Below are positions 1 to 57,824 of a DNA stretch of 57,824 bases, one piece after another; the stretch's first letter is position 1, and each line of letters starts with the position of its first letter. Source of the stretch: a virus; IMG/VR virus record IMGVR_UViG_3300049215_000077, positions 1 to 57,824 of that record; one strand, given 5' to 3'. The notes below the pieces were generated by a model, which was not told where the DNA came from, did no database searches, and worked only from the letters and a program-made list of their open reading frames with translations. A program made the translations under genes and the position numbers.

Positions 1-50
1 CGCCCTGTATGGTATGGGTTCCGCTCCGGCCGATGCATGAGTTCCGGCGC

Positions 51-126
51 GGGCCCGTAGCTCAATGGTCAGAGCTAGCGGCTCATAACCGCTTGGTTGG
101 AGGTTCGAGTCCTCCCGGGCCCACCA
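51..126 (+). tRNA. tRNA with CAT anticodon (probably tRNA-Ile2), integration target
   Basis: A full cloverleaf is readable: 7-bp acceptor stem (GGGCCCG/CGGGCCC), D stem GCTC/GAGC, anticodon stem AGCGG/CCGCT around loop CTCATAA (anticodon 84-86), T stem GGAGG/CCTCC, discriminator A and encoded CCA. CAT can be elongator Met or the lysidine-modified Ile2. The C4:G69 and C5:G68 pairs and the TTGG after the anticodon stem resemble Ile2 as I remember it, so I lean to Ile2. Its 3' end supplies the attL core, and the phage end keeps the tRNA intact. Confidence 0.95.
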
Positions 127-127
127 C
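112..127 (+). repeat. attL core, 16-bp direct repeat
   Basis: The 16-bp sequence CTCCCGGGCCCACCAC covers the T-stem end, acceptor stem and CCA of the tRNA and recurs exactly at 57698-57713. Bases flanking the 16-mer differ at the two sites (C versus T before, G versus A after). A tRNA 3' end next to a tyrosine integrase is the standard attachment-site arrangement. Confidence 0.93.
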
Positions 128-184
128 GATCAAAATTTGCCGTTGAAAGGGCAGGGGTTTTAGGCGTAGCGCCCGCACCTGACC

Positions 185-1285
185 TCAGAGTGCGGGAATA
201 GAGGTTCTACTTTTGTTGTCGTCTTCCAGCTTCGCCGACCCCTGCAGGGCGAGCCGGACGCGATCGGCCTTGCGGGTGTACTCGGCCGCTTCCTTGCTTC
301 CACGCGCCCAACCGAACATGGCCTCGAGCTCGGCTTCGGTGGCGCCGTTGTTCGCCGCGCGCGTGGCGCGCGTCTTCCGCAGACCGTGAGCCGTGCCGGG
401 GATGCCGGTCGCCCGGCAGACCTCGCCGAACCAGTTGCCGAAGGACTCCTTCTTCATCGGTCGGCCCTTGTCGCCGCAGATGAAAGCGAGGTCGCCGACC
501 GGACCTGCATCGATCGCAGCTTGGAGCTCCGGCGTTATCTTGATGGTGACGATCTCGCCAAGCTTACCCGGCGCGTGCTTTTCAGTGCGGATCGTTATCA
601 CGCGAGTCGGCACTGGCGGCTTGCCAACCGGCATAACCTTTACGTGCGGACGCCCGACACGCACGGAGTCACCGCGGCGGAGGCCGGTCTGCAACACTAC
701 TTCATAGGCCAGGCGCTCGCGTGTGCCGAGAGGCCAGCGGCGCTCGAACTTCTCGCACCAATCGTCGGGCCAGGGCGTGTGGCCCTCGGTCTGCGGTCGA
801 ATACTCTTGATGCCCACCGTGGGATCATTGCTGGCGTGTTGCGCCTTAAGCGCCCACTGGAATAGCCCGCGCATCGTTTGCAGGAAGTGACGTTTCGCGT
901 GCGGCTTGGTGCGGCGCTCGATACCGCGCTCGATCGCTGCTTTGTCAATGCGGGAGAATGGGTCGCGGCCAGCAGTCTCAGTGACGGCGCGCAGGATGCA
1001 CTCGCGTTGGCGACGTGTCGCCGGCGAGAGCTCCGCCCATGCGGCGCTGTCGCGATACCGTTCAATCAGCCAGCCGAGTGTCTTTGCGTTGAACTGTTGC
1101 GGCGCCGGCGCTGGCTTGCCGCCGATCGCGGCGTCATAAGCCGTCGTGAATTCTGGCGTGCCGTACTCGCCTTTGATGCGCGTGCGCGGACCCTTGCCGA
1201 CGCGCACATACCAGACCGGCCGCCCGTGGCGGTTGACTTCGCGGTGCAAGTGGGGCGGACGCTGGCGGGGCACGCCTTCCATCAC
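185..1285 (-). CDS. int: Tyrosine-family site-specific integrase
   Basis: This 366-residue protein integrates and excises the phage at the tRNA. Residues about 65-160 look like the SAM-like core-binding domain. The catalytic domain shows Arg203 in TGLRRGD, His300 and Arg303 in HGLRKTRA, Trp326, and the nucleophile Tyr336 in AEYTRK. All expected key residues are present. It lies 58 bases from the tRNA and is the last gene of the leftward operon. Its start overlaps the end of the preceding gene by 4 bases, so its expression is probably tied to the early promoter at 12.25 kb as well as any local promoter. Confidence 0.97.
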   Translation of the reverse strand: MMEGVPRQRPPHLHREVNRHGRPVWYVRVGKGPRTRIKGEYGTPEFTTAYDAAIGGKPAPAPQQFNAKTLGWLIERYRDSAAWAELSPATRRQRECILRAVTETAGRDPFSRIDKAAIERGIERRTKPHAKRHFLQTMRGLFQWALKAQHASNDPTVGIKSIRPQTEGHTPWPDDWCEKFERRWPLGTRERLAYEVVLQTGLRRGDSVRVGRPHVKVMPVGKPPVPTRVITIRTEKHAPGKLGEIVTIKITPELQAAIDAGPVGDLAFICGDKGRPMKKESFGNWFGEVCRATGIPGTAHGLRKTRATRAANNGATEAELEAMFGWARGSKEAAEYTRKADRVRLALQGSAKLEDDNKSRTSIPAL

Positions 1286-1458
1286 AGCACCACTTCGCGC
1301 GTTTCCTCAACGGACTTTTCTTCTGCCTGTGGATTGCTGTGGTCATCCAAGAGGAGCGTGCCGTCCGGCGCGATGCCCGTCACGCGCAAGCCTGCCTCGC
1401 GCGCGGCCTCGATCGCGCGTCGCAGTTTTGCTTTGGTGAAGGAGAGGGCACGCGTCAT
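1282..1458 (-). CDS. Small basic hypothetical protein next to the integrase
   Basis: A 58-residue protein starting MTRALSFTKAKLRR. The open frame is longer, but this ATG overlaps the preceding stop by 4 bases (1455-1458), the rule in this operon. The N-terminal half is a basic amphipathic helix (KAKLRRAIEAAREAG) followed by a short strand-like GLRVTGIAPDGTLLL, and the C-terminal tail is acidic. Its place directly before the integrase is typical of an excisionase, but I see no clear winged-helix signature, so that role is only a guess. Confidence 0.75.
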   Translation of the reverse strand: MTRALSFTKAKLRRAIEAAREAGLRVTGIAPDGTLLLDDHSNPQAEEKSVEETREVVL

Positions 1459-1757
1459 TCTGGCGGCTTCGGCTCTTTCATCACCTCGACGCGACAGGCA
1501 ACGGCCAGGTCGTAAGGTCGATCGTTCCACTTGCTTTGTAGATCGAGCATTTCGTCGCCCATCATCATCACTTCGCAGTGGGAGCACTCGATATAGAAAG
1601 CGCCGAGGAATGGCGGCAGCTTTGAAATGCCGTGCGTGTGTGGTGGGATGTACGTGGCGATCGGCCGATGATGGCAGAACGGGCACGGTCGAAGTTCGAT
1701 ATCGACCGTGCGGGATTCACCCTCCGGCCAGTCGCCGATGAGTGGATCGTTGCTCAT
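1455..1757 (-). CDS. Lar-like zinc-ribbon protein
   Basis: A 100-residue protein with two Cys pairs, CPFCHH near residue 25 and CSHC near residue 59. The surrounding RPCPFC start and W(N)xR ending resemble the Lar/restriction-alleviation family of small phage zinc ribbons. In lambdoid phages Lar moderates type I restriction. That function is inferred from family resemblance only. It overlaps both neighbours by 4 bases. Confidence 0.8.
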   Translation of the reverse strand: MSNDPLIGDWPEGESRTVDIELRPCPFCHHRPIATYIPPHTHGISKLPPFLGAFYIECSHCEVMMMGDEMLDLQSKWNDRPYDLAVACRVEVMKEPKPPE

Positions 1758-2020
1758 GGTTCACGCTGTGCTCGGAAACGTGCGACTGTTTCCTCTTCGT
1801 CGATTTCCATCTGTTGTGCGAGCCTTCGGACCCGCAATTCGTCACGTTCCTGTTCGGCTTCACGCAATCTTCTCAGCAAGCCAAGCTGATCGCGATTTAT
1901 GAGACAGGCCGGTTCGGCGTTTGGCGCAGCACCGAAATGATCGCGCGCGTCGATCCAAGTATGGAATGTTTCATCGCAGTGGAAACAGGTCCACCCGTGC
2001 GCAGGCGGCGGAAAACTCAT
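1754..2020 (-). CDS. C2H2-like zinc-finger phage protein
   Basis: An 88-residue protein with CFHCDETFHTWIDARDHF near the N-terminus, which fits a Cys2-His2 zinc finger, followed by a charged coiled-coil-like segment (residues about 40-85, rich in E, R and L). No enzyme motif is visible. It is coupled by 4-base overlaps to the Lar-like gene and to the upstream gene. Function unknown; nucleic-acid binding is plausible. Confidence 0.78.
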   Translation of the reverse strand: MSFPPPAHGWTCFHCDETFHTWIDARDHFGAAPNAEPACLINRDQLGLLRRLREAEQERDELRVRRLAQQMEIDEEETVARFRAQREP

Positions 2021-2223
2021 ACCGCGACCTCGCTCTCGATTTCGCGGGCGATTTCGGTGAGACTGATCTTCCCATCACCGCGGCTGGCACACGGTTCGCC
2101 GGCCATTGCCATTGCGCAGTGCCGACGCATGATGGCGTAGCAGTCGCCATCTTCGGCGATCTGATAGCCGCGATCGCGGAGACTCTTTGCGAGCGCGTGC
2201 TCGATTTTCTGGCTAAGGCTCAC
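2017..2223 (-). CDS. Hypothetical protein (68 aa)
   Basis: I chose the GTG start at 2223 because it overlaps the preceding stop (GTGA), as elsewhere in this operon. The longer open frame reads into unrelated sequence. The product is a small acidic protein with Cys residues near the middle (CYAIMRRHC). I do not recognise a family. Confidence 0.65.
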   Translation of the reverse strand: MSLSQKIEHALAKSLRDRGYQIAEDGDCYAIMRRHCAMAMAGEPCASRGDGKISLTEIAREIESEVAV

Positions 2224-2855
2224 GCTGCGATCTCCTTCGGCATCGCGTCGATGTTGCAGCGATGCACGGTGAAGGTCATGGCTACCACTTCTGGGTTTGC
2301 ATCCCACGCGCCAGTGCCGTGAAGACGATTCCAAAGTTCCTGAAATGCTCCGCGCGCCGTGTTAAAGCCGCGACGTCCATTGGCGGTGTCCAATGCAGAT
2401 GTGCCGTAGTGGCAAGCCCCTGGGCCTCTCGCGAATGGATCACGTGAAAAATCCCAAAAGATACCTTCTGCCCGCGCGTCCGCTTCGCTGATCGCCTGCA
2501 GCCGCTCGACCTTCGTGGCGGTAACGATCAGACTGAGGCGAGAGAAAAAGCGCGGCATGTGGATTGACGGCCGCGACCTTGTCCAGTCAGACCCAGGAAG
2601 CCCGTCAGCCACATACCTAATCGGGCACTGTGTTCCCCACTCAGCCGGCGTAGTCTGCGACATTATCTTAGGCCCGCAGAAATTTTCGCGGACCCACATG
2701 CGATCGCCAATCTTCACCTGACGCCAAGGTGACGCATATGGCACGCCGCGCTTTGCCAGCCGCCACGTCATCGTCTTGCCGTTGCCGGGATATTCGACTT
2801 CTCGGATTAGTGCTTGCACCATCGGCGCGGAGAATATGATCGGGATATCCTTCAC
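2220..2855 (-). CDS. ASCH-like phage protein
   Basis: This 211-residue protein begins with a GTG start. The N-terminal pattern IIFSAPMVQALI, then TMTWR, and VKIGDRMWVRENFC followed by a late RLQAISEADARAEGI, fits the small RNA-binding-like ASCH/PUA fold proteins common in phages. Homologues often start with a short target-like loop and end with WNRLHG, present here near residue 180. The biochemical role is not established. Its start overlaps a micro-ORF by 3-4 bases. Confidence 0.8.
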   Translation of the reverse strand: MKDIPIIFSAPMVQALIREVEYPGNGKTMTWRLAKRGVPYASPWRQVKIGDRMWVRENFCGPKIMSQTTPAEWGTQCPIRYVADGLPGSDWTRSRPSIHMPRFFSRLSLIVTATKVERLQAISEADARAEGIFWDFSRDPFARGPGACHYGTSALDTANGRRGFNTARGAFQELWNRLHGTGAWDANPEVVAMTFTVHRCNIDAMPKEIAA

Positions 2856-2923
2856 GACGGATCTCCGAAGACGCGCCAGCCAGCTGCAGCGACCATGATC
2901 AACAGTGCGAGCTCTCCGATCAT
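2852..2923 (-). CDS. Micro-protein with one predicted membrane helix (23 aa)
   Basis: An ATG at 2923, 3 bases after the stop of the previous gene, opens 23 codons ending at 2852 with a GTGA overlap onto the next gene. Residues 1-16 (MIGELALLIMVAAAGW) form a single hydrophobic stretch. It fills the only gap in a run of coupled genes, which is why I believe it. No good ribosome-binding site is visible, so translation may depend on coupling. Confidence 0.5.
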   Translation of the reverse strand: MIGELALLIMVAAAGWRVFGDPS

Positions 2924-2926
2924 CGG

Positions 2927-3283
2927 TCAGTCTCGCAGGTGGCCGGGAAGCTCTGGCAATGGCGCGTTTTGCCCCGCCAGCTTGTGCGTGCAGTCAGAGG
3001 CGAACGCGATGACGCCGGTGCGGATCGTGTAGCGACATCGGCCACCGCCCCATCGCCATTTCGGATCGCGCGCGTTTCCCCATGCAAGGTTCTTCTCGAC
3101 TGAGAATGTCGGCTCACGCGTGTTGCCATCCCATTCCGTGACGGCGAAGACGTGCATGATCCCGCAACCGGGGCACCAATGCCCTATCCCGCCGACCGGC
3201 ACGCCGTGCGTGTGCCCGACGCGGCGAAGCTTCACGCCGATCTGCTCACGTGCATGCGATGTCGCTATAGCTGCAACCGTCAT
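2927..3283 (-). CDS. DUF6527-like phage protein
   Basis: The 118-residue product has HWCPGCGIMHVFAV, then WDGN and PTFSV, then a Cys in GRCRYTI, and ends with a DCTHKLAG segment. This ordered set (CPGC..H, WDGN, C.Y.I..G.I.F..D..H.LAG) matches the DUF6527 family of phage proteins, which probably bind one zinc ion. The start at 3283 overlaps the previous stop by 4 bases. Role unknown. Confidence 0.82.
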   Translation of the reverse strand: MTVAAIATSHAREQIGVKLRRVGHTHGVPVGGIGHWCPGCGIMHVFAVTEWDGNTREPTFSVEKNLAWGNARDPKWRWGGGRCRYTIRTGVIAFASDCTHKLAGQNAPLPELPGHLRD

Positions 3284-3471
3284 CGTGGCGGCTCCTTCCT
3301 CGTTTTCAACACGCCGTCCCAATCGACGCCCGCAGCCGATAGCGCCTCGCGTGCTTTCTGACGTGCGATCTCGGCAGCGAGCGGCCTGCCGTTGTCAGTA
3401 CGGCCGTGCGCGATTTCGCTAAGGGTGACTGTGATACGGCTATCGGCTTGCTGTTGTTGGGGCACGGCCAT
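3280..3471 (-). CDS. Hypothetical protein (63 aa)
   Basis: The start is placed at 3471 (MAVPQQQQ), one base after the previous stop, because the upstream part of the open frame overlaps that gene. The product is polar, with a helical RPLAAEIARQKAREALSAAG segment. No known motif. Coupled to its neighbours in the early operon. Confidence 0.68.
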   Translation of the reverse strand: MAVPQQQQADSRITVTLSEIAHGRTDNGRPLAAEIARQKAREALSAAGVDWDGVLKTRKEPPR

Positions 3472-3472
3472 G

Positions 3473-3688
3473 TCAGTGCACCGTAGACCGCGCGTGGTCA
3501 GCGACCATGCCGATGATGCCGACGTGAACGGCCATAGGTCCGGGATTGCCCGCGACAAAGCTATGAACGATGGTGTCGATGCGCTGGCGATCGCCACCGA
3601 TCGAGCGGTGGATGTAATCGACCAGTTCAGCGGCAGTGATGCCGTGATCGGTCATCGCCCTGCGCATCATGTCGTGAGAGGTTGTCAT
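3473..3688 (-). CDS. Hypothetical protein (71 aa)
   Basis: A small Met- and His-containing protein (MTTSHDMMRRAMTDHG) with alternating helical segments and no recognised motif. Its start overlaps the stop of the upstream zinc-finger gene by 4 bases, and its end is 1 base from the next start. Confidence 0.65.
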   Translation of the reverse strand: MTTSHDMMRRAMTDHGITAAELVDYIHRSIGGDRQRIDTIVHSFVAGNPGPMAVHVGIIGMVADHARSTVH

Positions 3689-3870
3689 CGGCGCCGCCGC
3701 TTGTTGCGGTCGGACTGGCGCTTCGCCGGTGGCGTGTATGTCATGCCATGACCGGCCGCGCAGTCAGCCGAGCAATAGCGAGGGAAACCCTCACCGCCGT
3801 CATCGTCGATGTACTCTCCGCAGCATTCGCAGAGAGTTCCATCGAGCATCATTTCTGCGATCTCACCCAT
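3685..3870 (-). CDS. Small zinc-finger protein
   Basis: Start set at 3870 (MGEIAEMMLDG), whose ATG overlaps the stop of the ParB-like gene by 1 base. The 61-residue product has CECCGEYI and YCSADCAAGHG, a four-Cys or more zinc-binding arrangement, and a basic C-terminal tail (RNKRRRR). This resembles small phage zinc-finger proteins whose function is not known. Confidence 0.72.
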   Translation of the reverse strand: MGEIAEMMLDGTLCECCGEYIDDDGGEGFPRYCSADCAAGHGMTYTPPAKRQSDRNKRRRR

Positions 3871-5447
3871 CACCGCTTTCCTTTCGCACCTGGCCCGCCG
3901 TAGTGCGACGTGCGGAGCTCGCGCGGAAGCCATTCGGTTTTTGTGGCCTCGGCAACGCACGTCTTGATCGCGTCGGCGGCCTTCTTCGGCACAGTGCCCT
4001 TGAAGCCCATGTCGGCGAGCGCCTTTTCGCGAAGGTGCTTGTTGACGCCAGCGAAGTAATCCTTCGCGTCGAACGCCTTGAGCAGCGCGGCGCTCATCAC
4101 CTTCTTGTCGATCGTGTCGCCGATCTTTCCGACTGCATCATCCAGGTCTGACGGCGTGTAACCGTAGCCGGAGTTCATCGTCGTCGATGGTGTGAGCATT
4201 TTCGCGCACAGCCCGGCCAACAGAGTCGACAGGTCATCCTTGTGCGGGTGCTCGGTCAGTGCCGCCTTGACGGCCTTGCAGCCTTGAGCTCGAAGCCGCC
4301 GCTTGAGCGCGTTGCTGACCGCGTTCTTGTTCGCCGGCGCCGCCTTCGCCTTCTCGACCTTCGTCTCTTGCGCCTTCTCGGCCGCCGCGCGCCCACGCGA
4401 CTTTTTGAAGCCAAGACCAACACAGATCTTCGGCCCGTGATCGACATAGACGAAACAGCCGCACGTCTTCTTTTCTTCGTCCGTGTACTTTTTCTTCTGC
4501 GGAAGCTGGTCAGTCATATAGCGGTTGTGGCCGTCATCGATCTCGGCCCACTTCCAGCCGTCTTCGCCGACCAGCCGTTTGCACTCCGCCTCCATCTTCT
4601 CTTGAACGAGGCGTTCGAGAATGTCGGGGTTGCCGATGACCTGTTCGTCTGCCTTGCGGTCAGTGAAAAGGTCTGTCGCGAACTTGCCACCCGCCGCCTC
4701 ATACGCCTCACGGCCGATGATCTTGAGAAGCCCACCCGAAAAGCTGTTCGTGGTGTCGATCTTGAGCTCTTGGCGGACCGTGTAAGCATTGGGCTGCGCA
4801 TGTCGCGGCAAGCCCTTCGTCACTTTGGCGAGCACCTGGTCTTGGCGAACGTGATCCGCGGCCAGCGTGAACACGCGTGCCACGTCTTCGCGGATTGTGC
4901 CCGATCGCCATGCAATGCGCACCCGCTCGGAGAGCGCACCGAGCGCCAGCGATTGCTCCACAATCTTGCGAGCCATTCCGTAGCGGGTGGCGATTTGATC
5001 GACGGTGAAGCCGTGGTTGTCTCGCAGATCGGCGAAGGCCTCGTAGCGATCGACGGCGTGCAGCGGTGCACGCTCGATGTTTTCGGCCAGCGACTTTGCG
5101 CGCGCCTCGGCAACCGAGAGACCGCCGAAGGCGAAGACCGGCACCACATAGTCTTCCGGTTTGATCTTCTGCTTTTTGGCGATCTCGTTCGCGAACTTGA
5201 GGCGACGGTTACCGGCTCCGACATAGAGGATGCCGCTGTTGTCCATATCGAAGGCGAGCAACGACTGGATCACGCCATCGGCCTCGATCGAGGCTTTGGT
5301 TTCGGTGTCGTCTTGCTGGCTCGCCGGCGACTTGCGCACGTTCAGCGATCCGAGCGGACAATCTTCACCTGGCCGCAGTCTCGACAACGCGACCATTTCA
5401 ATCGAGGCGACGCGCCCCGTCTTGGCATTCTCGGTCTTGGTCAACAT
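3870..5447 (-). CDS. ParB-like DNA-binding protein
   Basis: A 525-residue protein starting at 5447 with a good GGAGAG site. The N-terminal domain (residues about 15-130) has ParB/Srx features: L..LRPGED, an SI..DGVIQSLLAF stretch, and YVGAGNRRLKFA. It is followed by the conserved SLAENIERAPLHAVDRYEAF segment and a KorB-like helix-turn-helix (FTVDQIATRYGM). The long C-terminal half has basic segments and KAKAAPANKNAVSNAL. No ParA partner exists in the window, so plasmid-style partitioning is unlikely. Transcription or nucleoid control, or CTP-dependent DNA clamping, is possible. It is one of three ParB-type proteins in this phage. Confidence 0.9.
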   Translation of the reverse strand: MLTKTENAKTGRVASIEMVALSRLRPGEDCPLGSLNVRKSPASQQDDTETKASIEADGVIQSLLAFDMDNSGILYVGAGNRRLKFANEIAKKQKIKPEDYVVPVFAFGGLSVAEARAKSLAENIERAPLHAVDRYEAFADLRDNHGFTVDQIATRYGMARKIVEQSLALGALSERVRIAWRSGTIREDVARVFTLAADHVRQDQVLAKVTKGLPRHAQPNAYTVRQELKIDTTNSFSGGLLKIIGREAYEAAGGKFATDLFTDRKADEQVIGNPDILERLVQEKMEAECKRLVGEDGWKWAEIDDGHNRYMTDQLPQKKKYTDEEKKTCGCFVYVDHGPKICVGLGFKKSRGRAAAEKAQETKVEKAKAAPANKNAVSNALKRRLRAQGCKAVKAALTEHPHKDDLSTLLAGLCAKMLTPSTTMNSGYGYTPSDLDDAVGKIGDTIDKKVMSAALLKAFDAKDYFAGVNKHLREKALADMGFKGTVPKKAADAIKTCVAEATKTEWLPRELRTSHYGGPGAKGKR

Positions 5448-5785
5448 GATGCTCTCCGTTGCTGGATGCCTTTGAGTTTGAGCGCGTTGATGCCGCCGAC
5501 CGCATAGGCTTGCGACCAGCACTCGAACTCCTCGGCTGAAATGTTGTGCCGCTCACAGATCTCCTCGCGCGTGGCCTTGCCGGCAGCGACTTCATCGACA
5601 AGGCGAACCTTTGCTTGCGCGGTCCACGGGTGTTGAACCGGCGCGATGGATTGGCCGCGCCTCACGCGCTTGGCGAGCTCAAGGTCGCGCTCGCGTTGTC
5701 GGCGACACTCGCGGCTGCACGTCGCCCGTGGTCCGAGGCGACCGGACGCAAAAGGTTTGCCGCAAACGGGACATATCCGGCTCAT
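5441..5785 (-). CDS. Zinc finger fused to a SciP-like DUF1153 domain
   Basis: A 114-residue protein. Residues 5-30 form a zinc finger (CPVCGKPF ... CSRECRRQR). Residues about 52-110 match DUF1153, the domain of the alphaproteobacterial regulator SciP: a Trp, then LVDEVAAGKATREEICERH, ISAEEFECW, an INALKLKG segment and QQRR. In Caulobacter, SciP binds DNA and blocks CtrA-dependent activation. Host SciP proteins lack this zinc finger as far as I know. In context (GcrA and a DnaA-like protein in the same phage) it is likely a transcription or cell-cycle regulator; direct evidence is absent. Confidence 0.82.
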   Translation of the reverse strand: MSRICPVCGKPFASGRLGPRATCSRECRRQRERDLELAKRVRRGQSIAPVQHPWTAQAKVRLVDEVAAGKATREEICERHNISAEEFECWSQAYAVGGINALKLKGIQQRRASC

Positions 5786-6072
5786 GCTGCGGCCACCGCT
5801 TTCGCTACAGCTGGAGCAGATGGCGGAGTCGACGGTGACGGTGTTGTCGGCGAAGGTTCGGGATCGTGCGGCGGTTCGGGCTCTGGCGGCTTCGGCGCCG
5901 GATACCGCTGTTCGAGGATCGCGATCTTCAACGCGAATTCGTCGGCACCGAGCTCATAGGTGTGCACCACGTCTTTGCCGAGCGTGCCACCGGCCGGCAT
6001 ATCGTGCGGCCACTTTTCCGGCACCGGGCCTTTGAGGCCTTTCACCCACACGAAGCGTCCACCCGGCTTCAT
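5782..6072 (-). CDS. Hypothetical protein with proline-rich tail
   Basis: A 96-residue protein. The first 60 residues (KPGGRFVWVKGLKGPVPEKW ... HTYELGADEFALKIAILEQR) look folded. The rest is a Pro/Ser/Thr-rich low-complexity tail (PAPKPPEPEPPHDPEP). It overlaps its neighbours by 4 bases at each end. Function unknown. Confidence 0.75.
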   Translation of the reverse strand: MKPGGRFVWVKGLKGPVPEKWPHDMPAGGTLGKDVVHTYELGADEFALKIAILEQRYPAPKPPEPEPPHDPEPSPTTPSPSTPPSAPAVAKAVAAA

Positions 6073-6470
6073 GCTGCCTCACCTTCCGGCGCATCGACAT
6101 AAGACGCGAGCATGACCAAGCGAACTTTGACGCTATGCCCTGTCCGCTGTCGGACGAATTCACCGCTGATGATTTCGGCGATCTCTCGCGGGTTCTTGTT
6201 ATCGCGCCGCAATTCCAGGATGCGGAGGTCTGCAGCCTGCGAGTAATAAGCGACAGTGTAGCCGCGGCGCTGATAGGTCGTTTCGCGGTACACAATCTTC
6301 CGCTCGATGAGGCCATGCGTGAGCATGTACCAGTTGACCGTGCTGACCTTGCGATTGAGCCTCCGTGCTATTTTACCCGGTGTCGGATTCTTCATTGTTG
6401 AAGCAAGGCGCTCGATCTCGTCGCGCTCCGCGTCAGTCATCCGTCCGTGTTTGATGGCAGTGGCATTCAT
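6069..6470 (-). CDS. Helix-turn-helix phage regulator candidate
   Basis: A 133-residue basic protein. MTDAERDEIERLAS...PTPGKIARRLNRKVSTVNWYM (residues about 11-49) fits a resolvase/GcrA-like helix-turn-helix. Later RILELRRDNKNPREIAEII looks like a second one (residues about 83-101). Two tandem HTH units suggest a DNA-binding regulator. It sits just downstream of the ATPase gene with a 3-base gap. Confidence 0.75.
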   Translation of the reverse strand: MNATAIKHGRMTDAERDEIERLASTMKNPTPGKIARRLNRKVSTVNWYMLTHGLIERKIVYRETTYQRRGYTVAYYSQAADLRILELRRDNKNPREIAEIISGEFVRQRTGHSVKVRLVMLASYVDAPEGEAA

Positions 6471-6473
6471 TGA

Positions 6474-7712
6474 TCACGCCTCGACGATGTTGACCTTCGC
6501 GCCCGCCACCGCGAGATACGAACCGCCTTCCAGCGTCAGGAATCCGTCGCGCAGAAGCTCGGTGAGTACGCGGTCGATGTTGGCGTTGTTCACGTCGGCG
6601 CCGGTGCGCTTGAGCTCCGTGCGCGTGGCGCTGTTGGTCTTGCCGCCATCGTAGAAGCCTTCGGCGAGAAGCTTGGCGATGCGGCCCTTCGACGTGGTGC
6701 CGTCGATCTCGATGCGCTTCTTCTCGACTCGAACTTCGATCTCCGGCCGTGCGATACTGATGGCGGCAATCATGCCGGGATCGGCGAGCGCACGCCGCTT
6801 GATCTCGGCATAGATCGCATCCATCGAAGCGACAGTCGCGTGATCGGCCGCCATTGTCGGCGCCGGTCGCTCTATCGTCTTCGATACTGGTGGCGCCTCT
6901 TTGCCGTTCAGTCGGGCGGTCAGGTCGCGGACCTGCGACGACAATTCCGCAACGTGCTCCTCGAGCTCGGTGTTGCGCTGGCGGAGTGCAGTGGCTTCTT
7001 CGGGCGTCCTATCGACCCAAATGCGGTTGCCGATGCCGGAGCCTTTGCGTACCAGCGTGACCGCTGCGGACTTGACTGGCGATCCTTTGCCTTCCGGGAT
7101 GAACTCCCAAGCCTCCGGAATTACCACGACGGTGTTGCGCTCGCGCTCGTTCACCCAATCAAGCGCCGATTGCACGAACAGCATTTGCATCGGCGTCGAG
7201 AAGTCCGACACGTCCATGACGTTCACGCCGATCGCCAGATCGAGCGATGGTGCGAGTCGGGCGCGTGCAATGTCCGGCACGATCAATTCGAGATAGGCGT
7301 CAAGCTGGATCAGCGCGCCTTCTTTCTGACCGTGGGCTTTCTTCAAGCCGGTACGCACCGCGGCCTGGACGTCTGCCAGCGTCTTCGTCTTCCGGCAGAT
7401 CGGAATCAAAAACTGGCGCAGGTACTTGTTCTTCTCGCCGAGCGCCGCTTCGAGAATCGCGTCAACGAATTGCCAGTCGGCGCGATCGCGGAAATACGGC
7501 TGAATGCGCCGACCATCGGCGAACGAGCCTTCGCCGCGTTTGGTGACGAACGTGATTACCTGCGCGCCCGATCGCGTCGCCAGTGCTTCGAGCGTCGTGG
7601 TCTTGCCGCTCTCTTGCGTCTGCCCGGTCACGGCGAGATTGAGCAGCGGCACGGCGATCGGCGCGCCGGTGCCGAGCTCATAGCCAAGGTGAATGGTGCG
7701 CTTGTCAGTCAT
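6474..7712 (-). CDS. HerA/FtsK-like P-loop ATPase
   Basis: A 412-residue ATPase with Walker A TGQTQESGKTT near residue 28 and a Walker B-like VVVIPEAWEF near residue 195. A coiled coil (RQRNTELEEHVAELSSQV) and a C-terminal winged-helix-like region follow. Start 7712 overlaps the preceding stop by 4 bases. As I recall, related phage ATPases have a stretch of about 80 residues after IWVDSQD that completes the motor core. Here IWVD runs straight into RTPEEATAL, so an in-frame deletion is possible. Likely role: DNA translocation or processing in replication or recombination. Confidence 0.82.
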   Translation of the reverse strand: MTDKRTIHLGYELGTGAPIAVPLLNLAVTGQTQESGKTTTLEALATRSGAQVITFVTKRGEGSFADGRRIQPYFRDRADWQFVDAILEAALGEKNKYLRQFLIPICRKTKTLADVQAAVRTGLKKAHGQKEGALIQLDAYLELIVPDIARARLAPSLDLAIGVNVMDVSDFSTPMQMLFVQSALDWVNERERNTVVVIPEAWEFIPEGKGSPVKSAAVTLVRKGSGIGNRIWVDRTPEEATALRQRNTELEEHVAELSSQVRDLTARLNGKEAPPVSKTIERPAPTMAADHATVASMDAIYAEIKRRALADPGMIAAISIARPEIEVRVEKKRIEIDGTTSKGRIAKLLAEGFYDGGKTNSATRTELKRTGADVNNANIDRVLTELLRDGFLTLEGGSYLAVAGAKVNIVEA

Positions 7713-8065
7713 GGAGCGCACGCACTGCACAGGTCTTCTTCGGCCCAGGAGCATCCGCCTTCGCAGGCGTCGTACTCGGTGCAGCCGCACTTGCGGCAGA
7801 CACCGCCGATGCGCGACGGCACCACGTCGCCGAAAAGCGTTTCTGGAAAAGCGACCTTTACCGTGTTGAAAAGCGCGCCGGCCAAGGCCGCATCATTCGC
7901 CGCAGCCGCACGATGGATCACGTTGCTGCCGCCTTCATCGGCCTCGAACGCTTCCACCGCGAGAAACCCGGCAGAGTATTCGAGTGCCGCGGCGCCGATC
8001 GCGGCTTGCTGTTTCGGTGTGAGCGTCGCCCACTTCTCGATGCCGTCAAAGCGTTCGATGGTCAT
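7709..8065 (-). CDS. Hypothetical protein with C-terminal zinc-binding motif
   Basis: A 118-residue protein. The first 80 residues are helical and Ala-rich. The C-terminus has CRKCGCTEYDACEGGCSWAE ending in CSAC, a Cys cluster seen at the end of various phage proteins and probably a zinc site. Overlaps both neighbours by 4 bases. Function unknown. Confidence 0.78.
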   Translation of the reverse strand: MTIERFDGIEKWATLTPKQQAAIGAAALEYSAGFLAVEAFEADEGGSNVIHRAAAANDAALAGALFNTVKVAFPETLFGDVVPSRIGGVCRKCGCTEYDACEGGCSWAEEDLCSACAP

Positions 8066-8430
8066 TCGTCTTCTCCCGCGCCGTAGTCGTCGTGGTCATT
8101 TGCTGCTGGCGCGCTGTCGCCCTGCATCCGCTGGTCTTCGAGGCGGTACTGAACGGGGCGCACCGGCCGCGGGTCGGCTTGTCGCCGCGCCTGGCTCAAG
8201 GCGAGTTCGTCATCGAGCGGCGAGACCTGATAGAGCGACGGGCCGCCAGCAAAGAGCGTCGAGTAGCCGGCCGGTGCCGACAGCCTGTCTTCGTCGCCGC
8301 CGTTCCAAAACGGAACGTCGAGGCGCAGCATCTTCGTGCCGTACTGTTCAACCTCGCAGACTTTCGCGATCGTGCGCCGAAAGCCCATTTGCTCGACAAG
8401 CGCCCAACCCTCGTATGCCGCCGTTGTCAT
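8062..8430 (-). CDS. Conserved phage hypothetical protein
   Basis: A 122-residue protein with a short folded N-terminal part (YEGWALVEQMGFRRTIAKVC ... LRLDVPFW) and a polar, acidic C-terminal tail. Small proteins of this kind are common beside recombination genes in alphaproteobacterial phages. I recognise no activity. Coupled by 4-base overlaps. Confidence 0.72.
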   Translation of the reverse strand: MTTAAYEGWALVEQMGFRRTIAKVCEVEQYGTKMLRLDVPFWNGGDEDRLSAPAGYSTLFAGGPSLYQVSPLDDELALSQARRQADPRPVRPVQYRLEDQRMQGDSAPAANDHDDYGAGEDE

Positions 8431-8900
8431 TCCCCTTCCTCCTCAATGATCGCTGCGATCTTCGCTCCGAACTTTCGGCCTGCGAGCAAGACGCACGTGT
8501 GGTCGCGGTCGCCGAACGCCTGGCCAACTGCGGGCGTGCCGCAGCGGAGCAGCTGATAGGCAATTGCCATCCCGACGTGACGCGGCTCGACAATCCGATG
8601 GAGGCGGCTTGGCCCGGTAATTTCCGCGGGCGTGATTCCGTAGACGGCGGCGACCGCGCGGACGATCAACGTCAGCTTCTTCCAGCCGGGAGGAGTTGCA
8701 GCGATCAATTCGCGCGATGTGCGGATGCAGGCGGCGATGCGCTCGCGCTCGGTCAGCACCGTTATCGAAGGTGGTTCCGGCTCCACGGGCAGCGGCTCGA
8801 TCGGCGCGGGCCTCACCGGCACGAACTGCTTCCGCATCGGCCCGTGGAGCCGGAGACGTACAGCGGCATAATGCGCGCTGAGTTGTTGGGCGTATGTCAT
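8427..8900 (-). CDS. DnaA domain IV-like DNA-binding protein
   Basis: A 157-residue protein whose second half (residues about 80-150) resembles the C-terminal DNA-binding domain of DnaA: VAAVYGITPAEITGPSR, then a MAIAYQLLRC helix, then GQAFGDRDHTCVLLAGRKFG, which matches the DnaA signature (G.RDHT.V..A). There is no AAA+ ATPase domain. It could bind DnaA boxes on the phage or host chromosome without the ATP switch, as a competitor or a phage origin-binding protein. That function is inference. It lies beside the recombination genes. Confidence 0.85.
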   Translation of the reverse strand: MTYAQQLSAHYAAVRLRLHGPMRKQFVPVRPAPIEPLPVEPEPPSITVLTERERIAACIRTSRELIAATPPGWKKLTLIVRAVAAVYGITPAEITGPSRLHRIVEPRHVGMAIAYQLLRCGTPAVGQAFGDRDHTCVLLAGRKFGAKIAAIIEEEGE

Positions 8901-8904
8901 GGCG

Positions 8905-10140
8905 CTACGCTGCGACTTGTGCCGCGCGAGGCTTGTGGCGTTGGTCGAAACCGCTTTGCAGGCGTTCGCGGCTCTCGGCCGACAATCCCTCCCAAACCTT
9001 GGTCAGTTCCGCAGTACCCTTTTCAGCCGCGTCGGAGAGATCGCGGTCGAGTGCAATCAGCGCCTCAGTGTCGGACTGCGCAGGCTTCGTTGCCGGATCG
9101 TCGAAACTGATGCTTTGCTCGTCGATCTTCGTGGCCGCTGGCTGGAGCTCGGAGCGGAGCAAGCCGACTAGCCGCTTTTGCTGTTGCGCGCCGATGCTTT
9201 CCCACCACTGGCGCAAGGCGGGCGTGCCTTTCTTGGCGGCAACGCGACCCGATGACAGGACCGGATCATCACCACCGCCGATCGTCGCCGCCGCGCCGCC
9301 GACCAATGAGCCGCCGTTCGCCCACAGCGCGAGTTTGCGTCCAGTCTCTTCGGTGATCCGCTTGCCTTCCTCGAAGGCGGGCAACAGATGCGCCGGCATC
9401 TTGCCGTACATGGCGTTGCCGTCTTTCATCAGCGGCACGCCGGGGTTCTCCGGAGAGAACGTCATCGAGACGGTCATGTCGTACATGAACCGCTTCTCAC
9501 AGATCGGCACCCAACCGGCGTTCTGGATTTTCGTTTTCTCGCGGTTAGTCTCCGGGTCCAGCACCTTGACGAATTTGATCTTGTCCTCAGCGCGCAGGCA
9601 GAAAATCAGGTGGATGCGCATGATGCGCAGGCGCGCCATCAACAGCTTCTTGTGCTGTTGTTTCGGGATCGACCAAGCAGGCGCGTTCAGCTTGTCGAAC
9701 TGCCATTGCTCGACGTCTTCTAACGACGGCTTTTTCGCCATGCGCAGAAGCGCCGCCTCGTGCATCATTTGCAGACCGCCTTCGCCCTCGTATTCGTCGC
9801 TGGCGGTATCGAAGATCAGCACGCCGAAGCCCGCTTGCTCTGCGGCCATCGCCGTGGCGCGGAATAGCTCCGGAGTGAACGGCGGCTCCATCAACTTGTG
9901 GCGGAAGCCGAACAGACGGTCGCCGGGCTTTTCACCGGGGCCAGGAGCGTAATGCTTCGCGCGTCCACCTTCCGTGTCGGCGACGGCGATCTTGCTGTCG
10001 TCGCCATCAACAAGACCGCGCGCGATGCGCAGCGCCGTGAGCGTCTTGCCGGTGCCTGATGCTCCGGCGAGACCGAGCAACACGTTGGTTTGCTGGCGCA
10101 CGGCCTCTGCAAATTCTTCGGTCAGAATAGGCTTGTTCAT
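8905..10140 (-). CDS. RecA-like ATPase, Sak4-type single-strand annealing protein
   Basis: A 411-residue AAA protein with Walker A GASGTGKTLTAL near residue 28, Walker B-like GVLIFDTASD near residue 105 and a long C-terminal region. This pattern matches the AAA_24/Sak4 phage recombinases, which anneal single strands with the help of SSB. The neighbouring exonuclease gene supports a two-component phage recombination system. It starts at ATG 10140, 13 bases after the exonuclease stop. Confidence 0.85.
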   Translation of the reverse strand: MNKPILTEEFAEAVRQQTNVLLGLAGASGTGKTLTALRIARGLVDGDDSKIAVADTEGGRAKHYAPGPGEKPGDRLFGFRHKLMEPPFTPELFRATAMAAEQAGFGVLIFDTASDEYEGEGGLQMMHEAALLRMAKKPSLEDVEQWQFDKLNAPAWSIPKQQHKKLLMARLRIMRIHLIFCLRAEDKIKFVKVLDPETNREKTKIQNAGWVPICEKRFMYDMTVSMTFSPENPGVPLMKDGNAMYGKMPAHLLPAFEEGKRITEETGRKLALWANGGSLVGGAAATIGGGDDPVLSSGRVAAKKGTPALRQWWESIGAQQQKRLVGLLRSELQPAATKIDEQSISFDDPATKPAQSDTEALIALDRDLSDAAEKGTAELTKVWEGLSAESRERLQSGFDQRHKPRAAQVAA

Positions 10141-10153
10141 TGCACGCTCCCTG

Positions 10154-11167
10154 TTATCCGCCCGACAAATCCGTCAGCATCCGTGGGCTGCGCGGGCTTT
10201 CGTCGCGCAAAGACCACTCCGGTGCTGGCGCCGTGGTGATGCCGAGCTCGGCAAAATCCATTTCGCGCGCGAGCCACTGAGTTTCGTTGAATGAGGGGTA
10301 GTCTGGCCGATTGATCATCGGCGGATATGCGGGCCACTCGCCGCTGTTCATCGCACGCGTCCAAAGCGCGATCGCCATGTCGAGTTTCTTGCGGCCCATC
10401 GTCATCGTCGACTCGGGCAATTCGTGCGGCGTCACCGCGAAGGGCTCGTAGTTCTCCTGGGCGTAGAACCGATGCTTGCGCCGACCGGCACCGTCAGGGT
10501 CGATCACGTCCAATATGCGTTCTTGGATCGCGGCCTGAATGTCCCACCCTTCGTCAACCATCTTTGACGGGATCGAGTGTGGCGCGGCGGACATGCCCGT
10601 TGTTTTCAGATCGTCGATGGTCCGCATGTCGTCATGCAGCCAGTCGATCATGGTGCGCAGGATGACGATGCCGCCCTGATCCGCGATCGCCACGACCTCG
10701 CCGCGACCGCCCGTGAAGGCGTTCGCAGTCTCCGGGACTCGGAGAAGCTGGTCACGGAACGCCGACACCATCGCGTCGGCGCGTCGCATGTGCTTCTTGA
10801 GGATCACAACCTTGTCGGCGTGCGCCGGATCATCGCGGAATTTTCGCGCGTCACCTGACTTCCAGTTCGGGAAGTCGCCAACAATCACGTCCTTGCCGCG
10901 GCCGATGAGCAACGCGTGCGCCGCATTGCCGATGGCGGTGGCCGTAACGTATTTCTCCGGCTCTTCGTCCTCTTCGTCTTTCGGAGGCGCGAGACGCGGA
11001 TGCTCCAAGCGCGCGTGCGCTGGGGACTGCCCGATGAGGATCTTCGCGACCGATTGCGTGAGCGATGGCACCACGCATGGGTCAGCAAAATAGACCGATG
11101 CCGGCACGTCGAAGTGAAGACCCGTACCCATCGGATTCGTGTTGATCTGATAGGCCAACGTCATCAC
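10154..11167 (-). CDS. PD-(D/E)XK exonuclease, DUF3799/RecE-like
   Basis: A 337-residue protein with the fold markers of phage recombination exonucleases: ATAIGNAAHALLIG (about 80-95), a metal-binding IDDLKTT motif (D-x-K) near residue 188, and a YxxQ-like helix region later (WDIQAAIQERI). It should resect double-strand ends to give single strands for the Sak4-like partner encoded next. Two adjacent ATGs (11167 and 11164) are possible starts; the first overlaps the preceding stop. Confidence 0.87.
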   Translation of the reverse strand: MMTLAYQINTNPMGTGLHFDVPASVYFADPCVVPSLTQSVAKILIGQSPAHARLEHPRLAPPKDEEDEEPEKYVTATAIGNAAHALLIGRGKDVIVGDFPNWKSGDARKFRDDPAHADKVVILKKHMRRADAMVSAFRDQLLRVPETANAFTGGRGEVVAIADQGGIVILRTMIDWLHDDMRTIDDLKTTGMSAAPHSIPSKMVDEGWDIQAAIQERILDVIDPDGAGRRKHRFYAQENYEPFAVTPHELPESTMTMGRKKLDMAIALWTRAMNSGEWPAYPPMINRPDYPSFNETQWLAREMDFAELGITTAPAPEWSLRDESPRSPRMLTDLSGG

Positions 11168-11454
11168 GCCCGGCCTTCGATCTTGGCGAGCTCTGCGCGC
11201 GCAATTTCTTGAAGCTTTTCTGCAAGCGTCCCATTGAGCGCCGCCGCGGCAGCACCCGGAAAGTAACCACCCTCGATTTGTCGGAGTACCGCGTGCGCAC
11301 TGGCAATTGCAGTGACCTGTTCGGCGATAATCCGGTTCGCGGCCTTAAGCCGATCCTCGGCTTCGGCAAGCCGCGCTTCGGCCAGGATGCGATCGTTGTG
11401 CGGCTTGATGATCTCAAGCGCGCCTTCGAGCGAGAACGGGTTGCTGCCGGTCAT
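11164..11454 (-). CDS. Coiled-coil hypothetical protein
   Basis: A 96-residue helical protein (ARLAEAEDRLKAANRIIAEQ) with a short FPGAAAAALNG linker. The overall layout resembles the protein encoded at 23501-23782 (helix with N/Q-rich AEQ, A.A.VL..I), so the two may be distant paralogues. Overlaps both neighbours by 4 bases. Function unknown. Confidence 0.72.
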   Translation of the reverse strand: MTGSNPFSLEGALEIIKPHNDRILAEARLAEAEDRLKAANRIIAEQVTAIASAHAVLRQIEGGYFPGAAAAALNGTLAEKLQEIARAELAKIEGRA

Positions 11455-11546
11455 GACGGCCGCACCCCGGTGAAGGCGAATAGGAACGCGATCGCCACGA
11501 CGGTGATCACCAGCGCGGCAAGCGCCAGGCCCGACGATGCCGACAT
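11451..11546 (-). CDS. Single-pass membrane micro-protein (31 aa)
   Basis: The ATG at 11546 opens 31 codons ending in a 4-base overlap with the next gene. Residues about 6-26 (GLALAALVITVVAIAFLFAF) form one strong transmembrane helix. The longer open frame upstream runs through the tRNA gene at 11576-11653 and is not credible. No function can be assigned. Confidence 0.6.
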   Translation of the reverse strand: MSASSGLALAALVITVVAIAFLFAFTGVRPS

Positions 11547-11575
11547 GCTGACGGTCGGACCGCCGAGCTCTGAAT

Positions 11576-11653
11576 TGGTTGCGGGAGACGGATTTGAACC
11601 GCCGACCTGCAGGTTATGAGCCTGCCGCGCTATCCTGGCTGCGCCACCCCGCC
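11576..11653 (-). tRNA. Phage-borne initiator-like tRNA (anticodon CAT)
   Basis: Complete cloverleaf with encoded CCA; the anticodon is the complement of 11616-11618. The acceptor end CCCGCAACCA, T loop TTCAAAT, start GGCGGGGTGG and anticodon arm AGG-CTCATAA-CCT closely follow bacterial initiator tRNA. The hallmark 1:72 mismatch is kept (G1 x A72). The three G:C pairs are present as A29:U41, G30:C40, G31:C39, a variant known from rhizobial initiators. Position 11:24 is C:G, which is elongator-like. It lies between early genes, inside the leftward operon. Confidence 0.9.
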
Positions 11654-11673
11654 AACTGTCCGGCTGCATCGCG

Positions 11674-12216
11674 CTACTCCGCGGCGACCGGGCTGCGATT
11701 GACCGTGCGATGTTCGAAGGGATTGCCTCCGCGCACGGTTTCGAGAATCTTGGGATAGTCGGCGCGGCGGGCGCTCGCGCGGATCAGCCGGAGGATCAGC
11801 CGGAGTTCGGCAAGAACCTCGACGCTAAGGCGGTTGCCGCCGCCGAGCGCCGACGCGATCTGGAACGCCTTTCGCTCCGTCCGATACCAGCTTTCGACAC
11901 GGATGATCGCGCCGTCGATGTCGTCGTGGCGGAGCATGTCGGCGCGCTTGCCGTACTTTGCGCGGACTGCCGGATGATCGGCGCCGAGAACCAGCATCCG
12001 CTCGACCCGCATCTTGAACCCGTTGATGACCGCAGCCTCGTTGAAGGCGCCGTCGATGTTGGCGAGTGCAGCGTCCATGGCGCCGCCGCCAGCCGCCCGC
12101 ACGGCTTCGCCCATGCGACGGCCTCGGGCCAGGTCACGGCCACGACGCGGGTTGATGAGGTGGACAATGCGGGCGGCGACAGCGCCGATTGGCTGGAACG
12201 TGTCGGGTGCGGTCAT
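11674..12216 (-). CDS. First gene of the leftward early operon, hypothetical
   Basis: A 180-residue protein. The start at 12216 (MTAPDTFQP) has a GGAGG site 5 bases upstream. It is helical and basic with no motif I recognise: GRRMGEAVRAAGG, a central ERMLVLGADHPAVRAKYGKR and SVEVLAELRLILRLIR. As the first gene behind the repressor-controlled promoter it is expected to be expressed first on induction, a position often used for replication or take-over proteins. Confidence 0.82.
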   Translation of the reverse strand: MTAPDTFQPIGAVAARIVHLINPRRGRDLARGRRMGEAVRAAGGGAMDAALANIDGAFNEAAVINGFKMRVERMLVLGADHPAVRAKYGKRADMLRHDDIDGAIIRVESWYRTERKAFQIASALGGGNRLSVEVLAELRLILRLIRASARRADYPKILETVRGGNPFEHRTVNRSPVAAE

Positions 12217-12241
12217 GGTGCCCTCCAAGGATCGTGGAGGG

Positions 12242-12292
12242 AGTATGATTGGATATATCCAACGTGTCAACAGGAGAAATGGACATATCCAA
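12242..12292 (-). promoter_or_regulatory. Leftward early promoter with two repressor operators
   Basis: On the minus strand a -35 TTGACA (12265-12270) and a -10 CATACT (12242-12247) are separated by exactly 17 bases. The spacer holds a perfect 14-bp palindrome TTGGATATATCCAA (12249-12262). A second, near-perfect copy ATGGACATATCCAA lies at 12279-12292, just upstream of the -35. This should drive the 12-kb operon ending in the integrase and be blocked by the S24 repressor. Confidence 0.82.
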
Positions 12293-12347
12293 CGGCCTTG
12301 GGGACAGCCGGCCGAATCGCCCTTGGACGCTTCTACTGAGAATCAGA

Positions 12348-12371
12348 AAGGGGACGCTTAAGCGTCCCCTT
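12348..12371. terminator. Perfect 24-bp inverted repeat, possible terminator
   Basis: Arms of 12 bases (AAGGGGACGCTT) form a perfect palindrome without a loop, between the repressor stop and the leftward promoter. No good T-run follows on either strand, so a terminator for the repressor mRNA is only one option; a protein-binding palindrome is another. The GGGGAC in the arms is the complement of the GTCCCC repeated nearby. Confidence 0.45.
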
Positions 12372-12429
12372 AATCTGAGCTAGTTCTGAGTCAGTTATAG
12401 GTCTGAGTAAAATTGCAAAAACCGCGCCA

Positions 12430-12455
12430 TGTCCCCGATGTCCCCGCGTGTCCCC
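12430..12455 (+). repeat. Three TGTCCCC direct repeats
   Basis: TGTCCCC occurs at 12430, 12439 and 12449, nearly one helical turn apart, just after the repressor stop. More copies occur at 20973, 21049 and 21070 with near matches between. They might be binding sites or iterons; they might also reflect short coding or compositional bias. Confidence 0.5.
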
Positions 12456-12459
12456 GGCT

Positions 12460-13272
12460 TCACCTGGGCTCCTCAAACGAACTGTAGAGGCCATAGACCA
12501 GACCGATGGCGGCAACTTCATTCGTGTGCGACGACGGGTCTGTGTCGCGCATGATGACGATTTTTTGGTGCAGCACGTTCGATGATTCGGGTACGAGTTC
12601 GATCCGGTTTCGGTAGACCTTCGCGCGCTTGATCGTGCACTCCCACGTCGATCCGCCGTCGAGTGTCCGGCGAACGGCATAGATGCGCCCGCTCTCGACC
12701 ATGAGCTCGGCGTCGATGATATCGACGCAAAGCGCGAACATTCCCTCGACTATTGGCGTTGGCTTTGCCGCGTTCATCGAGTCGCCGCGGACTTCCAGCG
12801 CGAAGTGACGCGCGAGTGGATACGCGGTGCTGCGCGGTGCGTGCACTGTCGGCGCGTTGTGCTCAAGCTGATCGAAATCGAGCATCTGCCTGAACGCGCC
12901 GGTCTCAGCAAAACCGGCGATCGGGATGGGTGACGTGTCTTCGTTGAAACCCATTGTCGGCATCGGCTGTTCGCCGATCAAATAACCGACATCGCAGTGA
13001 AGCGCGCGCGCGATCGCGAGCATCATCGGGATCGACGGATTTTTGTTTTTGCCGCTCACGATATCGTGGACGGCGGTGCCACCAAGGTGCGCTTCGCGCG
13101 AGACCGCAGACGCGTTCGTGCCACGCGACTTCATCTGGTCGCGGATGCGGGTGACGATGATTCGAGTATCGAGCGGTTCAAGGAGATCGCGCGCCATCTT
13201 GGACCAGTCCAGTGCGGGCAAAAACTGAGTCTGGTCGTGGGGCTTAACCATCCAATTGACAAGTTTGGACAT
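12460..13272 (-). CDS. CI-like repressor with S24 peptidase domain
   Basis: About 270 residues. An N-terminal helix-turn-helix (IRDQMKSRGTNASAVSREAH, then TAVHDIVSGKNKNPS) is followed by a LexA/S24 domain with the catalytic Ser in RGDSMN and a later Lys-containing segment. This is the RecA-sensitive repressor type that keeps lysogeny. The start is uncertain: ATG 13272 lies inside the operator, and ATG 13251 or 13197 are possible; none has a clear ribosome site. It is divergent from the Cro-like gene. It likely binds the TTGGAYATRTCCAA palindromes. Confidence 0.9.
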   Translation of the reverse strand: MSKLVNWMVKPHDQTQFLPALDWSKMARDLLEPLDTRIIVTRIRDQMKSRGTNASAVSREAHLGGTAVHDIVSGKNKNPSIPMMLAIARALHCDVGYLIGEQPMPTMGFNEDTSPIPIAGFAETGAFRQMLDFDQLEHNAPTVHAPRSTAYPLARHFALEVRGDSMNAAKPTPIVEGMFALCVDIIDAELMVESGRIYAVRRTLDGGSTWECTIKRAKVYRNRIELVPESSNVLHQKIVIMRDTDPSSHTNEVAAIGLVYGLYSSFEEPR

Positions 13273-13284
13273 ATCCAATATCGT
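13256..13284 (+). promoter_or_regulatory. Rightward promoter of the switch with embedded operator
   Basis: -35 TTGACA (13256-13261) and -10 TATCGT (13279-13284) are 17 bases apart, and the spacer contains TTGGACATATCCAA (13265-13278), the same palindrome as at 12249 and 26426. The expected transcription start is about 13291, only a few bases before the ATG at 13296, so the Cro-like message may be nearly leaderless. Confidence 0.82.
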
Positions 13285-13295
13285 CCGTCCCTCAA

Positions 13296-13544
13296 ATGGC
13301 GCGACGTTTCCTCACCAAGCAAGAAATCAGGGATGCCCTTGTAGGGCGCGCGGATGAATTCGGCCGCCTGACCGGCAAGTCGAAATCAGAAATCGGGAAG
13401 CTCGCGGTCAATGATGGCGCCGCACTCAGCCGGATCGAGGCTGGCGGCAATTTCACCGTCGATCTCTACGGCCGGTTCATGGACTGGTTCGACAAGCACT
13501 GGCCGCAACGTCGCGTCAAAGCAAGGGGAGCAAGCGCAGCATGA
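13296..13544 (+). CDS. Cro-like small DNA-binding protein
   Basis: An 82-residue basic protein divergent from the repressor. The segment LTGKSKSEIGKLAVNDGAALSRIEAG (about 25-50) can form a helix-turn-helix. There is no ribosome-binding site, which agrees with the promoter placing the mRNA start just ahead of the ATG. It probably competes with the repressor at the shared operators; a Cro role is inferred from position. Confidence 0.75.
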   Translation: MARRFLTKQEIRDALVGRADEFGRLTGKSKSEIGKLAVNDGAALSRIEAGGNFTVDLYGRFMDWFDKHWPQRRVKARGASAA

Positions 13545-13720
13545 GCGCGATCGTATCCCCATTCCATCACGCAATCTCCTCTCGCCGCCGTCGATGCGTG
13601 CCCTGGCAGGCTGCATCGCCGCGATGCCGTCGTTCTCAACACGGGCATCATGGCAAAGGAGCGGTGTCGTGGACATCCAGAGTTTCGGGAGAAATCAGCC
13701 AGCGGAGGGCGCCGGGATGA
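13541..13720 (+). CDS. Small coupled ORF (59 aa), hypothetical
   Basis: The ATG overlaps the stop of the Cro-like gene (ATGA) and the stop overlaps the next ATG (ATGA) in the same way. Arg- and His-rich composition (AISSRRRRCVPWQAASPRC) makes a true protein less certain. The double coupling is the main support. Alternatively the stretch is untranslated and the next gene starts at GTG 13669. Confidence 0.45.
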   Translation: MSAIVSPFHHAISSRRRRCVPWQAASPRCRRSQHGHHGKGAVSWTSRVSGEISQRRAPG

Positions 13721-14079
13721 GTCCGACCGCCGCAATGGACAGCGCGCGTGATCACGCACGCTCTCTTGAGCGGATCGAGCGGGCAAAAGGCTCAACCGTC
13801 GAAGTCGCGCGGCGACGGACGGCGCGCCGGCTTCGAGTTGGGAGCGGCACCTTCGAGAACATCATTCGTGGTCGCGTAAAGCGTGTTGATGCGTGGTTAA
13901 GGGATCGCCTCCAGGCGTTGCTCGTACAAGAGCTCGAAGCAGAGATCGCGAGGCTTGAGCATGAACTGCAAATGGTTCGGCAGAGCGGTAGCCACCTTGC
14001 TTCGGATCAAGTGCGCGAGATTGAGACGCATTTGGCGGCAGCACGTTCACTGATTGAGGGAACGCGATCGTCGGCGTAA
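13717..14079 (+). CDS. Conserved phage protein with HTH-like core and coiled coil
   Basis: A 120-residue product. ATG 13717 overlaps the previous stop and has GGAGG upstream; GTG 13669 with an AAAGGAG site is an alternative. Residues about 30-62 (ARRRTARRLRVGSGTFENII then GRVKRVDAWLRDRL) look like a DNA-binding helix pair. The rest is a coiled coil (LEAEIARLEHELQM). Probably an early regulator; unproven. Confidence 0.72.
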   Translation: MSPTAAMDSARDHARSLERIERAKGSTVEVARRRTARRLRVGSGTFENIIRGRVKRVDAWLRDRLQALLVQELEAEIARLEHELQMVRQSGSHLASDQVREIETHLAAARSLIEGTRSSA

Positions 14080-14106
14080 GCACGGCGGTGCGTTCGAGGG
14101 GTTGCC

Positions 14107-14673
14107 ATGTCGTGGACCGCCGAGCGCATCGAGCGCCTGAAAGACCTGTGGCCTGATAACAGAATTTCCGCCGCAGACATTGCGCGGACTCTCAACGAAG
14201 AATTTCCAGACAAGACCGCGGTCATCACGCGCAACGCGGTGATCGGCAAAGCCTTGCGCCTCAAGCTACCGTTCCGGCGCGGTTCAACGCCACCTATGAA
14301 CGGTGCTTCGACCTCGCGCGCACGGCGCAACGGCGACACCACCGTGTTCTTTCGCCGGCCGAAGCCCGCGGCGCCGAACGGTCACCCGATCGAGCTACCG
14401 GCGTTCCCGTTCCGCGGCGGCGACCAGGTGGCCCACAACGGTCACGCCGTTGAGCGCGAGTGCGACGATGCGCCGTCCGTCGTGAACTTCGACGAAGCGA
14501 TCGAGGCAGCGGACTCCTGCCGGTCACGACCCTGCACGTTGCTTGAGCTCACCGCCGATACATGCCGCTGGCCGATCGGCGATCCACAAAGGTCTGATTT
14601 CTTTTTCTGCGGTGCCGTGCCGGCACACGGTCAACCGTACTGCGGGCACCACTGCCGCCAAGCTTACAACTGA
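14107..14673 (+). CDS. gcrA: GcrA family cell-cycle regulator homologue
   Basis: A 188-residue protein of GcrA layout. The N-terminal HTH (SWTAERIERLKDLWPDNRIS then AADIARTLNEEF) and the C-terminal signature (LLELTADTCRWPIGDP, DFFFCG, PYCGHH) are both intact, joined by a variable linker. In Caulobacter, GcrA binds RNA polymerase sigma70 at CcrM-methylated promoters. Here it heads the middle genes downstream of the Cro-like gene. It could redirect host polymerase to phage genes or alter host cell-cycle transcription; no CcrM gene is present in the phage. Confidence 0.95.
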   Translation: MSWTAERIERLKDLWPDNRISAADIARTLNEEFPDKTAVITRNAVIGKALRLKLPFRRGSTPPMNGASTSRARRNGDTTVFFRRPKPAAPNGHPIELPAFPFRGGDQVAHNGHAVERECDDAPSVVNFDEAIEAADSCRSRPCTLLELTADTCRWPIGDPQRSDFFFCGAVPAHGQPYCGHHCRQAYN

Positions 14674-14684
14674 GGAGACCAGCA

Positions 14685-15404
14685 ATGGCAAAACGCAACA
14701 AGGCGAAGACGAAGAAGCGCGGAGCGGCCAAAACATCGGAAGCACCGGCGCCGGCGCCTACCTCGCTCAATGACGATCAACTGCAGGCGCTCGCGATCAA
14801 ACATCGCGACGCGTTCAAGGTCTCGAAGAAGGCGAAGGCCGATGCCGGGACCGCGCACAAGAAAGTCTGCGATCTCGCCAAGTCGGAGCTCGGCAAAGAC
14901 GCGGTGAAGATGATCGAGATCATGATCGAGTGCGACTCGCCGGAAGGCGAAAAGGCGGTGGTATCGAGGCTCAAGAACACGATGGCTGCGGCACGGTGGG
15001 CCGGTGTCGATGTTGGCACGCAGTTCACGATGTTCAACGATGCCGAGGCTGGCGGGAGTCGTTCCTACGAGGAAGGCAAGCGCGCCGGCATGGCGGGCGA
15101 ACCGTGCAAGGCGCCGGCCAACGCCAGTGGGGACGATGAGCAGGATTACCTCAAGGGCTGGCACGTCGGGAATGACGCCCGCAACAAAAACCTGGCCGAT
15201 GCTGTCGGCGCCGGCGACGCCGCGACCGCTAACGGCGAAGACGCCGACGATGGCGAGGGCCAGCGCGTTCCGCGCAGCGAGTGGCAGCGCAATCTTCGTA
15301 AGCAGAACGAGGAAGCCGAGCGCGGAATTGCGGAAGCGGCAAAAGACTTCGACCGCAAGCGCGGGATCGGCACCGCCGAGCCGACGCATCAGGTCGTGTC
15401 GTGA
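14685..15404 (+). CDS. Protein with Rmf/CrpP-like motif
   Basis: A 239-residue protein with a Lys/Ala-rich N-terminus and a helical middle. Around residues 125-165, SRSYEEGKRAGMAGEPCKAP ... DYLKGWHVGNDAR resembles the small Rmf/CrpP fold (A..G..AG....CPY....... W..GW). Rmf dimerises ribosomes in stationary phase; phage copies are of unknown function. A GGAG site precedes the ATG. Not certain beyond motif similarity. Confidence 0.75.
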   Translation: MAKRNKAKTKKRGAAKTSEAPAPAPTSLNDDQLQALAIKHRDAFKVSKKAKADAGTAHKKVCDLAKSELGKDAVKMIEIMIECDSPEGEKAVVSRLKNTMAAARWAGVDVGTQFTMFNDAEAGGSRSYEEGKRAGMAGEPCKAPANASGDDEQDYLKGWHVGNDARNKNLADAVGAGDAATANGEDADDGEGQRVPRSEWQRNLRKQNEEAERGIAEAAKDFDRKRGIGTAEPTHQVVS

Positions 15405-15604
15405 CCACCGCGGGCTTCATCCCGGACATTGACGCGATGTACCGCGACATGGCGGAGCATCTTGGCAACCGCGTCAAGTGCGGGACTTGCGGCCGCACGC
15501 AAGAGGTCGATGCCGTGCACTGCCTGCGGCACGGTTGGCCGAAGTGCTGTGACGCCACCATGTCAATCGACGATGCATCGCCCAAGGAAGGCGCGGCAGC
15601 ATGA
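15401..15604 (+). CDS. Small zinc-ribbon protein
   Basis: A GTG start overlaps the preceding stop (GTGA). The 67-residue product has CGTCGRTQ and HCLRHGWPKCC, which fit a zinc ribbon. Its stop overlaps the next ATG. Many phages encode such a protein before the RuvC-like gene. Function unknown. Confidence 0.78.
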   Translation: MTTAGFIPDIDAMYRDMAEHLGNRVKCGTCGRTQEVDAVHCLRHGWPKCCDATMSIDDASPKEGAAA

Positions 15605-16206
15605 AGGTCACCGGCCCGATCTATTCGATCGACCTGGGCCAACGTGCCGGCTTCGCAGTCGGCGCGCCCGGTCAGGTGCCACGATCGGGCGCGGTGATCC
15701 TCAAAGGCAAAGACGATCCGCGGCGGACCGCGCACGGCAACCTCATCGCCTTCCTCGACGAACAATGGTCGGGCGCACCGCCGGCGATGGTCGTGGTGGT
15801 ACCGCCTCCGACAATTCAGGCGCACGTGCGGATGCACCACAACGAGTCGGCGCCGCGGCTGCAATACGGGCTGCACGCGATCGTCGAGGGCATGTGCGAC
15901 CGCTTCGGTCTGGCGCTGGTCGAAATCCACGAAGACACGGTGCGCAAACACTTCATCGGCAAGGGACGGCTCGGTGATCGCGAGTCCACGAAGCTCGCTG
16001 TGATATCGCGTTGTCATTTGCTCCGGCTCATGCCGGCTGACTGCATGGACGATAACCGGGCCGATGCGCTCGCGCTCCACGATTGGGCATGTGCGAGCTA
16101 CGGGCGGAGCGCCGTTTCAACCAACGAATTGCACTTTTTCGACCAGCACCAATCGTCGCGGAAGCGCGCGAATACGAGGGAGAACAGCCGTGTCGCAGCA
16201 AACTGA
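15601..16206 (+). CDS. RuvC/RNase H-fold protein (resolvase-like)
   Basis: 201 residues with RuvC-like features: first strand YSIDLGQRAGFAVG with Asp, a later helix LQYGLHAIVEGMCDRFG, VRKHFIGKG, and the C-terminal acidic DDNRADALALHDWA. The second-strand Glu expected in active enzymes is replaced in VVVVPPPT, so nuclease activity may be lost or another residue may serve. Its usual job would be resolving branched DNA before packaging. Confidence 0.8.
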   Translation: MKVTGPIYSIDLGQRAGFAVGAPGQVPRSGAVILKGKDDPRRTAHGNLIAFLDEQWSGAPPAMVVVVPPPTIQAHVRMHHNESAPRLQYGLHAIVEGMCDRFGLALVEIHEDTVRKHFIGKGRLGDRESTKLAVISRCHLLRLMPADCMDDNRADALALHDWACASYGRSAVSTNELHFFDQHQSSRKRANTRENSRVAAN

Positions 16207-16564
16207 TGTGCCGCGTCCGCATCCTTGTGACGTTCCCGGCGCCTTTGCCGGAGCGCCGCTGACCTTCGCTGAAATGGCGGTGGAGCTCCACCTGACGAAG
16301 ATCGAGCTACCGCAAATATCCTATGCCTTGTTGCTCGAAACGATGGTGCGCTATGAAAAGGCGCGAGGCGTCGAACAGCTTGCCATGCGTATTGGTCTCG
16401 ATCGCGAGATCGCGAAGCGCATCGTTCACGACGCCAACTGGCGCACCGATTTGCTCGGCGCCGCGCACCTGACTTTTAAGGCACTGATCCCGCACGCGGC
16501 CGAGCTCCATCGTCTCCTGGCTCTGGACGCCGAATGGCGGGCCAAATTCAGGAGTGTAGACTGA
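16190..16564 (+). CDS. Hypothetical protein (124 aa)
   Basis: The GTG at 16190 has a GGGAGAA site and lies 17 bases inside the RuvC-like gene. The upstream part of the open frame is a shadow of that gene. The product is helical (LTFAEMAVELHLTKIELPQI, YEKARGVEQLAMRIG) with no known motif. The stop shares one base with the next ATG. Confidence 0.75.
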   Translation: MSQQTDVPRPHPCDVPGAFAGAPLTFAEMAVELHLTKIELPQISYALLLETMVRYEKARGVEQLAMRIGLDREIAKRIVHDANWRTDLLGAAHLTFKALIPHAAELHRLLALDAEWRAKFRSVD

Positions 16565-17226
16565 TGGCGAAAACCAACAGCGATCCAAGATGTTCTCGGC
16601 CTGACGACTGTCAGTCGAAGGGTGGTGCTCTCTGCCGTGCCTGCAATCTCTCCTCCTTAAGGGCCGATCCCGAAGTCCGTGCGCGTCATGCAGCGGCGAT
16701 GGCCGATCCCGAAGTCCGTGCGCGTCATGCAGCGGCGATGAAGGCGGCGATGGCCGATCCCGAAGTCCGTGCGCGTCATGCAGCGGCGATGGCCGATCCC
16801 GAAGTCCGTGCGCGTAAGTCAGCGGCGATGAAGGCGGCGATGGCCGATCCCGAAGTCCGTGCGCGTCATGCAGCGGCGATGGCCGATCCCGAAGTCCGTG
16901 CGCGTCATGCAGCGGCGATGGCCGATCCCGAAGTCCGTGCGCGTCATGCAGCGGCGATGAAGGCGGCGATGGCCGATCCCGAAGTCCGTGCGCGTCATGC
17001 AGCGGCGATGGCCGATCCCGAAGTCCGTGCGCGTATCACTCAAGCCCGACTCTCATGGTGTCCGCCCGAATTCTTGGACCTGTACCGCGTGCTGGTCAAG
17101 AAGGTTGGCGCGAAAGATGCGCGAGTGATGGTCGAGGAGGAAGTAGCAGTAATTTCGAGACGTACCGCAGCGCCAGAGGCACCGCGCCGCGGCTACTTGG
17201 ATTTCAGCGTGCCCGTTAATCCGTAG
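16564..17226 (+). CDS. Tandem-repeat protein (ADPEVRAR units)
   Basis: 220 residues. After a Cys-containing N-terminus (CSRPDDCQSKGGALCRAC, possibly zinc-binding) come nine ADPEVRAR-type units of 13 residues, three of them followed by a KAAM insert. A unique C-terminal domain follows (ARLSWCPPEFLDLYRVLVKK...). Units are nearly identical at the DNA level, pointing to recent expansion by slippage. The basic helical repeat resembles nuclease-associated modular DNA-binding repeats; binding to nucleic acid is inference. Confidence 0.85.
   Translation: MAKTNSDPRCSRPDDCQSKGGALCRACNLSSLRADPEVRARHAAAMADPEVRARHAAAMKAAMADPEVRARHAAAMADPEVRARKSAAMKAAMADPEVRARHAAAMADPEVRARHAAAMADPEVRARHAAAMKAAMADPEVRARHAAAMADPEVRARITQARLSWCPPEFLDLYRVLVKKVGAKDARVMVEEEVAVISRRTAAPEAPRRGYLDFSVPVNP
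16663..17034 (+). repeat. Tandem 39-bp/51-bp repeat array within a gene
   Basis: The 39-bp unit begins GCCGATCCCGAAGTCCGTGC and ends CAGCGGCGATG. Some units carry a 12-bp AAGGCGGCGATG extension. About eight full and one partial copy occur, nearly all identical; one copy reads AAGTCA in place of CATGCA. All lengths are multiples of 3, so copy-number change keeps frame. Confidence 0.97.
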
Positions 17227-17423
17227 AGGAGCTTGCAATGCCATTTGAAGTTCTGCCGACAGTGAGCGGTGCAGAGAAAGCCAACCGCGCGAGTGCGCTT
17301 CCCGCAGACGTCCTCAAGCATCTGCTGGTGAAACGAGGTGCCGACGACGTGCATTGCGAAGGCGCCGTCGCCGGTGACGACGCCTCGACCGCGCGGCGGT
17401 CGCAACCAATCCCAAAGCCCCAT
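17193..17423 (-). pseudogene. Possible truncated HIRAN-type gene on the opposite strand
   Basis: On the minus strand an ATG at 17423 with a strong GGGAGG site opens MGLWDWLRPPRGRG and later MHVVGTSFHQQMLEDVCGKR, which resembles the start of phage HIRAN-domain proteins (VVGES.Y...LE.ICG). After CGKR the similarity stops. Only the first 50 residues or so look real, so it may be a remnant joined to other sequence. It is antisense to its neighbours and overlaps the plus-strand ORF 17238-17468. Confidence 0.4.
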
Positions 17424-17468
17424 GATCCGCCTCCCCTGGCGGGACCGTCAGCATATCAGGACAGATAG
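17238..17468 (+). CDS. Uncertain ORF (76 aa)
   Basis: ATG 17238 has a strong GAGGAG site 6 bases upstream and the right direction for the operon. The first 30 residues (MPFEVLPTVSGAEKANRA) look plausible. The Pro/Ser-rich rest looks like non-coding sequence, and it overlaps the antisense HIRAN-like frame. The stretch 17227-17548 may be a recombination junction. Confidence 0.4.
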   Translation: MPFEVLPTVSGAEKANRASALPADVLKHLLVKRGADDVHCEGAVAGDDASTARRSQPIPKPHDPPPLAGPSAYQDR

Positions 17469-17548
17469 AGGTTTCCATGCCGCGCTTGCCGTTGCCGCCG
17501 AAACCCACACGCTGAGCATCCATCACACCGACAGGAGATTTCCCCGTT

Positions 17549-17782
17549 ATGGAACGCGACCCGCTGCAAGACGCGATGAACAGGAGGTGTCAACCAATTC
17601 CTCTGTGGGAGGCTGCTGCTGCGGTCATTTCTGCTTACAACAAAACCTCGACCTCGAAGTGGTCGGACGAAACGCAAGAGGCGATTGATGGGCTGGAGGT
17701 GGCCTTGCGCGAACATTTGCGTGCGTCGATGTCACGTAAGAGCGAGACTGCCATTATTAAAGTAAGGGGTGCTAAGCCATGA
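17549..17782 (+). CDS. Hypothetical protein (77 aa)
   Basis: A small protein with a helical LWEAAAAVISAYNKTSTSKW and TQEAIDGLEVALREHLRASM. An AGGAGA site lies upstream. The stop overlaps the next ATG by 4 bases. No recognised motif. Confidence 0.65.
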   Translation: MERDPLQDAMNRRCQPIPLWEAAAAVISAYNKTSTSKWSDETQEAIDGLEVALREHLRASMSRKSETAIIKVRGAKP

Positions 17783-17958
17783 TGGCAGTTGTATTTATTG
17801 AACAGCACGAACGCTTCGATGCCATCGAAGCCTATTGCGACCGTCTCACACCAGAACAAATCGCGGTGATTTATGACGCACCTGATAGTGCGATCATCGA
17901 GCTCAGGTTCGGCGTGGGGGCTGCTGGAACGCAACTCCTCGTTATCGAGGAGGGTTAA
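17779..17958 (+). CDS. Small protein, first of a tandem pair (59 aa)
   Basis: ATGA overlap with the gene before. The product reads MMAVVFIEQHERFDAIEAY, then LTPEQIAVIYDAPDSAII, and ends LLVIEEG. The next ORF (18003-18137) shares the pattern (V)FIE.HER.(D/E)A.EAY....LT.EQ and DAPDSAII, so the pair is a tandem duplication. Function unknown. Confidence 0.7.
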   Translation: MMAVVFIEQHERFDAIEAYCDRLTPEQIAVIYDAPDSAIIELRFGVGAAGTQLLVIEEG

Positions 17959-18002
17959 GCCAGGCTGCTGAAGAAGCATTGGCCGCACTACAGGAGTTCG
18001 TG

Positions 18003-18137
18003 ATGAATATCAGGGTTTTCATTGAGCCGCACGAACGCCACGAGGCGATGGAAGCCTATCGCCAGTGGCTTACGGTGGAACAGGAAAGCGAGATCGACGA
18101 CGCACCAGACAGCGCAATCATTTGTTTGGAGCCGTGA
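18003..18137 (+). CDS. Tandem paralogue with shifted C-terminus (44 aa)
   Basis: ATG 18003 with an AGGAG site. It matches the preceding small protein from FIE.HER to DAPDSAII, then stops after CLEP. In the +1 frame the DNA continues ...FGAVIQ then VIEEG and a stop, matching the C-terminus of its paralogue (LLVIEEG). A single-base indel near 18120 therefore probably truncated it. It may still make the short form. Confidence 0.6.
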   Translation: MNIRVFIEPHERHEAMEAYRQWLTVEQESEIDDAPDSAIICLEP

Positions 18138-18191
18138 TCCAAGTGATTGAAGAAGGTTAAACCCTAAGCATCCATCACGCGGAGAAACGCT

Positions 18192-18659
18192 TTGCACGAC
18201 GAAGCCTTGGCCAGCAATCCGCAAGAGCCGGCCCGATCCCATTGGCAGAATACGCAGGCGCTGATCCGAAAACTTTACGATGCCGCAATAGCGGCGAAGG
18301 TCGAAGGGCGTCTGACCGTCGTGATGGAGATCAATCGCGAAACGACGATGACCATTGCGGCGGCGTTGCAGCACTACATGAACAGCAAAGCGCCACTCTA
18401 CAACGGATTGAGGGCTATCGACGAAAGGATCATCGCTGCCGCCGAGATCGCCGAGCGCACCGGCGTGATTCCCGGCTGTATGCGCAGCGCGCAGATGACA
18501 GCGCCGAAGATCAAGAAGATGCTGGCGCGGTTGCTGACCGGCAACGAAATACTGGAACAGGTTTGCACCGAGCTCCGCAGCCGGCCGCTGGTCGGCGTGC
18601 ATTCAGATCCGCCGCTTCGCGACCGTGAGCGCGTGCCGTCAACCGCCCGGCTGGTGTGA
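18192..18659 (+). CDS. Hypothetical protein (155 aa), TTG start
   Basis: The likely start is TTG 18192, 8 bases after GGAGAAA. The product is helical throughout (HWQNTQALIRKLYDAAIAAK, MEINRETTMTIAAALQHYM), with no catalytic motif. It directly precedes the primase gene with a 12-base gap, suggesting a helper role in replication, which is inference. Confidence 0.7.
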   Translation: MHDEALASNPQEPARSHWQNTQALIRKLYDAAIAAKVEGRLTVVMEINRETTMTIAAALQHYMNSKAPLYNGLRAIDERIIAAAEIAERTGVIPGCMRSAQMTAPKIKKMLARLLTGNEILEQVCTELRSRPLVGVHSDPPLRDRERVPSTARLV

Positions 18660-18671
18660 GGCTGCGGGCGC

Positions 18672-20951
18672 ATGGCATTCACCGAACAATTTTTGGACGA
18701 ATTGCGGGCCAGAGTGCCGGTGTCGCAGGTTGTCGGCCGCAAGCTTGAGCTCAAGCGCCGCGGCGCCGAGTTCATCGCGTTCTCGCCGTTCAACAAAGAG
18801 AGCACGGAATCGTTCACGGTCAATGACGACAAGGGGTTCTGGCATGACTTCTCAGCGAACCGGCACGGCGACATCTTCGCCTTCCTCCAGGAAGTCGAAG
18901 GCTTTGAATTCCCGGCAGCGGTCGAGGAAGTCGCCAAGCTCGCCGGCGTCACAGTCCCAAATGGTCATGACCATCACCCGCAACGGCAAGTCGATTGGCA
19001 TGAACGATCTGAGTCCGCAGGGTCAGCGAGCGATCAAGGCTATAGCGAGCGCGGCGGTGAAGAAGCTCCGGTATCTCGAGCTCACGACAGACGGATCACG
19101 CGGACATACGATTATACAGATGCGCAAGGGTCGCTGATCTATCAGGTCTGCCGCATCGAGTGGGAGAAAGACGGCAAGACCCACAAGACATTCATCCAGC
19201 GCCGCCCCACGCCTGACAACGACGGCGAATGGATTTGGGGCCTGTCTGGCGGCGACTTCCTGCACTCGCGCAACGGCGACTGGTATCAGGCGACGAAAGA
19301 CCGCGTGAGGGAATGGGTCGGCGCCGAGCGTCGCACGTTCGCCCAGGGCGTCGAACACGGGCTCTACCGGCTGGTAGAGCTCAATGAGTTGATGTCGCCC
19401 GACGATCCCGTGTTCATTGCGGAAGGCGAAAAAGATACTGACACCTTCCGTGAGTGGGATTTTGTCGCGACCACGAATTCGGGCGGCGCTGCCAACTGGC
19501 GGCCCGATCATGCCGAGCGATTCCGCGGTCTGGACGTCGTTATCCCGATCGACAACGATGAGGCGGGCCGCAAGCGCGCGAATGTGATCGGCGCTTCGTT
19601 GTTCGGCGTCGCCCGCCACGTGCGCTTGCTCGATACGGTAGCGATCTGGCCCGATGCCCCGAAGGGCGCCGACATCACCGACTGGCGCGAGCGAGCGGCC
19701 GGCACGCGCGACCGCCTCGCGTCGATCCTGCCCAAGCTGCCGGAGTGGTCACCGCCGGCGTTCGTCTCAAAATTCGGCGGCAAGGCGTGGGAGACGATCG
19801 GTGTAGGCCACGCGGAATTCTATCCGTGGGTTGTCGAGAACATCATCCCGGAATCGGAGTCGGTGCTGATCTTCGGCGAGAGCGGCACCGGCAAAAGCTT
19901 CGACGCCTTTGAAATGGCGATGTGCATTGCCCGCAACCTCCCTTTCAACGGCGCCAACGTAGAGCCAGGTCTGGTCATCTACATCGCGGCCGAAGCTGGC
20001 AAGGGCTTCGAGAAGCGCAAGGTCGCCTACACCAAGCATCACCAGCTAGAGCCGACGCAACGGCTACCGTTCTTCCTCGTGACCAAGAAGGTGAACTTCT
20101 TCCGTGATGACGCCGATGCTGACGGGCTGATCGAGGAGATCGCGGAAATCCGTAATCTCTACCGCGAGCCACTGCGTATGATCTTCATTGATACGCTGTC
20201 GGCGACTACGCCGGGCATGAACGAGAACGCATCGCAGGATATCGGCTCGGTCAAGGAGCGCATTGACCGGATCCGCATGACGGCGGGCGTAGCCGTTGCG
20301 CTGGTCCACCACAAGCCGAAGGGCGGATCGACACCGCGCGGTCACGGTTCGCTGACAGCAGACTTCGAGACAACGATCGAGTTCGCGACAACCGAAATGC
20401 AGGATGAACGCGGGCTCAAGGTTCATCTGGCGACGGTGCTGAAACAGCGCGAGGGCAAGAGCGGCTTGTCCTGGAAATTCACGCTACCGGTTGTCGAGGT
20501 CGGCAAGAACAAGTGGGGCAATGCCGAGACATCGTGCGTGGTGGTGCCGGTCGGCGGCAGCAACGGACCAACAAAGGGCTTCAAGCTCTCGAAGCAAGAG
20601 GAATTGATCTTCCGCGCGCTGGTCAACACGATCGCCGAAAAAGGTCAGGCGCCGCCGATCGGCTTTAACATTCCTGCAGGTGTGAGCGTGGTCCTCTATG
20701 CGGACTGGCGCGAGGCTTACGCCAAGTCGGCGCCGATCGACGATGACGACGATCGTAAGCGCAAGGAGCAGATCAAAAAGGCCATGCAGCGCGCCGGTGC
20801 CACGCTCCTCAAATTCGGAATCATCGGTCGCGACAACCCGTGGGTTTGGTGGACCGGGAAGCCCGTCAGGGGCTTCGCCAAGCAGGAGATCGTCCCGCCT
20901 GCAGCGGCGACAAACCAGCCCCAAGAAAACGAGGAGCAACTGGAATTCTAA
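18672..20951 (+). CDS. Primase-helicase fusion (DnaG-like, TOPRIM, RecA-like ATPase)
   Basis: 759 residues. The N-terminal 100 align with the DnaG zinc-binding domain (FSPFNKESTESFTVNDDKGF, HGDIFAFLQ), but the zinc Cys/His ligands are missing (SPFN for CPFH, WHDFSANRHG for the second pair). Next is a TOPRIM-like domain (FIAEGEKDTDTF, VVIPIDNDEAGRKRA at about 255-305). A RecA-like ATPase follows (Walker A LIFGESGTGKS near 400, Walker B MIFIDTLS near 505, sensor ALVHHKPKGG). Likely the phage replicative primase/helicase loader. Confidence 0.9.
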   Translation: MAFTEQFLDELRARVPVSQVVGRKLELKRRGAEFIAFSPFNKESTESFTVNDDKGFWHDFSANRHGDIFAFLQEVEGFEFPAAVEEVAKLAGVTVPNGHDHHPQRQVDWHERSESAGSASDQGYSERGGEEAPVSRAHDRRITRTYDYTDAQGSLIYQVCRIEWEKDGKTHKTFIQRRPTPDNDGEWIWGLSGGDFLHSRNGDWYQATKDRVREWVGAERRTFAQGVEHGLYRLVELNELMSPDDPVFIAEGEKDTDTFREWDFVATTNSGGAANWRPDHAERFRGLDVVIPIDNDEAGRKRANVIGASLFGVARHVRLLDTVAIWPDAPKGADITDWRERAAGTRDRLASILPKLPEWSPPAFVSKFGGKAWETIGVGHAEFYPWVVENIIPESESVLIFGESGTGKSFDAFEMAMCIARNLPFNGANVEPGLVIYIAAEAGKGFEKRKVAYTKHHQLEPTQRLPFFLVTKKVNFFRDDADADGLIEEIAEIRNLYREPLRMIFIDTLSATTPGMNENASQDIGSVKERIDRIRMTAGVAVALVHHKPKGGSTPRGHGSLTADFETTIEFATTEMQDERGLKVHLATVLKQREGKSGLSWKFTLPVVEVGKNKWGNAETSCVVVPVGGSNGPTKGFKLSKQEELIFRALVNTIAEKGQAPPIGFNIPAGVSVVLYADWREAYAKSAPIDDDDDRKRKEQIKKAMQRAGATLLKFGIIGRDNPWVWWTGKPVRGFAKQEIVPPAAATNQPQENEEQLEF

Positions 20952-21000
20952 CCACTGGAACTTCCCGCCGTTTGTCCCCGTCAGTAACCCAAGGAGTGCC

Positions 21001-21150
21001 GTGTTTATGCGTGATTTCGACGTGTCGCCGCCTGAGTTTGTCCCGTCTTGTCCCCCTCCGTCCCCGGCATGTCCCCCCTATGGAAAGGACCGCAGATCGG
21101 ATGACCAGCGACCAAGAGGAACCGGCGTCGTCGCGCCTCATTCCGGGTGA
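21001..21150 (+). CDS. Small Pro/Cys-rich ORF (49 aa)
   Basis: GTG 21001 has AAGGAG 5 bases upstream; ATG 21007 is an alternative. The product MFMRDFDVSPPEFVPSCP continues with a Pro/Ser/Cys-rich stretch encoded by the TGTCCCC repeats. It overlaps the start of the next gene in another frame. It could be a leader peptide or chance. Confidence 0.4.
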   Translation: MFMRDFDVSPPEFVPSCPPPSPACPPYGKDRRSDDQRPRGTGVVAPHSG

Positions 21151-21664
21151 CGGCCGGATGCCAGATGCCGCGCGGCGGCGGCCGGCACCGGTGCGGCAGT
21201 GGGACACGATCATCGTTGAAGACCGGATGATCGAGGCCATGCGGGTGCTCAATCAAATGCCGATGGCGACCAGGCCGCGCGGGCACGCCAACTCAATGCC
21301 GCGATACCAGCACAATGCGACTGACATTCGAGGGCAGCGCGAGTTCTTGGACCTCAATCAATATGCGCGTTTCGCGCAGATCGAGCGCGAGGAGCGTTCG
21401 CGCAACCGCACGCGGATGATGCCGACTGCCGCAGAGATCACGCGGTCAGAGCAAGCACTGGCCTGGCCGATGATGTATCTCCGCGACAAGCCGGAGGTTG
21501 CACGTGCCGTCTGCCTTGGCGCGCTATGGGCGCTGCGCGACACCGATGTGCGGAAGGCGTGCGCCAAACTGAAAATTCCGCGGCGCACCTTTTACCGGCG
21601 AAAGAACCACGGGCTCACGATCATCGCGATTGCGCTGGCGCGTGCGAAGATTCCGCTTGCTTAA
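21101..21664 (+). CDS. DUF6362-type HTH regulator
   Basis: 187 residues from ATG 21101; ATG 21080 is an alternative. The C-terminal part shows PTAAEITRSEQALAWPMMYL and a helix-turn-helix ending DVRKACAKLKIPRRTFYRRK. This matches the DUF6362 group of alphaproteobacterial phage proteins, probably DNA-binding. Last gene of the rightward middle operon; a late-gene activator role is plausible but unproven. Overlaps the convergent gene at 21661 by 4 bases. Confidence 0.8.
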   Translation: MTSDQEEPASSRLIPGDGRMPDAARRRPAPVRQWDTIIVEDRMIEAMRVLNQMPMATRPRGHANSMPRYQHNATDIRGQREFLDLNQYARFAQIEREERSRNRTRMMPTAAEITRSEQALAWPMMYLRDKPEVARAVCLGALWALRDTDVRKACAKLKIPRRTFYRRKNHGLTIIAIALARAKIPLA

Positions 21665-21903
21665 TTCGGCAGGTAGCGCAGCACGTCGATGTCTTTGTTG
21701 CGGGCGCAGTGCATCATCAAGCGCAGCGCCACCGCCACAGGGCCGGTAGGACCATCGGTCTCCCAGTTCCGCACCGTGCGGTCGGCGCTCGCCGGCGCCA
21801 AGCCGAGCATGAGACCAAGGTCGCGCTGCGTGAGTGACTTGCCCATCGCGCTTCCGATCTCGAGCCTTGCCATCTTCACTTCGTCGGCGCTCATGGTGGT
21901 CAT
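21661..21903 (-). CDS. Helix-turn-helix DNA-binding protein (80 aa)
   Basis: An XRE-like HTH (SLTQRDLGLMLGLAPASADR then TVRNWE, residues about 23-50). Last gene of the second leftward operon; the start at 21903 overlaps the preceding stop by 4 bases. Probably a small transcription regulator. Confidence 0.8.
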   Translation of the reverse strand: MTTMSADEVKMARLEIGSAMGKSLTQRDLGLMLGLAPASADRTVRNWETDGPTGPVAVALRLMMHCARNKDIDVLRYLPN

Positions 21904-22133
21904 CGGTCACTCTCTGCTGTAGCCAATGCGGCGATGCGTTCATTGATCTGCGGCACCGCCTCAGCGTTGAATCTCTCACGATCGCAAACCGGACAGATAC
22001 TCGACAAGATAAGGGGAGCTCCATCCGGTCGTGGCGAGACCAGCGGCCAAGGCTCCCACGAACCTTCAAATAAAACGAGTTGCGCCTTTTGATTTCCGAG
22101 ACTCGATCCGCTCATACAATATTGGCAGGGCAT
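21900..22133 (-). CDS. Zinc-ribbon hypothetical protein (77 aa)
   Basis: MPCQYCMSGSS near the start and ICPVCDRERF in the middle give two Cys pairs for a zinc ribbon. The rest is polar and helical. Common type of small phage zinc protein; no function known. Confidence 0.7.
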   Translation of the reverse strand: MPCQYCMSGSSLGNQKAQLVLFEGSWEPWPLVSPRPDGAPLILSSICPVCDRERFNAEAVPQINERIAALATAESDR

Positions 22134-22142
22134 GTCAGTCTC

Positions 22143-22322
22143 CTATTTTGACTTCGGGTTATAGGTCCACGTCTGCCCGCGCTCGACGACAACGGTGTGC
22201 CCGGTGCGCTTGGCGTGCGATCGTGCATCAGCCTCGTCCCTCCGGTAGTCATCCCACGTTTCGCTGCAATCGCGGCACTCCGCGTAGACGTGATGTGTTC
22301 CGATCGGTGTCTTGGTCAGCAC
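22143..22322 (-). CDS. Small phage protein with Cys pair (59 aa)
   Basis: The start is GTG 22322, 6 bases after AGGAGAA. The product has YAECRDCSETWD and an Ala/Arg helix ending HTVVVERG, similar to small phage proteins with a half zinc ribbon and a CxxC...H..H pattern. Function unknown. Confidence 0.7.
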   Translation of the reverse strand: MLTKTPIGTHHVYAECRDCSETWDDYRRDEADARSHAKRTGHTVVVERGQTWTYNPKSK

Positions 22323-22332
22323 GGCCGTTCTC

Positions 22333-23235
22333 CTATCCTGCGATCGCGATTTTGACCTGCGCTGACGTGTTGCGCAGTTCACGCTCCATGTGAGAGACCG
22401 CCAAGCGAATCGCTGCCAGCTTGTCAGCCATCACGCCGGCACGCTCCGGACAGACCTTGTTGGCGACGATGCACTCGCCGTTACGCCAGCCGGCCGCGAC
22501 CATCCCGGCGATTGTCTCTATCTTTCGCTCCATCGTCCGAAGCGTGGCGACGTCGCCGGCGCTGACGACGGGTGCGCTCTCACCGAACAGATCCTCGGCA
22601 GTGGTGCCCTGCAGGATGGCGTCGGCGGCATTGCGCACCGCCTTCCATCCTTGGAGCTCGCCGCGATTTATCATTTGCACAAGCCGCAGCTGGTCGGCGT
22701 GTCGATCGAGACGCGCAACCTCAAGCGCCTGTTGCCGGTCAAGGTGACCACTTTCGACCATGCGCGCGATCGCCGGCGCGAGGTTCAAGAGCGAGAGGCG
22801 CCACCGCACGCGGAACGGCGACAAGCCGAGTCGCTGCGCAACATCCTCAGGCGAAAGGTCGAAGTCCGCCGCGAACTGAGCGAAGGCGTGCGCTTCCTCA
22901 AGCGGCTGTAGATCGGCGCGGGCCATGTTCTCGATGATCTGCCGGGCGCGCACGTGTGCTGGCGGCGTGTTCTTGTCCACGACCTCACAGTCGATGTACG
23001 CGAACTTGCGGAGGCCTCGCCGAACGAGGATGCCGTGAGCACGCCACCGCCGCTCACCGGCTTCGATGTAGAACCGGCCGCGGCCGTGCGGTCGCAACGT
23101 GATTGGCTGGATAAGCCCATCGGCCGCAGCAATCGTGTCAGCCAGTAGCTCGAGCTCGGCCGCGTCGAATATCTTGCGCGGCTGGTTCGGATCGGGATCG
23201 ATCTTGCCGATCGGGATGCGACGGCGCCGGCTCAT
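22333..23235 (-). CDS. ParB/RepB/Spo0J family protein
   Basis: 300 residues. The N-terminal ParB domain has I..DPNQPRKIFD, DGLIQPITLRP and the CTP/nuclease-type motif EAGERRWRA (about 58-66). It is followed by IIENMARADLQPLEEAHAF and a helix-turn-helix (LSPEDVAQRLGLSPFRVRW). This is a full ParB core. No ParA or clear parS is seen. Possible roles: phage genome segregation as a plasmid, or gene regulation. Overlaps the next upstream gene by 4 bases. Confidence 0.9.
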   Translation of the reverse strand: MSRRRRIPIGKIDPDPNQPRKIFDAAELELLADTIAAADGLIQPITLRPHGRGRFYIEAGERRWRAHGILVRRGLRKFAYIDCEVVDKNTPPAHVRARQIIENMARADLQPLEEAHAFAQFAADFDLSPEDVAQRLGLSPFRVRWRLSLLNLAPAIARMVESGHLDRQQALEVARLDRHADQLRLVQMINRGELQGWKAVRNAADAILQGTTAEDLFGESAPVVSAGDVATLRTMERKIETIAGMVAAGWRNGECIVANKVCPERAGVMADKLAAIRLAVSHMERELRNTSAQVKIAIAG

Positions 23236-23504
23236 GATGACGCTCTTATCGCGGCAACGAGGCGTTCAAAGTCGCTGATCGCGCTCGGCCCCATGAGCAT
23301 GATTGCGGTTTTGCGATCGGGCACAGCCGCAAGCTGGCGCGTGATGCGGTCCGTATGGAATTGCTTCACTTCGATGTAGAGATCGAAGTCAGGCAGGTAA
23401 AAGTCCAACGTCGTCGGGTCGGACCGATCTCGTTCTGGACGCGTGAAGTCGATATCCGCGCTCCGCAGCAAGTTCGCCATCTGCTTTTCAAGTCGGCAAG
23501 TCAT
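23232..23504 (-). CDS. Small PD-(D/E)XK nuclease-like protein
   Basis: 90 residues. TLDFYLPDFDLYIEVKQFHT (about 32-51) fits the D...ExK core of the PD-(D/E)XK fold: Asp in LDFYLP, then IEVK. The N-terminal helix with LEKQMANLL matches Vsr/Holliday-resolvase-like small nucleases. It may cut or repair DNA; the target is unknown. Coupled to the ParB-like gene. Confidence 0.75.
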   Translation of the reverse strand: MTCRLEKQMANLLRSADIDFTRPERDRSDPTTLDFYLPDFDLYIEVKQFHTDRITRQLAAVPDRKTAIMLMGPSAISDFERLVAAIRASS

Positions 23505-23782
23505 CGCATCTTCCCCTCGATCATTGCGACCACGCCGCGAGCACGGGCCAGGCGCGCGTCGAAACCCGGTGTGGCGTATGGTGACGGCGATCCGTGCTTC
23601 ACGATGTCGACCAGCACCGTGTGCGCAGCGGTAAGCACCGAACTCTGTTCGGCGATCGTCGCGTTCGCGGCTGCAAGCTGCGCTTCGAGGTTGCCCTTGG
23701 CGATCGACAGCTTGACCGGCAACGGCAGGTCCGACTCGTCGACCAGCCGGTCGATCGCGTCGGCAGCGGGATCACGCGCCAT
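23501..23782 (-). CDS. Coiled-coil hypothetical protein (93 aa)
   Basis: A mostly helical protein (KLSIAKGNLEAQLAAANATI). It resembles the protein at 11164-11454 in layout (long helix, then H.VL..I and a short GF.ARLA tail). Overlaps its neighbours; function unknown. Confidence 0.72.
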   Translation of the reverse strand: MARDPAADAIDRLVDESDLPLPVKLSIAKGNLEAQLAAANATIAEQSSVLTAAHTVLVDIVKHGSPSPYATPGFDARLARARGVVAMIEGKMR

Positions 23783-24146
23783 TGTCGCCTCCGTATGTGG
23801 CTATGGTGCACGCGTTGCCGTCGTCGTCTTTGTCGAGAGTCGCGGGATCGACCGAGCCGTCGTCGTGGTCATAGTCGAAGACCTTGATGACAAGGCCGAG
23901 AGGCGTTTCAACCTCTTGGACCACGCCGCCAGAGACGCGGACTTTCACGATCGGCGCATCTTCGCAGTTGATGCGCTCGCACAGCGCGTCGATTTCTGAC
24001 GGCTGGAGGATCGACAGCGTGCCACCGTCGCTGGCTATGTCATCCTCTGGCCCGCGTTCCTCTTGGGCGAGCGCGAGACGTTGCCAGTAGCGCAAGGCTG
24101 CAAGCACTGTGGCGAGCTCGCGGCTGTCGAGTGTGTGCACGCTCAT
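23772..24146 (-). CDS. Hypothetical protein (124 aa)
   Basis: Start at 24146 (MSVHTLDSRELATVL) behind a GAGGGG site. The N-terminal helix ELATVLAALRYWQRLALAQE and the acidic C-terminal half (VFDYDHDDGSVDPATLDKDD) are the only notable features. The SRELATVLAALRYWQ pattern is common in alphaproteobacterial phage proteins. No function known. Confidence 0.72.
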   Translation of the reverse strand: MSVHTLDSRELATVLAALRYWQRLALAQEERGPEDDIASDGGTLSILQPSEIDALCERINCEDAPIVKVRVSGGVVQEVETPLGLVIKVFDYDHDDGSVDPATLDKDDDGNACTIATYGGDNGA

Positions 24147-24153
24147 GTTCCCC

Positions 24154-24654
24154 TCACGCGTACTTTTCTTCGCCGAACAGAATGGCTTGAAGGAAGGCAT
24201 CGGCGCATGGCGCGTCGGTGTTGTCCTCAATGACCTGGCTGAACTGATGCGGAAATATCAGCGCCATTGCGGTGAGACCAGCTTCAAGCTTGGCGCGATT
24301 GATGATGTGCGATTTGAGTGCGCCGGAAGCCAAGTTCTTGCTGGTCGTCACGTCCCAATCAGCGCCGGCGCCGAACAGCGCCTCACACGCCGATCCATCA
24401 TCGTAGAACCATTGAAAGGCGTTTTCGTCAGCGACTTCGATGATCTCGATTTGGAGGCCGTCGTTATCGTAGAACTCCGGCATCGCGTACCAGTGGACGC
24501 CGTTCGTCTTCGGCGGTTCAGCATCGCGCGCCTTGTAGAAGACACCCCAACACCATCCGCCTTTGCTGGCAGTGGTAACCGGGTCGCCACTCTCGATTGC
24601 CGAGATTATCATGTTGGCGATGCGATCGGCCGGGATTTCAAGTTCGATCTTCAT
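24154..24654 (-). CDS. Hypothetical protein (166 aa)
   Basis: Start at 24654 (MKIELEIPADRIANMI), with a 4-base overlap with the methyltransferase-like gene. Internal GGWCWGVFYKARDAEPP, a DDGSACEALFGAG-type helix and a late FPHQFSQVIEDNTDAPCADA suggest one compact alpha/beta domain of a known phage type. Function unknown. Confidence 0.78.
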   Translation of the reverse strand: MKIELEIPADRIANMIISAIESGDPVTTASKGGWCWGVFYKARDAEPPKTNGVHWYAMPEFYDNDGLQIEIIEVADENAFQWFYDDGSACEALFGAGADWDVTTSKNLASGALKSHIINRAKLEAGLTAMALIFPHQFSQVIEDNTDAPCADAFLQAILFGEEKYA

Positions 24655-25265
24655 TGCGGTAGTCCTCCCCATTGTTCGGCCATCGCGTCTGCGATGCCGG
24701 GAAAAAATCGGCTGCGCTCTTTCCACCGATCGGGACCGGGCGACGCGTGATGCACGCGCGGCACGCGGCCACTGACCACGTTCGTCGGCTTGAGCGGCGG
24801 CAGGTTCTTGAGCCAGAAGCATGTGCGCTTCGTCTCACCGTGACCGAACTGCCACGGCTGCACTGACTGCGCAGGCTCGACGTAATTTTGGATCAGCGCC
24901 TTGGCGTGCCGGTGCATCACCGGGTTCTCGACACAGATCCTCTCGATCGGCGCGTTGAGGAAGGCCGAGAACAGCGCGCAGCCGTCGCGGAGCTCGCATT
25001 GCATTTGGTCGGCGGTCTTGCCCGGAGGCGGTGCGGACAGCCAGCGCACGCCGCTGTTGCAAAGCCGGGTGCACGGAGGGTGAGCGACCATCAACAGGTC
25101 CCAACCGTCGTGGAGCAAGTCGCGGGCATCGCCGACGATGTGCTTGTTGTTGCGATCGGCGGCCGGCAACAGGTCACACGACCATGCGTCGTGACCCCGT
25201 GCCGCGAACGCGCGCCGCACGGTGCCGGAGAATTCGCAGGCGACCAGCACGCGCATTGGGTTCAT
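24651..25265 (-). CDS. Short C5-cytosine methyltransferase-like protein
   Basis: 204 residues. VLVACEFSGTVRRAFAARGH is a motif I-like start, HPPCTRLCNSGVRW carries the Pro-Cys of motif IV, and ICVENPV matches the ENV/ENP of motif VI. The target-recognition region and later motifs are too short for a normal C5-methyltransferase. Such short forms are common in phages and may be inactive, or bind cofactor without methylating. No cognate restriction enzyme is seen. Confidence 0.78.
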   Translation of the reverse strand: MNPMRVLVACEFSGTVRRAFAARGHDAWSCDLLPAADRNNKHIVGDARDLLHDGWDLLMVAHPPCTRLCNSGVRWLSAPPPGKTADQMQCELRDGCALFSAFLNAPIERICVENPVMHRHAKALIQNYVEPAQSVQPWQFGHGETKRTCFWLKNLPPLKPTNVVSGRVPRVHHASPGPDRWKERSRFFPGIADAMAEQWGGLPQ

Positions 25266-25603
25266 GACGCGGCTCCCGCAGCGAACATGGCGCGCGCCTG
25301 TTCGTGGCGCTGCACGATCGCTAGAGCGAGCGTCGGCAACTCGCCCTCGCGCTGCGCGTCAAGGAACGTCCGGCCGGTGAAGCCGATCGTCCACCCGGCA
25401 AGGCATTTCCAGTGCGGATGCGGCTTTGACCAAAAGCTGAAATGCGTGTCGCCGGTCAGGCCGGTAGCATCGGCAATCGCGACCTGTATGCGGTATGACG
25501 TGAGGAATTGCGTCAGGCCACGATGCGAGCGCCGGGCGATGTATCCGACAAGGTACGCGCGGCCGTCTGTGTGTTTCGCGGTGATCTCGTAGCGGGTGCT
25601 CAT
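25262..25603 (-). CDS. Hypothetical protein (113 aa)
   Basis: Alpha/beta-looking protein: YEITAKHTDGRAYLVGYIAR, then FLTSYRIQVAIADATGL, and a Trp-rich FSFWSKPHPHWKCLAGW. No motif known to me. Overlaps the methyltransferase-like gene by 4 bases. Confidence 0.7.
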   Translation of the reverse strand: MSTRYEITAKHTDGRAYLVGYIARRSHRGLTQFLTSYRIQVAIADATGLTGDTHFSFWSKPHPHWKCLAGWTIGFTGRTFLDAQREGELPTLALAIVQRHEQARAMFAAGAAS

Positions 25604-25605
25604 GG

Positions 25606-26151
25606 TCAGGCCTCAATGAGCTCGAGCACGCGCTGCGCGTCGGCGCCGCCGTCTGACAACACGTCCGCCATTTGCTCGCTGTTCACGCGATCGGCGAGCG
25701 CAATCCGCTTGCGGATCAGCCCGGCCAGACGGTCGCGGTTGAAGCGCCGCGACGGCACCGGCATGTGCCCGCGGTCATAGACCTCGCGGCTCACTTCGAG
25801 TGTTTCGAGCGACGGCGAGTAAAAGAGCTTCACGCGCTTCGATGACATGGCGAGCACGATGAACTCGCGCTGGCCGTTGCCGACCACCGGATGGTCGACC
25901 AAATAGAGCGACACGTATTGGAGCTCGGTGACGGCAACGAGCTCCGGTTCGACATAGACGCGCGGCGCAAAGTCCGCGCTGGTTGACACGTTCACGATCG
26001 CGGGCTTGGCCGCGGGCACTGACGGTGCTGCCGGCGCGAGCGAAACGGCGGCAACCATTGTGCCGAGCATCGCCTTGCGGGCGCGCATCGTCTCCCAAGC
26101 CTTGCGGGCAGCGGCGGAGCGATCGACGGTTTTGATGGCGAGTGCGGTCAT
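25606..26151 (-). CDS. Hypothetical protein (181 aa)
   Basis: A basic N-terminal helix with a hydrophobic stretch (MLGTMVAAVSLAPAAP) that may be a weak signal or membrane segment. A folded region follows with YLVDHPVVGNGQREFIVLAM and a C-terminal helix. No family recognised. Overlaps the next upstream gene by 4 bases. Confidence 0.7.
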   Translation of the reverse strand: MTALAIKTVDRSAAARKAWETMRARKAMLGTMVAAVSLAPAAPSVPAAKPAIVNVSTSADFAPRVYVEPELVAVTELQYVSLYLVDHPVVGNGQREFIVLAMSSKRVKLFYSPSLETLEVSREVYDRGHMPVPSRRFNRDRLAGLIRKRIALADRVNSEQMADVLSDGGADAQRVLELIEA

Positions 26152-26390
26152 GACGCCACCGCATCGTCAGCGCAGATGATCGTGCACATGCTGTACGTGC
26201 CGAATGGCTTGAACTGCTCGACGCCTTCCCACAGCGAAATGCCGCGGCGCACTGTTTTGCCGTGCACGTTGACGGTCACGGTCTTTTCGGTGCGGGCCAG
26301 GATCGAAAACGAGAAGATGCAATCGTGGTCGCCGATCGACCGGGTTGCGTAGGTCTTTCCGACCTCGAACTTATTGGAGTTGCTGGACAT
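26148..26390 (-). CDS. First gene of second leftward operon (80 aa)
   Basis: ATG 26390 follows a GGGAGAA site. The protein (NKFEVGKTYATRSIGDHDCI, FSILARTEKTVTV, RRGISLWEGVEQFKPFG) looks like a small beta-rich domain. Its promoter carries the repressor operator, so it is silent in lysogeny and early on induction. Function unknown. Confidence 0.78.
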   Translation of the reverse strand: MSSNSNKFEVGKTYATRSIGDHDCIFSFSILARTEKTVTVNVHGKTVRRGISLWEGVEQFKPFGTYSMCTIICADDAVAS

Positions 26391-26425
26391 TTCGTTCTCC
26401 CTCGACAGGTGGGCCACGAGCCCGT

Positions 26426-26467
26426 TTGGATATGTCCAAGAATAGGAAATTGTTTCCGGTATTGCAA
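26426..26467 (-). promoter_or_regulatory. Second leftward promoter with repressor operator
   Basis: On the minus strand a -35 TTGCAA (26462-26467) and a -10 TATTCT (26439-26444) are 17 bases apart. The palindrome TTGGATATGTCCAA (26426-26439) overlaps the downstream edge of the -10. This places the second leftward operon under the same control as the lysogeny switch. Confidence 0.8.
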
Positions 26468-26989
26468 CTCAATTCGACCGGATGCAACCACTGCGGGCCG
26501 AATCACTTGGCGTTGGATCGGCTCCAAAGGCCAAAATCAGTCAAGAGGAACCTGTAAGTGTGCCATATCGTTGGGCATTTTCTCTCGGTTATTTTCCTAC
26601 ACGAAATCAGCAGGTTATCCCCAAGGCCGGTTTTCATCACGAAAATGTGATGTTGACATTTGGCACAAACTGGCACACGGAACTCACGCGCGCGGACGCA
26701 CTACTGTCCAGAAGTCCGAAGCGAGACGGGTGCGAGCCGAAAGGCGAGCGCACCACCGGTCTTCCCCGACCAAGCCTCTCGGTGGTTCTCCATAGAGCCA
26801 CCCGAAAAATCCGAAAATCCGTGAGCCGATTACCCGGGCGCCACAGAAAGCGCGCGGACTGTCGCCGCGCTCTCAGAATGGCGAGTTGTGCCCGTTTCTC
26901 ACCGGCTCACGAACGAGACGGCGAAAAGTGACGCCGCCTGTTCTGTCACCGCCTCGCGCGAACCGCGTAACCATTTGCAGGCCGCGTTC
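26468..26989. other. 522-base intergenic region, possible control region or origin
   Basis: No convincing gene is seen. It is less GC-rich than its surroundings in the first half. It contains a DnaA-box-like TTATCCCCA (26615-26623), an inverted repeat CATCAC-GAAAAT-GTGATG (26635-26652) followed at once by TTGACA (26653), and three GTGCCA/TGGCAC copies between 26559 and 26676. It could hold the rightward promoter for the ParB-like gene, an origin, or both. Confidence 0.4.
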
Positions 26990-27568
26990 ATGGTCAACGT
27001 CTTCGACGACAAGCGCGACATCGACAGCCTGACGCCGGATCCTCAGAATCCGAAGCGTCACCCGGAAAGTCAGATCGCCAATATCGCGGCGACGATCAAG
27101 CAGTTCGGCTACATCAACAAGATCGTCATCCGCGGCACCGGCATGATGATCGGTGGTCACGCCACCCGCGATGCGTTGAAGCGCAACGGCACAACCGGCG
27201 AGATCGAAGTCCGCGTCGTCGAGGGGCTCACCGAAGCGCAGTACCACGCGCTGATGCTGGCGCTGAACAAGCTGCCGGATGGTGGCTCTTACGACAACGC
27301 GCTCCTGGCCGAGCTCTTGCGCGAAGTCACCACCGCAGGAATCGACGCTGGCGATCTCGGCTACTCCGACAAGGAGCGGGATCGTTTGCTCGAAGGCGAC
27401 GATGAGCTCGAAGTCAGAGAGATCGAGACCTCTGAGGTTGACGACGAATTCTGGATTTCAGTGCGTGGACCGCTCAAGCATCAGGCAGCGGCGCTTCGCG
27501 CACTCGAAACCGCGATGAAGCCGCTCGATGGAGTCACCGTCGACCTCGGCACGATCGCATTAGGCTGA
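26990..27568 (+). CDS. ParB N-domain-like protein
   Basis: 192 residues from ATG 26990. DPQNPKRHPESQIANIAATI, FGYINKIVIRGTGMMIGGH and the VRVVEGLTEAQYHALMLALN segment are the hallmarks of the short ParB-like domain often linked to phage DNA-modification or regulatory proteins. The C-terminal part is acidic (EGDDELEVREIE). No DNA methylase is fused. It starts the rightward block at 27 kb. Confidence 0.87.
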   Translation: MVNVFDDKRDIDSLTPDPQNPKRHPESQIANIAATIKQFGYINKIVIRGTGMMIGGHATRDALKRNGTTGEIEVRVVEGLTEAQYHALMLALNKLPDGGSYDNALLAELLREVTTAGIDAGDLGYSDKERDRLLEGDDELEVREIETSEVDDEFWISVRGPLKHQAAALRALETAMKPLDGVTVDLGTIALG

Positions 27569-27578
27569 GGGGAGAGTC

Positions 27579-27785
27579 ATGGCGTCCGAGCGTGGCAAGG
27601 TGAAGTTCTTCAACGAGGCAAAGGGCTACGGGTTCATCGTCCGCGAGGATGGCGGTGGCGACGTGTTCGTGCACCGCACCGATCTGCCATCGAGTCTCAA
27701 TATGCTGGTCGAAAACAGCGCCGTGACCTTCGAGGTTGAGAACACGAAACGCGGTCTCCGCGCGGTCAACATCGCACTGGCGTGA
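27579..27785 (+). CDS. Cold-shock (CspA-family) protein
   Basis: 68 residues with RNP1 KGYGFIV and RNP2 VFVHRT, the two RNA-binding motifs of the five-stranded cold-shock fold, at full normal length. It should bind single-stranded RNA or DNA and could help translation of phage mRNA. It sits 10 bases after the ParB-like gene behind a GAGG site. Confidence 0.95.
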   Translation: MASERGKVKFFNEAKGYGFIVREDGGGDVFVHRTDLPSSLNMLVENSAVTFEVENTKRGLRAVNIALA

Positions 27786-27788
27786 TCC

Positions 27789-28409
27789 GTGGCGTTCGCC
27801 GGCACGCGCGATGCGAAAAAGGTTGACAACAACCCGCAAGCATTCGCGGCCAAGGTCGATATCCGACGCCGCGTCTTAGCGGGAGTTGGCACGCGCGATG
27901 CGCGAGTGTTCGATGGCTTTGCCGGCGCCGGCGAGCTCTACGCCGCGGTGTGGAAAGACGCTGCCGCTTACACGGGCTGCGATCTGAAATATCAGCCGAT
28001 GCGTGGCGACGTCCGGCTCATGTTCGCGGCCGATAACCGGCGTGTGCTGCGCAGTCTCGACTTGTCGGCGTTCAACGTGTTCGATCTCGACGCCTACGGC
28101 TCACCGTGGGAACAAGCCTTGATCGTCGCGGCCAGGCGCAAGGTCGCTGCCGGCGAACGCATCGGGTTCACGATCACTGAGGGCGGCGGCATCCCGTACA
28201 AGGCGAACATCGTGCCCGCGCCTGTGGCAATTCTCGCGCGGCTCAAGCCCGGCATCGTCGGACTGAACCGCAAGATGGAAACGATCGTGGAGCGGTGTCT
28301 GATCGGCGTCGCGCAGCGCATGAACTGCACGATCGAGAAACGATGGCAGGCGCGCGGTAAGACCGGCGCCGCGATGGTCTACGTCGGCGCGGTGATGGTC
28401 GGAGCGTAA
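27789..28409 (+). CDS. SAM-dependent methyltransferase-like protein (Trm1-like motifs)
   Basis: 206 residues. VFDGFAGAGELYAAVW is a methyltransferase motif I. NVFDLDAYGSPWEQAL resembles the D-D-(P/A)-(Y/F)-G-S-P motif IV of tRNA guanine-26 methyltransferase Trm1 and related enzymes. The enzyme is shorter than Trm1. Substrate unknown; tRNA, other RNA and DNA are all possible. Confidence 0.72.
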   Translation: MAFAGTRDAKKVDNNPQAFAAKVDIRRRVLAGVGTRDARVFDGFAGAGELYAAVWKDAAAYTGCDLKYQPMRGDVRLMFAADNRRVLRSLDLSAFNVFDLDAYGSPWEQALIVAARRKVAAGERIGFTITEGGGIPYKANIVPAPVAILARLKPGIVGLNRKMETIVERCLIGVAQRMNCTIEKRWQARGKTGAAMVYVGAVMVGA

Positions 28410-28411
28410 TC

Positions 28412-28597
28412 GTGAATCGTCAACAGGCCGCAGAATTCGTTCACGCGCTGAATATGATTCAGCCTCACGTCTCGCCGCTGTTGTTCGGCAACCTCGCTGG
28501 TTGTGATGCGGTCCGCGTCATCACGGCGATCGCGAACAACCAAGCGACTTGCGACGTCAAGACGACGGCTACCGCCCAATCGGCGGCGCAGCCATAG
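28412..28597 (+). CDS. Small hypothetical protein (61 aa)
   Basis: GTG start 2 bases after the previous stop. Product MNRQQAAEFVHALNMIQPHV then an Ala/Thr-rich tail. It overlaps the convergent gene end at 28569-28597. Moderate coding support from coupling only. Confidence 0.55.
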   Translation: MNRQQAAEFVHALNMIQPHVSPLLFGNLAGCDAVRVITAIANNQATCDVKTTATAQSAAQP

Positions 28598-28790
28598 CGA
28601 TCGCCGCGTTCGCGGTGCGCTTGTTTTGATCCACGTCCTTTGCGAGCTCGGTGACCAATCGTGAAAGCTCGATCATGTCTTCGATGACCGCGCTCTGGAA
28701 TGCGTGATATTCGCTAGTGCTGCCGGTGGCCTGTTGCTTGAACGCTTCCCATCGCTTCGTGATCTGCTCGGCCTTGGTGGCGATGCTCAT
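28569..28790 (-). CDS. Small helical protein (73 aa)
   Basis: The ATG at 28790 has a GAGGCG site; a TTG at 28802 overlapping the upstream stop is the alternative. The product is one long helix (AFQSAVIEDMIELSRLVTEL). Follows the radical SAM gene in the same transcript. Function unknown. Confidence 0.65.
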   Translation of the reverse strand: MSIATKAEQITKRWEAFKQQATGSTSEYHAFQSAVIEDMIELSRLVTELAKDVDQNKRTANAAIAMAAPPIGR

Positions 28791-28798
28791 GACGCGCC

Positions 28799-29569
28799 TC
28801 AATGATGCTGCGGGACTCGCAGCGGATTATGATAGCCACGCGGAAGGAACGGCTGCAAATCTTTCTTGATGTAGTGCGCGTTGCCGTAGTGTTGCAGCTT
28901 GTCGATCATCCGCAGCGTGTAATCCTTCCAGTCGGTTGTCCGCGTGATGTTGTTATAGTTGACGCGCCCGACCTTATAGAGATCGACGAATTCGTGAGTG
29001 GCGTCCACGATCGCGAGCGACGCGTCAACGTCGAGCGTCGGTTCCAGCGACACCCACGTGAAGATCCCGCGCCGGCGGAACGCCTTGAGCGCAGCGATAC
29101 GATCGTCAGGTAGTGCAGCGCCACGTTCCCACGTGTCGGAGAACACGGGATCGAGCGACGTGAGCGTGCACGCATAAGCGTCGTGTGACGGTCTGAACAA
29201 TTCGATGTCGCGCAGTGCGCGCGTGCCGCCCTTCGATAGTGCGCAGATCGCGAAGCCGTGCTCGATCAAGATTTCCCAACACCGCCGCGTCGGCTCGGTG
29301 TCGAGCGGGTGATACGGGTCGCTGGTGAACGAGATCATCACCTGATGACCGGACTTGCCGTCGCGCTGCATCTTCGCCGCGTCACGCCGTAGCGTGTCGA
29401 GATAGCCAGGCTTGAGGATTGCGCCGGCGTCGAAGGTCTTGCGATCGGGCTGACCGGGAATTCGTGGAACGTAGCAATAGGCGCACTTATGGCCGCAGCC
29501 GTAATACGGGTTTGCAGCCCAAGGCGAGTATTCGCCGGCCTGTCCCTTCGGTTCATAGATTGTCGGCAT
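28799..29569 (-). CDS. Radical SAM protein (SplB-like)
   Basis: 256 residues. GCGHKCAYCYVP is the CxxxCxYC iron-sulfur/SAM motif (residues about 25-35). Following segments (VMISFTSDPYHPLDTEPT, FTWVSLEPTLDVDASLAIV) match the SPL-like radical SAM group that includes spore photoproduct lyase relatives of non-sporing bacteria. The phage copy may repair or modify nucleic acid; the substrate is unknown. Transcribed away from the terminase. Confidence 0.9.
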   Translation of the reverse strand: MPTIYEPKGQAGEYSPWAANPYYGCGHKCAYCYVPRIPGQPDRKTFDAGAILKPGYLDTLRRDAAKMQRDGKSGHQVMISFTSDPYHPLDTEPTRRCWEILIEHGFAICALSKGGTRALRDIELFRPSHDAYACTLTSLDPVFSDTWERGAALPDDRIAALKAFRRRGIFTWVSLEPTLDVDASLAIVDATHEFVDLYKVGRVNYNNITRTTDWKDYTLRMIDKLQHYGNAHYIKKDLQPFLPRGYHNPLRVPQHH

Positions 29570-29661
29570 AGTCTTCCCCTGTGTTGAGTCGCGATTGTAG
29601 TTGAAAACGTAGGTATTCGCGACGAAAAACGAAGTCTTGGGGATTAATCGGGATCAGCTTT

Positions 29662-30180
29662 ATGCCGAAAGAAAAGAATTCGCCGAGCGAAGATCAGTCT
29701 AGTGCTGATACAGGGCGACCGCGCAAGGAACTTGATCTTCAACTATTGGCAATCCTAGCGGAAGCTGGCGCGTCACAGGCTGAAATCGCTGCGATGATCT
29801 CAAGCCAGGCGCTAAAGCTTGGCGGCGAGCCGATCGACTTGCGGACGGTCAAGCGCCGACTGAAAGAGCCGGAATACCACGAGGCTTGGGAGAACGGCGT
29901 GAACGTCGGCAAGGCGAAGCTGCGGCTGCAGATGGTCAAGCAATCGAAGCTGATGAATTCCGCTGGCGTGTCGATGGCGCAGTTCCTCGCGATCAACTGG
30001 CTCGGCATGACCAGCCGCTCCGTCGAACACAGCGGTCGCATTGATAGCTCGGTCGAGGTGTCGAGTGCTCGCGAACGTGTCAATCGAAAACTCGACTCAC
30101 TCGCCGAACGCATCGCGGGCCGAGTGGCTGGCATCGCTGCCTCAGCCGGAGCGGACCGCGCTCCTGCAGTCGCTCAGTGA
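29662..30180 (+). CDS. terS: Terminase small subunit (candidate)
   Basis: 172 residues with an N-terminal HTH-like stretch (LLAILAEAGASQAEIAAMIS) and a following RTVKRRLKEPEYHEAWENG, then a helical region. Position directly before the large terminase, with a 116-base overlap, supports terS. It would recognise the packaging site. Confidence 0.78.
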   Translation: MPKEKNSPSEDQSSADTGRPRKELDLQLLAILAEAGASQAEIAAMISSQALKLGGEPIDLRTVKRRLKEPEYHEAWENGVNVGKAKLRLQMVKQSKLMNSAGVSMAQFLAINWLGMTSRSVEHSGRIDSSVEVSSARERVNRKLDSLAERIAGRVAGIAASAGADRAPAVAQ

Positions 30181-31696
30181 CGAAGACCTCGAACAACTAG
30201 AATACGATTGGTCGTTTTGGGCGCGTCGCAACCAGCTTGCGCCGGCCGGCACGTGGACTGTCTGGCTCATCCTGGCCGGTCGCGGTTGGGGCAAGACGAA
30301 GACCGGCGCCGAATGGGTGCGCGATCTCATGTGCGGTACGTCGCCGCTCACGGGCGGGCGCGTTCGCCACCTTGCGCTTGTCGGAGAGACCGCAGCCGAC
30401 ACCCGCAAGGTCATGGTCGGCGACGGCCTTGGTCCAGGTGAAGGCAGCGGTATTCTTCAAGTTCATCCGAAAGATTTTCGGCCGGTCTATAATCCGTCGC
30501 TGAAACGGCTGATCTGGCCGAATGGCGCGGTCGCTTCGCTCTACAACGCCACCGAGCCCGATGAGCTACGCGGTCCGCAGCACGGCGCCGCGTGGTGCGA
30601 TGAGCTCGCGAAGTGGCGCTATCTGCAAGACACGTGGGACAACCTCGAATTCGGGTTGCGAATCGGCGACAACCCGCAAGTCTGCATCACCACGACGCCG
30701 AAGCCGATCAAGGCGCTCAAGATCATCATCGCCGATCCCGGCACGGTGAAGACGGTCGGCACCACTTACGAAAACATCGGTAACCTTGCGCCGAAGTTCA
30801 TTGCTCGCGTTGTCTCGAAGTATGAGGGCACACGTCTCGGTCGGCAGGAGCTCCGCGCCGAAGTTCTTGATGACGTGCCGGGCGCACTGTGGTCGCGCAC
30901 TCGCATCGAGGACTTGCGGGTAAAGCCCGCGCAGGTTCCGCAACTGATCCGCATCGTGGTCGCGATCGATCCGAGCGCATCGAGCGGTGAAGAGTCTGAC
31001 GAAGCCGGAGTTGTTGCCGCGGGAAAAGGCGTAGACGGTCACGCGTACATTCTCGAAGACGGTTCGGCGATCATGCCGCCGGCGTCGTCTGATCCCGCCA
31101 ATCCTGGCTGGGCCAATCAGGCGATCGCTATCTTCAAGGCACGTAAAGCCGATCGCATCGTCGCCGAGGTGAACAACGGCGGTGAAATGGTCGAGGCGAC
31201 GATCCGCATGATCGACGCCAACGTGCCGTACAAGGCGGTGCACGCGTCGCGCGGCAAAGCGATCCGCGCCGAACCGATCTCGGCTCTGTACGAGCAAGGG
31301 CTTGTGCACCACGTCGGCATGTTTGCGGTGCTCGAAGACCAACTGTGTGCGTTCACGTCGGACTTCGATCGCAAGACCGCGGGCTACTCGCCCGACAGAC
31401 TGGACGCGCTGGTGTGGGCGCTCACCGAGCTCATGGTCGATCAACCGGACGGCTACGGGCTCCTCGAGCACTACCGGCGCATGGCGGAAGCAACAAAAGC
31501 CGGAACCGCTGCAACGAAAGCGGCGACGGGTGCAGCGACCGTGAAGATGCGCGCGCCGATCGGCGCGTCGAACGTCTACGGCATGTCGGGGCGCCAATAC
31601 ATCGTCGGCGCCGACCGGATCGTCGAAGTCGAAGAAGCAGATGCGAAGCCACTCACCGGCCAAGGCTTCGAGCGCGTAGCAGTGGCCGAAACCTGA
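30065..31696 (+). CDS. terL: Terminase large subunit
   Basis: About 543 residues; GTG 30065 (GAGG site) or GTG 30077. Walker A-like LAGRGWGKTKTG near residue 62, Walker B HGAAWCDELAKW near residue 160, and an RNase H-like nuclease domain with VVAIDPSAS and the C-terminal DRLDALVWALTEL. This is the motor and cutting enzyme of DNA packaging. The overlap with terS suggests translational coupling. Confidence 0.95.
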   Translation: MLANVSIENSTHSPNASRAEWLASLPQPERTALLQSLSDEDLEQLEYDWSFWARRNQLAPAGTWTVWLILAGRGWGKTKTGAEWVRDLMCGTSPLTGGRVRHLALVGETAADTRKVMVGDGLGPGEGSGILQVHPKDFRPVYNPSLKRLIWPNGAVASLYNATEPDELRGPQHGAAWCDELAKWRYLQDTWDNLEFGLRIGDNPQVCITTTPKPIKALKIIIADPGTVKTVGTTYENIGNLAPKFIARVVSKYEGTRLGRQELRAEVLDDVPGALWSRTRIEDLRVKPAQVPQLIRIVVAIDPSASSGEESDEAGVVAAGKGVDGHAYILEDGSAIMPPASSDPANPGWANQAIAIFKARKADRIVAEVNNGGEMVEATIRMIDANVPYKAVHASRGKAIRAEPISALYEQGLVHHVGMFAVLEDQLCAFTSDFDRKTAGYSPDRLDALVWALTELMVDQPDGYGLLEHYRRMAEATKAGTAATKAATGAATVKMRAPIGASNVYGMSGRQYIVGADRIVEVEEADAKPLTGQGFERVAVAET

Positions 31697-31711
31697 AACG
31701 GAGACATCGAA

Positions 31712-32446
31712 ATGTCGATCAAACTTATTGCACCGGCTGGCGTCGGCGGCACGGTCAATGGCCGCAGCGGCACGAACTACACCATCGCTGCGGACGGCAC
31801 GATCAGCAACGTGCAGAACGGCGACGTCGATCCGCTGATGAACGATGGCTTCATGTGGGCCGTGAACTTCATCGGCCGCGAGTTTATTTCGTCGCCGCTG
31901 CCAGCCGATCTAATCAGCATCGTCGCCGCGGTCACCCCCTCGAACGTGGCGCTCACGCTCGCGGCGCAGCCACCGCACGCGCGCAAGCTCCAGATCCGCA
32001 TCGTCATCGGCACCACGACCACCACGGCGATCACCGCGGGCTCGCTGGCGATCGTCGGCTTCGACCAGGACAACAACCCGGTCAGTGAGACCATCAGCCT
32101 GATCGAGAACGCCAGCGCCACGGTCAAGAGCAAGTGGGCGTATTCGCAGATCACGTCGGCGACCGTCTCAGGTTACGCCGCGAACGGTTCGGGCACCGGC
32201 AACACCATCGGCATCGGCCTGTCCAACGACTTCGGCGTCTCCACGAGTCCGGGCGTTGTGGATTTCGCGCTCATCAAGGCGGCGAAGACCACCAAAGTTC
32301 TCGGTACGTCGAACGTCACAGTGGATGATGTTGCCTCGACTGCGACGGTTGACACGGTGGCGCGCACGATCGCGTCGACCACGGCACCGGCTGCGAACGG
32401 TCTGGTCGATTACGACTTCACCTATAGCTGGACCGCTCCGGCCTAA
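31712..32446 (+). CDS. Beta-rich structural protein (candidate head decoration)
   Basis: 244 residues, Thr/Ser/Gly/Val-rich with few charges (IRIVIGTTTTTAITAGSLAI, TATVDTVARTIASTTAPAAN), typical of phage virion beta-sandwich proteins. It lies between terminase and portal, where decoration or stabilising proteins occur. Function inferred from position and composition. Confidence 0.7.
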   Translation: MSIKLIAPAGVGGTVNGRSGTNYTIAADGTISNVQNGDVDPLMNDGFMWAVNFIGREFISSPLPADLISIVAAVTPSNVALTLAAQPPHARKLQIRIVIGTTTTTAITAGSLAIVGFDQDNNPVSETISLIENASATVKSKWAYSQITSATVSGYAANGSGTGNTIGIGLSNDFGVSTSPGVVDFALIKAAKTTKVLGTSNVTVDDVASTATVDTVARTIASTTAPAANGLVDYDFTYSWTAPA

Positions 32447-32463
32447 TCTGCCGATCGGCGAGC

Positions 32464-33198
32464 GTGCCATACAAGGATGCGGAGCGTCGGCGTGCATACC
32501 GGCGCTCCTACTACGCTCGGCCGCGCGTCAAGAAACGGATTCTCGCGAAACAGCGGGCCTATAGTCGCCGACCGGAAGTCAAGGCGCGTCGCGCAGCCCG
32601 TGCGCGTCTTTACCGGCAACGTCCTGACGTAAAGACGAAGCTGCGTGCAGCTACCCGTCGCTATCAGCGTACTGAAAGGGCGAAGGCGCGCCGTCGCAAA
32701 CTGAACCGGCGACCGCACGTCAAAGCCCGCAAGCGCGAATGGTGGCGGCAGTACCGGGCGCGCAATCGCGATCGTCTGAACGCCAACCGTCGGCGGCGCT
32801 ACAATCTGCCGGAGGTCAAACAACGCCGGCAGCAATACTTGGCGCGGCCAGAGATACGGGCGCGCCGCAGTGAGCTTCACCGCAAGTGGATGGCGAACCC
32901 GGAAAACCGGGCGTCCGTCAATGCGCAGCAAAAAGTGCGGCGTGCCCATCCGCGACACCGCGACATCCACGTGCAGATGAAGCGCCTCGACCTTCGAGTG
33001 TCGGGGGTGCTGGCGATCATCAGCGAAGTGCTGGCTGGTCGGCGGCACATCGACATCGCCGAAGACTGGCTTATCAGCCAGAACGATGTGGGCTTAATCG
33101 CGCGGATCATGGGCCTGCAGCGCCGCCGAAAGACGGCGCGATCTCGGCCGAAGCCGCGTCAAGAACTACCGTCTCACTGGTACGGACTGGTTGCATGA
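32464..33198 (+). CDS. Very basic repeat protein (PEV(K/R)AR-like units)
   Basis: 244 residues, about a third Arg/Lys. Seven or so imperfect units carry the core (R)PEVKARR, RPDVKTK, RPHVKARK, LPEVKQRR, RPEIRARR, NPENRAS, each followed by 8-10 residues with an aromatic (Y or W). A short unique C-terminal region with ISEVLAGRRHIDIAEDWLIS looks like an HTH. The unit is related to the ADPEVRAR repeat of the gene at 16564. Its position between decoration and portal genes is unusual; it may bind DNA or be a homing-type insertion. Confidence 0.8.
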   Translation: MPYKDAERRRAYRRSYYARPRVKKRILAKQRAYSRRPEVKARRAARARLYRQRPDVKTKLRAATRRYQRTERAKARRRKLNRRPHVKARKREWWRQYRARNRDRLNANRRRRYNLPEVKQRRQQYLARPEIRARRSELHRKWMANPENRASVNAQQKVRRAHPRHRDIHVQMKRLDLRVSGVLAIISEVLAGRRHIDIAEDWLISQNDVGLIARIMGLQRRRKTARSRPKPRQELPSHWYGLVA

Positions 33199-33213
33199 TC
33201 CTGGGTGCCCGAC

Positions 33214-35703
33214 ATGGCTGAACCAGTGCGCGGTGCGGGACAGCCGCAGTGGCCGCTGTCGCCGTACAACATTCAGGTCAGCTATAGCTCGAGCCAAGGA
33301 ATCACGCGCGGCACCGGTGCCGATTGGTTCGGTCCGCTCAATCCGCTCGCGCCGATCGCGCCTCCGGACGTCGCCGGCCGGCGCTTCGACTATCCGCCCG
33401 GGTACAACCTTGTCACTCGGCCGCGCGCATACGAGCCTGTCGGCTTCGCGGAGCTCCGCGGTTTCGCCGAGGCATACGACTTGCTGCGGATCGTCATCGA
33501 GACTCGCAAGAGCCAGATCATGGGCTCGCGCTGGGCGATCAATCCGCGTGACCCAAAGTATAAGCGCAAGAACTCGACGATTGCTCCTGAAATGCAGGCG
33601 CGGATCGACGCGCTGACGAAATTCTGGCGCAAGCCCGATGGCATCACGCCGTGGAAGACCTGGATTTACGGTGTGCTCGAAGACCTGTTCGTCATCGACG
33701 CCCCGACGCTGTATTGCCAGCGGACGCGCGGCGGCAAGTTACTCGCGCTCTGTCAGCTTGACGGCGCGACCATCAAGCGGGTCATCGACGATTGGGGCCG
33801 CACGCCGACGCCGTACAAAGATCAGACGGGTGCGAATGTGTTCCCGCCTGCCTACCAGCAAGTGCTCAAGGGCTTGCCAGCTACCAACTACTCGACCCGC
33901 GATATCATCTATCGGCCGCGCAACGTCCGGCCGCACAAGGTCTACGGCTACTCGCCGGTGCAACAGATCTTGCTCACGGTGCAGATCGCGCTACGTCGTC
34001 AGATGTGGCAACTAGACTACTACACCGAGGGCTCGATTCCTGACGCGCTGATCGGCGTGCCCAACACGTGGACGCCCGACCAGGTCAAGCAGTTCCAGGA
34101 ATATTGGGACACGGAATTCGCTGGTGATCTCGCGAAGCGCCGCCGCGCCAAGTTCGTGCCCGGCGACACTGCGGCCAAGGTCCACCAAACAAAAGAGCCG
34201 GAGCAAAAGAACGACTTCGACGAATGGCTCGCGCGCATCACCTGCTACGCATTTTCGGTCTCGCCGCAGTGGGCGACGAAGATGGTTGGGCGCGCTGAGG
34301 CGCAACAGCACTCCGAGAACGCGGAACAGGAAGGGCTTGAGCCGACCAAGGAGTGGATAGCCGAATTCGCCAATGCGATCATCGAGGACGAATTCAACTC
34401 GCCAGATCTGGAACTGACGTGGATCGAGCAAGACGAAACCGATCCCGGCAAGCAGAACGAGATCCTCGACAGCAAGGTCAAGTCTGGACGTCTCACCATC
34501 AACGAGGCGCGCGACAACGACGGCCTTGATCCTTTCTCCGATCCCGCTGCCAATAAGCCGATGGTGCTCACGCCGACCGGCTACGTGCCGATCGAGGCCA
34601 ACACGATCGAGGGCAAGCAGGCGAACATCGACGCGTTCGGTCTGCCGCCCACGCCCGGTCAGCCCGGCGAAGGTGGTGATTCCGAAGGCGGAGAAAACGG
34701 CGAGCAAGGTGGAAATAACGCTGGCGCCAAAGGGAAACCCGCTGGTGATTCCGCAGAGCAGGCAAAGAAAGCCCGGTACGATGCCGCGATTGCTTGTGTG
34801 CGTCTCAGATTGGGAACCGCCAAAACGCTTGATGAACAGGCAGACGCAACAGCGAGTCTCACCCGTATGATCCGCGGCGAGGAACCCATTCCGGGTTTCG
34901 ATGATCGCTTGAACGGCAGCATCCCGTTCGGCAAGCGTGCAGAACGCGGTCGGAGGTCCGCGCCTGTCCCTTTTGACCGGCCGCTTGTCCGCGGTCGGAT
35001 CAAGCTGATGGCGGCGGTTCTCGCCAAGACGTTCTCAAAGCTGGAGCCAAAAGTTATCGCGGCAGTGCGCGATGAGCTCGGCAAGGTCAGCAAAGACAAA
35101 AAGGGGAAAGCGAAGGCGCAGGCGCAGGCGATCGTCGATGATCTCGACTTCTCGTTGCTGGTCGATGCCACTGGCGATGTAGCCGATGATCTTTCATCGA
35201 TCACGACTGACAGCGGCCAGATGGCGCTCGCGCAGCTTGGCGTTGACGATCGGTCGGATCTTGTCGACCAGGTCAATGACCGCGCGGTCGCGATGGCCGA
35301 AAGCCAAGCGGCCACGATGGTCAGCGGCATCGATGAGCGCACGCGCAACATGCTTCGCGATCTCATCGCTGGCGGACTCGACAACAACATCGGTACCGAC
35401 GCAATCGCTGAGGCTATTTCTGATTCCGGGCTGTTCTCCGATGACCGCGCCGACTTGATCGCGCGCACGGAAATCGCGGATGCGAATAGTGCTGGCGCGC
35501 TCGCAGGGTACAAAGCGGCTCGCGACGATGCGGGTGTGAAGGTCAGGAAGGCATGGGGTCTTGGACCGAACCCGTGCGAGATTTGTCAGGAGAACGCGGA
35601 CGAAGGCGACATCGATCTTGACGATGAATTTCCGTCAGGTGACGATGCGCCTACTGCTCACCCTCGGTGTGAGTGCGATCTAGTGCCGGTGGTCGAGGAC
35701 TGA
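33214..35703 (+). CDS. Portal protein fused to a MuF-type head morphogenesis domain
   Basis: About 829 residues (ATG 33214; GTG 33205 possible). The first 450 or so are portal-like (IVIETRKSQIMGSRWAINP, DIIYRPRNVRPHKVYGYSPV). The last 200 contain the Mu gpF-like domain: ARTEIADANSAGALAGYKA, then NPCEICQENADEG, and the HPRCECDL ending. Fusion of portal and MuF in one chain is seen in some phages. It forms the packaging vertex and carries an internal head protein domain. Confidence 0.92.
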   Translation: MAEPVRGAGQPQWPLSPYNIQVSYSSSQGITRGTGADWFGPLNPLAPIAPPDVAGRRFDYPPGYNLVTRPRAYEPVGFAELRGFAEAYDLLRIVIETRKSQIMGSRWAINPRDPKYKRKNSTIAPEMQARIDALTKFWRKPDGITPWKTWIYGVLEDLFVIDAPTLYCQRTRGGKLLALCQLDGATIKRVIDDWGRTPTPYKDQTGANVFPPAYQQVLKGLPATNYSTRDIIYRPRNVRPHKVYGYSPVQQILLTVQIALRRQMWQLDYYTEGSIPDALIGVPNTWTPDQVKQFQEYWDTEFAGDLAKRRRAKFVPGDTAAKVHQTKEPEQKNDFDEWLARITCYAFSVSPQWATKMVGRAEAQQHSENAEQEGLEPTKEWIAEFANAIIEDEFNSPDLELTWIEQDETDPGKQNEILDSKVKSGRLTINEARDNDGLDPFSDPAANKPMVLTPTGYVPIEANTIEGKQANIDAFGLPPTPGQPGEGGDSEGGENGEQGGNNAGAKGKPAGDSAEQAKKARYDAAIACVRLRLGTAKTLDEQADATASLTRMIRGEEPIPGFDDRLNGSIPFGKRAERGRRSAPVPFDRPLVRGRIKLMAAVLAKTFSKLEPKVIAAVRDELGKVSKDKKGKAKAQAQAIVDDLDFSLLVDATGDVADDLSSITTDSGQMALAQLGVDDRSDLVDQVNDRAVAMAESQAATMVSGIDERTRNMLRDLIAGGLDNNIGTDAIAEAISDSGLFSDDRADLIARTEIADANSAGALAGYKAARDDAGVKVRKAWGLGPNPCEICQENADEGDIDLDDEFPSGDDAPTAHPRCECDLVPVVED

Positions 35704-35704
35704 C

Positions 35705-35920
35705 ATGCCATTCGTCGTCACCAAGACGCTGCCTGACATGGACGGTGCGCCGGCGATCGTCGGTACGTTTTCGTCGCCGGGACTGGCACGCAAAGCCTGC
35801 ATCGGCGCCGGCGTGTACATCATCGCCAACACCGAGCTCGATCGCGTCTACAAGAGCGGTACGCTTCTGGACTGCGAGCGCATTGTCGTCGTCGGCACGC
35901 GCACTGTCGGCACGAAGTGA
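35705..35920 (+). CDS. Small hypothetical protein (71 aa)
   Basis: ATG 35705 follows the portal stop by 1 base. A short beta-rich product (VVTKTLPDMDGAPAIVGTF, GVYIIANTELDRVYKSG). Such small proteins between portal and protease are common; function unknown. Confidence 0.7.
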   Translation: MPFVVTKTLPDMDGAPAIVGTFSSPGLARKACIGAGVYIIANTELDRVYKSGTLLDCERIVVVGTRTVGTK

Positions 35921-35964
35921 ACTGCGCGATTAATTAATTCCACGAAACACAACGCAGGCCGCCG

Positions 35965-36135
35965 ATGCGTGACAGCAGCACGCCACCCGGTGGTGCGATC
36001 AAGTCCACGTTCTCAGCGCCCGGATCCGCTGCCACCGGATTGCAGGGCTACGACCTTGAAGGTGCGCGACGCCGAGCAAAGCGACGGCGTTCCAAGAAAC
36101 CCGCTGCCGGCGATCCGGCGACGAAGGAGTCCGCA
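35965..36135 (+). other. Capsid-like leader peptide in frame ahead of the protease
   Basis: The frame is open from ATG 35965 into the protease. It encodes KSTFSAPGSAATGLQGYDLE, which matches KSTFSQPGSATSGLNYYDLE in the N-terminal part of the capsid protein at 38212. Ser, Gly, Leu and Glu use different codons in the two copies, so this is not a recent DNA duplication. A basic linker (RRRAKRRRSKK) follows. The AT-rich ATTAATTAAT lies just upstream at 35930. Confidence 0.65.
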
Positions 36136-38091
36136 ATGGACGAACTGAAGCTGTTCATCCCGATCACGAAAGTCGATGCTGCACAGCGTCTCGTCTACGG
36201 TGTGGCGACGGCCGAGAAGCCGGACGTGTCGGGCGAAGTCTGCGACTACGCATCGACAAAGCCGTACTATGAGAAGTGGTCGGGCGATATCGCCAAGGTC
36301 ACGGAAGGCAAGTCGTTCGGCAATCTTCGTGCGATGCACGGCAATGTCGCCGCGGGCAAGCTCACGTCGATCAACTTCAACGACGATGCCCGACAGATCG
36401 AAATCTGCGGCAAGGTCGTTGATGATGCCGAGTGGGCCAAGGTCGAGGAAGGCGTCTACACCGGCTTCTCGCAGGGCGGCAAATACATCAAGCGGTGGAA
36501 AGACGAAGCTGGACTGCAACGCTACACCGCGGAGCCGATCGAGGTATCGCTAGTCGATCTGCCGTGTTTGCCGGATGCCACGTTCTCGGTCATCAAGGCG
36601 GACGGTTCGACCGAGCTCCGCAAGTTCAAGCCCGCGGAGTCTGTCACGGTCAAGTTTGTCGCGGTCAGTCTCCCGTCGAACGGCGACATTGCCGTGCGCG
36701 CCACCGAGCTCGCGAAGGCGGCTGGCAACGAAAGCAAGTGGGCTGATTTCATCGGTGCCGCGACCACTGAGCTCATGAAGGCCGCGACACCGGCTGCGGC
36801 CGCGACTGCCGAGACGACGGCGGTTGCGATCCCGCACGGCGCCGTCGAAGCCGACGATGGTTCGGAGGAACAGGGCTGGCGGCACAAGATGCTGCCCGGC
36901 GAGTTCTTCAAGACCAAAGGTGAAATGCGCAAGCGTCTCATCGAGAAAGCGGCGGAGACTGCCGCCAAGACTCAGGCCGCGCCGGTAATGGACGCGCTGG
37001 CCGGCATCAAGGATTCGCTCACGAAGCGCGAAAGTGGCGGAGACGCCACTACCGCGCCAGCGGGCAAGACCGTCGTGAAGGTCGATCAACAGCCTGCCGG
37101 AGACGGCATGGCGAAGAAAGACTACAGCGACGATGAACGCAAGCAGGGCGCAAAAGAAGGCTGGGCCAAGAAAGACGGATCGTATCCGATCAAGACGGCG
37201 AAGGATGTTGCCAACGCTGTCAAGGATTGGATCCGCTCGAAGGGCTCGGCATCGGACAAGCGCCACATCATCAAGCGTGCGAAAGCAGTGTCTGGCGGTA
37301 CTGACGAACTCCCGCCTGACTGGTCAGGCAGCACCAAGGACAAGGACGCTAAGAAGCTCGCGCTCGCCGGAGACGGCGCGGCCGTGCAAAAGAATCTCTA
37401 CTTCGTGTCGAACCTTGTGGCGCTGCTGGCCTCCTTGGAGCAATTCGAGGAAGACTACGAAATGATCACGCGCTGGGGCGCGGCCGATCCCGAACGCAAC
37501 GAGCTCTGCACTCGGTTCGGAACCGTGCTTGTCGATTGTGCGGACCTGGTCGCCGATATTCTCGATCGAGCGATCGCAGGCATCACCGCTGAGGAACAGG
37601 GTGAAGCCGATGGTGCCATTCAGCGCGCGAGCATCCTCATCGATCTGCATAAGATCAACGGCGTCTACACGCTGGCGAAGGCCGGCGCCAAGCACGCCAA
37701 AGCCGACAAGGAGCGCATCGCCCAGGCGCACGATCTTCTGGTCGAGCTCGATCCCGATTGCTGTGATGCTGCCGAAGACGGCGACATGGGCGAGACGGAA
37801 AAGCTGAACAAGGTGCTGACTGCGGAACGGTCCGAGTTCAAGAAGGTGCTCGACAGCATTGCGGTGATCGTCACCGATGTTGCCGAGCGCGTCAAAAAGA
37901 TCGAGGACCAACCGCTGCCGATCGGCTCGACTTCGGTTCGTGTCGTCGACAAGTCGATCGACAGCTCGATTGCTGGCAATGCCGGCACCGTGCTTGAGCA
38001 ACCCGGTGCGCTTGAAGCACTGGCCGAAGCTGCCATCCGCAAGGCGCAGTCTCGGCCGATGTCGGCGCCACCCGGTTTCCACCGGCCTTAA
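36136..38091 (+). CDS. Prohead protease (XkdF-like) fused to scaffold/DUF6582 region
   Basis: 651 residues from ATG 36136, which has AAGGAG 6 bases upstream; translation from 35965 would add 57 residues. The N-terminal domain (VYGVATAEKPDVSGEVCDY, RAMHGNVAAGKL, GFSQGGKYIKRW, EVSLVDLPCLPDA) matches the XkdF-like phage protease, with a His in RAMH and Ser in EVSLVD. A DUF6582-like unit follows (DERKQGAKEGWAKKDGSYPI), and a long helical C-terminus (VLLASLEQF-like helices) fits a scaffold. Cleaves capsid and scaffold during maturation. Confidence 0.85.
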   Translation: MDELKLFIPITKVDAAQRLVYGVATAEKPDVSGEVCDYASTKPYYEKWSGDIAKVTEGKSFGNLRAMHGNVAAGKLTSINFNDDARQIEICGKVVDDAEWAKVEEGVYTGFSQGGKYIKRWKDEAGLQRYTAEPIEVSLVDLPCLPDATFSVIKADGSTELRKFKPAESVTVKFVAVSLPSNGDIAVRATELAKAAGNESKWADFIGAATTELMKAATPAAAATAETTAVAIPHGAVEADDGSEEQGWRHKMLPGEFFKTKGEMRKRLIEKAAETAAKTQAAPVMDALAGIKDSLTKRESGGDATTAPAGKTVVKVDQQPAGDGMAKKDYSDDERKQGAKEGWAKKDGSYPIKTAKDVANAVKDWIRSKGSASDKRHIIKRAKAVSGGTDELPPDWSGSTKDKDAKKLALAGDGAAVQKNLYFVSNLVALLASLEQFEEDYEMITRWGAADPERNELCTRFGTVLVDCADLVADILDRAIAGITAEEQGEADGAIQRASILIDLHKINGVYTLAKAGAKHAKADKERIAQAHDLLVELDPDCCDAAEDGDMGETEKLNKVLTAERSEFKKVLDSIAVIVTDVAERVKKIEDQPLPIGSTSVRVVDKSIDSSIAGNAGTVLEQPGALEALAEAAIRKAQSRPMSAPPGFHRP

Positions 38092-38108
38092 TCCCGTCGC
38101 GTGTCCGC

Positions 38109-38124
38109 CGCCCGGAGACGGGCG
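38109..38124 (+). promoter_or_regulatory. GAGA-loop hairpin between protease and capsid genes
   Basis: CGCCCG-GAGA-CGGGCG forms a 6-bp GC stem with a GAGA tetraloop; a weaker copy ACCG-GAGA-CGGT lies at about 38146-38157. No T-run follows, so these are more likely mRNA-stability or processing elements for the capsid message than terminators. Confidence 0.45.
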
Positions 38125-38211
38125 AGCGCAGCTTGATCGTGCGGCTACCGGAGACGGTGCCGATCACCGCGCGTGAGCGCACCACCAATCTCCAAACACG
38201 GAACAACGATC

Positions 38212-39786
38212 ATGTATCAACCCAACCTGCAGCATATTCTTGCGAAGTCTGCGCTTCCGCGGACCTCGCAGGAATACGAAGTCGCGCTGACAAGTGCGAC
38301 CAGCTTCCTCAAGGAAGTCGAGAAGGCGCACGCCAGTCCGTTGCCTGGCGACCCTCTCGCCAAGAGCACGTTCTCACAGCCTGGCTCCGCGACGTCCGGT
38401 CTGAATTACTACGACTTGGAGCTCGGTGCGAAGTTTCTGTATCCGGTGCTCACGCCGCTCCGCAACGAAATCCCGCGCGTGTCGGGTAAGGGCGGCATCC
38501 AGGCAAACTGGCGTGCGGTCACCGGCGTCAACACGTCCGGTCTTCGCATCGGTGTCTCTGGCGGCAACCGTGGCGGCGTGCAGGCCGTGTCCACTCAGGA
38601 CTACACCGCGGCCTACAAGGGCATCGGCATCGAGACCTCGGTTGACTTCGAGGCGCAGTACGCCGGCATGGGCTTTGACGACGTGAAGGCGATCGGCGCC
38701 AAGACCGGCCTCGAAGCCTGTATGCTCGGCGAAGAAACCCTGATCCTCGGCGGCAACACGTCGCTTGCGCTCGGCACCACGCCAACGCCATCGACAACGC
38801 CGGCCACGTCGGGCGGCACTTTGGCGGACGCCACTTACAGCGTGATTTGCGTCGCGCTCTCGCTGGACGGTGTGATCAACGGCAGCGTCACTGGCGGCAT
38901 CCAAGGTCAGATCACGCGGCTCAATGCCGACGCTTCGTCCGACAGCTTCGGTGGTGGTGCGGCGCGCAAGTCGGCGGCGGCATCCGCGGTTGTCTCTGGC
39001 GGCGGCGGTGCTGGCTCCATATCGGCAACCGTTGCCGCAGTGACCGGCGCTCTCGGCTACGCGTGGTTCTGGAGCACGCCGGCCGGCTCGGAAGTCCTCG
39101 GTGCGATCACGACCATCAACTCGGTGGTGATCACCGCGACTGCGGCCGGCACGCAGACTGCCGCGTCGCTCGGCACCGGCGACAACTCGACGAACGGCTT
39201 GGTCTTCGACGGGTTGCTCACCCAGGCGCTCAAGAGCGGGTCGAACTCCTACGTCAGCTATCTGCCAACCGGCACTGCCGGAACTGGCACCGTTCTCACG
39301 GCTGACAACTTCGGTGGTATCGTCCAAGTCGATACCGCGCTCAAGTCGATGTGGGACAACTACCGTCTCTCGCCCGACACCATGTGGGTCGGCTCGCAGG
39401 TCGCTCAGAATATCAGCACCAAAATTCTGGCGAACTCCAACACCGGCGCTCAGCGGTTCACCATCACCGTTGATCAAGACAAGATCGTCGGCGGCGTGAT
39501 GGCGCGCAGCTATCTCAACAAGTTCTCGATGGCCGGCGCGAAAGACATCGAGATCAGGATTCACCCGAACATGCCTGCGGGCACGATCCTGATGACCAGC
39601 CGCACGCTGCCGTATCCGCTGTCGAATGTCGGCAACGTGATGCAGATCCGCACCCGTCAAGACTATTACCAGATCGAGTGGCCGCCTCGCGCCCGCCGCT
39701 ACGAGACTGGCGTGTATGCGGACGAAGTTCTGCAGCACTACTTCCCGCCGTCCATGGCGGTGATCGCGAACATCGCGGCCGGCTAA
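38212..39786 (+). CDS. Major capsid protein
   Basis: 524 residues from ATG 38212. The N-terminal region (residues about 50-90: KSTFSQPGSATSGLNYYDLE, FLYPVLTPLRNEIPRVSGKG) is the capsid pattern common in alphaproteobacterial phages. The middle has Gly/Ala/Ser-rich beta segments that may be an inserted surface domain. The C-terminus (MQIRTRQDYYQIEWPP) fits the HK97-type core. Followed by a terminator-like hairpin, as expected for a strongly made protein. Confidence 0.9.
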   Translation: MYQPNLQHILAKSALPRTSQEYEVALTSATSFLKEVEKAHASPLPGDPLAKSTFSQPGSATSGLNYYDLELGAKFLYPVLTPLRNEIPRVSGKGGIQANWRAVTGVNTSGLRIGVSGGNRGGVQAVSTQDYTAAYKGIGIETSVDFEAQYAGMGFDDVKAIGAKTGLEACMLGEETLILGGNTSLALGTTPTPSTTPATSGGTLADATYSVICVALSLDGVINGSVTGGIQGQITRLNADASSDSFGGGAARKSAAASAVVSGGGGAGSISATVAAVTGALGYAWFWSTPAGSEVLGAITTINSVVITATAAGTQTAASLGTGDNSTNGLVFDGLLTQALKSGSNSYVSYLPTGTAGTGTVLTADNFGGIVQVDTALKSMWDNYRLSPDTMWVGSQVAQNISTKILANSNTGAQRFTITVDQDKIVGGVMARSYLNKFSMAGAKDIEIRIHPNMPAGTILMTSRTLPYPLSNVGNVMQIRTRQDYYQIEWPPRARRYETGVYADEVLQHYFPPSMAVIANIAAG

Positions 39787-39808
39787 GTCGCCTGACGCCA
39801 CGATCCGT

Positions 39809-39840
39809 GACGGCTCCGCTTCACGGCGGAGCCGTCTTTC
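39809..39840 (+). terminator. Terminator-like hairpin after the capsid gene
   Basis: GACGGCTCCGC and GCGGAGCCGTC pair perfectly (11 bp) around a 6-base loop, followed by TTTC. The short T-run suggests partial termination that lowers expression of downstream genes relative to capsid. Confidence 0.75.
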
Positions 39841-39866
39841 ATCCAACCCCAACCATGAGGTTCGTC

Positions 39867-40379
39867 ATGAGATTGCGTGCACCACAGAGCGCCGGGAATC
39901 CGAATATCGCCGGAGTGACCATCAAGCCGGATGGCGACGGCCTTTACACCGTCGATCACGTTATCGGCGCGCACCTGGTCGAGTCGTTCGGTTTCACCGA
40001 TGCCGATGCACCGCCGCCCAAGCTGCCAGCGGCTCCGGTGGCCGCCACGCCGAACGTGTTGCGCGACGCAGTTCTCAACGCGCTTGAAACCCTTGGCGTA
40101 ACGATCGTGCCCGGCGCGCCGGATGATGTTCTGGCAAAGGCGATCCGCGAGACGGCGCTTGCGCAGAACGACAACACGTTGCTCGCGGTAAAGCGCGCCG
40201 AGAGCGACACGCTCAACCAATTCAGCGATGAGCTCACGGCGCTCAAGACTCGCGCCGAGACTGCCGAGGCGAAAGTCACGGAGCTCGAAGCCAAGATTGC
40301 TGCCACGCCGCCGGCGCAACCCGCCGACCAGGGCGGAGCGCAGCCCGACCAAAAGACCGGCGACAAGACCGGAGCGTAA
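39867..40379 (+). CDS. Hypothetical virion-region protein (170 aa)
   Basis: ATG 39867 has GAGG upstream. The N-terminal part (VTIKPDGDGLYTVDHVIGAH, LVESFGF) is a small beta domain; the C-terminal half is a coiled coil (ALKTRAETAEAKVTELEAKI) with a polar tail. Between capsid and connector genes; may be a head accessory protein. No known family named. Confidence 0.72.
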   Translation: MRLRAPQSAGNPNIAGVTIKPDGDGLYTVDHVIGAHLVESFGFTDADAPPPKLPAAPVAATPNVLRDAVLNALETLGVTIVPGAPDDVLAKAIRETALAQNDNTLLAVKRAESDTLNQFSDELTALKTRAETAEAKVTELEAKIAATPPAQPADQGGAQPDQKTGDKTGA

Positions 40380-40382
40380 CCA

Positions 40383-41252
40383 GTGGCCGCGTCAGATCTC
40401 GCTCAGCTGGCAGACGTGAAGGCGTGGCTGGCCGGCTCCAGCGGGATTGGCGCGGGCGACGATGTGCTGTTGGCGCGCCTGATCACTGACGTAAGCGGTG
40501 CGATCGCCGCCTATCTTGGGAGGCCGTTCATTCTTCCTCGATCATGGTCAGAGCGGTACGACGGAAACGGCAAGACGCGACTCTATCTCCGCAGCTGGCC
40601 GGTGTTGTCTGTGGCCTCGCTCGTTGTAGGCGACACCACGATTGCTGCCGCACCAACTCCCGGCGCCGGCGTCTCCTGGCAGGCAGGCTATCTCCTCGAT
40701 CCATGGGATGGCACGCCGCCCGGAATTCGTCAGGCGCTCGATCTTCGCGGCCACTGTTATTGGGGTGGTCGCCAGAACGTGCTCGTGTCCTACATGGCTG
40801 GCTATCAGGTGACGGCGGAGGCCGCGACGGTACCGGCCTCAACCGCATACACGGTCACGCCGCTGCAACCGTTCGGTCCCTGGGCGAGCGACTCCGGCGT
40901 GTCCTATGCGAACGGCACGGCGCTCACGCTGACAACGAATGCTCCGACGCAAGGGCAGTATCAGATCACGCTCAATCCGCAACCGGACCAGTCGCCGCCC
41001 ACGTGGTCGATCAAATACACGTTCGCGGCTGCGGACGCCGGCGCTGCCGTGCTGATCTCGTATGGGTTCATCCCGGCCGCGCTCAACAACGCTTGCATCG
41101 AGTGGGTCGCGGAACGCTACCGCTACCGCACGCGCATCGGACAATCGGCGCAGACGGTCGCTGGCCAGATGACCTCTGCGTACAGCCTCAAAGACATGCC
41201 TGACTTCATCCGGACGTCGCTCGATCCGTTCCGCAACGTGGTGCCGTTCTGA
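40383..41252 (+). CDS. Head-tail connector protein (gp6-like)
   Basis: 289 residues, GTG start. The N-terminal LAQLADVKAWLAGSSGIGAG and DDVLLARLITDVSGAIAAYL helices match the HK97 gp6-like adaptor family. An inserted beta-rich region and the C-terminal CIEWVAERYRYRTRIGQ close the fold. It should form the ring under the portal. Confidence 0.82.
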   Translation: MAASDLAQLADVKAWLAGSSGIGAGDDVLLARLITDVSGAIAAYLGRPFILPRSWSERYDGNGKTRLYLRSWPVLSVASLVVGDTTIAAAPTPGAGVSWQAGYLLDPWDGTPPGIRQALDLRGHCYWGGRQNVLVSYMAGYQVTAEAATVPASTAYTVTPLQPFGPWASDSGVSYANGTALTLTTNAPTQGQYQITLNPQPDQSPPTWSIKYTFAAADAGAAVLISYGFIPAALNNACIEWVAERYRYRTRIGQSAQTVAGQMTSAYSLKDMPDFIRTSLDPFRNVVPF

Positions 41253-41731
41253 TGCTGAACGTCACGCTGGTCGGCGATCGCGAGCTCGTACAGAAATTGA
41301 CGGCGATGCCGCAGCGCGTGCACGCCTCGTTGCTGCGGAAGGTTACGACGCTGGCGCTCCAGCTTGAGGCGAAGGTCAAGACCGCACTAAGCGGCGTGAT
41401 CCTCAACGTGCGATCGGGCGCGCTGCGCCGCTCTATCTTCGAGACGGTCGAGGACGATCCGACGAAGGTGATCGGCAAGGTCGCTTCGTCCGGCGACGTG
41501 AAATATGCGGCGATCCACGAATTCGGCGGAATGATTCCGGCGCATGAGATCGTGCCCGACAAGGCAAAGGCACTCGCGTTCCTGATCGGCGGCAAGCAGG
41601 TTTTTGCGCAGCGCGTTCAGATCCCAGCTATCGACATGCCGGAGCGCAGCTATTTGCGATCGTCGCTCGCCGATATGGCGGATGAGATTCAAGAGGGCTT
41701 GCGCGAGGCCGTGCATGACGGCGTGCAATGA
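41252..41731 (+). CDS. HK97 gp10-like head-tail joining protein
   Basis: 159 residues. VGDRELVQKLTAMPQRVHAS, RSGALRRSI, and AAIHEFGG are the usual gp10-family motifs. The start shares one base with the previous stop, and the end overlaps the tail-terminator gene by 4 bases. Confidence 0.88.
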   Translation: MLNVTLVGDRELVQKLTAMPQRVHASLLRKVTTLALQLEAKVKTALSGVILNVRSGALRRSIFETVEDDPTKVIGKVASSGDVKYAAIHEFGGMIPAHEIVPDKAKALAFLIGGKQVFAQRVQIPAIDMPERSYLRSSLADMADEIQEGLREAVHDGVQ

Positions 41732-42180
41732 CGGCCATCACCCGCGAACAGATTTCCGTCGCGTTCTTCAACCTCATCAAAGGCGCTACCGACTTCACGG
41801 CTACCAGCCGGCGCTTTGTCCATTGGGATCAGGTCAACGACACGCAGATGCCGTTCTTGACCATGCTCAAGACCGGCGAAATGCGGACGCGCGAAGATGA
41901 GGGCCTGCCGTCCATCACGCTGAACTATCACGTGTTCGTCTACACATCGTCGGGCCTGGACCCGGAAGACACTCCGGACACGGACATGAATGCGATGCTC
42001 GATGCGATCGACGCGGCCGTGAAGCCCACCGGCGCCGATCTGGTAGGACCGAACAAACAAACGCTCGGTGGCCTTGTCTCGCACTGCTATCCGCTCGGCG
42101 CCGTGTTCGTCGACACGGGCGACGTTGACGGCAAGGGCGTTGCGGCAATCCCGTTCACGATCCTCGCGCCCTGGTACTGA
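41728..42180 (+). CDS. Tail terminator/completion protein
   Basis: 150 residues (ITREQISVAFFNLIKGATDF, LPSITLNYHVFVYTSSG, YPLGAVFVDTGD) of the small alpha/beta type encoded between gp10-like and tail-tube genes. Position and shape support the tail terminator; identity is inferred. Confidence 0.75.
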   Translation: MTAITREQISVAFFNLIKGATDFTATSRRFVHWDQVNDTQMPFLTMLKTGEMRTREDEGLPSITLNYHVFVYTSSGLDPEDTPDTDMNAMLDAIDAAVKPTGADLVGPNKQTLGGLVSHCYPLGAVFVDTGDVDGKGVAAIPFTILAPWY

Positions 42181-42192
42181 CGGAGTCCAACG

Positions 42193-42384
42193 ATGGCAGA
42201 CAACGAAGCTGGCGATGTGGTCGCGCCGCTAGCGAAGCCGCACACGCTCGCCACTCTCGTTGAAGATTGGTTCGCAGAGAACTTTCACGGTTCGCCACAC
42301 ATGCGCGACACCGGAGCGTTCAACCATGTGCGCGCCGCGGTCGATGACCTCAAGCGGCGTCTCACCGAGGAGCACGGACAATGA
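42193..42384 (+). CDS. Small hypothetical protein (63 aa)
   Basis: A helical acidic protein (HTLATLVEDWFAENFHGSPH, VRAAVDDLKRRLTEEHG) between tail terminator and tail tube, overlapping the latter by 4 bases. Function unknown. Confidence 0.75.
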   Translation: MADNEAGDVVAPLAKPHTLATLVEDWFAENFHGSPHMRDTGAFNHVRAAVDDLKRRLTEEHGQ

Positions 42385-43133
42385 CGCAATATTCGTTCGG
42401 TAGCGGCACCTTGATCGGCAAGCGTACCGATGTGACCGGCACGCAGCCGTGCTTGCTCGGCACCCTCCAGGACGTCTCGGTGGACTTCGACCGCAAGGTC
42501 GAAACGCTGCTCGGTCAGTACAACATGCCGGTGGCGGCCGGTGGCGGCGAGTTCAAGATCAGCGGCAAGGCGAAGTTCGCGCGCTTGCAGGCCACGCAGA
42601 TCAACAACCTGTTCTTGGGGCAGACGCTCACAGCGAACGCGATGCTCGAAATGACGACGGGCGAGACCGTGACCGTTTCGAGCGGTTCAGCCACCGTCGC
42701 GAACGGGTCAACCTACGTCGAAGACCTCGGTGTCTTCAATCCGACCACCGGCGTGCAGTTGACGCCGGTGGCATCGTCGCCGGTTGCCGGCGTGTCGTAT
42801 GTGCCGGGCGTTGCCAGCACTGGCACGTACACCTTTGCGTCTGGCGACAACAGCCAAAGCTACTTGGTCTACTACAGCTACACGGTCTCGACCGGCAACA
42901 AGATCACGTTGACGAACCAGCTGACAGGCCCGGTGCCGCTGTTCGAGGTCGCGCTGAAAGAGTCGTTTAATTACTTCGGCTCGACGAAGGATTTGGTCCT
43001 CAAGCTGAACGCGTGCTTCGCACCGAAGCTTTCGCTGCCGTTCAGCAACACGAAGTTCACGATCGCCGAACTCGACTTCCAGGCGATCGCCGACGCCTCC
43101 AACAACATCGGCTATCTCAGCCTGACAGAATAG
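42381..43133 (+). CDS. Major tail (tube) protein
   Basis: 250 residues, beta-rich, with a Gly-rich N-terminus (SFGSGTLIGKRTDVTGTQPC), a KISGKAKFARLQATQINNLF segment, an inserted Ig-like-looking domain (about 100-160) and an FNYFGSTKDLVLKLN stretch. Its place before the gpG/gpGT pair and the tape measure identifies it as the tail tube. Confidence 0.87.
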   Translation: MTQYSFGSGTLIGKRTDVTGTQPCLLGTLQDVSVDFDRKVETLLGQYNMPVAAGGGEFKISGKAKFARLQATQINNLFLGQTLTANAMLEMTTGETVTVSSGSATVANGSTYVEDLGVFNPTTGVQLTPVASSPVAGVSYVPGVASTGTYTFASGDNSQSYLVYYSYTVSTGNKITLTNQLTGPVPLFEVALKESFNYFGSTKDLVLKLNACFAPKLSLPFSNTKFTIAELDFQAIADASNNIGYLSLTE

Positions 43134-43143
43134 GAGACTGCGC

Positions 43144-43536
43144 GTGAGTCTTGAGCGTGACGATAAAGCTGGTAGCGACGGCGCCCGCAATGTTGTGCTC
43201 GGTGGCCGCGAGTTCACGATCCTGCCGCTCACCTTGCGGCAGATCAGAGCGATCGCCAAGCAGGTGCCGAAACTCAGCAACATTGATGCGGCGAACATCA
43301 ACGATGAGAATATCGACCTGTTCGTCGACGTGCTGATGAACGGCATGAAGCGTTCGTACCCGCAGGTGACGGTAGACGACATTCTCGATCTGCCGATGAC
43401 GATGATGGAGCTCGCGCAGGCCTGCACCGTCGTCGTCGAACAGGCTGGCGGCAGAAAGACTGTCGCCGCGGGGGAAGCACAGGCGACGAGCGATTCGACG
43501 AAATCGACTGGGGAAAGCTCGTCGCCGAGCTCGTAA
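43144..43536 (+). CDS. Tail assembly chaperone gpG
   Basis: 130 residues: a folded LPLTLRQIRAIAKQVPKLSN region and a Ser/Thr-rich tail. It is the first product of the usual tail chaperone pair. A run of five G (43470-43474) near its end allows a -1 shift into the gpGT frame. Together gpG and gpGT load the tape measure for tube polymerisation. Confidence 0.85.
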   Translation: MSLERDDKAGSDGARNVVLGGREFTILPLTLRQIRAIAKQVPKLSNIDAANINDENIDLFVDVLMNGMKRSYPQVTVDDILDLPMTMMELAQACTVVVEQAGGRKTVAAGEAQATSDSTKSTGESSSPSS

Positions 43537-43736
43537 TCGAACTCTGCTGGACCCGCGATCAGGTCCTCGACCAAGTCGATATCCCGTTTCTCGAAGACCT
43601 GCGCAGCGCATGGGATGACTGTCCCTCGCTGCGCAGGATGGTGGCGGCTTATCTCGGCATCAAGCCGAAGGAGAAGCCGTCGAAGAACTTCCACAAGCTG
43701 CTCGCCCTGTTCCCTGGCGGCGTGATCCGGGCGTAA
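43470..43736 (+). CDS. gpGT frameshift extension (-1 frame)
   Basis: In the -1 frame the DNA encodes DERFDEIDWGKLVAELVIEL, then CWTRDQVLDQVDIPFLEDL and YLGIKPKEKPSKNF, ending at 43736, 4 bases before the tape-measure start. It has no start of its own in the right place and continues where gpG ends, which is the classical T-extension of phage tail chaperones. The likely slip is at GCG-GGG-GAA (43468-43476). The full fusion would be about 197 residues. Confidence 0.83.
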   Translation, partial: GGSTGDERFDEIDWGKLVAELVIELCWTRDQVLDQVDIPFLEDLRSAWDDCPSLRRMVAAYLGIKPKEKPSKNFHKLLALFPGGVIRA

Positions 43737-43740
43737 CGGC

Positions 43741-45879
43741 ATGGCTGACAACGACGTCCAGGTCACATTCGGCGCGTCGATCGAGGGCCTGACCTCTGCC
43801 GTCGAACAGGTCAAGTCGTCGATCACCAGCATCACCGATCCGATCCAGTCGCTCAAATCGACACTGACGGAATTCGGTGAGATCTTCGCCGCTGTCTTCG
43901 CTGTCGAGAAAATCGCGAAGTTCGTAGAGAGCTTCGCGGAACTCGGCACTCAGACGGAACGAACCGCGGCGCTTCTCGGCACGTCGGCGTCTCAGGTCAG
44001 TGGCCTGAACCTGATGGCGGAGGCGAGCGGTGGTACGCTCGGAGAACTGACAAGCGCCGTGGAGCGCCTTGGGCTGAGTCTGGCGCGAAGCGACGCCGGC
44101 AGTCAGCAGGCGCGCGCGGGACTGGCGGCACTCGGCATTTCGGCGCGAGAGCTCCAGGCATTGCCGCTTGAGGGCAAGCTTGAGCTCCTTGCATCGAAGT
44201 TCTCGGTGCTCAAAGACGGCTCGGAAAAAGACGCGATCGCGATGGCGTTGCTCGGCCGTGCCGGCGCCAACATGATCCCGATCTTCAACGAGGGTGCGGG
44301 CGCAATCGCCGAATTTCAGGCGATGGCGCAGCGCGCCGGCTCCAGCATGTCCGGCGACCAGCTGGCGGCGGCGCACGCGCTGCACATGGGCATCCTCGAG
44401 CTCGGCGCGAGTTGGACCGGGCTATCGAACACGATCGTGACGCTGTTTCAGCCTGCGCTGAGCGGCATCATCAAAGTCGTCACGGACATCATCCAGTCGT
44501 TCAACAACTCGACGAAGGAGGCAAGCACTCTCGGTTCGGCGATGAAGGTCTTGGCGGTGGCCGCCGATCTTCTCGCCAGCGCGTTTGCGGCCGCATCGAC
44601 TGCGGTGCAGACGTTGTGGACACTGTTCAAGGCGTTCGTGGTCGGCGCCGCGAACGATCTGATCGCGCTCAATAAGCTTATCGTCAGTGCGTTCACGCTC
44701 AGCTTCGACGGCGTGAAGGAGGCTTACGCCGATCTGGTCGCTTCCAACAAGGCGGCGTTCCAGGGCGCGAGCACCGAGCTCGCGACGATCGCGAAGAACT
44801 ACAACGACGAAATGAGCGCGATCTGGACTGACGGCGCGAACAAGCACGTCGAGATCGAGCAAAATAAAGTCGCTCGGCTGGCGATGGTCGATCGCGCTCT
44901 CGTCTCTCAGCAGATGAAAGACGTGGATTCGCAGATCAAGGTTCTGCAGGATGGCCTCAAGGCCAAGGTCCAGCTGTACGATGAGGAAGCCAACACCTTC
45001 CAGATCACGCAGAACCAAAAGTTCGCGCTGGTCGAACAGGCGACCGAAGCTGAGTTCAAGGCCGAGCTCGATCTGCTTCAAAAGGAACAGCAGCTTAACA
45101 ATCTGTCCGTCGAACAAAAACGACAGATGGCGGACAAGATCAAGGAGGCGTGGGCGAAGCATGACCTCGAAATGGTCACGCTCGACAAGCAGTCGATCGC
45201 CGCGCAGCAACAGCTTTGGACCTCGTTCCTCAATACGATCGAAAGCTCGTTCAACTCGCAGCTTCGCGGGCTGTTGGCCGGCACCACGTCGTGGTCGCAG
45301 GCGTGGCGCAAGATGCTCGGCGACATGATTATCAAGTTCATCGAAATGTGTGAGGAAATGGTCGTGAAGTGGGCGGCAGCGCAGCTTGCGCAGACCACGG
45401 CTTCGACCACGGGCGCTGCGGCGCGGCTCGCAGCCGACCAGACAGCTAACAACGCCGGAATGGTCGGCATGGTCGCGAACGCGATCAAGGCGATCATGAC
45501 GGATGCCGGCCAGGCTTTCGCCGGCGTGTTCGCGTTCCTCGCGCCGACGATGGGCCCGGCCGCGGCTGGTCCAGCCTCGGCGGCGATGGCTTCGGTATCG
45601 GCAGCGGCGATATTCGAGACCGGCACGGACTACGTGGTGCGCGGCGGTCTCGCGCTGATCCATCCCGGCGAGACAATCATCCCGGCCGCGAAGGGCACGG
45701 GCCCGTACACGGGCGGTGGCGGCGCACAGGTTCACGCGCCGGTCAGCATCAACGTGTCGGCGCTGGACTCGCAGAGCGTGTCGCGGTTCTTCAACGACAA
45801 CTCGAAGCACATGCTGCGGGCGATCAACGAGGCGGTGCGCCGCGGTGCGCACCTGGGAATGCGCACCGCGCACGCATGA
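43741..45879 (+). CDS. Tape measure protein
   Basis: 712 residues, nearly all helical, with hydrophobic segments in the middle (VVTDIIQSF, LAVAADLLASAFAAA, ALQTLWTLF-like) and an Ala/Gly-rich C-terminus. By the usual rule of about 0.15 nm per residue the tail would be roughly 105 nm long. It sets tail length and is ejected into the host envelope. Follows the chaperone pair by 4 bases. Confidence 0.9.
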   Translation: MADNDVQVTFGASIEGLTSAVEQVKSSITSITDPIQSLKSTLTEFGEIFAAVFAVEKIAKFVESFAELGTQTERTAALLGTSASQVSGLNLMAEASGGTLGELTSAVERLGLSLARSDAGSQQARAGLAALGISARELQALPLEGKLELLASKFSVLKDGSEKDAIAMALLGRAGANMIPIFNEGAGAIAEFQAMAQRAGSSMSGDQLAAAHALHMGILELGASWTGLSNTIVTLFQPALSGIIKVVTDIIQSFNNSTKEASTLGSAMKVLAVAADLLASAFAAASTAVQTLWTLFKAFVVGAANDLIALNKLIVSAFTLSFDGVKEAYADLVASNKAAFQGASTELATIAKNYNDEMSAIWTDGANKHVEIEQNKVARLAMVDRALVSQQMKDVDSQIKVLQDGLKAKVQLYDEEANTFQITQNQKFALVEQATEAEFKAELDLLQKEQQLNNLSVEQKRQMADKIKEAWAKHDLEMVTLDKQSIAAQQQLWTSFLNTIESSFNSQLRGLLAGTTSWSQAWRKMLGDMIIKFIEMCEEMVVKWAAAQLAQTTASTTGAAARLAADQTANNAGMVGMVANAIKAIMTDAGQAFAGVFAFLAPTMGPAAAGPASAAMASVSAAAIFETGTDYVVRGGLALIHPGETIIPAAKGTGPYTGGGGAQVHAPVSINVSALDSQSVSRFFNDNSKHMLRAINEAVRRGAHLGMRTAHA

Positions 45880-45888
45880 GCGCCGTCC

Positions 45889-48411
45889 ATGACTGGGTTC
45901 ATCAACGGCGTTCATCTTCTACCGTCCACGGGCGAGTTCACTTACGACACGGTGCCTTATCTCGGTCAGCGGACAACCGAGACCGTCGTGTCGTCGATCA
46001 ACCGCTATGCGAATGGCGGGCCGCTCGCCGGTACCGGGACGGTCACTGACTACACGCTGGCGATCAACAATCTGCAGGCGACATATCCAGGCTGTACGAC
46101 GGTCGCTGTTGTCGTCGCGTGGTTTGGGAATTCGACGGACGTAACAGCCTGCAAGATTTACCCGTCGACCACGTACATCAACGGGACGTTCGCACCGGCC
46201 GCGGGCGGTTCCGACGTGTGGCGGTGCTCGAGTCTAACGCAGTCATCGTCGGGGCTGATCCCGATCCCGCAGAGCGGGAACGCCTTCATCTACGGCGGCA
46301 CACCCTCCGACCAATCGATCGTGCGGTGCATCCGCGACCTCAAAGCGCGCGGGCTGCGCGTTGTGTTCTATCCCTTCATCCTGATGACCGCGGGCGGCGA
46401 ACCGTGGCGCGGCGAGATCACGTATAACGGCGCCGACATTTCGAGCGCGGCGACAACCGCGATCAACAACTTCTTGGGGACGGCGACAACCTCGCAGTTC
46501 ACGCAAGACGCCACGAACCTGACGGTGGCGTACTCCGGATCGGCGACCGATTACACGTATCGGCGGATGATCCTGCACTATGCGAACCTGGTCTGCATTG
46601 CAGGTGGAGTCGACCTGTTCTTGCTCGGCTCGGAATTTCGCGGCCTTGAGACTGTTCGCGGTCCGGCGTGGACGAAAGCCGGCACGGTGTCGGGCGGCAC
46701 CACCACGTGGGACTACCCGTTCGTGGCCGGGCTTGTGCAACTCGCGGCTGACGTGCGCAGCGTGTTCACCGCCGCGTCTCTCTCGAAAGACATGGTGAAC
46801 CTGCACAACCTAATCTCATATTCGGCCGATTGGTCTGTATGGATGGGCTATCAGCATCCGGGCGCGAACGGCCAATGGCCGCACCTGGATCAGTTGTACG
46901 CATCATCGAACATCGACCTCGTCTCGTTCGACAACTACCTGCCGCTGTCTGACTGGACCACCGGCGAAGGAGGACTCGACGCTAAGAATTGGTTGACGCC
47001 GGCGCCGACCGGCACGTGGCCGCCATCACCTTCGACGTTCAACGGCCTCGGCCTCAGCGGCCAGCCGACGATCTATTCGCTCCCATATCTGAAAGCGAAC
47101 ATCGAGGGCGGCGAGCACTTCAACTGGTTCTACAACGACAGCAACAATAACGGACTCGGCTTCGATCCGAACGGTACAGATCTTCGCGTGTCATTGCCCG
47201 AAGGCGACCGCCTCACGCAATCGCGCAATCAGTATTACCCCGGACAACAGTTGCTCGCGAACAAGCAGCTGCGATGGTGGTGGAACAATCAGCACTACGC
47301 GATCTACGATGATGGCGATGGCAACGGCTGGGCGCCGCACGGATCGCCGACCGAGTGGGTGCCAAACTCGAAGTCGATCATTTTCGCGGAGTATGGATTC
47401 GCCTCGGTCGATCGGGCGACCAACCAACCGAACGTCTTCTACACACCGGCGTCCGCCAACAGCTTCACACCGTACTGGTCGGTTTGGGACCCGAATGCCA
47501 GCACGGGCGGCGGCTACTACCCGCGGCGCGACGACAACCTGCAGCTGCTCGCGTTGCAGGCCATTTATGAGTATTGGGTCACTGACGGAAATAACGCCAC
47601 GGTCGGCGGAGTGCCGATGGTCCAGACCACGTTCATGATGGCGTGGAATTGGGATGCGCGGCCGTTCCCCACACTTCCGCAGCAAAGTGAGACGTGGGGT
47701 GACGCGCCAGGATGGGCGGCCGGCTTCTGGATTGGCGGCAAAGGTCCGTTCATTGCCGTGCCGGCACCGGACGAATCGCCCGCGCTTGGCCCGTACCCGA
47801 CTTTCCCGACGATCGACACGATCGGCTGGTCGGTAAAGCTTTCGCCGATCTTCTCGACGGCGGCAGGAATGCACGTCTCGGGCAAAGAGGTTCGTGCTGC
47901 GAAGCAGTCCACGCCGCGATGGAAAGTCGAGTTAAACTACGACTTGTTGCGGATGGTTTCGCCCAACACCGAGCTACAACAGATCGTCGGCTTCTTCGAG
48001 GATATGCAGGGTGAAGACGGCTCGTTTTATTTTGAGCCGATATCACTGTCGCCGGCGGCCGCACAGTCGATCGGTACAGGCGACGGCACAACGACCACGT
48101 TCTACTTCGCGGTGTCCATCGGCGGGTATTCGCTCACGCCTGCGAATGTCGGCGCGGTGTCTGCGGTCTATCTGAACGGCGTGTCGCAGTCTGGCGGCTT
48201 TGCGATTGCTAGCGCGCCGTTCGGCGCGAGTGTGACCTTCGCGTCGGCGCCGGGTGTTGGGGTGGCGATCACCGCCGACTTTCATTGGTACTTGCTCTGC
48301 CGTTTCGTTGACGACGATCTGGACGTCGAGGAATGGGCGAGCGAGCTCTATGCGCTGCAATCGCTGCAGCTTGAGGCCGTCAAAGGTTACCCCCCCCCCC
48401 CTGAATTTTGA
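45889..48411 (+). CDS. GTA TIM-barrel domain fused to DUF2460 tail protein
   Basis: 840 residues. Residues about 80-600 match the GTA_TIM glycoside-hydrolase-like barrel (VVVAWFGNSTDVTACKIYPS, RGLRVVFYPFILMTAGG, LFLLGSEFRGLETVRG, IDLVSFDNYLPLSDW). Residues about 640-835 are a DUF2460 domain (RWKVELNYDLLRM, CRFVDDDLDVEEWASELYAL). In Rhodobacter-type GTA the TIM domain sits on the hub protein instead. The gene ends GYPPPPEF right after a 12-C tract; a one-base change joins a further 49-residue module. Confidence 0.9.
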   Translation: MTGFINGVHLLPSTGEFTYDTVPYLGQRTTETVVSSINRYANGGPLAGTGTVTDYTLAINNLQATYPGCTTVAVVVAWFGNSTDVTACKIYPSTTYINGTFAPAAGGSDVWRCSSLTQSSSGLIPIPQSGNAFIYGGTPSDQSIVRCIRDLKARGLRVVFYPFILMTAGGEPWRGEITYNGADISSAATTAINNFLGTATTSQFTQDATNLTVAYSGSATDYTYRRMILHYANLVCIAGGVDLFLLGSEFRGLETVRGPAWTKAGTVSGGTTTWDYPFVAGLVQLAADVRSVFTAASLSKDMVNLHNLISYSADWSVWMGYQHPGANGQWPHLDQLYASSNIDLVSFDNYLPLSDWTTGEGGLDAKNWLTPAPTGTWPPSPSTFNGLGLSGQPTIYSLPYLKANIEGGEHFNWFYNDSNNNGLGFDPNGTDLRVSLPEGDRLTQSRNQYYPGQQLLANKQLRWWWNNQHYAIYDDGDGNGWAPHGSPTEWVPNSKSIIFAEYGFASVDRATNQPNVFYTPASANSFTPYWSVWDPNASTGGGYYPRRDDNLQLLALQAIYEYWVTDGNNATVGGVPMVQTTFMMAWNWDARPFPTLPQQSETWGDAPGWAAGFWIGGKGPFIAVPAPDESPALGPYPTFPTIDTIGWSVKLSPIFSTAAGMHVSGKEVRAAKQSTPRWKVELNYDLLRMVSPNTELQQIVGFFEDMQGEDGSFYFEPISLSPAAAQSIGTGDGTTTTFYFAVSIGGYSLTPANVGAVSAVYLNGVSQSGGFAIASAPFGASVTFASAPGVGVAITADFHWYLLCRFVDDDLDVEEWASELYALQSLQLEAVKGYPPPPEF
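48390..48401 (+). repeat. Twelve-C homopolymer at the gene end
   Basis: Twelve consecutive C from 48390 to 48401, the longest mononucleotide run I noticed in the window. With 12 C the frame ends at TGA 48409-48411. With 11 (or 14) it would run on to 48550. Tracts like this slip in replication and are also prone to sequencing error. Confidence 0.97.
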
Positions 48412-48550
48412 TGATCATCAGATCGCCGATGATCTTAAAGCGGGTGAGAGCATGGACTTCGGATTGGTGACGAGCATCGCTACGAGCGCCGATGACTTCG
48501 GCGTGTTGGGGGCAAATATCGAGATCGCGATCGACCTTGGGACCCTCTGA
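48402..48550 (+). other. Out-of-frame C-terminal module of the preceding tail gene
   Basis: In the +1 frame after the C tract the DNA encodes LNFDDHQIADDLKAGESM then DFGLVTSIATSADDFG and ends IEIAIDLGTL at 48550. The stop TGA shares its A with the ATG of the next gene. The C-terminus of the hub protein at 53387 has the same module (DHPVAEALLVATSMDFGLVT ... DDYG ... IDVDLG). An internal ATG at 48452 with GGGTGAGAG upstream might also make it as a 32-residue peptide. Confidence 0.75.
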
Positions 48551-49509
48551 TGACGACGCCGCCTTCGCTGCCGTCGCTGGCCGGTCTCACATGGTCTCGG
48601 CATAAGAAGCCAGCATTTTCGACGCGGGTAGCGCCGCATGTGTCGGGGCGCGAGGTGCGTGTCGCGCTCATGGCTTATCCGCTCTACGAGTTCGATGCGG
48701 TCTATAGCGGGCTGGCATCGAATTCGACGGCATCGTTCGCCGGTCTCGGATCAAGCAGCCTGCAAACCCTCATGGGGTTTTTCTTGCAGCTGCAGGGGCA
48801 GTTTGGGACGTTCCTTTATGCTGATCCTGACGACAGCGCCGTCACCGGCCAGGCTTTCGCGACCGGCAATGGCAGCACGTCAGCGTTCACGATCGAACGG
48901 TCGCTTGGTGGCTTCCTCGAACCTGTCGGTTGGGTGACCGCGCTCAACAACGTTTATCTGAACAGCAACGCGATCCCTGCCGCGGGATTTTCGGCGCCAG
49001 CCGCACCGTCGCTGTCGCAGAGCTCAGGCGGATCGCTGGGCGCCACGACAATCTACACGAAGATCACTTACCTCACCGCCGCGGGCGAGACTTTGCCTTC
49101 TTCCGAGGCCTCGCTTGCCGTCTCTGCATCGCACCTATTGAACGTCGCATCGCCATCGGCGCCGTCGCCGGCGAGTGCTACTGGCTGGAACGTGTATGCG
49201 GCCAGCACATCCGGCGCGGAGAAGCTGCAAAACAATACGCCAATCGCGATCGGCACCGGCTGGGTCGAACCGACATCGGGATTGGTCACCGGCACCGCGT
49301 CGCCGCCATCGTCGAACACGACGGGATGGACGCTGACGACGCCGAACACGCTGACCTTCGGCGGCAACGTCGCGAATGGCGTCATCGTGTCGGCCGATTT
49401 CACTTACGCGTTCAACTGTCGGTTCCTCGACGATCAATTGGACTTCGAGGAGTTCATGTCGAACCTGTGGAAGCTTGACGATATGAAGTTCCGCAGCGTG
49501 AAGCCATGA
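48550..49509 (+). CDS. Second DUF2460 tail protein with inserted domain
   Basis: 319 residues. The N-terminal (VSGREVRVALMAYPLYEFDA, LQTLMGFFLQLQGQFGTFLY) and C-terminal (CRFLDDQLDFEEFMSNLW) parts match DUF2460, like the end of the previous protein. Between them is an insert of about 100 residues with a fibronectin/Ig-like look (TIYTKITYLTAAGETLPSSE, GWNVYAAS). It is the GTA g12-like distal tail protein. Two DUF2460 copies in tandem indicate duplication. Confidence 0.9.
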   Translation: MTTPPSLPSLAGLTWSRHKKPAFSTRVAPHVSGREVRVALMAYPLYEFDAVYSGLASNSTASFAGLGSSSLQTLMGFFLQLQGQFGTFLYADPDDSAVTGQAFATGNGSTSAFTIERSLGGFLEPVGWVTALNNVYLNSNAIPAAGFSAPAAPSLSQSSGGSLGATTIYTKITYLTAAGETLPSSEASLAVSASHLLNVASPSAPSPASATGWNVYAASTSGAEKLQNNTPIAIGTGWVEPTSGLVTGTASPPSSNTTGWTLTTPNTLTFGGNVANGVIVSADFTYAFNCRFLDDQLDFEEFMSNLWKLDDMKFRSVKP

Positions 49510-50381
49510 AGCCGACTTCGTCGGCGCTCATCACCTATCTCAATGCGGCGCGCGCGAGCCCGGACGTCCCGCTGTTCATGGCGGATGCGTTCACCTTCAC
49601 GATGCGAACCGGCTTGATCCTTTGCTACACCAACGTGGACGTGACGTTCACGTACAACGGGAACACGTATCTCGCGAATTCGATCTTGGTTGACGGCCTC
49701 AAGTACAAGGCCGCGGTCGGGCTCGAAGTCGATCAACAGCAGATCACGGTCGCTGCCCGTTCCACTGACACGATATCGGGCGGCGCACCGTTCCTGCAGG
49801 CGTTGCGTGACGGCTCCTTCGACGGCTGCGAGATCGAACGCTACCGGATATTCTTTTCCGACAGGATCGGTGGCACCGCGATCGGTGCCGTGACGCTGTT
49901 CAAGGGGCGCCTCGGCAACGTCGACCAGATCGGCCGAACGTCGGCGAAGCTCACGGTCAACTCTGACCTTGTGCTCCTCGACATCGACATGCCGCGCGAT
50001 GTCTATCAGCCGACGTGCCTCCACACGCTCTACGACTCCGGGTGCACGCTGGTCAAAAACGCGTTCGGCACCAACGGCACGTGCGCTGCCGGATCCACTG
50101 CCGGCGTCATCGAGTGGTCGGGTGCGAGCGCAAACTATCAGCAGGGGTCGATCACCTTCACGTCGGGGGTGAACGCGGGGGTCACCGCCAACGTGATGAG
50201 CGTGGTCGCCGGCGTCTCTATGGCGCTGGGCTATCCGCTGCAGAGCACACCGGCGACTGGCGACGGCTTCACGGTCTACTTCGGCTGCGATCACACGCCG
50301 GGAACCTGCAACTCGAAGTTTAACAACCTCGGCAATTTCCGGGGCTTTCCTTATGTGCCGCCGCCGCAGATGGCGATTTGA
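49506..50381 (+). CDS. DUF2163 tail-tip protein
   Basis: 291 residues. The DUF2163 pattern includes FTMRTGLILCYTNVDVTFTY, DGLKYKAAVGLEVDQQQIT, the LFKGRLGNVDQIGRTSA turn, CLHTLYDSGCTLVKN and a late Cys-rich CDHTPGTCNSKFNNLGNFRG. It is the GTA g13-like component between distal tail protein and hub. Overlaps the previous gene by 4 bases. Confidence 0.92.
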   Translation: MKPTSSALITYLNAARASPDVPLFMADAFTFTMRTGLILCYTNVDVTFTYNGNTYLANSILVDGLKYKAAVGLEVDQQQITVAARSTDTISGGAPFLQALRDGSFDGCEIERYRIFFSDRIGGTAIGAVTLFKGRLGNVDQIGRTSAKLTVNSDLVLLDIDMPRDVYQPTCLHTLYDSGCTLVKNAFGTNGTCAAGSTAGVIEWSGASANYQQGSITFTSGVNAGVTANVMSVVAGVSMALGYPLQSTPATGDGFTVYFGCDHTPGTCNSKFNNLGNFRGFPYVPPPQMAI

Positions 50382-50390
50382 GAAAAGCGC

Positions 50391-50738
50391 ATGACCGTAC
50401 ATCGCCTTATCGACACGCGCGGCCGTCCGGTATCGAGCAAGCCGCGGGCCGAGCCTATCAAGCGCGCCAATGATCATCAGCGCGAGATCGTCGACACCAA
50501 TGCACACAGCGTCACGCTGACCGCTTTGGTGCTGGCGCTCGCCAAGCAATTCGTGGTTGCCACGGACGATGCCACCGCGGCCGAGTTCATCGGCTACTTC
50601 AACGACCAGTCGCGCAAGATGGCTGCGCAACTCGGCCATCCCGCGATCGCCACGGCGGCTGAGGAAAAGACCAGTCAACTCGCGGGCATGTTGCTCGCCA
50701 AACGGGCCGAAGCAAAGCGCGATGGTATCGGAGGCTGA
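50391..50738 (+). CDS. Hypothetical protein in the tail-tip cluster (115 aa)
   Basis: A polar N-terminus (RLIDTRGRPVSSKPRAEPIK) followed by helices (LTALVLALAKQFVVATDDAT, EKTSQLAGMLLAKRAEAKRD). It overlaps the peptidase gene by 17 bases. No homologue recognised; not part of the standard GTA set. Confidence 0.75.
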   Translation: MTVHRLIDTRGRPVSSKPRAEPIKRANDHQREIVDTNAHSVTLTALVLALAKQFVVATDDATAAEFIGYFNDQSRKMAAQLGHPAIATAAEEKTSQLAGMLLAKRAEAKRDGIGG

Positions 50739-51177
50739 ACAACGCGCGGCCATCGTCGCGGAGGCGCGTACCTGGCTCGGCACGCCGTACCACAACTGTG
50801 CCGATGTAAAGGGCGCCGGCGTGGACTGCGGCATGTTGCTAGTCAGGGTCTTTTGCGACACCGGCCTATGCCCGCCGTTCGATCCGCGGCCCTATGCGAT
50901 CGACTGGCACATACACCGGGACGATGAACGCTATCTCGGCTTCGTCTTTGATCGCGCGTCTGAGGTAACGGCCGCGCAGCCCGGCGACGTCATGGTCTTC
51001 AAGTACGGCCGCACTTATGCACATGGCGGCATCGTCTCGGTGCCGAACCCGCTCACGATCGTCCACGCCTATCATCCGGCGCGCCGCGTGCTCGAGGAGG
51101 TTGTCGCAACGAACGGTGCGCTGATGGAGCCTAAGCGCGCGCCGCGGTTCTTCTCGTATTGGGCTGTGAAAAAATGA
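50722..51177 (+). CDS. NlpC/P60-type tail peptidase
   Basis: 151 residues from ATG 50722. ARTWLGTPYHNCADVKGAGV followed by DCGMLLVR carries the catalytic Cys, and YAHGGIVS the His, as in GTA g14-like cell-wall peptidases. It is thought to open peptidoglycan locally during DNA entry or to help tail assembly. The stop overlaps the hub ATG. Confidence 0.9.
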   Translation: MVSEAEQRAAIVAEARTWLGTPYHNCADVKGAGVDCGMLLVRVFCDTGLCPPFDPRPYAIDWHIHRDDERYLGFVFDRASEVTAAQPGDVMVFKYGRTYAHGGIVSVPNPLTIVHAYHPARRVLEEVVATNGALMEPKRAPRFFSYWAVKK

Positions 51178-53387
51178 GCGGCCTACGCAGTCTCTTTGGC
51201 GGAGGCGGTAATTCGTCGGCTGTTGCGCCCGACTATACCGGTCTTCAAATTCAGACGGCGGTAAGCGCGCTGCCGATTCCGATCGTGTGGGGCATGTCGA
51301 AGATCGCCCCGAATGTGATCTGGTACAACAACTTCCAGACCATCGCGCAGTACGGCGGCGGCGGGAAATACGGCAGTAGCGGCGGCAAAGGCGGCGGCGG
51401 TGGTGGTGGCGGCGGCATAACCGGCTACACGTACACCGCAGCCGTGATCCTCGCGCTTTGCGAGGGGCCGATCATCGGCATCAATTACGTCTGGAAAAAT
51501 CAGTCCACTTACACGCTCGCCGAGCTCGGGCTGTCGCTGTTCACGGGCACCACGCCGCAGACGACATGGAGCTACATCGCATCGGCGTATCCATCGCAGG
51601 CGCTCGCTTATCAGGGCACGGCCTATGTGTGCGCGCCCGACTACAGCCTTGGCGATAGCGCGACACTCGACAACCACAACTTTGAGATTCAGGGCCTCCA
51701 GTACGGCACTGGCTACGGACAGATCGCGTATTCTTCGGATCAGGCGCTTGTGTCTGGCCCGGCGCCGGCGACAGGGTTCTACGACGCCGATCCGTCGCTG
51801 TGCACAAACGACTTCCTGACCAATGCGCAGTTCGGCGTCGGCTTTCCGGGCGGCTCGATCGACGCCACGTCGCTGTTCACGCAAGGTGGCGGCAACGACG
51901 CTTCCTATCAGACTTATTGTCGGGCCGTGGGGCTATCGCTCTCGCCGGCGCTTATCGACCAGGAGCAAGCGTCAAGCATCTTGGCGCGATGGCTGCAATT
52001 GACGAACACTGCCGCGGTGTGGTCGGGTGGCCTGTTGCGGTTCATTCCGTATGGCGATGCGGCGGTGACCGGGAACGGCATCACGTTCAATCCGAACGTC
52101 ACGCCGATCTACAATCTTGGCGATGACGACTACAAGGCGGAGGCCAACGAAGATCCGCTGCAGGTGTCGCGCAGCGATCCCTACGAGGCCTATAACGTCT
52201 GGCGGCTCGAAGTTGCGGAGCGCGATAACGCGTACAATTTGACGCCGATAGAAGCACGCGATCAAAACGCGATCGAGCTCTACGGAATGAGGATCGCGCC
52301 GACCGTCACGGCGCACGAAATCTGCGATGAGAATGTCGCGGCAGTCGCCGGGCAATTGATCCTGCAGCGCGCGGTCTACATCCGCAACACGTACAAGTTT
52401 CGGCTGTCGTGGGAGTATTGCCTTCTCGACCCGATGGACCTGGTCACGGTCAGCGACACGATCCTCGGCTTGGCGAACGCGCCGATCCGCCTTACCGAAA
52501 TCGAGGAGGATGAGAGCGGCTTCTTGAGCGTGACGGCCGAGGAATTTCCTTTGGGTGCGGCGACCGCCACGCTTTATCCGACACAAACGGTCACGAACAA
52601 TCCGTTGAACCGGAGCGTGGTGCCCGATCCGGTCAACACGCCGATCATCTTCGAGCCGCCGTCCGCGCTCGTGGGCGGTTCGCCGCAAGTGTGGATTGCC
52701 GCATCGGGCGGCAGCGGCGGCGTCGCCGATCCGAATTGGGGAGGAGCCAACGTCTGGCTGTCGGTTGACGGCAGCACCTATACCCAAGTGGGGTCGATGG
52801 TCGGCGCCACACGCCAAGGCTTAACCACCGCAAGTTTCCCGTCGTTCAGCGGCACGAACCCGGACACGACTGACACGCTCGCTGTGAACCTCACGGAGAG
52901 TGGCGGCACGCTGACAAGCGGCACCGCTCTCGATGCGCAACTCGCCAACACGCTCTGCATCGTGGATAGCGAGCTCATATCGTTCGAGACCGCTACGCTC
53001 ACGACGGCGAACCATTATTCTCTGACAACAATCTACCGCGGGCTGTACGGCACAACCGCCGCCAGCCATTCGAGCGGCGCACCGTTCGCGCGTCTCGACT
53101 CGACCGTGTTCAAGTACGACCTACCGGCGCAGTTCGTCGGCGTCGAGCTATTTATCAAATTGCAGAGCTTCAACGTCTTCGGCGCCGGACTCCAGGAGCT
53201 CAGTGCGTGTACGGCGTACACCTATATTCCGAGCGGTGCCGCGAGCGATCACCCGGTCGCCGAGGCGCTGCTGGTCGCAACATCAATGGACTTCGGTCTG
53301 GTGACGGGCACCGTCGCCACCGAAGACGACTACGGGAACGGCTTCACTCTCGCTGTCGAAATCGACGTTGATCTTGGCGCGGCGTAG
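51174..53387 (+). CDS. Tail-tip hub / host-specificity protein (J-like)
   Basis: 737 residues from ATG 51174. The N-terminus (ALPIPIVWGMSKIAPNVIWY), a Gly-run loop at about 64-82, the beta-rich middle (LQVSRSDPYEAYNVWRLEVA) and YIRNTYKFRLSWEYCLLDPM fit the Phage-tail_3 region of GTA/lambda hubs. It lacks the TIM barrel found on GTA g15, which is here on the gene at 45889. The last 45 residues (DHPVAEALLVATSMDFGLVT...) repeat the module encoded out of frame at 48402. No separate tail fibre is evident, so its C-terminus may bind the host. Confidence 0.9.
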   Translation: MSGLRSLFGGGGNSSAVAPDYTGLQIQTAVSALPIPIVWGMSKIAPNVIWYNNFQTIAQYGGGGKYGSSGGKGGGGGGGGGITGYTYTAAVILALCEGPIIGINYVWKNQSTYTLAELGLSLFTGTTPQTTWSYIASAYPSQALAYQGTAYVCAPDYSLGDSATLDNHNFEIQGLQYGTGYGQIAYSSDQALVSGPAPATGFYDADPSLCTNDFLTNAQFGVGFPGGSIDATSLFTQGGGNDASYQTYCRAVGLSLSPALIDQEQASSILARWLQLTNTAAVWSGGLLRFIPYGDAAVTGNGITFNPNVTPIYNLGDDDYKAEANEDPLQVSRSDPYEAYNVWRLEVAERDNAYNLTPIEARDQNAIELYGMRIAPTVTAHEICDENVAAVAGQLILQRAVYIRNTYKFRLSWEYCLLDPMDLVTVSDTILGLANAPIRLTEIEEDESGFLSVTAEEFPLGAATATLYPTQTVTNNPLNRSVVPDPVNTPIIFEPPSALVGGSPQVWIAASGGSGGVADPNWGGANVWLSVDGSTYTQVGSMVGATRQGLTTASFPSFSGTNPDTTDTLAVNLTESGGTLTSGTALDAQLANTLCIVDSELISFETATLTTANHYSLTTIYRGLYGTTAASHSSGAPFARLDSTVFKYDLPAQFVGVELFIKLQSFNVFGAGLQELSACTAYTYIPSGAASDHPVAEALLVATSMDFGLVTGTVATEDDYGNGFTLAVEIDVDLGAA

Positions 53388-53456
53388 CCGCGACTCCTGA
53401 CTTCCGCCCGTGAAGGGCTGAGGGCGTACATCGCCAACAACCAAGAGGTGAACGTG

Positions 53457-54098
53457 ATGCGAGCTGTTCTCGCCACGCTGATTTTTTGTCTTGTCGCCAC
53501 GCTGTCTTTGCCGGCAGCTGCACGCACGCAACGCCATCCGGTCCATCCGATGGTGCAAGGGCTCGGCATCGGGCTCGCCTACATGCTCTCGCATAAGGAT
53601 CATCGCTCGTACTACGCGGGGCCGGCCGCAATGCCGGTCTATGGCTATCAGGAGGCGCAACCGCGCCGATCGGCTTCACGCCCACCGCGAGTTCGCGAGT
53701 TCGCGAGCGTGCAGGAGCCGGTCCGCCAAGTCGCAAGGTTTGTCGGCCGCGTCGTCGGCGATATTGGCCAGATCGTCAGCCATCCGGCAGGCTGTCCACA
53801 CACTGAATTCTGCGGTTGCGGTGCCTCACTCCGGATCTTCGGCAAGCCCGTGCGCGAACTGTTCCTCGCCGCGAACTGGCTCAAGTTTCCGCGTGCTTCG
53901 CCGGCGCCGGGCATGGCGGCCGTCTACGGTCATCATCACGTTGCGGTCATCGAGAGCGTGAACCTCGACGGCACTGCTATCCTCTACGACGCCAACAGCG
54001 GACACCACCTGACGCGTATCCATCGCGCGTCGCTCGCCGGCGCCATAGTCGTGAACCCGCGCGGCGGCACGATCAATGTTCGTGCGGCATCGCCGTAG
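53457..54098 (+). CDS. Secreted CHAP-like endolysin or cell-wall protein
   Basis: 213 residues from ATG 53457. It begins with a Sec-type signal (LATLIFCLVATLSLPAAARTQ). The C-terminal half has CPHTEFCGCGASLRIFG, LAANWLKFPRASPAPGMAAV and HHHVAVIESV, a Cys and His arrangement like CHAP amidase/peptidases. A related host-type protein with the same core is known from rhizobia as a hypothetical. A signal-carrying endolysin is possible. Confidence 0.72.
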   Translation: MRAVLATLIFCLVATLSLPAAARTQRHPVHPMVQGLGIGLAYMLSHKDHRSYYAGPAAMPVYGYQEAQPRRSASRPPRVREFASVQEPVRQVARFVGRVVGDIGQIVSHPAGCPHTEFCGCGASLRIFGKPVRELFLAANWLKFPRASPAPGMAAVYGHHHVAVIESVNLDGTAILYDANSGHHLTRIHRASLAGAIVVNPRGGTINVRAASP

Positions 54099-54312
54099 CC
54101 CGCGCATCTTCAATCCAGAGGTCCCGCCTGATGCGGTATGGGGTGACGTGGGTTTTGTCATCCCGCCGATCGTCGAGCTCGATCGAGACGTGATGGCGTG
54201 GTGGCGACGTCGCCTTGTGCGCTTCGCAATCGGCGCTGGCGTCGCGATCGGCGGAATGGTCGCCGCAGCGGTGATCGCGCTTTTTCATTTTTTCCTTGGA
54301 GCCGGTACATGA
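54076..54312 (+). CDS. Membrane protein, possible holin partner (78 aa)
   Basis: Overlaps the preceding gene by 23 bases and the next ATG by 4 (ATGA), which supports it. One strong transmembrane segment (FAIGAGVAIGGMVAAAVIAL) near the C-terminus with a basic WWRRRLVR before it. Could be a holin or an accessory membrane protein of the lysis set. Confidence 0.65.
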   Translation: MFVRHRRSPRIFNPEVPPDAVWGDVGFVIPPIVELDRDVMAWWRRRLVRFAIGAGVAIGGMVAAAVIALFHFFLGAGT

Positions 54313-55073
54313 GCATCACGATCATCGACACTGACGTTCCACTGACGGCCGCGAAGCTTGCGCAGCTAAAGGCGCAAGGCATCGTCTCGATCGGCCGATA
54401 TCTCAACCGCCGCAACCCGTCCGGCGATAAGGTCATCAAGCCGGCTGAGGCGCGCTTGTTCCAGGCGTGCGGGATGCGGCTCTTCTTGATCTACGAATTC
54501 GACGGCAAGCCGAGCGGTCCAGCGGTCGGCGCCGCGGACGGTGCTTGGTCCGCTGCCTATGCGCCAACAGTCGGCGCGCCAACGGATGGCAGCGCGTTCA
54601 TCGCCTACACGGTGGACTACGACGCGCCGGAAGCGGACATGCCGGGAATCAAGGCGGCATTCACCGAGTTCAGCGCGGCGATCAAGCCGAAGTTCACGAC
54701 GTGGGCTTACGCGTCTGGCGCGGTCAATGCGTCGCTGTTGGCGGCGAAGCTCATCACCGGCCGATGGCTGACCTGCTCAAGCGGCTTCCGCGGCAGCAAG
54801 CAGGCGCTCGCTGCAGGCGACTATGAAATGCGGCAGGCGATCCCGCAGGAGATTGCAGGCCTCGACACCGATCCGGACTCCACGCACGTCGCGAACATGA
54901 TGATCGGCTTCGTGCCGTTTGCGAGCGCCACGTCGGTTGACGCGCCCAAGCCCGCGCCGAGCTCGAGCACGGCGGCCGCATCGGCGCCGAAGGCGGCAGC
55001 GCCGGCCGCGGCGATCATAGCGCCCGCCACAGGATGGTTCGCGCGCTTCAGGCAACGGCTCGGCCTCGCCTGA
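54309..55073 (+). CDS. DUF1906-type glycoside hydrolase-like endolysin
   Basis: 254 residues. ITIIDTDVPLTAAKLAQLKA, a GIVSIGRYLN start, FLIYEFDG, FIAYTVDYDA and TWAYASGAVN follow the TIM-barrel DUF1906/Rv2525c family of peptidoglycan-active enzymes. The C-terminal 50 residues are Ala/Pro/Ser-rich. Probably the main endolysin. No signal peptide, so it would need a holin. Confidence 0.87.
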   Translation: MSITIIDTDVPLTAAKLAQLKAQGIVSIGRYLNRRNPSGDKVIKPAEARLFQACGMRLFLIYEFDGKPSGPAVGAADGAWSAAYAPTVGAPTDGSAFIAYTVDYDAPEADMPGIKAAFTEFSAAIKPKFTTWAYASGAVNASLLAAKLITGRWLTCSSGFRGSKQALAAGDYEMRQAIPQEIAGLDTDPDSTHVANMMIGFVPFASATSVDAPKPAPSSSTAAASAPKAAAPAAAIIAPATGWFARFRQRLGLA

Positions 55074-55280
55074 ATGAGCGACACCTGGATCTGGCGCCGC
55101 TGGTTCGCTTGGTGGCCGGTGACGGTTGACGCTTATCAGGTCAGTGAAATTCGCGACCAAAAATTCAGCTATCGGGTGTGGCTGCGCACCGTCGAGTGGT
55201 GCTTTGCCGATCGTGTTCTCGATGACGAAGACCCTTCGCACACGACGCGCGTGACGCTGTACCGACTTCCGCAAGGTTGA
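55074..55280 (+). CDS. Trp-rich small protein (68 aa)
   Basis: ATG 55074 directly follows the endolysin stop. The product (TWIWRRWFAWWPVTVDAYQV) has an unusual Trp-rich amphipathic start and no full membrane helix. It precedes a terminator. Function unknown. Confidence 0.72.
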   Translation: MSDTWIWRRWFAWWPVTVDAYQVSEIRDQKFSYRVWLRTVEWCFADRVLDDEDPSHTTRVTLYRLPQG

Positions 55281-55286
55281 ACCCGC

Positions 55287-55310
55287 GCCCGGCCGGCCGC
55301 CGGGCTTTTT
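55287..55310 (+). terminator. Rho-independent terminator after the endolysin group
   Basis: GCCCGGC and GCCGGGC pair around the 5-base loop CGGCC, followed directly by TTTTT (55306-55310). Confidence 0.9.
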
Positions 55311-55327
55311 CGTTCGTAGGTGTCTCA

Positions 55328-55570
55328 ATGCTCAATGCAAATCTCATCCATACCGTGACGAACGTGGTCAACATCGTGCTCGCGATGCTGACGGCAGGGC
55401 TTCTCGCTTCGGGCTGCATTGTCAGCGCGAGCGGCGTCTTCGATTGCACGCACTCCTGGATCAACCCGGTCTACACGGCCGGCGCGATCGGCGTGGTGAG
55501 CGCGTTCAAGGTGGTTGTCAGCCTGTTCACTGGCGGCTTCGCCGGGCTGATCGCGCCGCCATCGAAGTAA
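55328..55570 (+). CDS. Two-helix holin candidate
   Basis: 80 residues from ATG 55328. Two hydrophobic segments (VVNIVLAMLTAGLLASGC and GAIGVVSAFKVVVSLFTGG) separated by a short loop with a Cys pair. This is the size and topology of many class II holins. Position after the endolysin fits. Confidence 0.78.
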   Translation: MLNANLIHTVTNVVNIVLAMLTAGLLASGCIVSASGVFDCTHSWINPVYTAGAIGVVSAFKVVVSLFTGGFAGLIAPPSK

Positions 55571-55648
55571 CTACCCATCGTGCATCGTGCGGCCATCGCC
55601 GCGGCGCGTGCAAAGTGAACCGTAACCCTCAAGGAAAGGACTTCGGCA

Positions 55649-56041
55649 ATGCGTAAGATTATTCTTGCCGCCGCGATGACATGCGTCGTCATTCTCGGTG
55701 GCTGCGCCCAGCTGCAGAATGACTGGAACATTGTGACCGGCGCCACGATCTCGCCGACATCGATCTATGTGGCGGCCAACGCTTTCGACGCCCTCGAACA
55801 GACGGCGACGAACTATCTCAAGCTTCCGGCTTGCGGCACCAATGCGCCGACGCTCTGCCGCAACCAGGCGGCGGTCAGCGCGATCGTGCCGCTGATCCGT
55901 TCCGGCCGGATTGCCCGCAATCAGCTTGAGGCAGCGGTCAGTAACGGCGGCTCGACGCCGATCCCGGCCACGGCCTATTCGGTGCTGCAGAACGCGATCT
56001 CCTCGCTCAAGCAGATCTTCGCCGAATACGGCCTCAGCTAG
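55649..56041 (+). CDS. Phage lipoprotein
   Basis: 130 residues. A signal peptide with lipobox ends LGGC (KIILAAAMTCVVILGGCAQL), so it should be lipid-anchored in the envelope. A helical mature part follows (TNYLKLP, NQLEAAVSNG, ILSSLKQIF-like), with three further Cys. It might be the outer-membrane part of a spanin pair, though it is longer than Rz1. Confidence 0.82.
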   Translation: MRKIILAAAMTCVVILGGCAQLQNDWNIVTGATISPTSIYVAANAFDALEQTATNYLKLPACGTNAPTLCRNQAAVSAIVPLIRSGRIARNQLEAAVSNGGSTPIPATAYSVLQNAISSLKQIFAEYGLS

Positions 56042-56091
56042 AACGCCGTCGCAGCCGCTTTCGTCTCAACCCTCACATTGGAGTATGGCCC

Positions 56092-56400
56092 ATGAGCGCC
56101 ATTACGATTCTTCTTACCGCGCTGGCGCAGATCGCGTCGGTGACAGGCGAAGCCAGCACGATCGCCAGCATCGTCTCGACTCTTGAGCAAATCATCGCTG
56201 CCGGTATCGAGGAAGTCGAAACCGTCGCGCCGATGATTAAAAACATCATCGCGGCGTTGCAGTCGAACACGGCGGTCACCGCCGACCAGATGACACAACT
56301 GTCGACGCTCGACGCATCGACCGACGCGGCGTTTGAAGCCGCTGCGGCCGCGGCCGGCGCTGCGCCCGATCCTGATGCCTCGACGTCCAGCTCGAGCTAA
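56092..56400 (+). CDS. Helical lysis-region protein (102 aa)
   Basis: A long apolar-to-amphipathic helical stretch (ILLTALAQIASVTGEASTIA, TLEQIIAAGIEEVETVAPMI) and an Ala/Asp/Ser-rich tail. No clear membrane topology or enzyme motif; a minor membrane or virion protein is possible. Confidence 0.72.
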   Translation: MSAITILLTALAQIASVTGEASTIASIVSTLEQIIAAGIEEVETVAPMIKNIIAALQSNTAVTADQMTQLSTLDASTDAAFEAAAAAAGAAPDPDASTSSSS

Positions 56401-56477
56401 TCGAGCTGTGGACGAGCAACCAGCGCCGACGCGTAAGTGCGCGTCGGCGCGCGCATCGATGGTGGGAGGTCGATGAA

Positions 56478-56939
56478 ATGAACGATAGGCCGAAGTCGCT
56501 CAATGTCGCCGCGTTGGGCGTCCAGGTTGAATCACTTGAGACTGATGTTCGCGACCTCAAGGATAGCGTCGTTGGCCTCGACGCCAAGATCGATAAGGCC
56601 GTATCGAGCCTGGCGCATGAAGTGCGCACGTTGGTCGCGGGCCTGTCGGCTCAACTGAACGATCGCCAGCGAACGCCGTGGGTGGCGATCTTCGCTGGCG
56701 CAAGTCTCGCCGTCAGTGTGCTCATGCTGTTCGGCTCGCAAGCGCTCTCTCCTATCCAGTCGGACATAAAACAGCTTAAGAGCGACATCGTTCCACGTGT
56801 GGAACTCGAACATCGCTTTGGGGCCGTGGAAACCACGGTCGAACGTATCCGTCAGGAGCGTTACGACGAACAGCGCGATCGGATCGTCTACCTTCGCGAC
56901 CAATTGCAGCGTGAGCGCCTACGGAACAAACCACAATAG
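56478..56939 (+). CDS. Coiled-coil membrane protein, spanin-like
   Basis: 153 residues: N-terminal coiled coil (QVESLETDVRDLKDSVVGLD), a transmembrane helix (VAIFAGASLAVSVLMLF, about 73-90), then a second coiled coil (TTVERIRQERYDEQRDRIVY). The layout fits an inner-membrane spanin-type or holin-linked protein. Last rightward gene, followed by a strong terminator. Confidence 0.75.
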   Translation: MNDRPKSLNVAALGVQVESLETDVRDLKDSVVGLDAKIDKAVSSLAHEVRTLVAGLSAQLNDRQRTPWVAIFAGASLAVSVLMLFGSQALSPIQSDIKQLKSDIVPRVELEHRFGAVETTVERIRQERYDEQRDRIVYLRDQLQRERLRNKPQ

Positions 56940-57235
56940 AATTCGCCGCATCGTCTCAGGCATATCGTCGCGCGCGCCGCTGGCCCTTCGGGGCTGGCGG
57001 CGCTTTTTTGCGTTTTGGGGCCGCGCAACAGCTGCGGCAGCTTGGCGATGTTGGCGGCGATCCTGCGGGCTTCGTCTTTGGTCAGCCGGTGCATCACGTC
57101 GCGCCGCCCCTTCTCTTCCTCGAAATAGACATAGGCGAGCGCCTGGCCTGCGGCGTCCGTGATGCAAAAGCTTTCGGTGTGCTCCTCGATCGTCCACGGC
57201 GGCGGGAAGCGCCGCGGCGCCGGCGCGCGGATCAC
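56888..57235 (-). CDS. Host-type conserved protein, attR-proximal cargo
   Basis: 115 residues; GTG 57235 overlaps the preceding stop. RRFPPPWTIEEHTESFCITD, AGQALAYVYFEEEKGRRDVM and TKDEARRIAANIAKLPQLL match a family common on rhizobial chromosomes. The C-terminal 40 residues are Arg/Cys-rich and read through the terminator, as if the normal stop were lost. Runs opposite to the late genes, a typical moron position. Confidence 0.7.
   Translation of the reverse strand: MIRAPAPRRFPPPWTIEEHTESFCITDAAGQALAYVYFEEEKGRRDVMHRLTKDEARRIAANIAKLPQLLRGPKTQKSAASPEGPAARATICLRRCGEFYCGLFRRRSRCNWSRR
56974..57009 (+). terminator. Strong terminator at the end of the late operon
   Basis: GCGCCGCTGGCCC and GGGCTGGCGGCGC pair over 13 positions (two G:T) around a TTCG tetraloop, followed by TTTTTT (57004-57009). 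It separates the late transcript from the convergent attR-proximal genes. Confidence 0.92.
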
Positions 57236-57429
57236 CGGAACCAAGCGACGATCGGCACCCACACCGGCGACAGCTGGATCGCCCACAGCGCGAGCGACAC
57301 GATCAGGAGCGCGGCGATGCCGAGTGCCGCGCGGACCTTCTGCGCCGGCGTGAGGTAACGGACATTGAAGCGTCGGCCGGACGGCTCGATGATTGTGAAT
57401 TCGCGGACCTGGCGGGGCGGCTCGGACAT
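57232..57429 (-). CDS. Small membrane protein near attR (65 aa)
   Basis: An N-terminal soluble part (FTIIEPSGRRFNVRYLTPAQ) then one to two hydrophobic segments (AALGIAALLIVSLALWAIQL and SPVWVPIVAWF). It is the first gene of the leftward pair at the right end. Probably expressed in the lysogen; function unknown. Confidence 0.72.
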   Translation of the reverse strand: MSEPPRQVREFTIIEPSGRRFNVRYLTPAQKVRAALGIAALLIVSLALWAIQLSPVWVPIVAWFR

Positions 57430-57697
57430 GGCCGGGGCAGGCTATACCGGGTGGTCTTGGACGTCACCCCGTAGGAAGGCCGTGGGCGCGTCCGGCGCTC
57501 AGCCGATGCGAATGTGGACCGGCGCGTTTGCGCTCACGGAACGCAGGGATTTTGGCGGCGTGAGGCGCTTTAAGCGCGATCAATTTCGTCGTGTGACGAC
57601 GGTGCGGGGATCGGCGCGAATTGTTTTTTCGCTTCAATGGGGCAATTTCGCCCGCACCTTTCGGCTAAAGTGCCGTGCGATAACGAATAGGGGACTT
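57430..57697. other. Non-coding right end before attR
   Basis: No convincing gene. It should contain the promoter of the leftward pair. A small inverted repeat GGGC-AATTTC-GCCC lies near 57640-57653. An open frame here on the minus strand runs across attR and has no coding character. Confidence 0.6.
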
Positions 57698-57713
57698 CTC
57701 CCGGGCCCACCAC
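57698..57713 (+). repeat. attR core, 16-bp direct repeat
   Basis: CTCCCGGGCCCACCAC, identical to 112-127 in the tRNA. Host sequence should resume at 57714. Confidence 0.93.
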
Positions 57714-57824
57714 ACCCGAGCCGACCTGATCCCGGTTGGCAGCTATTTTCAGTTCCAGCAACATGCCCCGGGCTGCTGTGGTCCGCACGCATGTGTCTGT
57801 TGCGGGCACTTGAAATACGGGTGC

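Follow-up and report, generated by a model that had tools for sequence, protein, structure and literature searches.

The rules by which proteins enter phage heads are known in few systems. In T4, according to the accessible text of PMC3012670, the CTS directs head-packaged counter-defence proteins into the prehead core. In P1, as the available portion of PMC12810830 describes, the counter-defence proteins DarA and Hdf are anchored to the inner capsid, and the N-terminus of DarA is cut by the prohead protease, adjoining the cut site of the capsid. Enzyme domains have also been found fused to head proteins; the parts of the reports available to us describe Nudix domains joined to portal, MuF or capsid-processing serine peptidase domains (PMC9503650) and 2H domains joined to MuF or portal (PMC5512222), both predicted to be packaged and injected. 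Family 1 encapsulins load cargo into HK97-fold shells by means of short terminal peptides (PMC8346489, accessible text).

Several published observations concern the capsid N-terminus, again as given in the accessible text of each source. The SPP1 scaffold binds the coat N-terminus (PMC6813328), and in P22 the gp8 residues R293 and K296 contact acidic residues of the gp5 N-arm (PMC9965877). HK97 is cleaved at K103/S104, and the N-arm of its Prohead II lies approximately where the scaffold domain of Prohead I lay (PMC10275583). Because scaffolds bind at the capsid N-terminus or N-arm, a peptide copying the arm could keep a protein attached to the inside of the shell. The accessible part of the open-access literature yielded no description of a capsid-arm-like tag on head proteins. 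Here we analysed a viral DNA stretch of 57,824 nucleotides (the window; IMG/VR record IMGVR_UViG_3300049215_000077), in which a short capsid-like leader is encoded in frame ahead of the head protease. We think it just probable that this leader is an N-terminal docking tag, which would mimic the capsid N-arm and hold the long form of the protease, together with any fused cargo, on the procapsid.

Results

Organization of the locus

The genes lie on the plus strand of the window in the order portal, 71-aa open reading frame (ORF), leader-opened long ORF and capsid gene. The portal protein (33205..35703; PF04860, 4.3e-16; PF04233, 8.3e-7) has a C-terminal Mu F-like domain, and the 71-aa ORF between portal and leader (35705..35920) gave no Pfam or PHROG match. 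By eye, this small ORF has a lookalike upstream in the related locus L105 (10544-10762). Just upstream of the portal, an ORF at 32464-33198 encodes an extremely Arg/Tyr-rich, repeat-like putative protein. The major capsid protein (38212..39786) was identified by phrog_13692 (2.4e-137), with a weak SU10_MCP match below the cut-off.

The frame of leader and protease runs uninterrupted from 35938 to 38088, with one ATG start codon at 35965 and another, in the same frame, at 36136. The 57 codons that precede the inner ATG, counted from the first one (35965..36135), form the leader, an open frame matched by our leader HMM; it comprises a capsid-like core, KSTFSAPGSAATGLQGYDLE (36001..36060), conserved in 17 phages, and a polybasic stretch, GARRRAKRRRSKKPAAGDPA (36061..36120), with a net charge of +8, and its last codons hold the AAGGAG ribosome site (36124..36129) of the inner start. 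The inner-start product (36136..38091) is a head protease with an XkdF/S78_2-like N-terminal part and a long scaffold-like C-terminal part, which presumably serves as scaffold. It was matched by phrog_21715 (1.8e-16) and by phrog_9427, head maturation protease (2.4e-7), and had no Pfam match. Domains homologous to it are present in 112 loci; when the fused proteins were scanned, only the one from L112 passed the cut-off of PF14550 (Peptidase_S78_2/XkdF; 25.8 vs 24 bits).

The leader core resembles the capsid protein

The leader core shares 15 of 20 residues with KSTFSQPGSATSGLNYYDLE, residues 51 to 70 of the capsid (38362..38421), and 41 of 60 bases; different codons are used at 8 of the 15 common residues. 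Leader and capsid agree at 15 residues in their best stretch of 20, and when the leader was shuffled 200 times this maximum was 6 to 10. Among 1222 ORFs of the window, the leader ORF was the sole non-self match to the capsid at E<0.4 (E 0.002), and when the leader was searched against all six frames of the window's record, nothing but the leader itself and the capsid came up (E 7e-6), with no third copy of the motif. The first-pass annotation, made by reading the letters and a list of ORFs, had described a capsid-like peptide in frame before the protease/scaffold, and the open frame and an identity well above the shuffle maximum bear this out. Chance similarity is ruled out by the shuffles and BLAST searches; that the motif is a coincidence or an out-of-frame artefact has practically no chance of being right, since we found nothing in its favour and the shuffles, the record search, the selection on the leader and its in-frame conservation in 13 protease and 2 scaffold fusions all oppose it. 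The base and codon differences likewise rule out a recent DNA duplication in the window. Elsewhere the identical leader and capsid residues seldom differ in codon (1/9 in L073, 1/10 in L131, 3/13 in L113 and 3/10 in L093), so that codon bias or later exchange may account for the similarity in these four phages, and a recent DNA duplication is possible there as well.

The AF2 model of the capsid (38 sequences, mean pLDDT 72.9) has helices at residues 4-13 and 19-41, followed by a low-confidence region at 44-99 that contains the motif, which would therefore sit at the start of a presumed N-arm. A sequence comparison with solved structures found none that resembled the capsid; the structures nearest to the model were the capsids of phages Pa223 and SU10 (best E 2.5e-3, none at or below 0.001). 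Since the N-arm is modelled at low confidence, the model does not single out a docking site. The motif begins where the helical N-terminus of the model ends, a position similar to that of K103/S104 in HK97 according to the accessible text of PMC10275583. This position favours the main rival to docking, namely that the head protease recognizes or cleaves the motif, which would mark the junction of scaffold and N-arm in the capsid and be cut in the leader too, setting free the leader or domains upstream of it; we consider this unlikely.

Selection on the leader and covariation with the capsid

In 136 pairwise comparisons of leaders, pS averaged 0.67 and pN 0.20, with pN below pS in 135 pairs. 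The leader core is thus under purifying selection and evolves as a protein, which agrees with the earlier proposal of a translated, conserved peptide and not a fresh DNA duplication. In 15 phages (L105 and L107, without capsid sequence, are omitted), the leaders agreed with the capsids of the same phages at 195 of 300 positions in total, more than with the capsids of other phages (mean of 179.5 in 20000 shuffles; p ~1e-4); when near relatives were collapsed to 10 lineages, p lay between 0.0005 and 0.007 over 12 choices. Leader and capsid therefore covary. For example, L003, L078 and L102 have TDG in leader and capsid alike, and in L128 the two copies share TTFT/TTGLQ/YNL. The covariation, drawn from few lineages (10), fits a docking tag and is also compatible with a shared protease site, because co-substrates of one protease would be expected to covary.

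The two copies differ at defined positions. Position 6 of the motif is A in the leaders (E in L122) and Q in the capsids of leader phages (16 of 16 distinct sequences), whereas capsids of leaderless phages have E in 54, Q in 33 and A in 1; the contrast between the two sets of capsids gives a Fisher p of 1e-6 with kinship ignored. Positions 15 and 16 are mostly Q and G/S in leaders, and mostly N/T and Y/F in capsids.

Distribution of the leader

Scans with the protease, the capsid, the leader, DNA patterns and the leader HMM found the leader in 17 distinct phages. The DNA-pattern scan matched 16 stretches, of which the leader HMM kept 8 with a leader and set aside 8 as chance or too weak. A search of the phage collection with the leader gave matches in two Brevundimonas phages alone, in each case to the capsid; the sampled host genomes returned the seeds alone (1/397 and 1/399), and in phage Polewnik the portal-protease gap is 57 bases, too short for a leader. 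Among 112 rows of unique protease domains with at least 900 bases upstream (of 127, with 15 left out), the leader is present in the locus in 17 and absent from 95; the near-identical L093 and L094 count as one phage among the 17 and as two rows (L118, L120) among the 112. The fraction 17/112 is not a prevalence because some loci were fetched by leader patterns.

On the protease tree of these rows, the leader requires 6 changes by a quick, unrooted method, with long branches at L103 and L131. Two main clades contain it, as do some deep lines, and 32 leaderless phages are nested within the clade of the window. This nesting suggests that the leader is old and was lost repeatedly or once, although an unrooted count does not prove the direction. 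The leader is dispensable in most relatives, given its absence from 95 of the 112 loci, and this counts against a docking role; yet the frame is open wherever the leader is present, so its absence elsewhere does not count against the coding reading. A functionless relic of an old, in-frame duplication of the capsid N-arm would explain the many leaderless relatives, and in L103 and L128 the similarity to the capsid seems by eye to extend past YDLE, suggesting an origin by duplication. Such a relic is nevertheless very improbable in view of strong purifying selection on a highly diverged synonymous background, the covariation with the own capsid, and the occurrence in at least two separate clades and deep lineages.

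Proteins that carry the leader

The consensus of the leader is KSTFxAPxSATSGLQGYDLEG, usually followed by Arg/Lys. Thirteen phages have the leader and the protease in one frame, i.e., the window, L003, L004, L078, L102, L097, L105, L111, L093, L113 (Bradyrhizobium sp. Tv2a-2, the same as L075), L122, L107 and L112 (a Rhodocyclaceae MAG). In L103 and L128 it stands on a scaffold-like protein lacking the protease, which is encoded separately in both loci; in L131, where the protease has a gene to itself, the leader stands on a 251-aa protein unrelated to it; and in L073 it forms a 53-aa ORF of its own in a frame other than that of the protease. The motif is internal, not N-terminal, in L111 and L105, which speaks against an N-terminal docking tag; L105 has a 159-aa stretch before the leader. 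No family match was found for this upstream domain of L105, the L131 protein or the L103 and L128 scaffolds. One conserved short peptide is therefore reused as a module, on proteases, Nudix- or Acb1-bearing proteases, scaffolds, the 251-aa protein, or alone, and the motif works apart from the protease. An exclusive tie between leader and protease is ruled out by L073, L103, L128 and L131.

A few other features of these loci were recorded. The stretch before the leader in L105 (10924-11400; 0 Pfam or PHROG matches) contains FHELAEWLMMNEGHTY. In L131, the portal (1860-5453) and the leader-bearing 251-aa protein (5989-6744) have a second peptide in common, KGFGVHGFWNGTEPHRGGGG, possibly another tag shared by head proteins. 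L103 encodes on the minus strand (3470-8353) a 1627-aa head-region protein in which HPRDENGRFTDKG and NPYRDEDGKFTSKD are similar motifs. On the N-terminal side of the protease, Cys-rich segments occur in the leader-bearing L112 (~6050-6200) as well as in the leaderless L020-type phages and L218; the segment of L017/L018/L020 is at ~4749-4990, and that of L020 had no Pfam match.

These carriers bear on whether the motif is a protease site. A lysine precedes [ST]TF in many leaders and capsids, and a cut at the motif in L111 and L105 would free the upstream domain, both as a protease site would have it. However, the leaders of L097, L102, L112 and L128 begin at a Met directly before [ST]TF, which leaves nothing upstream to remove. 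Moreover, most of the 20 positions are conserved and not one end alone, although the residues downstream differ between leader and capsid, and in L073, L103, L128 and L131 the tag stands on proteins that are not proteases. Of the three functions suggested in the first-pass annotation, anchoring of scaffold to capsid agrees best with the data and a cleavage or recognition tag is possible, while nothing specific speaks for a protease decoy.

In most cases the leader core is followed by a polybasic stretch, with a charge of +2 to +12 across the 17 leaders, whereas the charge after the capsid copy is +2 to +4 in the 15 phages with capsid sequence. In L111 (~8680-8790), the basic tail contains a local tandem duplication (YDLEGEGARRRK / YGLEGEGARRRK). 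The tail raises the further reading that leader and tail together are an internal peptide contacting DNA or the portal, a minor capsid-like component for which the capsid similarity would set only the place. The stand-alone 53-aa form of L073 would suit such a peptide, and P1 DarA and Hdf touch both shell and DNA within the head (PMC12810830, available portion). The tail is weakly basic in L112 (+3), L113 (+3) and L128 (+2), however, and most leader copies are fused to large proteins, so we regard this reading as improbable.

Two translation starts

In the window, the Shine-Dalgarno site of the inner start is strong (-8.3 kcal/mol) and that of the leader start weak (-2.6 kcal/mol). All 15 fused ORFs (13 protease, 2 scaffold) have a site at the inner start, at -4.9 to -9.1 kcal/mol, compared with a mean of -2.7 kcal/mol at the 157 remaining in-frame ATGs of these ORFs (Mann-Whitney p 2e-9); among the latter, 8.3% attain -5.9. 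Leader-start sites vary widely and are strong in L078 (-8.4) and L103 (-7.2), so the weakness seen in the window is not a general property of leader starts. Since the protease keeps a strong ribosome site of its own, nested products with and without the leader are likely, as had been predicted for the window, and the site is kept throughout the fused ORFs.

Nudix and Acb1 domains in the leader frame

In six phages the leader's own open frame includes a Nudix domain and/or a domain of the anti-CBASS nuclease Acb1. The order is leader, Nudix, Acb1, protease in L112, L093/L094 and L122; leader, Nudix, protease in L113 and L107; and Acb1, leader, protease in L111, so that several enzymatic domains are joined in one head-gene chain (in L111 with Acb1, in L107 and L113 with Nudix). 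PF23474 (Acb1) scored 115-127 bits in L111, L112, L093, L094 and L122, vs a cut-off of 27 (<=2.7e-33), and PF00293 (Nudix) 1.7e-17 or better wherever it is present in leader fusions. By eye, Acb1 of L093, L122 and L111 has two HxT motifs, which we take to be catalytic; the second one of L112 reads NVT.

Nudix or Acb1 is fused in 7 of 17 leader rows and in 0 of 95 leaderless rows (Fisher p 5e-7, rising to 4e-6 when the near-identical pair is counted once; kinship is ignored, and most of the fusions fall in one clade). The N-terminal extensions of the leaderless rows are all shorter than 130 aa (longest 125), leaving no room for either domain. The window's record gave no Nudix match and, in a search without positive control, no Acb1 match. 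Cargo delivery is therefore not the general role of the leader, and counter-defence cargo as such a role is unsupported for the window.

Discussion

From the sequence comparisons and the published arm contacts, we may propose how a docking tag would work. The weak upstream start would yield a smaller amount of the long form, made of leader, polybasic linker and protease/scaffold, to which some relatives would add Nudix and/or Acb1, while the strong inner start would yield the protease/scaffold in its usual form. As the procapsid assembles, the leader may occupy, or adjoin, the inner-surface site used by the capsid N-arms, and the docked leader would bring the long form and its fused cargo into the head. 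Later the protease would cleave the long form, and the tagged piece would stay in the head, with its basic tail free to contact DNA. In this scheme we infer binding of the leader to the shell, incorporation, cleavage and cargo delivery alike.

A broader form of the proposal is modular head loading, in which the copy of the capsid N-arm, instead of some unrelated signal, would act as an address label; fused proteins (protease/scaffold, Nudix, Acb1 or a further protein) would be built into the shell lattice and could be delivered with the DNA, and coevolution would keep label and shell in register. We put this forward tentatively and hold it to be rather doubtful in its full extent. If true, a tag copied from the capsid would be a direct and testable rule for head entry. 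New head cargo could then be sought by sequence, among it enzymes that are predicted to inactivate CBASS as they arrive. The tag would, moreover, be a defined peptide for the loading of HK97-type shells and could serve as a natural probe of the N-arm docking site.

The leader would work like a capsid-targeting tag; we compared it with the named tag families by description and assign it to none of them. In Family 1 encapsulins, as described in the accessible text, the loading peptides are mostly C-terminal, follow another consensus and are bound by the N-terminal helix of shells lacking an extended N-arm. For P1 DarA and Hdf, the available portion of PMC12810830 does not report a capsid-mimicking sequence, unlike the leader. 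As in HK97 (PMC10275583, accessible text), the motif lies, in the capsid model, at the junction of a helical N-terminus and the presumed N-arm, where HK97 is cut; unlike HK97, the tip of the arm is found here on other proteins as well.

The enzyme fusions resemble the polyvalent or head-packaged conflict proteins (Iyer, Aravind), as far as the accessible descriptions go, in that enzyme domains are fused to head proteins in the leader's relatives, and fusions of Nudix to peptidase and of 2H to MuF/portal are already published in the available text of PMC9503650 and PMC5512222. Unlike polyvalent proteins, the leader also occurs without any such enzyme, e.g., in the window, and a capsid-arm-like tag is absent from the accessible part of their published descriptions. 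Like the CTS of T4 internal proteins, the leader is a short conserved peptide on otherwise diverse proteins. By description in the accessible text, the CTS targets the scaffolding core and is not said to be copied from the capsid protein, whereas the leader resembles the N-arm of the capsid itself and usually stands on the protease/scaffold.

Follow-up and report, generated by a model that had tools for sequence, protein, structure and literature searches.

A C tract between a phage tail gene and a megatron-like C-terminal module: a possible site of C-terminal phase variation

Background

In a phage genome known from a metagenome alone, a tail gene ends just after a run of 12 C, and the loss of one base from this run would replace the end of its product with a module homologous to the C-terminus of another tail protein. 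This raises the question of whether the tract is a switch in a tail-tip protein, as the initial annotation of the locus proposed, or a miscounted fixed sequence, a site of ribosomal frameshifting or the edge of an untranslated insert. Phages are known to vary their receptor-binding parts by DNA inversions and diversity-generating retroelements, and switching by simple repeats is best known from bacteria. Shallow keyword searches of the open literature surfaced no phage tail gene in which a homopolymer acts as a switch.

The analysed stretch of DNA (hereafter, the window) spans the 57,824 bases of one IMG/VR virus record, so that the length of the tract rests on one metagenomic assembly. A likely integrase ORF (185-1285, judged from its translation), together with terminase, portal and RcGTA-like tail genes, suggests that the phage is probably a temperate siphophage. 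Elsewhere in the window, about 8.6 tandem copies of a 39-base unit (16662-17034) lie within an ORF (16534-17226) whose product contains repeats of ADPEVRARHAAAM.

Results

The tract and its reading frames

The tail gene, here called dufA (45889-48411, plus strand, as assembled), encodes a GTA_TIM domain (about 46552-47679; Pfam PF13547, E 2.6e-96) fused to a DUF2460 domain of the distal-tail type (about 47803-48381; Pfam PF09343, E 2.6e-27), and is followed by a second DUF2460 gene, dufB (48550-49509, plus strand; Pfam PF09343, E 6.4e-32). The tract of 12 C (48390-48401, plus strand) lies inside the linker codons after VKG-Y of dufA and ends 10 bases 5' of the last base of the stop codon. As assembled, the 0-frame ORF has the C-terminus LQLEAVKGYPPPPEF, ending in LQLEAVKG-YPPPPEF with the stop at 48411, and leaves a gap of 138 bases before dufB. 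The +1 frame stays open as far as the TGA at 48548-48550, the last base of which is also the first base of the dufB ATG at 48550, and the third frame has a stop immediately 3' of the tract. Consequently, 11 or 14 C give a long form of dufA (with 11 C, YPPP-LNFDDHQIADDLKAGESMDFGLVTSIATSADDFGVLGANIEIAIDLGTL and then the TGA), 12 C give a short form with an eight-residue tail and the YPPPPEF-type end, and 13 C give a short form that stops at once after the tract. The tract, its frames and the TGATG junction at which the long-form stop meets the next start codon had all been described in the initial annotation, and our reading of the sequence agrees with that description.

The tract is the sole homopolymer of at least 7 bases in the window, in which the expected number of C runs of at least 12 is 0.0004 under a first-order model. 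The longest C or G run in 1.8 Mb of related loci, which are partly redundant, is 11 bases. A C11 tract at position 882 of locus L058 is flanked by apparent hairpin arms, as judged by eye, and a C9 tract at position 15249 of locus L099 is possibly close to the 3' end of an ORF.

The extension is homologous to the C-terminus of a megatron-type protein

The region added in the long form (48402-48550, plus strand; 49 residues counting the CTG at 48401) was matched with an i-E of 5.4e-11 by a profile of 13 megatron C-termini from which the extension itself had been left out. The family positions D-H, D-x-G, D-D-F-G and L-G are all retained in the alignment. Among windows from the phage's own genes, the codon score of the extension ranks at the 53rd percentile, and the other two forward frames over the same region score -0.5 and -1.0 per codon. 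When the module alone was subjected to structure prediction, a helix and a beta-hairpin were obtained (pLDDT 74, pTM 0.33); a prediction for a longer megatron C-terminus (pLDDT 40) was discarded. Separate translation of the module was considered and rejected, as no obvious Shine-Dalgarno sequence was seen by eye before either in-frame ATG (48350 and 48452).

The homology with the C-terminus of another tail protein of this phage, as originally reported, is thus upheld, although the label of hub given to that protein is not. The protein encoded at 51159-53387 (plus strand) carries both Phage-tail_3 and Rcc01698_C domains (Pfam PF13550 and PF23666) and matches the RcGTA megatron (6tba) with a phmmer E of 2.9e-9. 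On its domains and similarity, it corresponds to the RcGTA megatron Rcc01698; a hub-type gene with a Pfam baseplate hub N-terminal domain is located at 49506-50381. GTA_TIM is absent from the megatron-type chain and sits in dufA instead, and this arrangement, a GTA_TIM-DUF2460 fusion with a megatron lacking the TIM domain, is common to 44 orthologues. The megatron's own copy of the module occupies 53232-53387 (plus strand, stop codon included), with the profile match at 53232-53378 (i-E 5.2e-25). All clear copies of the module in the other related loci analysed are at megatron-type C-termini. In L118 (7586-7855) and L121 (3025-3258), the megatron-type protein apparently ends in two copies of the module.

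A recent duplication of the phage's own megatron module was rejected, since the two copies share only 42-44% identity in protein; a duplication would have to date far back, unless the module came from another phage. At 54%, the G+C content of the extension lies below the roughly 62% of the window, which would fit such a foreign origin without proving it. The extension was found in no other viral contig, including when dufA plus the extension was used as the query, and in no cultured phage (tblastn, E up to 5).

The module is derived in the lineage of this phage

We compared the end of dufA in 44 distinct orthologues from viral contigs and bacterial genomes. In 43 of them, the protein ends at most two residues from the position of Gly-833 in the window, which directly precedes the Tyr opening the linker. 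The module is absent from the dufA end in all 44. None has a C or G run longer than 5 within 60 nt of the stop codon, and the tract itself is lacking throughout. A maximum-likelihood tree of 36 rows placed the window beside L004 (support 100/97) and nested inside the orthologue set; dufA of L004 ends where the linker of the window begins, without the module. Since 43 of the 44 orthologues end at the start of the linker and lack the module, the module is a graft known solely from the lineage of the window. The claim that the long form is the original one therefore fails for the family as a whole. Junctions without a homopolymer in relatives had been named in advance as evidence against a switch, and every relative has such a junction; as the relatives also lack the module, however, these junctions do not decide the matter.

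The only other extension of dufA was in L087 (about 5850-5956), consisting of 32 in-frame residues that are unlike the module and whose stop overlaps dufB. Unrelated DNA lies between dufA and dufB in L030, L042 and L185, with gaps of up to 832 nt. The gap in L185 is about 730 bases (reverse complement about 1730-2460), and its reverse-strand ORFs seem toxin-antitoxin-like from a reading of their translations.

The long form as the probable working state

Within this lineage, several features point to the long form. Read with 11 C, the linker (YPPPLNFDDH) is exactly as long as the usual linker of the megatron (YTPTGxAxDH), a match that was read by hand and in which automatic DNA alignment placed gaps. 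The sequence looks as if the module and the linker had arrived jointly and part of the linker DNA had later become a C run.

The start of dufB was also informative. dufA and dufB overlap by four bases in 25 of the 44 orthologues. The Shine-Dalgarno sequence before dufB is weak in overlapping relatives (median -5.4 kcal/mol, n=27) and strong in those with a gap (median -11.6 kcal/mol, n=13; Mann-Whitney p 2e-5, with relatedness ignored). In the window it has a value of -3.9 kcal/mol, weaker than in all 13 gap-type relatives, of which L140 (-4.2) is close. A weak Shine-Dalgarno sequence would be expected if ribosomes normally translated the module first and reinitiated at TGATG. Within the lineage of the window, the long form thus has the look of the intended product, and it probably was, and is, translated. 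It can be called the original form only in the narrower sense that, after the graft, the in-frame state probably preceded the C12 state.

Discussion

The explanation that we prefer, tentatively, is that of a grafted module behind a slippage-prone linker. The C-terminal module of a megatron, with its linker, would have been copied in between dufA and dufB in this phage lineage, joining it to dufA in a fusion gene with a stop codon that overlaps the start of dufB, and part of the linker DNA would then have turned into the C tract. Translation would normally give the long form, which is in frame with 11 C and with every tract length that leaves a remainder of 2 on division by 3, and the C12 of the assembly would be an off-length allele from replication slippage, with dufA returned to a near-canonical length, the module missing and dufB uncoupled. 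The tract may then act as a C-terminal phase-variation site of a tail-tip protein. Consistent with this, it is a homopolymer of at least about 10 bases near the 3' end of a gene, and the frames give distinct, meaningful C-termini, namely the homologous module in the +1 frame and a near-canonical end in the 0 frame. A fuller version, in which the locus is a contingency locus where slippage toggles both the grafted module and the coupling of dufB, so that a single phage population would produce particles of two tip compositions, appears doubtful.

The main rival to the grafted module with a slippage-prone linker is a miscounted length, in which the tract would be a fixed, in-frame run of 11 C and dufA a plain fusion with an extra module and no switch. 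Long C runs are prone to sequencing and assembly errors, and the codons, the conserved residues, the linker length and the coupled-type start of dufB all suit the in-frame state. However, the assembly agrees without an indel over 15.3 kb with two other contigs (L002 and L069, IMG/VR set 3300047462; matching the window exactly at 37889-48315 and 49707-54592), in a region where the longest homopolymer is 6, and a genuine tract of 11 C would be slippage-prone too. We consider this explanation unlikely, though a serious contender. The two contigs end on either side of the tract, short of it. A search for a second allele of the tract among viral contigs found none, as no other viral contig contains the extension.

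Two further explanations take the 12 C at face value. In one, the module would have landed between dufA and dufB out of frame because of the tract, and only the short form would be made. The short form extends just eight residues past the canonical end, and unrelated DNA also lies in the dufA-dufB gaps of the three relatives described above. Nevertheless, the frame of the module is intact with gene-like codons and conserved positions kept, dufB lacks the strong Shine-Dalgarno sequence typical of gap relatives, and what was inserted behind this tail gene is itself a tail module, which the tract alone puts out of phase; a dead insert is thus improbable. A programmed or leaky +1 shift of ribosomes at the run of CCC codons, producing a minority of long dufA from a fixed 12 C, is slightly more improbable still. 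Four successive proline codons do precede the 0-frame stop, +1 shifts on CCC occur in structural genes of Listeria phages PSA, A118 and A500 (PMC5009743), and E. coli has a tRNA-Pro with a natural tendency to shift on runs of CCC (PMC4519876). On the other hand, the stop is two codons past the last proline codon and does not adjoin the shift codon, and a 12-base homopolymer exceeds what a shift site needs. Neither a stable structure in the RNA 3' of the tract (z 0.75) nor a shift site conserved among the 44 relatives (0/44) was found, and for these two reasons we rank DNA slippage above programmed recoding.

If the preferred explanation is true, one homopolymer governs whether a tail-tip module is present and whether the next tail gene is coupled. 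Even with a fixed tract, the locus records a tail module that moved from a megatron to a distal-tail-type protein.

Comparison with known systems

The baseplate of RcGTA comprises the distal tail protein Rcc01695, the hub Rcc01696 and the megatron Rcc01698 (PMC7296036), and related families are encoded here in the same order. Binding of the hub and the megatron in RcGTA involves the distal tail protein's C-terminal residue, and the tail fibres are held by the megatron's last domain (PMC7296036). From the former contact, a module added to dufA would sit near the baseplate interface. By analogy, a protein of the distal-tail type that carries such a megatron end-module might offer additional contacts or points of attachment at the tip; the module may belong to the fibre-holding part, and reversible switching, if it occurs, could alter the virion and its host binding. 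The locus departs from RcGTA in having a pair of DUF2460 genes and in carrying the TIM domain on a DUF2460 protein instead of on the megatron. A sequence search of solved structures in the PDB gave no match to the C-terminal module.

In the Listeria phages, as could be the case here, a structural gene has two C-termini, of which the long one arises through a +1 change at CCC. Their site consists of a single CCC codon accompanied by a stop or a pseudoknot in a fixed DNA sequence (PMC5009743), whereas here there is a 12-base tract and no downstream structure was detected.

The closest likeness to the preferred explanation is with Helicobacter canadensis, in which G tracts of at least 10 near gene ends vary in sequence reads, a phenomenon named C-terminal phase variation in that study (PMC2823697). 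There, as would be the case here, a run of at least 10 G or C lies near the 3' end of a gene and a change in its length swaps the C-terminus while expression continues. One tract in that bacterium would even fuse a gene with the next gene (PMC2823697). The present case differs in that the gene is a phage tail gene seen at one assembled length, as opposed to a bacterial gene with variation in the reads, and in that its alternative C-terminus is a recognisable homologous module.
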